Both the position numbers and the translations under genes were made by a program. From contig CAJOJJ010000005.1 in the NCBI GenBank assembly GCA_905234925.1, positions 1-36,341 on the forward strand: a stretch of 36,341 nucleotides of DNA, read 5' to 3'. Positions 1-36,341 of the stretch are shown here, in pieces. Below the pieces are notes generated by a model. The model had not been told where the DNA came from. It searched no databases and saw nothing but the letters and a program-made list of their open reading frames with translations. This stretch comes from an uncultured Endomicrobiia bacterium (GTDB taxonomy: Bacteria; Elusimicrobiota; Endomicrobiia; Endomicrobiales; Endomicrobiaceae). Position 1 is the stretch's first letter. Each line of letters opens with the position of its first letter.

Positions 1-854
1 TCGTCGGCTAGCAATGACGGACTAAGAGGGGTTTTATTTAACATAGATTCCCGATTGCTACACTCGGGAATGACAGACTGAGGAACTGAGGAACGGCGAA
101 GAAAGAGGAATAGTATGAATATTATCGGGAGGACAAGGGCGGTTTCTTTGGTAAAAAGAGCCATAGAAAAAAATAATATATGAGCTGAGAAGCTGAGAAG
201 CTGAGAAGCTGAGTAACTACAGGAACGACAACGACGAGATGACTGATGGTCGGATAGTCGGATGGTCGGATGGTCGGAAGAAGAAACGGCAAATTCCCGA
301 TTGCTACACTCGGGAATGACAGACTGTTGTTTGTCGTTTATTGTACATTGTACATTATACATTGTACATTTTTGTTGACTTTCCAAAAATTTTATTAAAA
401 AATAAAAAGACAGGCTGTCGCTTCTGTCGACGGGACGACAGACCACTGCACACAACAAAGGATTAACCGCAATAATTAAGCTGAAAAACAAAGACCATAC
501 TTTATTATTTTTATAAGAAAATAATAGATATATAGAAAATACTGCAAATAAAAATATTAATATATTTGAAATATGGTATGCTGTTGGATTTAAGCCGCTG
601 AAAGTACTGTCTATTGCAAAGCTGACATTTAATAACGGTCTGTAACCCGTATCGCCCGGAACACCGAAAAAAGTGTCGGTAAACATTGTTTTAATATTTG
701 AAAGTTTAAGATAGTCTTGTTTTTCAAGAATTAAAACGTCGTCGTCAAGGTACTGCCAATCGTATGTTATGCTTTTGCCATACAAACCAAATACGACAAG
801 AGCAAGGATTATGAATGCAAAAATATTAAAATGATTTGTAATACATTTTCTCAT
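1..854 (-). CDS. Partial TMTC-like / GT-C membrane glycosyltransferase (N-terminal ~284 codons, open at left edge)
   Basis: Translated by hand from ATG at 854-852 with no stop to position 1: MRKCITNHFNIFAFIILALVVFGLYGKSITYDWQYLDDDVLILEKQDYLKLSNIKTMFTDTFFGVPGDTGYRPLLNVSFAIDSTFSGLNPTAYHISNILIFLFAVFSIYLLFSYKNNKVWSLFFSLIIAVNPLLCAVVCRPVDRSDSLSFYFLIKFLESQQ...HILFFSMALFTKETALVLPIIFILFLFLRR... Matches TMTC-family hallmarks: W..DDD..I, GYRPLLN.SFAID..F.GLNP.AYHI.NI, NPL...V..R.DRSDSL.FYFL, ALF(S/T)KETA.VLP. Confidence 0.8.
   Translation of the reverse strand, partial: MRKCITNHFNIFAFIILALVVFGLYGKSITYDWQYLDDDVLILEKQDYLKLSNIKTMFTDTFFGVPGDTGYRPLLNVSFAIDSTFSGLNPTAYHISNILIFLFAVFSIYLLFSYKNNKVWSLFFSLIIAVNPLLCAVVCRPVDRSDSLSFYFLIKFLESQQKCTMYNVQCTINDKQQSVIPECSNREFAVSSSDHPTIRLSDHQSSRRCRSCSYSASQLLSFSAHILFFSMALFTKETALVLPIIFILFLFLRRSSVPQSVIPECSNRESMLNKTPLSPSLLAD
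47..71. repeat. Palindromic repeat ATTCCCGA-N9-TCGGGAAT (inside the TMTC-like CDS)
   Basis: attcccgattgctacactcgggaat followed by GACAGAC; same unit at 293-317; related copies at 1624-1648 and 2390-2414. Confidence 0.85.
293..317. repeat. Palindromic repeat ATTCCCGA-N9-TCGGGAAT (inside the TMTC-like CDS)
   Basis: Identical 25-mer to 47-71. Confidence 0.85.
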
Positions 855-953
855 AATATTATCTGCTATTATAGTAAATTTTAAAGAAATTACAAAGAAA
901 AAAACAAGCAGTGTTTTTACTTTGCTTGTTTTTTTGTTATCAGCTTATTTTAT

Positions 954-1331
954 TTATTTTTTCCCTTTATTATTCCTTAACATTTCATTTTCAAGTTTCA
1001 AAGATAAAATTTCTTTTTCTAATTTTAATATTTTTATATCTTTTTCATTTAACAACAATTCTATATCTTTTTTGCTCATTTTGTTGATATCAATTTTTAT
1101 TTTTGAATTTATTTCAGCTATATTTTCTTCTTCTTCAACAAAATAATCAATCGGCATATCTAAGGCTTTTGCAATTTTCTGAAGAGTGCTTATTTTAGGA
1201 TTTGATTTTCCAGTTATCCATTGACTTATCATTGATTGTTTAACATTTAATTTTTCCGCAAGCATCTTCTGAGTTAAATCTTTTTCGGACATTGCAATTT
1301 CTATCAATTTACCTGTTTTATTTTTACTCAT
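954..1331 (-). CDS. XRE/Cro-CI family helix-turn-helix transcriptional regulator
   Basis: ORF 125 aa; 'DLTQKMLAEKLNVKQSMISQWITGKSNPKISTLQKIAKALDMPIDYFV' is a typical HTH_3 fold, followed by a coiled-coil tail. Confidence 0.9.
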   Translation of the reverse strand: MSKNKTGKLIEIAMSEKDLTQKMLAEKLNVKQSMISQWITGKSNPKISTLQKIAKALDMPIDYFVEEEENIAEINSKIKIDINKMSKKDIELLLNEKDIKILKLEKEILSLKLENEMLRNNKGKK

Positions 1332-1437
1332 TATATATCCCTCAACAAAAAAGCCTTGACTTTTATTATATTTTCTTATATAATCTTATTAAATATAAGT
1401 TTTTATAATATTTTAATAAATTTAATAATTTTTAAAT

Positions 1438-1546
1438 TTAAGCCGAGCCGGCTAAAACATAGCATTAGATAAGGCATCAAAATGCGACATAGCGACAAAT
1501 TGATGAGATGATAAAAATTTTTATGGCATTTCTATCTCTCGGCTTA
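1438..1546. ncRNA. Candidate structured RNA / leader element between XRE and pilin genes
   Basis: Long-range pair TAAGCCGAG...CTCGGCTTA enclosing AGCCGGCT, CATCAA...TTGATG and GAGAT...ATCTC helices; no ORF. Confidence 0.25.
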
Positions 1547-1623
1547 TTATAGCATAAAAAATTTCCTTTGGCAATTCTTGAAGATTGGATGATTTGAAGA
1601 AAAAAGGAATTTAATTAACATAG

Positions 1624-1648
1624 ATTCCCGACAGAGACATTCGGGAAT
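1624..1648. repeat. Palindromic repeat ATTCCCGA-N9-TCGGGAAT
   Basis: attcccgacagagacattcgggaat followed by GACAGAC, just upstream of the pilin gene. Confidence 0.8.
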
Positions 1649-1717
1649 GACAGACGGAACGGCAATATACAATAAACAAAAAACGGCAATTTAGAATTTA
1701 CAATTAAAGGAGGCTTT

Positions 1718-2215
1718 ATGAAAAAACTAAAGAACAGCAAAGACACCGGATTGCAACGCTTCTCTCGCAATGACGGCAAGAAAGGTTTTACCTTAGTAGA
1801 GTTGGTTATCGTAATTGCAATAGTGATTATTTTGTCGGTAGTGTCTGTGCCGATTTATAGAGGGTATGTTGACAAGGCTATGATATCTGAAGGTTATGGA
1901 TTACTCGGAATGATTCTTTCTGCAGAAAAAGCATATTACAGTGAGTACGGAAATTTCTATCATACAAATACAGTTTGGACTTGTAATGAATCAACTTTAG
2001 GTGTCGACGCAAGATCAAATAAATATTTCACTTATTTTTACATAGGATCAAACTTTAATAGTGCTAAATTTTATGTTGATGCTGTAGTAAAAAAACCTTT
2101 AAATTTGGCTACAGTTGCTAATAGAGGTCATTTGGTAATTAGGTATAATATTACTTTAGGTTCTCAAATCATGGATTATCCTGCAGATTTTGACGACTCT
2201 TGGAAACAAGCTTAA
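1718..2215 (+). CDS. Type IV pilin-like / pseudopilin (prepilin N-methylation motif)
   Basis: AAAGGAGG RBS then ATG; leader ...KKG|FTLVELVIVIAIVIILSVVSVPIYRGYVDKA, Gly(-1)/Phe(+1)/Glu(+5) prepilin cleavage site and hydrophobic alpha1. Confidence 0.92.
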   Translation: MKKLKNSKDTGLQRFSRNDGKKGFTLVELVIVIAIVIILSVVSVPIYRGYVDKAMISEGYGLLGMILSAEKAYYSEYGNFYHTNTVWTCNESTLGVDARSNKYFTYFYIGSNFNSAKFYVDAVVKKPLNLATVANRGHLVIRYNITLGSQIMDYPADFDDSWKQA

Positions 2216-2254
2216 ATATAGAAACAACAAAGAACGGCAACGACTAACTACAAA

Positions 2255-2368
2255 GACGCCGGATTGCCACCAAAAGACAATGTACAATGTATAATATACA
2301 ATGTACAATATACGACAACTACAATGAACGACAATTAAAGACATTGTCGGCTTGCAATGATGGACTAA
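2255..2368. repeat. ~110-bp dispersed composite repeat, copy 1
   Basis: gacgccggattgccaccaaaagacaatgtacaa...acgacaactacaatgaacgacaattaaagacattgtcggcttgcaatgatggac. Confidence 0.75.
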
Positions 2369-2389
2369 GGGGTGTTTTATTTAACATAA

Positions 2390-2414
2390 ATTCCCGACAG
2401 AGACATTCGGGAAT
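2390..2414. repeat. Palindromic repeat ATTCCCGA-N9-TCGGGAAT
   Basis: attcccgacagagacattcgggaat, same core as 1624-1648. Confidence 0.8.
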
Positions 2415-2492
2415 AACAAAAAAAGAAAAAAAAGACTTTATCAATAAAATGTAAGGATACAGAAAAAAAGGCTAAGTTTGAGACGAAAAGAA

Positions 2493-2548
2493 GAAACTCG
2501 CAAACGCAGTGTACAAAAGTGTACACGGTATATAAGTTTGCGAGTTTC
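2493..2548 (-). terminator. Hairpin downstream of serA
   Basis: 13-bp perfect stem GAAACTCGCAAAC / GTTTGCGAGTTTC with an inner TGTACA...TGTACA hairpin, ~50 bp past the serA stop. Confidence 0.6.
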
Positions 2549-2597
2549 AATATTGTAGTCCAAAATTTGCTGTTTTTTCGCTATAAATGTAATCTTA

Positions 2598-4175
2598 TTA
2601 TAATATTACATTCTTAACTTTCATTACTCCGTCAAGTTTGGCTAGCTTAGCAATAACATCTGCGGAGACTTCACCGTCGATTTCAAGAACGGTTACAGCC
2701 TGTTTGCCGGACTCTTTTCTTCCTACGTTCATACCTGCAATGTTGATGGAAGAAGAACCGAGTATTGTTCCCAAAGTTCCGATAACGCCGGGTTTATCGG
2801 TATTATTGATAAATATTTTGTGACCTTCCGGTTTAACATCTACATTTAATCCGTCGATAGAAATTATTCTCTGCTGTTTATCAAATAAAGTTCCTGCCAT
2901 AGAATATTCGCCTTTATCTGTTTTAACTTTAACGGAAATCAAATTGTTATAATCTTTGCAGTCTCTAACGATAGCTTCTTTAACCGTTATGCCTCTTTCC
3001 TTAGCAACAGATGTTGCATTAACGGAATTAATTTTAAGGTCAAGAATCTGTCCTAAAATTCCTTTAAGATATGCAACCGTTAAAGGATTGGTTTTAAATT
3101 CCGAAACTGCTCCGCAATAATTTATTTCTATTTCTGAAATGCCACCCTCTATAATCTGTCCCTGGAAAGAACCCATCTTGTCTGCAAGTTCTATATAAGG
3201 CATCATCTGTTTTTGAGATTCCCAGTCGACAGTTGCAACGTTAACTGCGTTTCTGATAATTCCTTTTGTAAAGAAATCCACTGCTACGCTTGCCATTTCT
3301 ATTGCAATTTTTACCTGAGCTTCCTCGGTGGATGCTGCCAAGTGAGGAGTTGTTATAATGTTAGGTGTAGTCTGTATTGACCAATCAACGGGAGGTTCTT
3401 TAACGAAAACATCAAGAGCTGCATTTGCTACTTTGCCGGACTTAACCGCTTCAATCAAGTCTGCATCGTTGATAATTGCACCTCTCGCACAGTTGATAAT
3501 TCTTACTCCGTCTTTCATTTTAGCGATATTAGCTTTGTTAATCATACCTTTCGTATCGTCCGTTAAAGGAGAATGTATGGAAAGATAATCCGCCTGTTTA
3601 AAAACTTCGTCGAGAGTTGTAAGTTCTATTCCGTTATTTTTTGCAACTTCGGCATTTGCGAAAGGGTCATAAGCTACTACTTTCATACCGAAAGATAAAA
3701 GCCTTTTTGCAACTTCGTTTCCGATTCTGCCAAGACCGATAAGACCAAGCGTTTTACCGAAAATTTCGTTACCCATAAATTTTTTCTTTTCCCATTTCTG
3801 AGACTGCATTGATGTAACTGCAGCGGGAATATTTCTTGCCATGGAAAGAATTAATCCGATAGTATGTTCCGCTACGGAAATGGTGTTTCCGCCGGGAACG
3901 TTTGCCACAACTATACCTTTCTGCGTTGCAGCCTGTTTATCGACGTTATCGACACCTGTTCCTGCTCTGCCGATAAATTTCAATTTCTGTGCGGCTTCTA
4001 TAATTTCCGCAGTAACTTTAACTTCGGAACGTATTATAAGACCGTCGTAATCTTTTATAAGTTCTTTAAATTCTTCAGGGGAAGGCTTTGCGTGAACTTC
4101 CACTTTAAAATCCGGATGGTTCAAAAGCTGATCTAATCCTTCCTGACTGTCGTAAGTCATCAAAATCTTAAACAT
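2598..4175 (-). CDS. serA: D-3-phosphoglycerate dehydrogenase (with C-terminal ACT domain)
   Basis: ORF track gives 2598..4187 (GTG start). The ATG at 4175 with upstream AGGAG looks more likely. 'GLIGLGRIGNEVAKRLLSFGMKVVAYDPF', 'INCARGAIINDADLIEAVKSGKVANAALDVF', 'TPHLAASTEEAQ', ACT domain 'DKPGVIGTLGTILGSSSINIAGMNVGR'. Confidence 0.95.
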   Translation of the reverse strand: MFKILMTYDSQEGLDQLLNHPDFKVEVHAKPSPEEFKELIKDYDGLIIRSEVKVTAEIIEAAQKLKFIGRAGTGVDNVDKQAATQKGIVVANVPGGNTISVAEHTIGLILSMARNIPAAVTSMQSQKWEKKKFMGNEIFGKTLGLIGLGRIGNEVAKRLLSFGMKVVAYDPFANAEVAKNNGIELTTLDEVFKQADYLSIHSPLTDDTKGMINKANIAKMKDGVRIINCARGAIINDADLIEAVKSGKVANAALDVFVKEPPVDWSIQTTPNIITTPHLAASTEEAQVKIAIEMASVAVDFFTKGIIRNAVNVATVDWESQKQMMPYIELADKMGSFQGQIIEGGISEIEINYCGAVSEFKTNPLTVAYLKGILGQILDLKINSVNATSVAKERGITVKEAIVRDCKDYNNLISVKVKTDKGEYSMAGTLFDKQQRIISIDGLNVDVKPEGHKIFINNTDKPGVIGTLGTILGSSSINIAGMNVGRKESGKQAVTVLEIDGEVSADVIAKLAKLDGVMKVKNVIL

Positions 4176-4200
4176 TTTTTTACACACTCCTGTACTAAAT

Positions 4201-6588
4201 TTATTTTTTTACTTTTTTATTTTTAGTTTTTTTGTCATTTTTTGTATCTTTTGCATCAATACCGTCAAAAGCATATTTGATAACATCTCTCATATGTTTA
4301 ACGGGAATCATTTGAATTTTCTTCTTTACGTTTTCCGGAATATCAACCAAATCCTTTTTGTTTCCGTCGGGAAAAAGAACCATATCTATTCCTTCTCTGT
4401 ATGCCGCAAGAGTTTTTTCTTTCAAGCCGCCTATTGCCAAAGCTCTTCCTCTAAGCGTAATTTCGCCAGTCATGGCAAGCTTTTTTCTGACGGGTTTATT
4501 CATACAGACCGAAGCCAAAGCCGTTGCCATAGCAAGCCCTGCACTGGGACCGTCTTTAGGAACTGCTCCCTCGGGAACATGAACATGAAAATCGGTATCT
4601 TTAAACATATCTTCGTCTATTTTCAACTGTTTTGCGGAAGACTTAACATATGTAAATGCAGCCTGAACGGACTCTTTCATAACGTCGCCGAGCTGACCGG
4701 TAAGATTAAGCAGACCTTTACCTTTCATTTTGTTGACTTCTATGGTAAGTGTTTCTCCCCCCACTTCAGTCCAGGCAAGCCCGGTAACAACACCGATATC
4801 ATTTTCGGAAATTTTTTCTCTTTCGTAATGCGGAACACCCAAATATTTTTCAATATTTTTTGCCGCAATTTTTATCGTATTTTTCTTTTCAAGTGCCAGC
4901 TCTTTTGCGGCTTTCCTGCAAAGATTGGCTACTTCTCTGTTAAGATTTCTTACACCTGCTTCACGGGTATAACTTGCGATGACTTCGTTTATGGCACTGT
5001 CGTCAATTACAATTTCTCCGTCTTTCAAACCGTGGTCGGACATCTGCTTCTTTAAAAGAAATTTCTTTGCAATAAGAAGCTTTTCTTCGTCGGTATATCC
5101 TGAAAATCTGATAATTTCCAGCCTGTCAAGCAGAGTGTTAGGAATATTGTTTAAAGTATTTGCCGTCGTGATAAACATAACATCGGACAAATCATAATCT
5201 ACATCAAGATAATGGTCACCGAAAGCATAATTTTGTTCCGGATCAAGCACTTCAAGAAGTGCCGCCGACGGATCACCTCTCCAATCACTGCCCATTTTAT
5301 CTATTTCGTCAAGTATAAATACGGGATTTGAAGAACCTGCCTTTTTCATGGACTGGATAATTTTTCCCGGCATTGAACCGATATAAGTTCTTCTGTGTCC
5401 TCTGATTTCAGCTTCGTCACGAACACCGCCCATGGAAATTCTGACAAAATTTCTGCCGAGACTTCTTGCAACGGATTTTGCTATTGAAGTTTTGCCTACG
5501 CCCGGAGGCCCGACGAAACAAAGGATAGGACCTTTGATTTTTTTAACTCTGGAAAGAACAGCCAAATATTCTATAATTCTTTCTTTTACTTTTTCAAGTC
5601 CGTAATGGTCCTCGTCGAGAATCTCTTTTGCACGGATTAAATCAAGATTATCCTCGGTAAGTTTTTTCCAAGGTAAATCCAGCAGCCATTCAATGTAAGT
5701 TCTGATAACGCTCGCCTCAGGCGACTGAGCCATCATTTTTTCCATTCTGGAAAGTTCTTTTTCCGCAGTTTCGCGTGCTTCGTCGCTCATGGAACTGTTT
5801 TTTATTTTTTCTCTTAACTCGTCGATTTCCTTGCTGTTTTCGTCTTTCTGTTTCAGTTCTTTTTGAATAGCTTTCATCTGCTCGTTAAGATAATATTCTT
5901 TCTGATTTTTCTCTATTTGAGTTTTTACTCTTGTCTGAATTCTTCTCTCAATATTTAATATTTCTATTTCGGCATTTAAAATTTCAATTATTTTGTTCAG
6001 ACGATTTAACGGATTAATTGCCTCTAAAATCATCTGTTTTTCACTGTTCTTTATCGAGATATGTGCAGCTATCGTATCTGCAAGCTTGGACGGATCCTGA
6101 ATATTGGAAACGGATATTGAAATATCCATAGGCATTCTGGGATTAAGACGGACATGCTCGAAAAGAGCAACCATTCTTCTCATAACTGCTTCAAGTTCCG
6201 GCGTACGCTCTATTTCTTCATTAAAAACATTCAAACCTACTTCAATATATCCTCTGTCGCTGAGCTTAAATTCCGTCCATTCGGCTCTTGCGACACATTC
6301 GATAAGAATTTTCAAAGTCCCGTCGGGCATTTTAAGCATTTGAAGAACTTCGCATATAGAACCTGTATGAAAAATATCGTCGGGAGTAGGCTCTTCTATT
6401 TGAAGATTTTTTTGTGTGGCAATAAATATATACCGATTGGTGGTCATCGCCTCTTCCAAGGCTCTGATGGATTTGTCTCTGCCTACTGCCAAAGGAAGCA
6501 CCATCGAGGGAAAAACTACTACATCCCTGACGGGAAGCATAGGCAAGACTTTTGGAATGCTGTTTACTTTATTTTGTATTTCGTTCAT
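4201..6588 (-). CDS. lon: ATP-dependent protease La (Lon)
   Basis: 795 aa; Walker A GPPGVGKTS, AAA+ 'FILDEIDKMGSDWRGDPSAALLEVLDPEQN', protease dyad PKDGPSAGLAMAT and GLKEKTLAA. GGAGG RBS. Confidence 0.98.
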   Translation of the reverse strand: MNEIQNKVNSIPKVLPMLPVRDVVVFPSMVLPLAVGRDKSIRALEEAMTTNRYIFIATQKNLQIEEPTPDDIFHTGSICEVLQMLKMPDGTLKILIECVARAEWTEFKLSDRGYIEVGLNVFNEEIERTPELEAVMRRMVALFEHVRLNPRMPMDISISVSNIQDPSKLADTIAAHISIKNSEKQMILEAINPLNRLNKIIEILNAEIEILNIERRIQTRVKTQIEKNQKEYYLNEQMKAIQKELKQKDENSKEIDELREKIKNSSMSDEARETAEKELSRMEKMMAQSPEASVIRTYIEWLLDLPWKKLTEDNLDLIRAKEILDEDHYGLEKVKERIIEYLAVLSRVKKIKGPILCFVGPPGVGKTSIAKSVARSLGRNFVRISMGGVRDEAEIRGHRRTYIGSMPGKIIQSMKKAGSSNPVFILDEIDKMGSDWRGDPSAALLEVLDPEQNYAFGDHYLDVDYDLSDVMFITTANTLNNIPNTLLDRLEIIRFSGYTDEEKLLIAKKFLLKKQMSDHGLKDGEIVIDDSAINEVIASYTREAGVRNLNREVANLCRKAAKELALEKKNTIKIAAKNIEKYLGVPHYEREKISENDIGVVTGLAWTEVGGETLTIEVNKMKGKGLLNLTGQLGDVMKESVQAAFTYVKSSAKQLKIDEDMFKDTDFHVHVPEGAVPKDGPSAGLAMATALASVCMNKPVRKKLAMTGEITLRGRALAIGGLKEKTLAAYREGIDMVLFPDGNKKDLVDIPENVKKKIQMIPVKHMRDVIKYAFDGIDAKDTKNDKKTKNKKVKK

Positions 6589-6673
6589 GAAGCTACCTCC
6601 AAAAACGACAGTTTATAATTTATAGTTAACGGCAAACGACAAAAACGAAAAATGTAAATGAACTTTAACACAG

Positions 6674-6708
6674 ATTCCGTGTCTGTTCGCATTGCGGACA
6701 CACGGAAT
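6674..6708. repeat. Dispersed palindrome, ATTCCGTG...CACGGAAT type
   Basis: attccgtgtctgttcgcattgcggacacacggaat followed by GACAAAC; further copies at 10359-10393 and 10785-10819. Confidence 0.75.
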
Positions 6709-6772
6709 GACAAACTGTTTTTTGTCGTTGCTTTTTATTGTACATTGTACATTATACATTGAACATTGCTGT

Positions 6773-8041
6773 TTAAGCGGTTTTGTAAACAAATTGCGGT
6801 TTTGTTTTATTTTTTATCGTATCCGCAGTTACTACACACTGTTTTAAAATATTTTCGTTAAAAGTTTCAAACATAGTTTCGTTTAAAACTTCTTCTATCA
6901 TGGAACGCAAACCTCTTGCGCCTGACTTTCTTGTTATGGCAATTGAAGCAATTTCTCTTAAAGCATCATCTTCAAAAACCAAATCAATTCCTTCCATCTC
7001 AAACATTTTTTTATACTGTTTCACTATGGAATTTTTGGGTTCCGTTAAAATATGCACTAAATCATCTACCGTAAGATGCTCCAACGTCGATACAACAGGG
7101 AGTCTTCCTACGAGTTCCGGTATTAAACCGTACTTAATTAAATCTCTTGTATCCACCTGTGCAAACATTTTATCTTTATTTGCAAGTTTATCTTCTTTTG
7201 ACTCTTCTTTTACTGTATCGAAACCGATAATTTTCTTATTGAGTCTTGCTTCTATTATCTTTTCAAGCCCGTCAAAAGCTCCGCCGCAGATAAATAAAAT
7301 ATTTGTGGTATTAACTTTTATATTTTCCTGCTGAGGGTGCTTTCTGCCGCCCTGAGGAGGAACATCGGAAACTGTTCCCTCTATAATTTTTAAAAGAGCC
7401 TGCTGAACTCCCTCGCCGGAAACATCCCTTGTAATGGATTTATTTTCGGATTTTCTCGCAATTTTATCGATTTCGTCGATATAAACAATTCCCGTTTCCG
7501 CTCTTTTAACATCATATTTGCAATTCTGTAAAAGACGGGTAAGGATATTTTCAACATCATCGCCGACATAACCTGCCTCCGTAAGCGTGGTAGCATCGGC
7601 TATTGCAAAAGGAACATCAAGCATTTTTGCCAAAGTTTGAGCAAGAAGCGTTTTTCCCGTTCCTGTCGGACCTAACAAAAGAATATTGGATTTCTGTAAT
7701 TCAACATCATTTTCCAAATTGATGTTTGTTTGAATTCTTTTATAATGATTATAAACGGCAACGGAAAGAACTTTCTTTGCGTTGTCCTGGCCGACGACAT
7801 AACCGTCCAAAAATTTTTTTATGTCTTTAGGTTTCGGGACGGGCTTTATTACAGGTTTCTGTTCGGGCTTTTGTTCCTCTTCTTTTTTCTCAAAACTATT
7901 CAATATATCATTGGAACGCTTGATACAGTCGGAACAGATTATCGCTCCGCCGCCGCCGATAAATTTTTTCCCTGCAGTTCTGGGTTTCCCGCAGAAAAGA
8001 CATTTTTGTTCCGTAAATTTGTTATCGTTATCATTTGCCAT
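6773..8041 (-). CDS. clpX: ATP-dependent Clp protease ATP-binding subunit ClpX
   Basis: 422 aa; C4 zinc finger CLFCGKP...[20 protein letters not shown], ClpP-docking IGF loop (KKIIGFDTV), '[14 protein letters not shown]'. Confidence 0.98.
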
Positions 8042-8043
8042 TT

Positions 8044-8652
8044 TTATTTTTTCCCTGAAACTATAACTTCGTCGATTATTCCGTACTCTTTTGCTTCCTG
8101 TGCAGACATATAATAATTTCTTTCCGTATCTGCAATTATCTTATCTTTCGGCTGTCCGGTATGGGCTGCCAAAATATCAGCAAGTTTGCTCTTGGTAATA
8201 ATAAGCTCTTTGGCTTCCAAATCTATGTCGGTAACCTGTCCGGAAATTCCCCCGCCGTAAATTAAAGGCTGATGAATCATTATTCTGGAATGTTCAAGAG
8301 CATATCTTTTTCCTTTGCTGCCTGCAGCTAAAAGTACTGCTCCGAAGGACATCGCCATTCCCATACATATGGTGGTAATAGGGCTTTTAATATACTGCAT
8401 AGTATCATAAACAGCCAAACCCGCCGTAACCATACCTCCGGGTGAGTTTATGTAAAGATTGATATCTTTTGTATTGTCTTCGGCATCCAAATAAAGAAGC
8501 TGAGCAATTAACGCATTTGCAGAGTCCGTCGTTACTGCACCTTCGGCACCGCCGACAAAAATGACTCTGTCTTTTAAAAGTCTTGAGTATATATCGTAAC
8601 CGACCGAACCGTTGCTGCTTCTGTCGATTACTGTTGGGATAAAATTAGGCAC
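8044..8652 (-). CDS. clpP: ATP-dependent Clp protease proteolytic subunit ClpP (atypical Ser-His-Asn triad)
   Basis: 202 aa; '[35 protein letters not shown]' (Ser, His), '[23 protein letters not shown]' where E. coli has [20 protein letters not shown]. Confidence 0.97.
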
Positions 8653-8684
8653 GAAACCTCCTTAAAATTTACGAAATAAATTTT

Positions 8685-8818
8685 AGCTGAGCCGGGAGCT
8701 TTGCTCCCTCAGCTGAGCCGCGGACTTTGTCCGCTCTGCTGAAGAGCTGAACAGTTTTCGGTATTTTTTGCGTTGCAAAAAATCTTTTACATTTATCAAA
8801 AATTGCTTCGCAATTTTT
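8685..8818. repeat. Array of four tight perfect hairpins with 3-nt loops
   Basis: GGGAGC-TTT-GCTCCC (8694-8708, nested in AGCTGA/TCAGCT), GCGGAC-TTT-GTCCGC (8720-8734), ATTTTTTGC-GTT-GCAAAAAAT (8763-8783), AAAAATTGC-TTC-GCAATTTTT (8798-8818). Confidence 0.85.
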
Positions 8819-8858
8819 ACAACAAACCATTCAACTTATCACCTTATCAGCTTATCAA

Positions 8859-10157
8859 CTATTTCGTTTTTTCCGTTATTTTCGCATTGTCCGTTAAGAA
8901 CTTAAATATTTTTTCTTCTTTTAAAGATGAAGAAATGTTTTCAAGATTTTCTTTAAAATAGTTTTCTACATCTTCTTTTCTTTTAGGATTTGCATCAATC
9001 ATCTTTTGTTTTTCCGCATCCAAATCTTCTTTTGTTACTTCCAATTTTTCCTGAGCCGTTACGGAATTCAAAATATAAGCAAGACGGACATTTTTTTCCG
9101 CTTCTTCAGCATATTTTGCTTCCGATGCTTCAACCTGTTTTTTTATAAATTCTTCGTTTGCACCCTGACTTTTCATATAGTCGGACATTCTCTTTATCAA
9201 ATAATTTTTTTGGTTTAAAACTACGGACTCGGGAACATCAAATTTATTTTTATTCAAAAGGTGGTCTACAATCTGTCTTTCAACTTCGGAATTCTGTCTT
9301 CTAGTCTCTTCGGCTTCCAAGGAATCTTTAATTCTCTTTTTTAAATCTTCAAGATTTTCAAGACCTAAATCTTTTGCTAAGTCGTCGTTGAGTTCGGGAA
9401 GTTTTTTATTTTTCACTTCTTCTATTGTGGTCTTAAACATAACTTTTTTACCTGCAAGCTCTTTGTTTAAGTAATCTGCAGGATATTCTATTTCGATATC
9501 TTTTGTTTCACCTTTCTTTGCATTTACAAGACCGTCCTTAAAACCCTGTAATGTATTGGGTGCGGACAAATCTATCATAAATTCTTTTGCTTTTATCTTC
9601 TCAACGGCTTTACCGTCCATAAAACCTTCATAGCTGACTATGGCAAAACTGTCTTTTTTAACTACCCCGTCTTCGGAAACTACAAGGCTGGCGTTTCTGT
9701 CGCGGACGGTTTCAAGCTCGGCATTTATTTTCTCGTCGGTAATTTTATGAATTTCTTTGTTTATTTTAATTTCTTTGTAATCTTTTGCGGCAACTTCGGG
9801 CTGACATTCCGCTTTAAAAGAATATTTCAAATCTTTACCGAAGTCATAATCTATATTCGTTATTACCGGCATTGTGATGGGAACGAATTTTTCCTGTTCC
9901 AATGCGTTAAAAACGGTTTTCTGAACAAGACTTTCTATTAATTTTTCTTTTGCAAGATCGGAATAGTTTTTCTTTACCATATCCATAGGAACTTTGCCTG
10001 CTCTAAAACCTGCAATTTTTGCTCCTTTTTGAATGGAATTATAGACATTTTCCAATTCGTTTTCTGCTTGGGAAGATGCAACTTCTACTTCCATAGATAT
10101 TAAACATGGTTTCTTTTCCAAGACTTTTGATTTGAATTCATACTTTGCAGCACTCAT
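8859..10157 (-). CDS. tig: Trigger factor (peptidyl-prolyl isomerase chaperone)
   Basis: 432 aa; 'AKIAGFRAGKVPMDMVKKNY' ribosome-binding signature, PPIase region, C-terminal helical domain; located upstream of clpP/clpX/lon in the classical gene order. Confidence 0.95.
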   Translation of the reverse strand: MSAAKYEFKSKVLEKKPCLISMEVEVASSQAENELENVYNSIQKGAKIAGFRAGKVPMDMVKKNYSDLAKEKLIESLVQKTVFNALEQEKFVPITMPVITNIDYDFGKDLKYSFKAECQPEVAAKDYKEIKINKEIHKITDEKINAELETVRDRNASLVVSEDGVVKKDSFAIVSYEGFMDGKAVEKIKAKEFMIDLSAPNTLQGFKDGLVNAKKGETKDIEIEYPADYLNKELAGKKVMFKTTIEEVKNKKLPELNDDLAKDLGLENLEDLKKRIKDSLEAEETRRQNSEVERQIVDHLLNKNKFDVPESVVLNQKNYLIKRMSDYMKSQGANEEFIKKQVEASEAKYAEEAEKNVRLAYILNSVTAQEKLEVTKEDLDAEKQKMIDANPKRKEDVENYFKENLENISSSLKEEKIFKFLTDNAKITEKTK

Positions 10158-10358
10158 TTGTAACCCCTTATGTTAATGTATAATGTACAATGTATAATGT
10201 ATGATAAACTACAAAGACAATACACAATGTAAATTTATAATAAATTCTAACGACGATATACCGCATCAAGTGCGGTATGACAGACGGAACGGCAATGTAT
10301 AATTTTCAATTTATAATTTACAATTAACGACAAATAATGTAAATGAACTTTAACATAG

Positions 10359-10393
10359 ATTCCGTGTCTGTCCGCGTTGCGGACACACGGAAC
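10359..10393. repeat. Dispersed palindrome ATTCCGTG...CACGGAAC with inner TGTCCGC-GTT-GCGGACA hairpin
   Basis: attccgtgtctgtccgcgttgcggacacacggaacgac. Confidence 0.75.
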
Positions 10394-10444
10394 GACAAAC
10401 TGTTTTTGTCGTTGCTTTTTATTGCACATTGTACATTGCTGTAA

Positions 10445-10526
10445 TGCGGATAGAGGGACTTGAACCCCCACACCTTACGGTATATGGTCCTAAGCCATAC
10501 GCGTCTGCCAATTCCGCCATATCCGC
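10445..10526 (-). tRNA. tRNA-Leu (anticodon UAG)
   Basis: Reverse complement GCGGATATGGCGGAATTGGCAGACGCGTATGGCTTAGGACCATATACCGTAAGGTGTGGGGGTTCAAGTCCCTCTATCCGCA; 7-bp acceptor stem GCGGATA/TATCCGC, anticodon loop CTTAGGA, long variable arm, TTCAAGT T-loop; CCA not encoded. Confidence 0.95.
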
Positions 10527-10627
10527 ACCATATTACAAAGATTAGTTATTATATCATTTTAATGAAGTTTTAGTCAACTGAAAAAAATCGCAAGACGGAA
10601 ATTAGTAATTAGTAATGAACGGCAAAA

Positions 10628-10717
10628 GACACCGGATTGCCACCAAAAGACAATGTACAATAAACGACAACGACATTGAACGACAATTAAAGACTTTGTC
10701 GGCTCGCAATGACGGAC
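10628..10717. repeat. ~90-110-bp dispersed composite repeat, copy 2
   Basis: gacaccggattgccaccaaaagacaatgtacaataaacgacaacgacattgaacgacaattaaagactttgtcggctcgcaatgacgga; near-identical to 2255-2368 except for a ~24-nt TGTACA-type expansion. Confidence 0.8.
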
Positions 10718-10784
10718 GGAAACATAAAATGTAACGACACAGAAAAAAACAACGACAAAAAATGTAAATAAACCGTAACCATAG

Positions 10785-10819
10785 ATTCCGTGTCTGTCTG
10801 CGTTGCAAACGCACGGAAT
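10785..10819. repeat. Dispersed palindrome ATTCCGTG...CACGGAAT
   Basis: attccgtgtctgtctgcgttgcaaacgcacggaatgacagg. Confidence 0.7.
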
Positions 10820-10946
10820 GACAGGCATTTCAAAAAACGTAAAAACACAGGTACACGATCTCTTGTAGAAAATACTTCGTATTTTCTCGCTCGAGATGAC
10901 AAAGTAATTTTTGAGCGACGAGATATTTTGAATTTAGACAAGGCAA

Positions 10947-10992
10947 CAGCGAGCCGATGTGTACAAGTGAACAAGGTACTCGAGGCTCGCTG
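10947..10992. repeat. Inverted repeat CAGCGAGCC ... GGCTCGCTG
   Basis: 9-bp perfect arms, flanked by gcaa/caacgc, in the noncoding 10.83-11.0 kb region. Confidence 0.6.
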
Positions 10993-11056
10993 CAACGCAG
11001 TATAAATTTAAAAGATAATATCACAATAAATAATTTGCGGCAAAAATTAAGAAACA

Positions 11057-11090
11057 CAACCACTTATGTCTTATAATACATAAGTGGTTG
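11057..11090. terminator. Hairpin terminator downstream of the 2044-aa ORF
   Basis: 13-bp perfect stem CAACCACTTATGT-N8-ACATAAGTGGTTG with a T-rich tract on the minus-strand downstream side. Confidence 0.65.
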
Positions 11091-11135
11091 CATTTCAATA
11101 TTATTGCCCAAATATTAATGTCGTTATAAAGAATA

Positions 11136-14100
11136 CTATGCCGCTGCCAATACAGACCTCAACCCAACTAAAGATTTATCACTTATAAATTCCACGCTTT
11201 CCGTATCAAACGGAACAATATTTTTATCAGCGTACAACGGAATTAATTCTATTATGGCAGCAATTGCATCCGAATTATTATTTGAGAAAGCTTGCTGAGA
11301 TAAAACTGCAAGGAGTTCGTTCAATGTTCGTTCCGCCTCGGATGCTTTCATAGTAACGACGGACTGTTTGAAATCGGCTGAGAGCTGAGAAGAAGATGAC
11401 AAATCTTCTGCGGAAGAACGACGAGAGCCCGTATCGGTGTGCGCAATGACAGATTGGTAGAGAGCATTGGCAAGCATAACTTCCAGTTTGTGATCACGCA
11501 AACCGTATTGTATACCTTGCTGTCTCATATAATTAACAGCTAAAATTCTCTTTAATATTTCTTCCGTAAAAGCCTCTTTTTCATTCGGTTTTAAAGAAGC
11601 ATAGTATATGGAAATCTGTGATAACGGATCAAGATAATCGTTCAATAATTGAAACTTGTCCGAAACGGCAGAACGACGCTGGATTGCCACGCTCGACGCA
11701 GTCTCGCTCGCAATGACGGACTGATTAGATGTTATAATATCAATAAGTTCTTGTTCTGGAATTTCGGGAATTTGAGCATAGTCAAAATTTGATGCTGCCT
11801 GTTTAACAAAATCAACACTCCTTTTTTCCATTATTCTTTTGATATTAACGGCAGAATTTAAAAAAGTGAATATTCCGGAAGTTTCGTCAATTTCATCTTT
11901 GAAGCGACTGATTTTGAGAACTGAGAGACTTCCGTCAAAACTGTCTATTTTATTTAAGTCGGATATCATTTTTACGGTTGTTTCGGTTGATGTTACGCTG
12001 TCAAAGTATTTTCCGTCGACTACATAAGAGAAGATACCGTAATTTGAAAGATTGGAAGCTTGTAGTATTGGAAGATTGGAAGAAGAGGAGTCGTCGAAGA
12101 CTACGGAAATTTCTATATTGTCATCTTTTAACTGTTTAATAATTTTTAAAAATTCTTCTCTCGCAAGATCGACACTGCCTAATTTTTGTTCAAGAAGGTT
12201 TATAATTTTACCGATATAAGAAGAATAAAATAAAATTTTCGCACTTGTACCGAGTTTGTCGGATTTAACAAAAGAATTTACAAGAGAAACCATATCATCA
12301 GGCGAAGAAACAGTATCTGCGGAATCGTCGATAAATATCGCAATATTTTGATTTATCGTTACAGCATCGACTTTTTTATTGGCAACCAAAGCTGCCTCTT
12401 TTCTGTAGTCGATATATTCTCCCGTCTTTAAAATATTTTCTCCTACAATGATATGCCCTGCCTGCGTGTAAGAAAGTTCTCTATCGGGATTAGTCATATC
12501 AATCTGAACAAAATCATTTTTAAATCTCGGACCGAAAAGCCTTGTAAAATCATAGCTGTTGATAATTTCCGATACAAGATTTTCCGGTTTTATGTTGGGA
12601 GCATATATAACCATGACTTCCCGATAATTTCCGAGCCAAACTCTGGAATAACTTCCGTATTCATTTTTTACTTTTATCTTAACAGGTCTAAAATTAAAAT
12701 CTTTTTCATTTCCCGGAAGTTCAGTAACAACGAAAGTTGTGCGGTTATACTCAACATCGGAATAAAGCGACGGGAAAGGTGTTGCCAAAGAAGAAACTAC
12801 ACGGGGTTTCTTTTCCTGAGAAATAAATATTGTACCGTCTTCATTAAAGGAAACTCTTTCTTTCCCGTAAAGATTTACAGCCTCACGTAAACCTGAAGCC
12901 CTGATAAATCTGAAATCCATAACGGCATGAGATGTAACATTTACGAATAATGCTGCAATTTGAGAAATTATAAACGTTCCTAAAGTAATAAGAAGCGAGG
13001 AGAAAAAACCAATTCCCGTAGTTATAAGAAATATATTAACGGCAACAGATAAAACAATGCTCATCAATTGAGCAAATATCGTAATTTTAGAAAGTTTTTC
13101 CGCACCCTTATTGGTTAAAGGATGTTCTGCTACAAAAGAAACCGGAGTAAGAAAAGATTTCCATGTTTCTTCTTTAATAATGGTTTTTAAAATATTAAAC
13201 ATTGATGCGGAACCCGTCGCTATCAGATTATTTATCTTTGCAAATGTGGAAGGGAGGATGGAGTTATCCGAGTCTGTTCCGTCATTAAAAAATGTTACCG
13301 GGTTTCCGTCAGCATCATAAAACTCTATGGATATATCCAAGTCCAATTTTCCGTCATTTAAGCGGTAATTAAAACTATACTGTCCTGCAATAACAATAAT
13401 TTGCATATGTTCATAATCCATTAAAACTTCTTTAAGTCTGGGTTTATTTGTAGTTCCGCAAAGTTCCATCCAAACATCATTATCCAAATTTAGCTTTAAA
13501 ACAAGTTCTCCGTTCTCATCAAAAGTATAATCATGTCTTAAAACACCAAAATCGGCAATATTGGTCAAATTCTGAATCGCATTGGGGTTTTTCGGTAAGA
13601 AACGAATTCTTATTTTAGGATCGAAATTTGTTGGAATTTCTTTTAACTTCATTTTTAAAGTAATATCCGTTACATCCGTAAGATCCACAAGTTTGTCGGT
13701 TCCGTAAGTCCTCCAATTGTAATCCTCTTCCATAATAAAATTAACATTGGACATACCGGTCATTTCCGTAGAATAATCGACACCTTCAATTTTTTTCAAA
13801 AACCAAAAATAAGAAATTCCGTATTTAATCTGGGTTTGCTGCCCTACAGAGGTACAAAGAGCATTAACCGTGTGAACTTCCCATCCGTCGGGATAATAAT
13901 TTAATAAACCGTCTTTATTACAATAAACTATATAGTCGGAATAAGCGCCCAAATCTTTTGAATAAGCAATACAATCGTCCAAAATTGCCTGAGCTTTTTC
14001 TTCCTGTCCGAGAAGTTTGTAAGAAACTGCCATTTCCATAGACCATTCAAAACTTACGGAACTTCCTGCATCCAAACTCCAAGTATATAAATTTTTATAT

Positions 14101-17100
14101 TCTTCAGGAACAGACGTTGATTTAAATTGTTCGGCAAAAGCCAACAAACGATCGATATCAATATTTGATAATCCTGAACTTTCATATATCTCAGGATTAT
14201 AATCTTTTAAAGCCAATAAAACCTGTATTCCCCACGCCTGAGTATCCAAGACATAAGCTTCATCTTTATATCCTCTGACGAAACCACCCTTATCCGCATC
14301 ATATAAATTACTATATATGAATGCAGCAGCAGATTCCAAATCCTGTTTTATCTGTTCGGAACCGTCATAACGACTTTTTAAATTAAGATATGCAACAGCA
14401 TCAAGCATATGTTCAGTCGATACCCATATATGTCCGTTCTGTCCGTAGTAACTGCCGTCTTTTTTATGCACATAATCCAAATAATCATCTACTTCCGCAA
14501 TTAAAGAATCATATCTTGTCGTACCCGTTAAAAGTTTATATTGAACGGCAGCAATACCTACCCATATCATTTCTCCCGTAACCTGGTATCTTTCCAAGTT
14601 TGATTTATAAAAAGTTCCGTTACTGCTGATAGTATTTAAAATTCTTTCAGCACCCTCTCTGTCGCCAATCTGCATAAGAGATAATGCCGCTAATGCCTGA
14701 TCATATAAATTTTGAATGGATGCCGCCGTATTGTTAACAAAAACTTTGTTCTCGTCCATATTGCGGTAAGTGAAAGAATTATACTTGCCGTTACCCGAAT
14801 AAAAAGTTTGTAAATAGCCTGAAATTTTGTCATTAAATGTTCTGTACTCTTCATTTAAAACGACATCGGATTTTGATGTCTGTTCTATCACGGATACAAT
14901 TTGAGAAGGTTGTTCGTTAATACCTTTTTTATCAAATACGCTGCAGGCAGTCATTGATAAGGTAAGAACCATTGCCATAACAAACAAGAAAAATCTACTT
15001 GCCAAATTTTTTAAGTGCGTAGTCATTAAGGGAGCAGTCTTTAAGGATTGATTTTTCTCCTCTTTTGCCATAAGTCCTTTTTGCATAATTTCGGGCATAT
15101 ATTCATAAATTACCGGCTCAACTCCGTCGAGAGTTTTTCCGTCATATTGCGATACTGCAATATCCCATACTGCCCCGTTACCGAGATACCATTTTTTGTC
15201 AACAGTAAATACGCATATATCTTTTGCAATTTGATATATTTGAGGAGCAAAAATATCTTGCCCGTAATTAAAAGATGTCTTAGCTATTAAAGAAACCATA
15301 TCTTTTAATTTATCTTCCGTTACGGGTTTTAATTGTTCTGCAGACAAAGAAGAAATATTTTGCTGCTCAACAACTTTTGCTATATCTTCGGTAATATCTA
15401 TTGTTTGTTCCGTACCGTCGGAGAAAGAAAATTTAAGAGTTTTTCCGTCAGGCAGAACGGATACCGACACATTTTGAGCAAATACCTGATTAAGATGTGT
15501 TGCCAGCATATTTACGTTTATGGTATCTAAGTTTTGGTTAGGGAACATTGAATTTATAACTGCAGAAATTTGTTCCTTTGAAGACGCATTAGAAATAAGT
15601 CCCAATGCTATCATCTGTCTTACTGACATTGCCTGATGCAAAACAAGATTTTCGTAAACAGATCTTGTTGCGGCTGATGCATTTATAACCTCAGGGGTTA
15701 TTGTTATATTGGATATATTATTTTTATTTAACAGTTCCGTGATACCTTCGGTATGATAACCGCCGGAAACAAGAATCATTATTTTCTTGGCAGAAAATAA
15801 TGAGGGAATATCAGAAGAATTAACGGCAACGACACCGCTGCGCGGTTGAACGGAAGATATCTCACGCTCGCTACGCTCGGTTCGAGATGACAAAGTGGAA
15901 GAAGCACTTGCAATGACAGGAGTTTTCAGAATGCCCATATTGGATAAAAAGATTGAGTTTCTTTCGGTGTTGACGTTGTAGAAATCCGTTAAAAGCCGAG
16001 AATACATTTTTAAATTTGCAACATCATTCTGCACGGAATATTTTGCATAAAGTTCTTCAAACTTTTCCAACCCCAGCTTAACATATTCCCACTGAGAAGA
16101 CGATAATTCGGCAGAAATATATTTTTTGTAAAAATCTTTAAAATCACTTATATAAGCTATTTCCAACTCTGTCGGAGTTTCGGACAAATATGTTCTTATC
16201 GTATCAATTAATTTTCTTTCTTCTTTAACCATTGCGACAGGGTTTACACTTAAAGAGTCTTTTTTTAACGATAAAAATTTATTTAAATTAGGGTAAACTT
16301 TTGCGATATTTATTTTTTTAGCACTGCAATAATTTTCTATCACGGTTTTGGCAGCCGAAAAATTCGAAAATTTTGCCGTTGAGGATATAATTTTATTATA
16401 TTCATTGTAAGAAACATTTTTCTTTATTTCGGAAATTACGGCAGCAAACTCTTTCGAAAGAGATTTCTTATTTATATCCGACGAAGACAAAGCCAAACTG
16501 AAAGCATTTTGCAGATTTTCATATTTTTTTGTATTTATTCCGTTGTCTGCCGCAACAGCAAAAAGTTTGGATAAAAATTCTTTTCGAGAAATTTTTTTGT
16601 TCTCATATTTATCAAGAAGATTACTAAAATTTTTATTTTTGGAAGTTAAATATTTCGCTTTAAAAAAAGCTACTTCTCTGTCGATATTTGAAAGATACTT
16701 ATCATTATTCCGTTTGGCCTTCAATATTTCGGAAAGTCTGACGATATTTTTTTTATATGATTTTTCGTTTTCTACTCCTTTTAAGAAACCTTGTTTATTA
16801 TTTAAAACAGTGTAATACTCGGCGCCGGTTAACCTGCCTGATTTTAAGAGATTTTCCAAAATAGTTTTCTTATATGCCGGGTTAATATCGCCCAAAATGC
16901 CGAAATCTGCCGTACCTATACCACCCTCGGCATAGATATTTTCTATATTATATTTTTCGCACAATTCATCAATGATATTATAAATATTTTTCTGCACGGA
17001 ATAGTCGCAGTGTAAATCCTGAATATTTATTACAAGAGTATCACTGTTTTTGTTATTAACATCTATTATTTTGCCGAAAGATGAGGAAATTATTGAATCT

Positions 17101-17270
17101 TGAACATTATTAAGGGGTATAGAAGTTTCCGTTTCGGGCGCAGTTATCCCATCAAGCATTTTTGGCGTGTCGGTATTTACAGCGGCAAAAACATTTGGTG
17201 AGATTACCATCGACATAAAACAAAACGATGTGATAACGGCACAGACTTTTTTAAAGATTTGATTTTTCAT
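11136..17270 (-). CDS. 2044-aa secreted multidomain protein: signal peptide, ChaN/TraB-like 'INIQDLHC' domain, internal lipoprotein-like signal, (alpha/alpha)6-type domain, beta-sandwich, TM segment, C-terminal alpha/beta module
   Basis: Signal peptide MKNQIFKKVCAVITSFCFMSMVISPNVFA; 'DTLVINIQDLHCDYSVQKNIYNIIDELCEKYNIENIYAEGG'; 'IMILVSGGYHTEGITELL'; 'FFLFVMAMVLTLSMTACSVFDKK'; 'TGEMIWVGIAAVQ...HIWVSTEHMLDAVAYLNL'. CDS certain, function uncertain. Confidence 0.85.
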   Translation of the reverse strand: MKNQIFKKVCAVITSFCFMSMVISPNVFAAVNTDTPKMLDGITAPETETSIPLNNVQDSIISSSFGKIIDVNNKNSDTLVINIQDLHCDYSVQKNIYNIIDELCEKYNIENIYAEGGIGTADFGILGDINPAYKKTILENLLKSGRLTGAEYYTVLNNKQGFLKGVENEKSYKKNIVRLSEILKAKRNNDKYLSNIDREVAFFKAKYLTSKNKNFSNLLDKYENKKISRKEFLSKLFAVAADNGINTKKYENLQNAFSLALSSSDINKKSLSKEFAAVISEIKKNVSYNEYNKIISSTAKFSNFSAAKTVIENYCSAKKINIAKVYPNLNKFLSLKKDSLSVNPVAMVKEERKLIDTIRTYLSETPTELEIAYISDFKDFYKKYISAELSSSQWEYVKLGLEKFEELYAKYSVQNDVANLKMYSRLLTDFYNVNTERNSIFLSNMGILKTPVIASASSTLSSRTERSEREISSVQPRSGVVAVNSSDIPSLFSAKKIMILVSGGYHTEGITELLNKNNISNITITPEVINASAATRSVYENLVLHQAMSVRQMIALGLISNASSKEQISAVINSMFPNQNLDTINVNMLATHLNQVFAQNVSVSVLPDGKTLKFSFSDGTEQTIDITEDIAKVVEQQNISSLSAEQLKPVTEDKLKDMVSLIAKTSFNYGQDIFAPQIYQIAKDICVFTVDKKWYLGNGAVWDIAVSQYDGKTLDGVEPVIYEYMPEIMQKGLMAKEEKNQSLKTAPLMTTHLKNLASRFFLFVMAMVLTLSMTACSVFDKKGINEQPSQIVSVIEQTSKSDVVLNEEYRTFNDKISGYLQTFYSGNGKYNSFTYRNMDENKVFVNNTAASIQNLYDQALAALSLMQIGDREGAERILNTISSNGTFYKSNLERYQVTGEMIWVGIAAVQYKLLTGTTRYDSLIAEVDDYLDYVHKKDGSYYGQNGHIWVSTEHMLDAVAYLNLKSRYDGSEQIKQDLESAAAFIYSNLYDADKGGFVRGYKDEAYVLDTQAWGIQVLLALKDYNPEIYESSGLSNIDIDRLLAFAEQFKSTSVPEEYKNLYTWSLDAGSSVSFEWSMEMAVSYKLLGQEEKAQAILDDCIAYSKDLGAYSDYIVYCNKDGLLNYYPDGWEVHTVNALCTSVGQQTQIKYGISYFWFLKKIEGVDYSTEMTGMSNVNFIMEEDYNWRTYGTDKLVDLTDVTDITLKMKLKEIPTNFDPKIRIRFLPKNPNAIQNLTNIADFGVLRHDYTFDENGELVLKLNLDNDVWMELCGTTNKPRLKEVLMDYEHMQIIVIAGQYSFNYRLNDGKLDLDISIEFYDADGNPVTFFNDGTDSDNSILPSTFAKINNLIATGSASMFNILKTIIKEETWKSFLTPVSFVAEHPLTNKGAEKLSKITIFAQLMSIVLSVAVNIFLITTGIGFFSSLLITLGTFIISQIAALFVNVTSHAVMDFRFIRASGLREAVNLYGKERVSFNEDGTIFISQEKKPRVVSSLATPFPSLYSDVEYNRTTFVVTELPGNEKDFNFRPVKIKVKNEYGSYSRVWLGNYREVMVIYAPNIKPENLVSEIINSYDFTRLFGPRFKNDFVQIDMTNPDRELSYTQAGHIIVGENILKTGEYIDYRKEAALVANKKVDAVTINQNIAIFIDDSADTVSSPDDMVSLVNSFVKSDKLGTSAKILFYSSYIGKIINLLEQKLGSVDLAREEFLKIIKQLKDDNIEISVVFDDSSSSNLPILQASNLSNYGIFSYVVDGKYFDSVTSTETTVKMISDLNKIDSFDGSLSVLKISRFKDEIDETSGIFTFLNSAVNIKRIMEKRSVDFVKQAASNFDYAQIPEIPEQELIDIITSNQSVIASETASSVAIQRRSAVSDKFQLLNDYLDPLSQISIYYASLKPNEKEAFTEEILKRILAVNYMRQQGIQYGLRDHKLEVMLANALYQSVIAHTDTGSRRSSAEDLSSSSQLSADFKQSVVTMKASEAERTLNELLAVLSQQAFSNNNSDAIAAIIELIPLYADKNIVPFDTESVEFISDKSLVGLRSVLAAA

Positions 17271-17296
17271 TTTTTTACCCCTCTATAACGGCAATT

Positions 17297-17362
17297 TATA
17301 ATGTACAATAAACGACAACTACATTGAACAACAATTAAAGACATTGTCGGATCGCAATGACG
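17297..17362. repeat. Truncated dispersed composite repeat, copy 3
   Basis: aatgtacaataaacgacaactacattgaacaacaattaaagacattgtcggatcgcaatgacg. Confidence 0.7.
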
Positions 17363-17418
17363 ACTCTGGTATTTCAAAGATTTTTCACAAAATTTTTGCA
17401 AAATTTTCACACCAGAAA

Positions 17419-17448
17419 TGCGGTAAAGGGATGGTTACCTTTACCGCA
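17419..17448 (-). terminator. Hairpin terminator downstream of the giant ORF
   Basis: 11-bp perfect stem TGCGGTAAAGG-N8-CCTTTACCGCA, 14 bp past the stop. Confidence 0.65.
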
Positions 17449-17461
17449 TCTAATTTCAGTA

Positions 17462-20400
17462 TTATGCTGCAGACAGGATACTTGCAATACCGTCCGTAGA
17501 TACCATCCAAGAATCGCCGAACAAATCTTCTGCCGGCAATATCGTATCTATGGTAAGTATCAGTTTTATCAATCCTTCCAATGTCATTGTATCCGTCTTT
17601 GCATTTTCTTTATTAATCTTTATTGTCATTCCTTCATATTTCCACATTGCCAATAATTCTTTAGCAATTGTAGAATTATTTAATAACTGATAAGGCGTTT
17701 CTTGAGCTGTTATTTCAGCTTTATTTACTTTATCGTTAATTGCTGACAAACTGTCGCCTTCAATCATCATCTGTAATGCCGCACCGACAAGAATTCTATA
17801 ATTATTTCCATCGGTTCTGACATTTGCAGGAATAACACTTCTTTCTATTTCTGCAGTCATTGCACCTATTACAAAATCTCTTACCGCCTGTGTTCTGTAT
17901 ATATCTCTGTTCTGTTCATAATCTCTGTTGGATTTTGCATAAGCCTTTGCAGCTTCAGTAAGACCTGCACCTTGTTGCCCTCTTATGCCCACATTAATTA
18001 ATCTTCTATAGTCATCAGAAGTCATTAATCTGTCTCCGGACAAAACGGCTCTGATAAGCCTTATCGTCTCTTTCATATCTTCAGTTGTATTTTCATTTTC
18101 ACCGTTGATAAACATATCGGAAATTTCTCTGCCGAAAATCTCTTCCAACGTACTTTCTCTTCCTCTCATTCTCATATTATCATTCAGGCTCTCTACGAGA
18201 TTGAACTTACTTAATACACTTGTCGCTTTTGCACATATAGTCAAACCTGCATTCTTTAATTTTGCAATGACAGTTTCATCTACGGCATCTTTATCATTTA
18301 CTCTTACTACCAATTTTGCATTATCCCTTAAAGAAGCAAAGTCATCTTCTTTATCTACATATGTCTTAGCATCTACAACCAAATCGAAACCGTTAGCCTC
18401 TATAAATTCAACAATAGCTCTGTTAATTTGCCTGCTTATATTAAATTTAGAAGAAATGCCTCTATTAATACTGAAATCATAAGATATTGCAGGAATTGTT
18501 TTGAATTCACTCATTAAAGGAGCAATCACATTGCCGTAAGTTTGACTCAATTTAGCTTTAACACTTTCAATATTTTCTACCGTAATATCGTCCTTAACAA
18601 CCAATCTTATACCTGACAAATCTGCAGCAACATAACTCTTCAAAGCATCTTCATCAATATTTGCAGAATCAACTTCAACAATAACTTCAAAGCCGTGTTC
18701 TCTTATGAATTTGATTATTTTATCAAGATCTTCTGCGTTACTGTCTTCCTGAATAACTATTGTTGTTACACCGGCATCTTTGAATTTATTTAACATATTA
18801 TTCTTGGATAAAGTTTCAAGGTTTGTATTGGAAGTTATCTTGAAGTAAACTTCCTGTCTCTGAACAGACTGATAACCATCGGAAACTTTTGTTGAAGGAA
18901 TAAGTTTATTAAATTCTGCAGAGGAATAATTCAACAATCCGTTTCTGTATTCATAAATACTCTTCTTAACATCTTTATCAAAATCATCCATTTCTTTAAT
19001 CTGTTTAATATTAGCTGCATTTAAAATTTTATCACCTATTGCAAACTTTAACAATCTGTCTCTTACAACCGAATCTCTGTCGATATACAATCTTGTTTTT
19101 GTCTTATAATCTGCAGCCTGCAATAAATGTCTCTGAGTTTCCTCGTCTAACATATCAAACACTCTCTTTGAATCTCTGTTGAGTTGATAATAAATATTCA
19201 TTGCATTTGCATCAAAATTATCTCTGCTCATCATCACGTTAAATTTAAATTCTATTTTGCTGTTTAGTTTATTTACAAATATACCGGCTTTATTTATTTT
19301 GCCAAAATATTCGCCTGTTGCCGTAGTCAATTCGGTTTCTCCCTTAGAGGTTGTTCTTGTCGTAAGGTGTCCGCTATCTATCATTCTGTTAATATCAGCT
19401 TCACTTATAAAAATACCTTCAGCAACAGTCAATTTCTTATCGCCTTCTTGTTTTTCGTATATTTCTGTTCCGAAATTAAACGTTATATTCTTTTTAGTTG
19501 TTCCAAATTTGATACTTACTTCCTGTACTACAGGCACAACCTTTGCCGTATCTTCTGCCTGTTTTGCTGCGGTTTGTACTGCACCCGGAGTTTCAGTTAT
19601 CGGCTCTGCCGGTTTCTGCTCTTCTGCAGAAGGTTCTTCAACAACAGGAGCAACGGTATCCGGAGTTACAAAGACAATTCTGCTGTTGTCACTATCAAAA
19701 TAAGATTCGAGATATTCTTCGGTAATGCCGTCAATGTCTGCTATCAGATTATCCCTAAATATTTCAATAACTTTTTCCAATTCAGGAAGACCAATTGTAC
19801 CGAACTCTTCAAAACTAATATATGTCTGCTGTTTATTTTTCAAAGCATCTCTAACTCTATCATAAACAGGAGTCATTCCTTTGAATCTCTTTTCTGCTTT
19901 CTCTTCCAACTCTTGTTGCGCTTTTTGCTCAGCTTGTTTTGCTGCCAATCTTTCAAATGCTGCAGCAGTTTCTTCATTTTGTTGTATAGAACCCATTGCA
20001 ATTTCATAAAGATCCTGTTTCTTTTCAGGAGTCAAACCTTGCTGCTGTGCGGGCTGAAGTTCTTCCGATTCTGCAGCAGGAGTATAAGGTTCATAAGATA
20101 CTCTTGATGCTTCATATTGTTTTTGAGCCGCCGCCTTATCAGCTTCAGCCTCTTTACTGCCTAAAACAAAATCAAAACCTTTATCATCTTGTTTCTGAAC
20201 ATAAACCAAAGTATTGCCGTCGGATTCTAATTCGCTCTTTACTTTCTCTATTACGGTATCTGTTTCATTACTTCTTACAGCTAAATCACTGTTCAAAGCA
20301 TAAGGTTCATATATACTTACATGATATCTGCCGCTTAATCTAAGCTGCTGATAAATAAACTCAAGTATTTCATCTAACTGCTGTGCTCTTGATACGATAG

Positions 20401-23400
20401 GAGCAGTCGGAATGTTTCCTTCCGATCTTCCGGCAATAACAGATACAGGATGCTCAATAACTTCTTCGGGCTGAACTTCCGCAAGTTCTTCCGCAGATTG
20501 TTCAACAACTTCTTCTGCTGCAGGCTGTTCCATAGGCACAGCTGAACCTGACACAAAACCCGGTTGACTTATAGGTGGTATATATTGAGAAATACCTCCT
20601 ATATTTGTTTCTCTTTCTTTTTCAACAACAGGTTCAATAGGCTGCTGTTCTGTAGGCTTTGCTTCAAAAGTTTCAGCTTGTTCTGCCTGCTCAATTGCGG
20701 CTTCTTCTTCAGCTTTCTTTGCTTCATCAGCAGCCTTCTTTCTTTCTTCTGCTTTCTTTATAAGTTCGGTAGTCTTAGCCTTTGTAAATGACGTAAGTAA
20801 CAATTTATTTAAAGTATCTAAATCATTTTCCGCAAGTGCTTTTTTAATATCGTCCTTATTTTCATCTATAACTTTTTGTTGTTCCTTGTATCCGGCACGA
20901 ATATAAACTATCGCAGGAATTCCCAAAACTGCAAGACCGGCGATTGCAATAAGAGAAGCTTTTGCAATTGCAAAAGGTAAAGCAAGAGGCAAAACGGAAG
21001 CTTTAACTCTTGTTCCACGTTTTCCATTTCTAACTTTCGCAAGAGCTTTGCCTAATGAAATCATCTTATTTTTTAATGTTTTAAACATATTGCTGTTAGG
21101 CTCGTTAATTTCATCTTTCCAAACTCCGTTCTTGTAATCCGATATACCTTTTAACGCAGAATATACCACATATATAAGAGCTAAACCTGCTCCAATAAAT
21201 GGTACTATGCCTAATCCAAGATACGGTAATATAGAGAACAAAGCATAAACAACAAACGGAATAGCCAAAGATTCTACAATTGCTGCTACACCTGAGCCTT
21301 TACTATTCTGAGCAAAATGTTTATAAATACTTCTCGGACCGAGATCTCTTAACCAATAAACTAATGTATCTATACCATCTGCTACCGTCAATGTACCCAA
21401 TACTACTGTTGTCACTAAACCATTAACAGTAAAGATCTTAGATAATAACTTAGATACTTTAGACAAGCCCTTAGCTTCACCTACATCTTTAAAATGTAAT
21501 TTCCATTCTTTTATCAAATTCTTCCAAGCAAGGCTTGGACCGTTTACGAATACATTATATCCGGGCAGCATCTGTGTCTGTCCGAGAATAAACGCAAACG
21601 GTATCAATATGTACAAGAAAGAGAACGACTGCGTTAAAGGTGTAAACTTATAAGCAAGTGCCGCAAAAATTATAAATATGCTTGATGTTGCAGGTGCAAG
21701 ATGAGAATCAAACAAAGCTTTCATAACCGGTGTAGCTTTACCTTCTCCCGGAAGAATTTCAGAAATATTTGCCCCTGAACCTCTACCTGTATTAACATAC
21801 TGTGCTCTACCTTTTGTTCCTTTTATTCTGCCATCCCAATGTGTCATAATCTGGGTAACAAAGAACTTGAAGTTTGCAAACAAACCTTTACCCCAAACAA
21901 GGAATGAGCCGAAATAATTTAATATTTCGTTTATCCAAACAGGAGCAGGCTTGCCAAACAATTTATGATCATAGTTAACTCCGTCTTCATAGTTCATAAA
22001 CTTGGTTACAAGTCCCGGTAAACCGGCATTTTGTGATAACATAACGCCGAACAATGCAAGCAAGAATGCTATAGGTATGGAAGCAAACGGACTTGCCCCA
22101 ATGAATAATATACCAAACAAGAATATATTAACAACGGGAACAACTAATCTCTCCTTCAGATAGAAGCCCGGTCCTTCAAGGAAGTCCATAGATACTGCAA
22201 ATATACTGCCTACTTTACCGAAAGCTTCAGCTTCTGCAACCTGATACTCATATTCGTAAGGAGACTGTAACAATTCTCCCGAACCCATTGCAAATTTATT
22301 TACCATTCCGGTATGGAATGCAACACCGGCTTCTCTGGTTTTTTCTACGGCAATACCATAAACATCCATAGTCTTACCGCCTTTAGCTTTAGCGGATTTA
22401 CCGCCGGCAGCATCTTCGGAAACTACGGATTTACTCTGACCTGATTTTGCCTTTAAGAAAGAGCTTCTTAAAATATTCGGATGTCCGTACATGTGCAGCT
22501 GCCACATATCGTTCATATCTTCGTGAGAAGCATTAAAACCTGCTTCAGCCAATGCTCCTTTAGCACCGACTTTAGTTAATCTTTCCGTAGGTATATTTTC
22601 CTGCATAGAAACATTATAAACTTCAGGATCCTGCAACAACGGCTGCAATGCGGAGAAGAAAGTTAATGCAGTCTGCTGAGTTATTCCTTGGTTCATATCC
22701 AACTGTAAAACAAAATCATTTTGAATATAGCTTTCCAAATATGTATGATGATCAACTTTTCCCTGTCCGTAAATACCACCGCCGAACATACCTTCATAAG
22801 GTGTTGCATAAGTTTTTTCATCATTAAATACAACAACTGAAAGTAAACCGTTTTCTTTTTGACTAAATAAGTATTCTTCACCTTTAGTTTTATATTCGAC
22901 AACTCTTGCAGACTCTCTGCCTTCGGCTTCCCATCTGTCAAATTTAGCTTTCTCTTTGTCAAGTTCAATTCTTATCTGTTTCAGTAAAAATTCGTCTGCA
23001 GTAGTAAGCATTCCGGCTTTTTCATCTTTTAACAATTGTTGATACTTTTCATAAGAAACATCTTGAGCTTCAAGCCTTCTAAAAGAAATCAAATGAACTT
23101 TTCCGTCAAATTTTGTTCCTGCTTTCCACTCTTTTCCGATATCTGTTTTTTCAATTTCAAGTATTAAATTCCTGTCATAATCGGAAGCCAAATTTCCCAA
23201 AGCTTTCAAATGTTTATAATCTGCAAAAGTATGATCTCTGCCGTGCAGTACGGGAACCGTCAAAAATCTGAACTCTTTCATATTTCTGAAAAGTCCTATA
23301 ACTCTCGGATCATTTGCACCTTCTCCATCGTTATAAACTTTACCGAATTGCTGATAACCTGATATAGCCTGGAAACAACTCATATCATCAACCATATTAT

Positions 23401-26400
23401 GTATTCTTGCCTGCCAATCTTTTTCACTTTCGCCATTTTTTCTGATATTACTGTATTCAATTTCAGCCAAGAAATCAAGAGTATCTCTCAAGTTTGCAAG
23501 ACCTATATGCAGAGGAGACAATGGTTGAAGTTTCGGATCTGCCCATCTGGTAATTTCTTCTTTAATCCAGCAGTCAGGAAGTTCAGAGCCATTTTCTCTT
23601 GTAAGTTTTCTTCCCTTAACTACGGAACCGTCGCTATTAAGCATCTTCTTCATCTGTTCGAGAACTTCCAAATCATCTTCCGTAAGTTCTTTTTCTCTGC
23701 CTCTAAAATCAACGGCATAATATTTGCCATCACGCACTACAGGCTCCAACCTGGTAAGCATATTTGCCCACTCACCGGAATACTGTATCATTAAATGTGT
23801 CAACAATGTATTTCCGTCAGCCTGAATATCATTTAATGCTCCCATTAAGTTTGTAACAGCTTCATCATTTGTAGGAACAAGTGCCGCCAAGCTGATATCT
23901 TTAATATTCGGATTTCTGTAACCTTGAGTTGCTCTGATACTGCTTTCCTGATGCAATCTGTAGAACAACTGTCTTGCACCGAAAGCAGAAGGACTCTCAG
24001 ACAAGTCAGGATATTTAGTTATCTTCCTGTCAAGATTATCTCCGTCTTTATAGTCTGAAATTTCAAACTTGTAAGCTTCATATTCCGATTTCGATATCCT
24101 ATCCGTTCTAAAATAATCTTTTAATACGCTGTTAAAATACAATGCAAAAGCAACTTGTTTCTGTTCTTCTGTAAGACGCTTTTCAACATCTTCCGGCAAG
24201 AAAGTAGCCTTCCAGTCGGCATATAGTTCACCTAACGTAAATGAACCTTTTTCAATGGTATAGTTTTTGAAAGCTTCCCAACTTCTACCAACAAAAGCAC
24301 TTCTTTTCATTTTCTGTTTTCTTATTGCTATAGCTTTTAACATATCGTTAAAACCGTAGAAATCAAGCAGTGTAAATGCCAATATTGGAACAGCAATAAA
24401 TGCCGCATAAACTATACCTGATATACCCGGTATTGCAGCAACAAACGACATCAAAAGTAATCCGATTGCCGGAGCTACAAATGTACCTACGGAAGCCCAA
24501 ATTCTTGCACGTTTAATCTTTGCAGCATCTTTCTTGCCTTCCATATCCGTATATTTCTTTTCGAGCATAGTATCTATTTTCTTATGCATGGTTATAGTAA
24601 GTGCTGCACCTAAGAAAACAGCAATAAATACAAATTTGAACGGTGTCAGCATTGTAAATAAGCCTAAATTTCCAAAGGAAGATACGGCGAGTTTACCTAC
24701 AACATTTTCAAATATTAAGTTGGCGGCTGCATATCCTAAAACAGCTTCCCATGCAGTTTTTATAATAAGTAAAGGAATTATTCTCTGTGCCATAGCTTTC
24801 TTGGCTCTCTTAATATCTTCTCTGCCTTTCAAGCCTCTATTTTGTGCATTAAATATAGTTTTGCCGTACTGTGTTTTAACAGGGTTCAAATCATTTTGTA
24901 AATGTTTGTTATAGGCTCTCAAACCTAAATAAACACCTGTTGTGATAAGGACACCTGCTGCAAAAGTTATTGCAACTGCCGGTAATATTGCTGCACCTAA
25001 CGTACTTGCAATAAAGCCTGCAACTATAGTACCCGTAACGGTTAAGTTACCCAGCCATAATGCTATAAAGTTCCTTGACATTGTCAAGCTGTAAAGAGTT
25101 CCGACAAAAGGAATATAAGTTCTGAAGGGAAGTGTTTTTACAGAGAACTTAAAGCTCTTTTTATTCGTATCGGTGTCATTGTTTTTAGAATATTCTCCGT
25201 CACGGAGATTTTTATCGACAAAATCGCTGTAGTTTACAATATATTCCGGCGTTCTGAATATTGCATCTATATCGTAGTAAGAAATATTTTCATCAGGTCT
25301 TGTTTGAACTCTCGGACCGAAACCGCCTTTTACACCGAATATGGCTCTGAAACCATATTTCTTAAAATATTTATCCATTATAGCTGTATATTTTAAGAAA
25401 ACCGTAGAACCCGGACCAAAAGCAGGTTTACCTTCTGCATTTTTAGGAACAGCATATCCGTTATAAGAACCAAGTATTGTAGCTTTATATATGCCTTCCT
25501 GTTCATCAATTTCAGCTTTGTGAGCATTGTAATATTCTATACCTTTCTTCAATCTTATGCCGAGTTTGCTTCTCTGCTGTTTCGGTGTCATTTGACTCAA
25601 AGCATATTCCATTTGGTTAATCTGCTCCTGTATGGAAATACCGCTCTCTACAAGGTTCATAAATCTGGAAGCTTCCTGATTTATCATATAACCGACTGTA
25701 TCACTTTCTCCGTTCGCAATCATTTCTTTGGCTTTGAAGAATAAGAAGTTTCTAAATGACATAGCTTCCTGTCTCATGGAATCCATAGCCAAGTAAATGT
25801 AGTAGAACAACAACAAATCTTCGTTTGTAAAGTTATCAATGTTGGCATTTTCTTCGATAAAATACTCTTTTTGTTTTTGAAGCCAATTCTGTCTATCAAC
25901 ACCTTCCTGAACAGGACCTTGCAATGACTGTACATAAGCTTCAGCCATGACATTGGTTATCCACCATTTATATTCGTCAAATACGGACACTGCATCCATA
26001 CCTCTGCTGTAAGCTTCAAACTCTGATTTTAATTCGTCGCTTGCTGTTGTAGGATCGGAATTATCACTGATAAATTTCTCTCTGTCTTTTGCTTTTACCT
26101 GCAGAGATCTTACATTTTTAATCCAATCACTAAATTTGCTTTCTTTTATTTTTCTCTGCATAAAAGATTCCATGTAGTTATTCAAATCCTCATCCGAAGC
26201 GGTTTCAATGTCAGCTACAGTTCCTGTTTTACCATTTGCAACTGCCCATTGATGATAACCGTCAATATGATTCTGTCTTAAAATAACGGAACTTTCCAAA
26301 GCTCTCTTAAATCTTTGTGTATTAAAATTAAATTTATTTACTTGTTCTGAAGTAACCGTCCTTGCGGCATCAGCCTGTTTATCCTGAGATAAAACGGTTT

Positions 26401-29400
26401 CGGAAACTCTTTCAGCTTCTTCCGCTTTTTCTGCTTTCATTGCATCTATTTCATCATCCGGAGCAGTGCCGCCTTTCAAAGCTCTCTTCTTAACAGCTTT
26501 TCTCTTTTTATTTCCTTTATGCCATGCAGAAATTATCGATATAACAAACAATCCCGGAATTAATATCAGTGCTGCTATTATAACGGGGCGAGAATATTTT
26601 GCAGGAATAAATTGTTCTATAAATTTTACAATATTGTTCCACAAAATTTTCATTTCATTCTGCCAATTACTGACAGCTTCAGCCTGAACTTTACTTTCGA
26701 GAGTTCCATTTTTACCGTAAGTGTATGCATATCTCATATATATCGGATTCGCTAATGTGTTAGTCGGCTCCCAATAATTATTTGTAACAGAGAAGCCATT
26801 GGAACCTTTTCCGGGTGTAGTAGAATCAAATATTTTTGATATTCTCAAACCGCCAAGCTCGTAAGGGATTTGATCCTGTGTTTCGAGTTCTTCCGCAAAT
26901 GCTCTCAAATCAACTTTTTCATCTCCAGTCTGATCGTTACCAACTCTCTTCTGCGCAGTATCTAATGTTTCAAAAAATTTCCCCCAAGCATCAACAATTT
27001 TTCCGTCTTTATCTGCATATTTTGCCATAAATTCGGCTTCAGACATTTCACCAGACTTAAATTTTTGATAGTCAAAAACAGCAACAAGTTCTTCGTCATT
27101 CTCACCGTTTAATAAATAACCATACTGAGATTTACCGGTTCTGTTTATAACATTAATTTCGTAGTCACCGTTTTTGAATGAAGATATAGGAGAATCCGTT
27201 ATAGGTCTGTCATAAACCTCAAATTCTTTCAAACCGTCACTCTTAAACGATACAAATACCAAGCCTGACATTTGATTTATATACTCTGCCAATGCTTTAC
27301 CGTTAACATCTCTATATGTAAAATCCAATCCCACTCTCTTACCAAAACCTGAAACCCAATTATCTTCATATCCGGAAAAGAATCTTTCTGCTTCGGGATT
27401 TTTCTTTACGGTATAAATTAAAGATGTAAGAGGCTTGTTACTATCTCCATCCTTATAATACTGACGAATTTCAAGATCTCCCATAGCATAAATATAATCC
27501 GTTCCCTCAATATCGGCTAAAGTATAACTTTCTTTTATCTCGCCTTTCTTTGCAACATACTTATTGAAATCTAAAGATAATTTGTAAGGGAAATTAACAA
27601 CCGTATCAGGATGTCCGACATTCAATTGTCTTCTTTCCGAACTTGTAGTCTCTCCCTGCATATAAGAACTGAAAGATATTATGGTTGGATAACCGAATAC
27701 CTGCTCAAAATATACTCTCTCTCTTTCTGTATCAGACATTTGTGAAAGCTGAGCATCCGTATAATCAGTTCCGCTCTTTTTAATGCTTCCATCTTCATTA
27801 CGTTCCATATTGGAAAGTATTATACATGTTCTCCCTTCGGCATTGTTCATAATATAAGATTTTTCCGTTTTAAGTTTCTCATCGTAACCGGTTACGGAAT
27901 CCTTATCGTTCAATCCCTTGTAGGTATGCGTAGTTCCATCTATTAAAGCATTTTCAAAATCAAAAATATCTCCTCTGTTTGAGTCGGATATAAGTCTGAT
28001 AACATTCTGTTGCTGTTCACTTAATTCATAAGGAGCCGTATCTTCAATCTGAGTTCTTTCATGGGCAAATAACACCGTATTTACGGAATTATCATAAACT
28101 ATTGCATTTGCGGTAACTCTATCGGTAAACTCAGACATACTCTCTAATTTAACAACACCGTTTTCAAACTCTACGGAATAAGACCTTAAACCTATACCGT
28201 ATTGATCATATTCCGGAACTAAAATACCTGAAACATATTGTCCGCCTTCTATTTCATACTGCTGTCTGATATTGCCCAAGAAATCAAGTTCTCTTTCATA
28301 TTCTCTTAAAGGATACTGTCTTCCTGCATATATTTGTTCTCTGCTGTATATTCTTCCCAGTTTCGTTCTGCTGTTTTCTCCTTTTTCCCAATCAACACCG
28401 GCAAAATAGCTGTAGCTTACGCATCTCTCTTCATTTTCAGTTTCACTTATTTTTCCGTATTCGTTAAATTTCAGCATGGAATTTCCTTCATCATCATAAT
28501 CAATTGCATAAGTTCTTGTCTTAGTAGGTATTCCTAGCAGCATCAAGATTGACACATCGTAATCTTCAGCACTGCCTTTTAAGAAAACAACATCTTTAAG
28601 ATCATCATTACTGTAAGAATAACTTTCAACTTCGGATACCTGCCAAATTTCTTCATCGCCGTCGTCAGCTCTAAGGTCATTAACATTGTTAATCATTTCA
28701 TTCATATTGTTACTTTTAGAAATTTTGAGCCAACTTCCGAAATATTTATCAAGTGCATCTTTCCAAGTTATATCATTACTTCCATAGAAGAACATATCCG
28801 TAGAATCTTTCATTCTTATATGATATTTATTTCTTAATACACCATCTTCATCTCTGTCTTCAATGAAAGCCGTTCCTTTGTAAGAATCAAGAACTACAGT
28901 CCCTACACCTTTAACAGATACCATGTTGATAGGATCCTGTAACAAATCTTCATTTAACAAGTTATATCTTAGACCGCAGTTTAAAGAGGTTCCGCTATAT
29001 TCTTTATCGTTAATTTCATAGTCTATAGTGAAATCCACATATCCTTCCGGTGTAATTTTTACAAGCGGAGTGGAGCTGTCTTTAAATGCTTCCCAACTTA
29101 CAAGAACTTCTTCTCCGTTAGGATTTTTTACTATTCTTCTTGTCCATGTAAGCTCATCCAAACTATAATCACAGTAAGGTTTTACGGTTGCAAACAAACT
29201 TTCCAAAATCTCATTATTATACGGGGTATTCTCATCATAACAGAAATACTTTTTATCATCTACCATTTCGCCGTAACTCATACCCTTTGTTTCCACTATA
29301 GCTTCATCACTTTGAATATTGTCTTTCTTATTTATTTGGTATGTTGGGATACCGGTTTCTTCATCATCTTTTCTTGTTGCAAGATAACTCTTACTGGAGA

Positions 29401-32400
29401 AGTATTTATCTCCTCCTGAAGATATAACCGTCAATATTCCGCTGTTGGGATCAGATTCGTCTTCAAAACTGAACTTGGCATTATTGGACGACAACCAAAC
29501 TATATTGTTATCTTTATCCGTAATATAATAAATACCGGTTTCGGCAAATGCATCCATAAACTTATCGGACAAACTTTTTACGTTTCTGGTATTACCTTTA
29601 TCATCGGTAATTTCTATAGACGAAATTTTGTTATTTATAAAATCAGTTAAATCTTTTGTTTTTACGCTTGAACCATCTTCCATATAGATAATTTCAGGCA
29701 TATAAATAACTACAGGCGATATAATGGGATCCGCATCTTTTACTGAATCCATATATACTCCGGCTTCGGCATTTTTTATTAAATACTTCATACCGTAATT
29801 TGTATTTATCTCTTTTCCGTTATAGATGTAGTGAAGTTGATTATCTTCTTTATCATAGCGAATAACCAAATTGCCGTCAGTTTCCAAATCTTTGTCATAT
29901 GGGACGCAAACACCGCTATAATAATCGTTACCGTTTTGTGTGCGTTTATTATCGAACATTTCTTTAAATCCCGTCTCAATCGTTCCGTCATAATTTTCAG
30001 GAAGTTCAAGCTCTACGGAGAATAAATAAACGTTTTCATTACTATAAGTATCAACTATATCGCAGATAAATTTACCGTTTTCATACCTGATATTGACTAT
30101 ATTTGCAGTATGACCGTTTTCAAGAATTTTTACCGCATATTTTTGGCTTGCCAATAAATCGGCATATTTTTTTACACCGGCTTCATCACCTGCTTTTGCA
30201 AGATTATTCATCTGCGTTGCACAGAAAAACATATATCCCAAACTGTCATAATTATCAACATTGGAATCGCCCCTTGTAATCAAAGCACTTCTTACATCTT
30301 GAGCAGTAATTTCACCGTTTTTGACAAACGCAGTTCTTTCGCCTGTTTCACTGTCGACTGCATATATTGACAAATCTTCTTTTTTAACATCATTTAACAA
30401 AACTGAGCCTATAACTTCGGTCTTTACAACACCGTTTTCTTTCCAAGAAGCAACAACATTACCTTTATATGAACCGTTTTGTGAATCATATGCAAAACCG
30501 GTTAAAGATATTTCTATTTTTTTACCGCTTTTGTTAACGGTTTTTACAGGAATACTGCAGTTTCTCAATGCAACTTCACTTTTTCTTCTATAATATGCAA
30601 GCTGCCCGAAATTATCGTAAATTATATTTTTTATATCTGTTTCGGATACATTTTTATCGTAGATTCTTAAACTATTGTCAGAATCCAACGTATACGTTAC
30701 ATCAATCAGGTTAGTTCCGATAAAATAGAATTCTTCATCAAGATACGCAAACGTTTCTGTTCCCAAGTATGCACCGTTATCTTCATTAAAGAAGTTTCTT
30801 GAGAATACTTTTACTTCTTTTCCTTCATCGGTATAGAATGTATTTCCGGAATTATTAATTACTTCTTCGGTTTTATCGCCGTTGGAAGCATATTTTGTGT
30901 ATATATAATTTCTATCGCCGCCGTCATCACGTACCGTCAACTCACTGTAGCTTCCGTCGACAGCTTTTTCCGTTCTTACACTCGTTTTTGTAACAACAGA
31001 ACCGTTAGCCGATTCCTTGTAAGAAACGGTTGTTGTATAAACTTCTCCATCTTTAGTTTTTTCTGTTTTTGTATAAGAAACGGATATTCTGCCGTTACTC
31101 TGTCTTTCCGCATTTGCAACTATAGTTATAGTTGTTCCGTCACCTACCGTAAACGCCTGCGGTGCATATTTTGCAGTATCGGAAGATTGCAAATCTCTCA
31201 TTAAAGAAGAATAAGCAGAATCAAAATCAACATCTTCATAATTTTCAAAAAGATCTTTCGTATTGTATAATTCAACATTTAAAACTTTCTTCACATTTGC
31301 AGTTCCGCCTGCCAACAAAGCATTTTGATTATACAAATAAGAATCGGCAATTTCCTGAGCCGTAAAATTATCATATTTGAATAAATCTATAAGTTTTCCG
31401 TCTGTTCCGTAAGGATAAGTTTTTGCAACGATAAGATCTCCGTATCCGTCGACAAAACCATCTTTGGTTATCTCGAAATATACGGCATTATTATCATCCG
31501 TTTTCATTTCTACATGATAGCCAAGACCAAGATTTTCCAATTCAGACTTAAAATTCGATAAAACATCCGTCAACTCATTAATTTTATCAATATCAAAGTC
31601 ATATTCGCCCTTAGCATTAAACGGATAAACATCAAAAGTTATACCGTTCTTTGTAACCGTAAAATATTGAATATAATTATCTTTGTTATCAGTATCTTGT
31701 TTTACATGAGATTCTACTTCATATTCTGCATCAAGCAGCTGCTGCCATGATTTAACGGTATCTCTTACGCCTTCATAAGTTTCTCTCTTGTTTCCGATAG
31801 AAAAAGTATCTTCTGTTTTAGAATATCTGTATATATCAATGCTGACACCTTTGGGAGTTGTTATTCTATAGACAAACATCTTGTAATACATCTTACTGTT
31901 CCCGCTCCAATAAGACATACTCTTATTTAAGTACGAAACATCTTCAACTTCAACATCTATATTCTCTTCTTTTTTCAAGCCATCTTTTATCAAACTCATC
32001 ATATCGTTATTTAAGAACGATATATTATCCAAAAGTTCCATTCTGTTCTCATCTGTTAATCTGTCACCGGAATTCGTAATTTCTTCATTTATGGCAGAAA
32101 TTTCGTTTGTAGTTTTAGCGCTGTCAAGTCTTGCTTTAAGAGCATCATAATACACATTTTTTGCTTTATCTTTCAAATCCTGTTTTTGATTATTTGATAA
32201 AGAAGCTGATGCTTCAACATTATCTACAAATGTGTCAAAAGATTTATTGTCCGTAAACAAGGAATAAACGGCTCTTTTCGCCCAAGTATCTTTAGTATCG
32301 GAAGCTTCAACTTTAATAGTTTTAAAGAGATTGTCTATAATATCGTCAGTTAATAACTCTGCAGCAACTTCGGCAGAAACATCAAAATCTTTTGCAAACT

Positions 32401-35400
32401 GTACACGGATTTCATCTCTCATTTCTTTTTCTGTGGTAACTTTAAATGTCTGTCCGGAATTATTTTTATCTTCAGAAGTTATATATGCATTTATGTTGTT
32501 TATATAGTTATCCCCTGAAGCAACAACATTAATTTCTTTTCCGTTTATTGTTCCCTGTAATCTCAATTCTCCGTTAGTTCTGTCTATTTTCGGATAAAAA
32601 CCTTCTGCTTTCATTGCAAGCATAGCCGATTTTGTAATTATAGCATTGGCACTTACACCTTGTCTTACATAACTGCCTTCGGACATATCCATTGCAAAAA
32701 TTCTATTTTCAAGAGTATCAAACAGATAATCTCTCATTTCAACAGTAAATATGTCAGGATTATTTTTCTGGTCTCTAAAAATTTCGGTTCCCATATTTCT
32801 CAAATTAGACCTTGAAGTTTCGGTAACCATTTTTGCAACATAAATAGCCGATAATCTGTCCTGAGCTTCTGTTCTATAGCTATTTTTTTCGTCCTCAGAC
32901 AAACTTGAAGAATCTATATCTTTTACTATGCTTACGATTTCATTCAAAGATGATGCCGCTGCAATCTTTCTTGAATATACTTGATTCAACAACAAATCTT
33001 TATTCATTAAGGATGACGTATTAATACTATCACTTATAGTATTTACTTCTCTTAACGTTTTTGCAATTGTAAATTCTTTCTCATATGCCTGCTGCAATAA
33101 GTTTTCTTTCTGAGCAGGTTTCAACATGGAATCGTCCGTTCTTTCTATGTAAGATATTATGGTATTTATATCGGACAAAGAATCCGTTAAAGTTATTTGC
33201 TTCCGGTAAGCTGCTTCCAATAACATCTGTTTTTGTTCGTTTGTTAAATCAGCAGACTTTTTAATACCGTTTATTAAATTCTCAATATTTTTGTCGGTAG
33301 CCATAGAAATATTGCTCATTATCAAAGCTAATCTGTTTTCAGATGATAAATTAGGAAGAACTGCAAACATATCATTGAAATTGTTATCTGCAAAATATTT
33401 TTCTACAGCTCTTACTGCCCAAGCAGAAAGGCTGTCGGTCTTTTGATATGCTTCCATTCCTATAATTCTATTTAATAAGCTCCCCGCAACATCACCGGAT
33501 ATAAAATTAATTTCCAAAACTCTGTTGAGCTCAGCTGCAACGGCATCCGACATTCTGGATGTTACTACTTGATTATATCCGGTACTTTTAGTAAATTCCT
33601 CTACTCTGTCAATATAGTCGTTTGTGGATTCTAAAGAACCGTCTTCATTTATCTTTCTATAACCTGCATCCGCAATTCCCTGCTGAGTTTCTGCCGCACC
33701 TACGGGTATAGGCTGTCTAACGCTGCTGCCTGCAGTTAAATCTATTTCATTTGCCCTTTTCTGCAAATATTCATACAGTTGATCTCTTTGTGCTTCGGTT
33801 AAATTACCGGCGGTAGAAGCAGCGTGTATTGCCTGCCCGATAGCACTCAATTGTAAAATAGCGTCTTCTGTTGCCGTTTTAACATTTTTTGTCGTGTCTA
33901 TTGTTACTTCATTATACGCAGTTACAATAGCATTTACGGTAGCTTCATTTTCCGTAACGGTTTCTATTCCATCTTCCGAAAAACTTTCTTTTTCCAATAA
34001 AGTAAACACATTTGTGGATTTATCATTAAGTCCTGCCTGAAGCTCTTCAAAACCGAACTTTAACCATGCAGTTGCTGCATCGGATTCGTCCGCATATATA
34101 TTAAAGTTCAAATAATCTCTGTTTTTTCCGTTGTATTCTTCGGTTGTATATTTAACATAAACATTATTACCGTCGATAACTACCAAGCCCGCTTTTATTG
34201 CTGCCTGAAGAACTGAATGTGCTTCGGAAGTTCTCCCTGCTGCAATAAGAGTTGCGTAAACCTGCATCGTAAATTCACCGCTTACAGCTCCGTCTTTCAT
34301 ATCTGAGAAGCCGTAAATATAGGTAATATTTCCGTTTTGATCGGTTCTTGCCAAACCGCCTTTATCTTGAGGAGTTAACAATTTATCTACCAAACCGTCC
34401 AAGAAATCTTTACCGAATACCGAATCAACATCTACTCCCGGTAAATTCATATCTTTTATGGAGGAAAGCATCAAATAACCCCAAGTATATGTATCTACGG
34501 CTTGTTTTTTATCATTTAAGCCCTCATTTAAACCACCGGCGGAATTTTTCAAATTGTTATTAATATATTTCAATACTTTATTTAAAGATGTCGTATCGCC
34601 TTTAAGTGCGTAGTACATCGCAGCATCAAGCATATGTTCAGTCGATACCCATTTTTCTTCTTCCGTTCCCTTGAAAGCCATCGTTTCCGAATCTTCAATT
34701 TTTACTTTAGCCAAATAAGCATCAACTTCGCTCAATATTGTTTCAACTGCAGATTTGCCGTTAATTTCAACATCTATTCCTGCCTGCTGACAATAAAGCG
34801 CAAATATTCCTGCCCACAAAGTTTCACCCGTTTTTTTATAATTTTCTACATTGGACAACTGCAGATTTTTCGAAGCCATAGTTCTTAATACTGCTGTTGC
34901 CGTAGTTTCATCATTGCCGAATATTGCCGTAATTCCTGCAAGAGCATTATCATATAATTGAACAAAATCCGCATTATTTGAAGATTTTAAGAACGAATAG
35001 AAAGGATAAAGTTCCGGAGTTTTTTCGCCGGATGAAAAATCTTTCATATTACCGACTGCAAATGCTCCTACGGAATCTTCCAAAGAACCTACACTCATCG
35101 TATCATAGATTTTTTCAATTTCATCTATGTTAACGGTTACTTCACTTACTAAATTTTTGCCGGTTTCGTCATACATTCTTTTTACGTATAATTGTTTTGA
35201 TGCATCCGAACAAATAACTTCCTTATTTAAAACACCATCTTTATAAGTTTCAACCGTATAGCTGATTTTTGCATTTTTTGCCGAGTTTGTATTAATTGTT
35301 ATACGAGAAATAATGTTTCCTTTAGAATCTCTTTTCGTCTTGGTATATGTGTAATAAATAACACCTTCATCATTTCTATTGGCAGTTCCTTTATATGTAA

Positions 35401-36341
35401 CTTTATAATTACTTTCAGTTCTTTCTCTTACATAAGAAGCTGTAGTTTTATCGGTAATTATTTCTTCCGTCTTTGCCGAAAATACCGGCAAAGATACAAG
35501 AGGAACATCCGCAACACCATTATATATTGCAAACCCGATTAAAGCTACAGGCACTAAAAATAATGCCGCAGGCACAGACAGAACAACACCGATAACTGCC
35601 AAAGCAATACCGGCAACTGCAATTAACGCAGAAGTAATTATCTGTATGTTGTTATTCCAGAATTGTTTAAATGAAGACAACTCTTCCGTAACTATAGTTC
35701 TTTCTTTAGTATTTATATCAGTATTCAATAAATCAATCACGCTCTGATACTGGTTTGCTTCACTTGTATACATATCTGCAGCATCAGCCAAAACGGAATC
35801 ATAAGCTTTTAAATTAAACGTATACTTATAAGCGAAATTTTCCCCTGCTCTTAAAATATCGGAAGCTCTAATTTTTGTTCCCGAAACTGCAATTTGTTCA
35901 TCTTCCGTTCCCCATACTTCCTGTCCCCAACCGGTAGAAACAGATCCTCCGTCTCCATCTCCGGAACCCCAAGTCCAGCCGTATTTATCAGGATCTCCGC
36001 CGTTTTTCAAATACTCAAAATATTTATTGAACGCATCAATGTCGAAAGTATATTTACCGTTTTTGTCAAAAGGCCATACTTTTATAGTCAATCCGTCCTT
36101 GGTCACAGAGAAAGAACCGTCATCATTCCAAATTATATTACTATACCCACTATCTCTTAAAGAATCATATACTCCTGCTATTGTATTATACTCCTTATAT
36201 GCGGTGTTCAAGTTTCCATCTGCATCAAATAAATAATGTTTAAACGTCATTCCGTTTACTGTTATTATTACATATGATCCAACGGAATCTTGATATATTT
36301 CTGAAACATTATCTGCTCCGTACTGGCCTGCTATGCTTCCT
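17462..36341 (-). CDS. Giant multidomain membrane protein (>=6292 codons, 5' end outside window) with a GT48/FKS-like 1,3-beta-glucan synthase module
   Basis: ORF track starts at an ATG at 36250, but the frame stays open to 36341 (...GSIAGQYGADNVSEIYQDSVGSYVIITVNG-M...), so that ATG is probably internal. Single uninterrupted frame ending at 17462. Confidence 0.95.
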   Translation of the reverse strand, partial: GSIAGQYGADNVSEIYQDSVGSYVIITVNGMTFKHYLFDADGNLNTAYKEYNTIAGVYDSLRDSGYSNIIWNDDGSFSVTKDGLTIKVWPFDKNGKYTFDIDAFNKYFEYLKNGGDPDKYGWTWGSGDGDGGSVSTGWGQEVWGTEDEQIAVSGTKIRASDILRAGENFAYKYTFNLKAYDSVLADAADMYTSEANQYQSVIDLLNTDINTKERTIVTEELSSFKQFWNNNIQIITSALIAVAGIALAVIGVVLSVPAALFLVPVALIGFAIYNGVADVPLVSLPVFSAKTEEIITDKTTASYVRERTESNYKVTYKGTANRNDEGVIYYTYTKTKRDSKGNIISRITINTNSAKNAKISYTVETYKDGVLNKEVICSDASKQLYVKRMYDETGKNLVSEVTVNIDEIEKIYDTMSVGSLEDSVGAFAVGNMKDFSSGEKTPELYPFYSFLKSSNNADFVQLYDNALAGITAIFGNDETTATAVLRTMASKNLQLSNVENYKKTGETLWAGIFALYCQQAGIDVEINGKSAVETILSEVDAYLAKVKIEDSETMAFKGTEEEKWVSTEHMLDAAMYYALKGDTTSLNKVLKYINNNLKNSAGGLNEGLNDKKQAVDTYTWGYLMLSSIKDMNLPGVDVDSVFGKDFLDGLVDKLLTPQDKGGLARTDQNGNITYIYGFSDMKDGAVSGEFTMQVYATLIAAGRTSEAHSVLQAAIKAGLVVIDGNNVYVKYTTEEYNGKNRDYLNFNIYADESDAATAWLKFGFEELQAGLNDKSTNVFTLLEKESFSEDGIETVTENEATVNAIVTAYNEVTIDTTKNVKTATEDAILQLSAIGQAIHAASTAGNLTEAQRDQLYEYLQKRANEIDLTAGSSVRQPIPVGAAETQQGIADAGYRKINEDGSLESTNDYIDRVEEFTKSTGYNQVVTSRMSDAVAAELNRVLEINFISGDVAGSLLNRIIGMEAYQKTDSLSAWAVRAVEKYFADNNFNDMFAVLPNLSSENRLALIMSNISMATDKNIENLINGIKKSADLTNEQKQMLLEAAYRKQITLTDSLSDINTIISYIERTDDSMLKPAQKENLLQQAYEKEFTIAKTLREVNTISDSINTSSLMNKDLLLNQVYSRKIAAASSLNEIVSIVKDIDSSSLSEDEKNSYRTEAQDRLSAIYVAKMVTETSRSNLRNMGTEIFRDQKNNPDIFTVEMRDYLFDTLENRIFAMDMSEGSYVRQGVSANAIITKSAMLAMKAEGFYPKIDRTNGELRLQGTINGKEINVVASGDNYINNINAYITSEDKNNSGQTFKVTTEKEMRDEIRVQFAKDFDVSAEVAAELLTDDIIDNLFKTIKVEASDTKDTWAKRAVYSLFTDNKSFDTFVDNVEASASLSNNQKQDLKDKAKNVYYDALKARLDSAKTTNEISAINEEITNSGDRLTDENRMELLDNISFLNNDMMSLIKDGLKKEENIDVEVEDVSYLNKSMSYWSGNSKMYYKMFVYRITTPKGVSIDIYRYSKTEDTFSIGNKRETYEGVRDTVKSWQQLLDAEYEVESHVKQDTDNKDNYIQYFTVTKNGITFDVYPFNAKGEYDFDIDKINELTDVLSNFKSELENLGLGYHVEMKTDDNNAVYFEITKDGFVDGYGDLIVAKTYPYGTDGKLIDLFKYDNFTAQEIADSYLYNQNALLAGGTANVKKVLNVELYNTKDLFENYEDVDFDSAYSSLMRDLQSSDTAKYAPQAFTVGDGTTITIVANAERQSNGRISVSYTKTEKTKDGEVYTTTVSYKESANGSVVTKTSVRTEKAVDGSYSELTVRDDGGDRNYIYTKYASNGDKTEEVINNSGNTFYTDEGKEVKVFSRNFFNEDNGAYLGTETFAYLDEEFYFIGTNLIDVTYTLDSDNSLRIYDKNVSETDIKNIIYDNFGQLAYYRRKSEVALRNCSIPVKTVNKSGKKIEISLTGFAYDSQNGSYKGNVVASWKENGVVKTEVIGSVLLNDVKKEDLSIYAVDSETGERTAFVKNGEITAQDVRSALITRGDSNVDNYDSLGYMFFCATQMNNLAKAGDEAGVKKYADLLASQKYAVKILENGHTANIVNIRYENGKFICDIVDTYSNENVYLFSVELELPENYDGTIETGFKEMFDNKRTQNGNDYYSGVCVPYDKDLETDGNLVIRYDKEDNQLHYIYNGKEINTNYGMKYLIKNAEAGVYMDSVKDADPIISPVVIYMPEIIYMEDGSSVKTKDLTDFINNKISSIEITDDKGNTRNVKSLSDKFMDAFAETGIYYITDKDNNIVWLSSNNAKFSFEDESDPNSGILTVISSGGDKYFSSKSYLATRKDDEETGIPTYQINKKDNIQSDEAIVETKGMSYGEMVDDKKYFCYDENTPYNNEILESLFATVKPYCDYSLDELTWTRRIVKNPNGEEVLVSWEAFKDSSTPLVKITPEGYVDFTIDYEINDKEYSGTSLNCGLRYNLLNEDLLQDPINMVSVKGVGTVVLDSYKGTAFIEDRDEDGVLRNKYHIRMKDSTDMFFYGSNDITWKDALDKYFGSWLKISKSNNMNEMINNVNDLRADDGDEEIWQVSEVESYSYSNDDLKDVVFLKGSAEDYDVSILMLLGIPTKTRTYAIDYDDEGNSMLKFNEYGKISETENEERCVSYSYFAGVDWEKGENSRTKLGRIYSREQIYAGRQYPLREYERELDFLGNIRQQYEIEGGQYVSGILVPEYDQYGIGLRSYSVEFENGVVKLESMSEFTDRVTANAIVYDNSVNTVLFAHERTQIEDTAPYELSEQQQNVIRLISDSNRGDIFDFENALIDGTTHTYKGLNDKDSVTGYDEKLKTEKSYIMNNAEGRTCIILSNMERNEDGSIKKSGTDYTDAQLSQMSDTERERVYFEQVFGYPTIISFSSYMQGETTSSERRQLNVGHPDTVVNFPYKLSLDFNKYVAKKGEIKESYTLADIEGTDYIYAMGDLEIRQYYKDGDSNKPLTSLIYTVKKNPEAERFFSGYEDNWVSGFGKRVGLDFTYRDVNGKALAEYINQMSGLVFVSFKSDGLKEFEVYDRPITDSPISSFKNGDYEINVINRTGKSQYGYLLNGENDEELVAVFDYQKFKSGEMSEAEFMAKYADKDGKIVDAWGKFFETLDTAQKRVGNDQTGDEKVDLRAFAEELETQDQIPYELGGLRISKIFDSTTPGKGSNGFSVTNNYWEPTNTLANPIYMRYAYTYGKNGTLESKVQAEAVSNWQNEMKILWNNIVKFIEQFIPAKYSRPVIIAALILIPGLFVISIISAWHKGNKKRKAVKKRALKGGTAPDDEIDAMKAEKAEEAERVSETVLSQDKQADAARTVTSEQVNKFNFNTQRFKRALESSVILRQNHIDGYHQWAVANGKTGTVADIETASDEDLNNYMESFMQRKIKESKFSDWIKNVRSLQVKAKDREKFISDNSDPTTASDELKSEFEAYSRGMDAVSVFDEYKWWITNVMAEAYVQSLQGPVQEGVDRQNWLQKQKEYFIEENANIDNFTNEDLLLFYYIYLAMDSMRQEAMSFRNFLFFKAKEMIANGESDTVGYMINQEASRFMNLVESGISIQEQINQMEYALSQMTPKQQRSKLGIRLKKGIEYYNAHKAEIDEQEGIYKATILGSYNGYAVPKNAEGKPAFGPGSTVFLKYTAIMDKYFKKYGFRAIFGVKGGFGPRVQTRPDENISYYDIDAIFRTPEYIVNYSDFVDKNLRDGEYSKNNDTDTNKKSFKFSVKTLPFRTYIPFVGTLYSLTMSRNFIALWLGNLTVTGTIVAGFIASTLGAAILPAVAITFAAGVLITTGVYLGLRAYNKHLQNDLNPVKTQYGKTIFNAQNRGLKGREDIKRAKKAMAQRIIPLLIIKTAWEAVLGYAAANLIFENVVGKLAVSSFGNLGLFTMLTPFKFVFIAVFLGAALTITMHKKIDTMLEKKYTDMEGKKDAAKIKRARIWASVGTFVAPAIGLLLMSFVAAIPGISGIVYAAFIAVPILAFTLLDFYGFNDMLKAIAIRKQKMKRSAFVGRSWEAFKNYTIEKGSFTLGELYADWKATFLPEDVEKRLTEEQKQVAFALYFNSVLKDYFRTDRISKSEYEAYKFEISDYKDGDNLDRKITKYPDLSESPSAFGARQLFYRLHQESSIRATQGYRNPNIKDISLAALVPTNDEAVTNLMGALNDIQADGNTLLTHLMIQYSGEWANMLTRLEPVVRDGKYYAVDFRGREKELTEDDLEVLEQMKKMLNSDGSVVKGRKLTRENGSELPDCWIKEEITRWADPKLQPLSPLHIGLANLRDTLDFLAEIEYSNIRKNGESEKDWQARIHNMVDDMSCFQAISGYQQFGKVYNDGEGANDPRVIGLFRNMKEFRFLTVPVLHGRDHTFADYKHLKALGNLASDYDRNLILEIEKTDIGKEWKAGTKFDGKVHLISFRRLEAQDVSYEKYQQLLKDEKAGMLTTADEFLLKQIRIELDKEKAKFDRWEAEGRESARVVEYKTKGEEYLFSQKENGLLSVVVFNDEKTYATPYEGMFGGGIYGQGKVDHHTYLESYIQNDFVLQLDMNQGITQQTALTFFSALQPLLQDPEVYNVSMQENIPTERLTKVGAKGALAEAGFNASHEDMNDMWQLHMYGHPNILRSSFLKAKSGQSKSVVSEDAAGGKSAKAKGGKTMDVYGIAVEKTREAGVAFHTGMVNKFAMGSGELLQSPYEYEYQVAEAEAFGKVGSIFAVSMDFLEGPGFYLKERLVVPVVNIFLFGILFIGASPFASIPIAFLLALFGVMLSQNAGLPGLVTKFMNYEDGVNYDHKLFGKPAPVWINEILNYFGSFLVWGKGLFANFKFFVTQIMTHWDGRIKGTKGRAQYVNTGRGSGANISEILPGEGKATPVMKALFDSHLAPATSSIFIIFAALAYKFTPLTQSFSFLYILIPFAFILGQTQMLPGYNVFVNGPSLAWKNLIKEWKLHFKDVGEAKGLSKVSKLLSKIFTVNGLVTTVVLGTLTVADGIDTLVYWLRDLGPRSIYKHFAQNSKGSGVAAIVESLAIPFVVYALFSILPYLGLGIVPFIGAGLALIYVVYSALKGISDYKNGVWKDEINEPNSNMFKTLKNKMISLGKALAKVRNGKRGTRVKASVLPLALPFAIAKASLIAIAGLAVLGIPAIVYIRAGYKEQQKVIDENKDDIKKALAENDLDTLNKLLLTSFTKAKTTELIKKAEERKKAADEAKKAEEEAAIEQAEQAETFEAKPTEQQPIEPVVEKERETNIGGISQYIPPISQPGFVSGSAVPMEQPAAEEVVEQSAEELAEVQPEEVIEHPVSVIAGRSEGNIPTAPIVSRAQQLDEILEFIYQQLRLSGRYHVSIYEPYALNSDLAVRSNETDTVIEKVKSELESDGNTLVYVQKQDDKGFDFVLGSKEAEADKAAAQKQYEASRVSYEPYTPAAESEELQPAQQQGLTPEKKQDLYEIAMGSIQQNEETAAAFERLAAKQAEQKAQQELEEKAEKRFKGMTPVYDRVRDALKNKQQTYISFEEFGTIGLPELEKVIEIFRDNLIADIDGITEEYLESYFDSDNSRIVFVTPDTVAPVVEEPSAEEQKPAEPITETPGAVQTAAKQAEDTAKVVPVVQEVSIKFGTTKKNITFNFGTEIYEKQEGDKKLTVAEGIFISEADINRMIDSGHLTTRTTSKGETELTTATGEYFGKINKAGIFVNKLNSKIEFKFNVMMSRDNFDANAMNIYYQLNRDSKRVFDMLDEETQRHLLQAADYKTKTRLYIDRDSVVRDRLLKFAIGDKILNAANIKQIKEMDDFDKDVKKSIYEYRNGLLNYSSAEFNKLIPSTKVSDGYQSVQRQEVYFKITSNTNLETLSKNNMLNKFKDAGVTTIVIQEDSNAEDLDKIIKFIREHGFEVIVEVDSANIDEDALKSYVAADLSGIRLVVKDDITVENIESVKAKLSQTYGNVIAPLMSEFKTIPAISYDFSINRGISSKFNISRQINRAIVEFIEANGFDLVVDAKTYVDKEDDFASLRDNAKLVVRVNDKDAVDETVIAKLKNAGLTICAKATSVLSKFNLVESLNDNMRMRGRESTLEEIFGREISDMFINGENENTTEDMKETIRLIRAVLSGDRLMTSDDYRRLINVGIRGQQGAGLTEAAKAYAKSNRDYEQNRDIYRTQAVRDFVIGAMTAEIERSVIPANVRTDGNNYRILVGAALQMMIEGDSLSAINDKVNKAEITAQETPYQLLNNSTIAKELLAMWKYEGMTIKINKENAKTDTMTLEGLIKLILTIDTILPAEDLFGDSWMVSTDGIASILSAA
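20870..25850 (-). other. GT48-like (FKS/callose synthase) region within the giant ORF: FKS1_dom1-like (~25235-25850), N-terminal TM cluster (~24350-25130), catalytic core (~22190-24270), C-terminal TM cluster (~20870-22160)
   Basis: Ordered motifs: 'NFTNEDLLLFYYIYLAMDSMRQEAMSFRNFLFF', 'NISYYDIDAIFRTPEYI', 'SAFGARQLFYRLHQESS...ISLAALVPTNDEAVTNLMGALND...LLTHLMIQYSGEWANMLTRL', 'ITRWADPKLQPLSPLHIGLANLRDTLDF', 'MSCFQAISGYQQFGKVYNDGEGANDPRVIGLFRNMKEFRFLTVPV', 'GQGKVDHHTYLESYIQNDFVLQLDMNQG', 'YGHPNILRSSF', 'AQYVNTGRG'. Confidence 0.75.
32890..33320 (-). other. Tandem ~38-aa helical repeats within the giant ORF
   Basis: Four consecutive units: ISMATDKNIENLINGIKKSADLTNEQKQMLLEAAYRKQ / ITLTDSLSDINTIISYIERTDDSMLKPAQKENLLQQAYEKE / FTIAKTLREVNTISDSINTSSLMNKDLLLNQVYSRK / IAAASSLNEIVSIVKDIDSSSLSEDEKNSYRTEAQDRL. 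Confidence 0.7.
34300..34990 (-). other. (alpha/alpha)6 toroid-type domain in the giant ORF, homologous to a domain in the 2044-aa protein
   Basis: 'LYDNALAGITAIFGNDETTATAVLRTM...YKKTGETLWAGIFALY...EEKWVSTEHMLDAAMYYALKGD...AVDTYTWGYLML' versus 'LYDQALAALSLMQIGDREGAERILNTI...YQVTGEMIWVGIAAVQ...GHIWVSTEHMLDAVAYLNLKS...VLDTQAWGIQVL'. Confidence 0.75.

Follow-up and report, generated by a model that had tools for sequence, protein, structure and literature searches.

A GT48-family synthase module in a giant open reading frame of an uncultured Endomicrobiaceae bacterium

The locus and its giant open frame

The window, by which we mean the whole 36,341-nt stretch of DNA that was analysed, is one contig from the genome of an uncultured member of the Endomicrobiaceae (Elusimicrobiota), a bacterium of the gut type. 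On the minus strand, an open frame (17462-36340) of at least 6,292 aa runs into the contig end, so that the true N-terminus of the giant protein is missing; in same-genus relatives the same giant ORF is found in frames of 7,385 and 10,563 aa. Like the giant ORFs of Omnitrophota and Elusimicrobiota, the frame is uninterrupted over thousands of residues and has large domains beyond the enzyme. The GT48 module occupies residues about 3,250-5,155 of the frame. A search of the giant ORF and its neighbour against NCBIfam returned nothing convincing. The features of the window, listed by ascending coordinate, are:

11136..17270 (-), downstream protein of 2,044 aa that has a signal peptide and a paralogous (alpha/alpha)6 barrel
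17462..36250 (-), giant ORF, 6,262 aa counted from the first in-frame ATG, N-terminus incomplete
17465..20875 (-), C-terminal tail, kept only in one same-genus relative
20876..22165 (-), C-terminal TM cluster of about 8 or more helices (hydropathy, model)
22166..24223 (-), GT48 catalytic domain, GT-A, cellulose-synthase-like (PF02364, profile E 6e-84, AF2, Foldseek, catalytic residues)
22400..22492 (-), MYGHPN...VSEDAAGG, equivalent to YGH1193-1195 and the catalytic E1221-D1222 of FKS1
22685..22768 (-), GQGKVDHH...LDMNQG, with K equivalent to K1082 and DxN to D1102-N1104; N1085 replaced by H
23855..23878 (-), VPTNDEAV, with E equivalent to FKS1 E851; Y849 replaced by N
24341..25075 (-), N-terminal TM cluster of about 5-6 helices, corresponding to FKS1 TM1-6 (hydropathy, alignment)
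25076..26512 (-), cytoplasmic domain at the FKS1_dom1 position, with the motif YYDIDAIFRTPEY at about 25240-25290 (motif and spacing common to bacterial GT48s)
26513..26596 (-), single TM anchor leading into a strongly basic stretch, predicted to lie on the cytoplasmic side (hydropathy, positive-inside)
26606..29740 (-), conserved ectodomain (fold unknown) separating the barrel region from the membrane anchor (conservation)
33941..35023 (-), (alpha/alpha)6 barrel resembling carbohydrate enzymes, predicted to be extracytoplasmic (AF2, Foldseek)

Similarity of the module to GT48

GT48 enzymes, the target of the echinocandins, synthesise plant callose and the chief wall polysaccharide of fungi; the sources consulted here describe the family as eukaryotic. 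An earlier note on this DNA had proposed a divergent prokaryotic GT48 lineage inside a giant ORF, naming a profile-profile comparison and a Foldseek search as ways to check it, and the proposal is now backed by sequence, profile and fold evidence. The peptides that it quoted are all found, in the order it gave, in the minus-strand frame 17462-36340, from window position 25819 to 21805.

Searched with the window alone, the Pfam model PF02364 gave E-values of 2.4e-6 to 2.7e-7 at 27.9 bits, which is under its cut-off of 37.2 bits; the same model matched in none of 14 control genomes. We built an independent profile from eight other bacterial GT48s only, aligned without the window sequence, and against this profile the window scored 273 bits (E 6e-84, residues 4052-5228), while 20 block shuffles reached at most 1.8 bits. 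Profile-profile comparison by hhalign placed the window-type sequences with the canonical bacterial GT48s at E 4.9e-76 and gave a significant match to yeast FKS1 (E 1.1e-6, probability 91%), at an identity between the window clade and FKS1 of 18%. The bacterial GT48 profile, run against the PDB, found FKS1 at 2e-62, with no GT2 enzyme among the matches listed. Matches to EmrE, BRE1 and presenilin also came up in PDB searches; we set them aside as noise from hydrophobic or coiled-coil stretches. The similarity of the window module to GT48 is thus not a matter of chance, and the link is secure despite the sub-threshold PF02364 score, because of the 273 bits obtained with the independent profile, the match of the AlphaFold model to Fks1/Fks2 in Foldseek and the retention of the catalytic residues.

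Fold, catalytic residues and membrane clusters

The AF2 model of the catalytic domain has a pLDDT of mostly about 90, and in a Foldseek search of the PDB with this model ranks 1-13 were all Fks1 or Fks2, the first GT2 enzyme (BcsA) appearing at rank 14; no other membrane family matched better than FKS1. As in the fungal enzymes (PDB 8JZN, 9WZS, 8WLA), the cellulose-synthase-like GT-A domain has one membrane cluster on its N-terminal side and another on its C-terminal side, as judged by hydropathy and the model, and the YVNTGRG at 21779-21799 in the C-terminal cluster corresponds in the profile alignment to YISTGRG of FKS1. Hydropathy and charge also suggest on which side of the membrane the individual domains would lie.

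The window and nearly all of 34 bacterial sequences retain the equivalents of E851, K1082, D1102, N1104, E1221 and D1222, residues whose functional roles in Fks1 have been described (PMC12715860), and the YGH motif is likewise present in the window. A DxN stands in place of DxD in all 34 bacterial rows, as DMN in the window, and the QxxRW motif of GT2 processive synthases is absent from the window module. Two proposed UDP-Glc contacts of Fks1 are changed (Y849 to N, N1085 to H), at positions that are variable among the bacterial members. The window also differs from the fungal enzymes in a bacterial insertion ahead of the K1082 motif, seen in the alignment, in the lack of Rho1 and in the fusion of the synthase to giant ectodomains. 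Its module contains only two cysteines, both within the GT domain, and has no counterpart of the extracellular disulfides Cys658-669 and Cys1328-1345 of Fks; for this reason the protein is, as read from its sequence, a GT48 but not a member of the fungal Fks subfamily. Plant callose synthases belong to the same family according to Pfam PF02364; the sequences compared here are bacterial and yeast.

Upstream of the N-terminal cluster, the earlier note had recognised a stretch resembling FKS1_dom1. For this part of its reading the evidence is weaker: YYDIDAIFRTPEY, an FKS1_dom1-like motif, recurs in the bacterial members as [YH]DD[IV][NDE]..F[RW]T at a conserved spacing, some 190-375 aa ahead of the GT domain. 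The Pfam model itself (PF14288) has no match in the window, while two Omnitrophota giant frames (G700 and G658) give sub-threshold matches to it at the FKS1_dom1 place. An FKS1_dom1 in the window module is thus no more than suggested, by a shared motif and by sub-threshold but position-consistent matches in relatives.

Ectodomains and the neighbouring gene

The earlier note, right in its core claim of a GT48, had seen neither the ectodomains nor the breadth of the family across Elusimicrobiota and Omnitrophota. The (alpha/alpha)6 barrel was placed by structure comparison only, as sequence searches against Pfam and the PDB found nothing convincing: its AF2 model is of moderate quality (mean pLDDT 71), and its best Foldseek matches, at modest E-values of 1e-4 to 1e-3, are YihS/sugar isomerases, GH105, GH76 and GH88. 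The barrel is conserved in same-genus giant ORFs, with the invariant motifs LYD, STEHMLD, DT..WG and E-[FW]-[TS]. Matches of the barrel to AAA_13 coiled coils and GldD fell below cut-off and were judged to be chance. We do not claim homology with the N-terminal GH76-like domain of another locus (L020), despite a similar motif order, because hhalign gave a probability of only 12%. The ectodomain at 26606..29740 is kept in all window-type relatives and also in one further elusimicrobial (L018) and one omnitrophotal (L031) locus. The 2,044-aa barrel protein is a conserved neighbour of giant GT48 ORFs.

Relatives and descent

Judged by their sequences, the relatives in Endomicrobiaceae and Omnitrophota are unmistakable GT48s. 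L017 matches FKS1 in phmmer at 1.8e-34 and PF02364 at 7.7e-68, the Omnitrophota genome G348 reaches 6.5e-89 with PF02364, and Omnitrophota relatives show up to 32.6% identity to yeast FKS1 over 491 columns. GT48 was found in 36 of 384 Omnitrophota genomes; most of these modules lie within giant open frames, which reach 42,913 aa, and the same architecture is shared by several genera of Endomicrobiaceae and by Omnitrophota, most relatives' frames having 3,000-43,000 aa. The contigs concerned are bacterial and long (212-510 kb), and trigger factor, ClpP, ClpX and Lon occur as bacterial neighbours. No relatives were found in the viral contigs of IMG/VR or the plasmids of PLSDB. A contig scan with two short patterns recovered 7 loci only, far below the whole-genome searches, and the two-phylum distribution is a minimum.

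The bacterial GT48s are deep and fall into several clades, with a divergence among themselves that exceeds what separates some members from yeast. In the tree, which is unrooted, eukaryotic GT48s are represented by two yeast sequences taken from PDB alignments, and on this basis the bacterial lineage may be either ancestral to the eukaryotic one or transferred from it. One may tentatively speculate, with the balance tilting somewhat against it, that an old bacterial GT48 family of Elusimicrobiota and Omnitrophota is ancestral to the eukaryotic callose and fungal wall synthases, and that tethered glucan synthases, and not adhesins or predation enzymes, are what many bacterial giant genes encode.

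Proposed function and alternative explanations

Directly supported are the homology and fold of GT48, the intact catalytic residues, the two TM clusters flanking the GT-A domain and the large conserved domains that precede the synthase. We consider it probable that the module is a bacterial, membrane-embedded, processive GT48 glycosyltransferase within a giant cell-envelope protein, which makes and exports a tethered surface glucan. Using the same metal-independent DxN chemistry as FKS1, the cytoplasmic GT-A domain would draw on UDP-glucose for glucose and elongate a glucan, most likely beta-1,3-linked; the two membrane clusters would form a channel through which the glucan is pushed, and the chain would emerge beside the extracytoplasmic part of the same protein. 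There, the (alpha/alpha)6 barrel and the conserved ectodomain may bind, trim or anchor it, possibly assisted by the secreted protein encoded next to it, which has the same barrel. This would leave the glucan tethered at the surface, and the protein would in effect be a one-polypeptide version of a synthase with a periplasmic accessory complex such as Bcs. Speaking against this reading are the PF02364 score of the window below the Pfam cut-off, the two changed UDP-Glc contacts, the moderate barrel model with its modest Foldseek scores, and the GalU model for UDP-glucose pyrophosphorylase, which passed its cut-off in none of 11 genomes.

A GT48-family synthase could also make another polymer or use another donor (a different linkage, nucleotide sugar or heteropolymer), which we regard as rather unlikely, though worth weighing. 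The divergence of the window clade from FKS1 and the changed equivalents of Y849 and N1085 speak for it, as does the precedent of GT2, in which one fold yields cellulose, chitin and hyaluronan. The core catalytic set and the DxN signature are, however, unchanged, and position 849, variable across the bacteria, varies even in Omnitrophota members that are otherwise 30% identical to FKS1. That GalU was not clearly found also speaks for another polymer or donor; that search was itself uninformative. That the domain is catalytically dead, serving as the membrane scaffold of a giant adhesin, would agree with the proposal that Omnitrophota giant ORFs are adhesins or predation proteins (PMC10066038), but is very unlikely given that the frame shows no decay and that the window, like nearly every relative in two phyla, retains six catalytic residues.

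Confusion with a GT2 processive synthase of the cellulose, curdlan or hyaluronan type is more improbable still. BcsA, CrdS and hyaluronan synthase share a related fold with GT48 and likewise export the polymer they make through a channel of their own, such synthases follow below FKS1 in Foldseek, and one profile search gave a weak BcsA match (0.002); yet in profile and fold searches alike FKS1 is many orders of magnitude ahead, and GT2 enzymes carry DxD and QxxRW where the window has DxN and no QxxRW. Finally, the incomplete assembly (106 contigs) and the position of the gene at a contig end might raise the thought of an artefact or of eukaryotic contamination, to which we give almost no credence, as giant intronless, stop-free frames of the same architecture recur in several genera and two phyla, on contigs of up to 510 kb and among bacterial neighbours.

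Relation to known systems and significance

If the glucan synthase reading is correct, fusion to its own extracytoplasmic glycan-handling domains would be a new architecture. Cyclic beta-1,2-glucan synthase (GT84 with GH94) and the Bcs cellulose complexes also couple a synthase to extracytoplasmic glycan-processing domains; their families are unrelated to the one described here and the likeness is one of analogy only. With a catalytically intact-looking GT48 in two uncultured bacterial phyla, it would become possible to test where eukaryotic beta-1,3-glucan synthesis came from, and intronless bacterial GT48s without Rho1 would offer material for structural and inhibitor work. The module would also provide an enzymatic handle and a testable function for giant genes previously called difficult to assess. 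The 39,678-aa giant protein of Velamenicoccus archaeovorus has been described as having few annotated domains and an unclear function, in a text in which the words glucan and glycosyl- do not occur (PMC10066038); GT48 modules lie in Omnitrophota frames of a similar size class.

GT48 assignment of the giant frame

The synthase encoded by the giant ORF is a member of GT48 lying outside the fungal Fks subfamily, and represents a bacterial GT48 variant with a new architecture. The entire 36,341-bp contig (C5) belongs to a 1.37 Mb host genome, 86% complete, of the family Endomicrobiaceae in the phylum Elusimicrobiota (PMC11257099). Its minus-strand open frame comprises 6,292 residues and runs past the contig end, residue numbering of the giant protein starting at the contig edge, and all peptides quoted in the earlier note were recovered in it, in order. 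Taken alone, the window matched the Pfam Glucan_synthase profile PF02364 under its curated cut-off (E 2.4e-6), and a single-sequence PDB search gave no significant match, FKS1 appearing at E 0.34 with an alignment spanning the YGHP...ED catalytic segment. The gap left by these weak direct scores is closed through relatives. The GT part of a 3,691-aa frame in G016, a genome of the same family, matched PF02364 at E 7.7e-68 and yeast FKS1 at 1.8e-34 (phmmer); window-type sequences, i.e. those of the window's own clade, aligned by hhalign to canonical bacterial sequences, which are closer to FKS1, at E 4.9e-76 across 816 columns; and the window-type profile reached yeast FKS1 at 1.1e-6. A control profile made without any window-type sequence scored 273 bits against the window frame, covering the GT domain and C-terminal membrane cluster, and block shuffles reached at most 1.8 bits.

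Fold, active site and the GT2 alternative

An AlphaFold2 model of window 20849-24355 (mean pLDDT 74, GT domain mostly about 90) was compared with the PDB, and the best 13 matches were Fks1/Fks2 (E 3e-14 to 5e-8), with GT2 cellulose, chitin and hyaluronan synthases ranking below them from 9e-6. Whole-chain TM-scores of the predicted model were modest, up to 0.44, as expected given that the membrane parts were modelled at low confidence. A search with a 20-sequence bacterial profile recovered FKS1/GSC2 at 2e-62 and listed no GT2 entries. Using the catalytic and substrate residues assigned from Fks1 structures (PMC12715860), we found the equivalents of E851, K1082, D1102, N1104, E1221 and D1222 kept in the window as E, K, D-M-N, E and D, and these six were retained, with few exceptions, across 34 bacterial sequences; the Y849 and N1085 equivalents were not kept. 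GT2 synthases carry DxD and QxxRW, whereas the window module has DxN and lacks QxxRW, which favours GT48.

The earlier note had also described an FKS1_dom1-like stretch. The motif [YH]DD[IVL][NDE]..F[RW], in the window YYDIDAIFRTPEY, is shared by many bacterial members, in which it precedes the GT domain by roughly 190-375 residues, but PF14288 (FKS1_dom1) gave no match in the window. In a pair of giant frames from Omnitrophota, PF14288 scored below threshold at points that precede the GT48 match by about 1.1-1.4 kb; together with the motif, these matches are suggestive of an FKS1_dom1.

In two same-genus relatives (L023 in G010, L025 in G002), the GT domain carries internal partial duplications of the insertion that precedes the K1082 motif, so repetition seems to be what lengthens this bacterial insert.

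Ectodomains and proposed mechanism

An anchor helix (residues 3249-3276) is followed by a basic stretch, from which a cytoplasmic location is predicted for the subsequent domain and the GT, and an external one for the 3,000 residues ahead of the helix. Residues 2201-3245 are kept in all window-type relatives and are recognisable also in the GT48 loci L018 and L031, the latter from Omnitrophota. Residues about 440-800, conserved inside the genus, are predicted to form an (alpha/alpha)6 barrel (pLDDT 71) whose model is nearest to sugar isomerases and to the families GH105, GH76 and GH88, with E values between about 1e-4 and 1e-3. Another sugar-enzyme-like barrel precedes GT48 in L020, a locus of G286 from a different Elusimicrobiota family: the GT48 frame there opens with a GH76-like domain, which scored 27.6 bits against a cut-off of 25.9.

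The giant protein has the family membership, fold, catalytic residues and membrane clusters of GT48 together with conserved extra domains. The module would use UDP-glucose as putative donor, synthesise processively a chain of presumably beta-1,3 linkage and export it via the membrane clusters, whereupon the ectodomains may handle the emerging chain.

Distribution and phylogeny

Among 341 Elusimicrobiota genomes, PF02364 matched in 11 and the window-type profile in 16; 36 of 384 Omnitrophota genomes had a GT48 match, within frames of up to 42,913, 32,526 and 23,462 aa, and none of 14 control genomes did. With both profiles, no genome of the reduced-genome Endomicrobiaceae genus g8 was among the matches, unlike some larger-genome genera of the family, and GT48 was probably lost in the flagellate endosymbionts.

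In an unrooted tree of 36 rows, whose only two eukaryotic tips are a yeast pair, the window-type clade had support of 100/99, two clades combined Elusimicrobiota and Omnitrophota members (100/99 and 96/95), and the yeast pair was placed separately from the bacterial clades. In some genomes, namely G022 (contigs C43, C13) and G011 (C33, C101), there are two giant genes with divergent GT48s of the window type, and these form two clades.

According to the main Omnitrophota study (PMC10066038), giant ORFs have few domain annotations and an unclear function; the words glucan and glycosyl- are absent from its text. No description of GT48 in bacteria turned up in full-text literature searches, whose coverage leaves out preprints and many papers behind subscription, so priority is not certain.

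Neighbouring genes

The gene following the giant ORF encodes a paralogous barrel:

11136-17270, minus strand, next gene after the giant ORF, 2,044 aa, signal peptide, paralogous barrel

It adjoins giant GT48 ORFs as a conserved neighbour in G003, G008, G010 and G029. A module in the first 570 residues of its product (residues 57-570, INIQDLHCDYSVQKNIYNIIDELCEKYNIENIYAEGG...) is present in many copies per genome, up to about ten in Endomicrobiaceae. The copies frequently sit in very large frames, two of which, in G034 and G022, also bear GT48. The module matched nothing in Pfam or NCBIfam, and perhaps serves giant proteins in common for their export or anchoring.

Further downstream, beyond both the giant gene and this partner, window 2598-10527 holds an ordinary bacterial protein-quality cluster (serA-like, lon, clpX, clpP, tig, tRNA-Leu).
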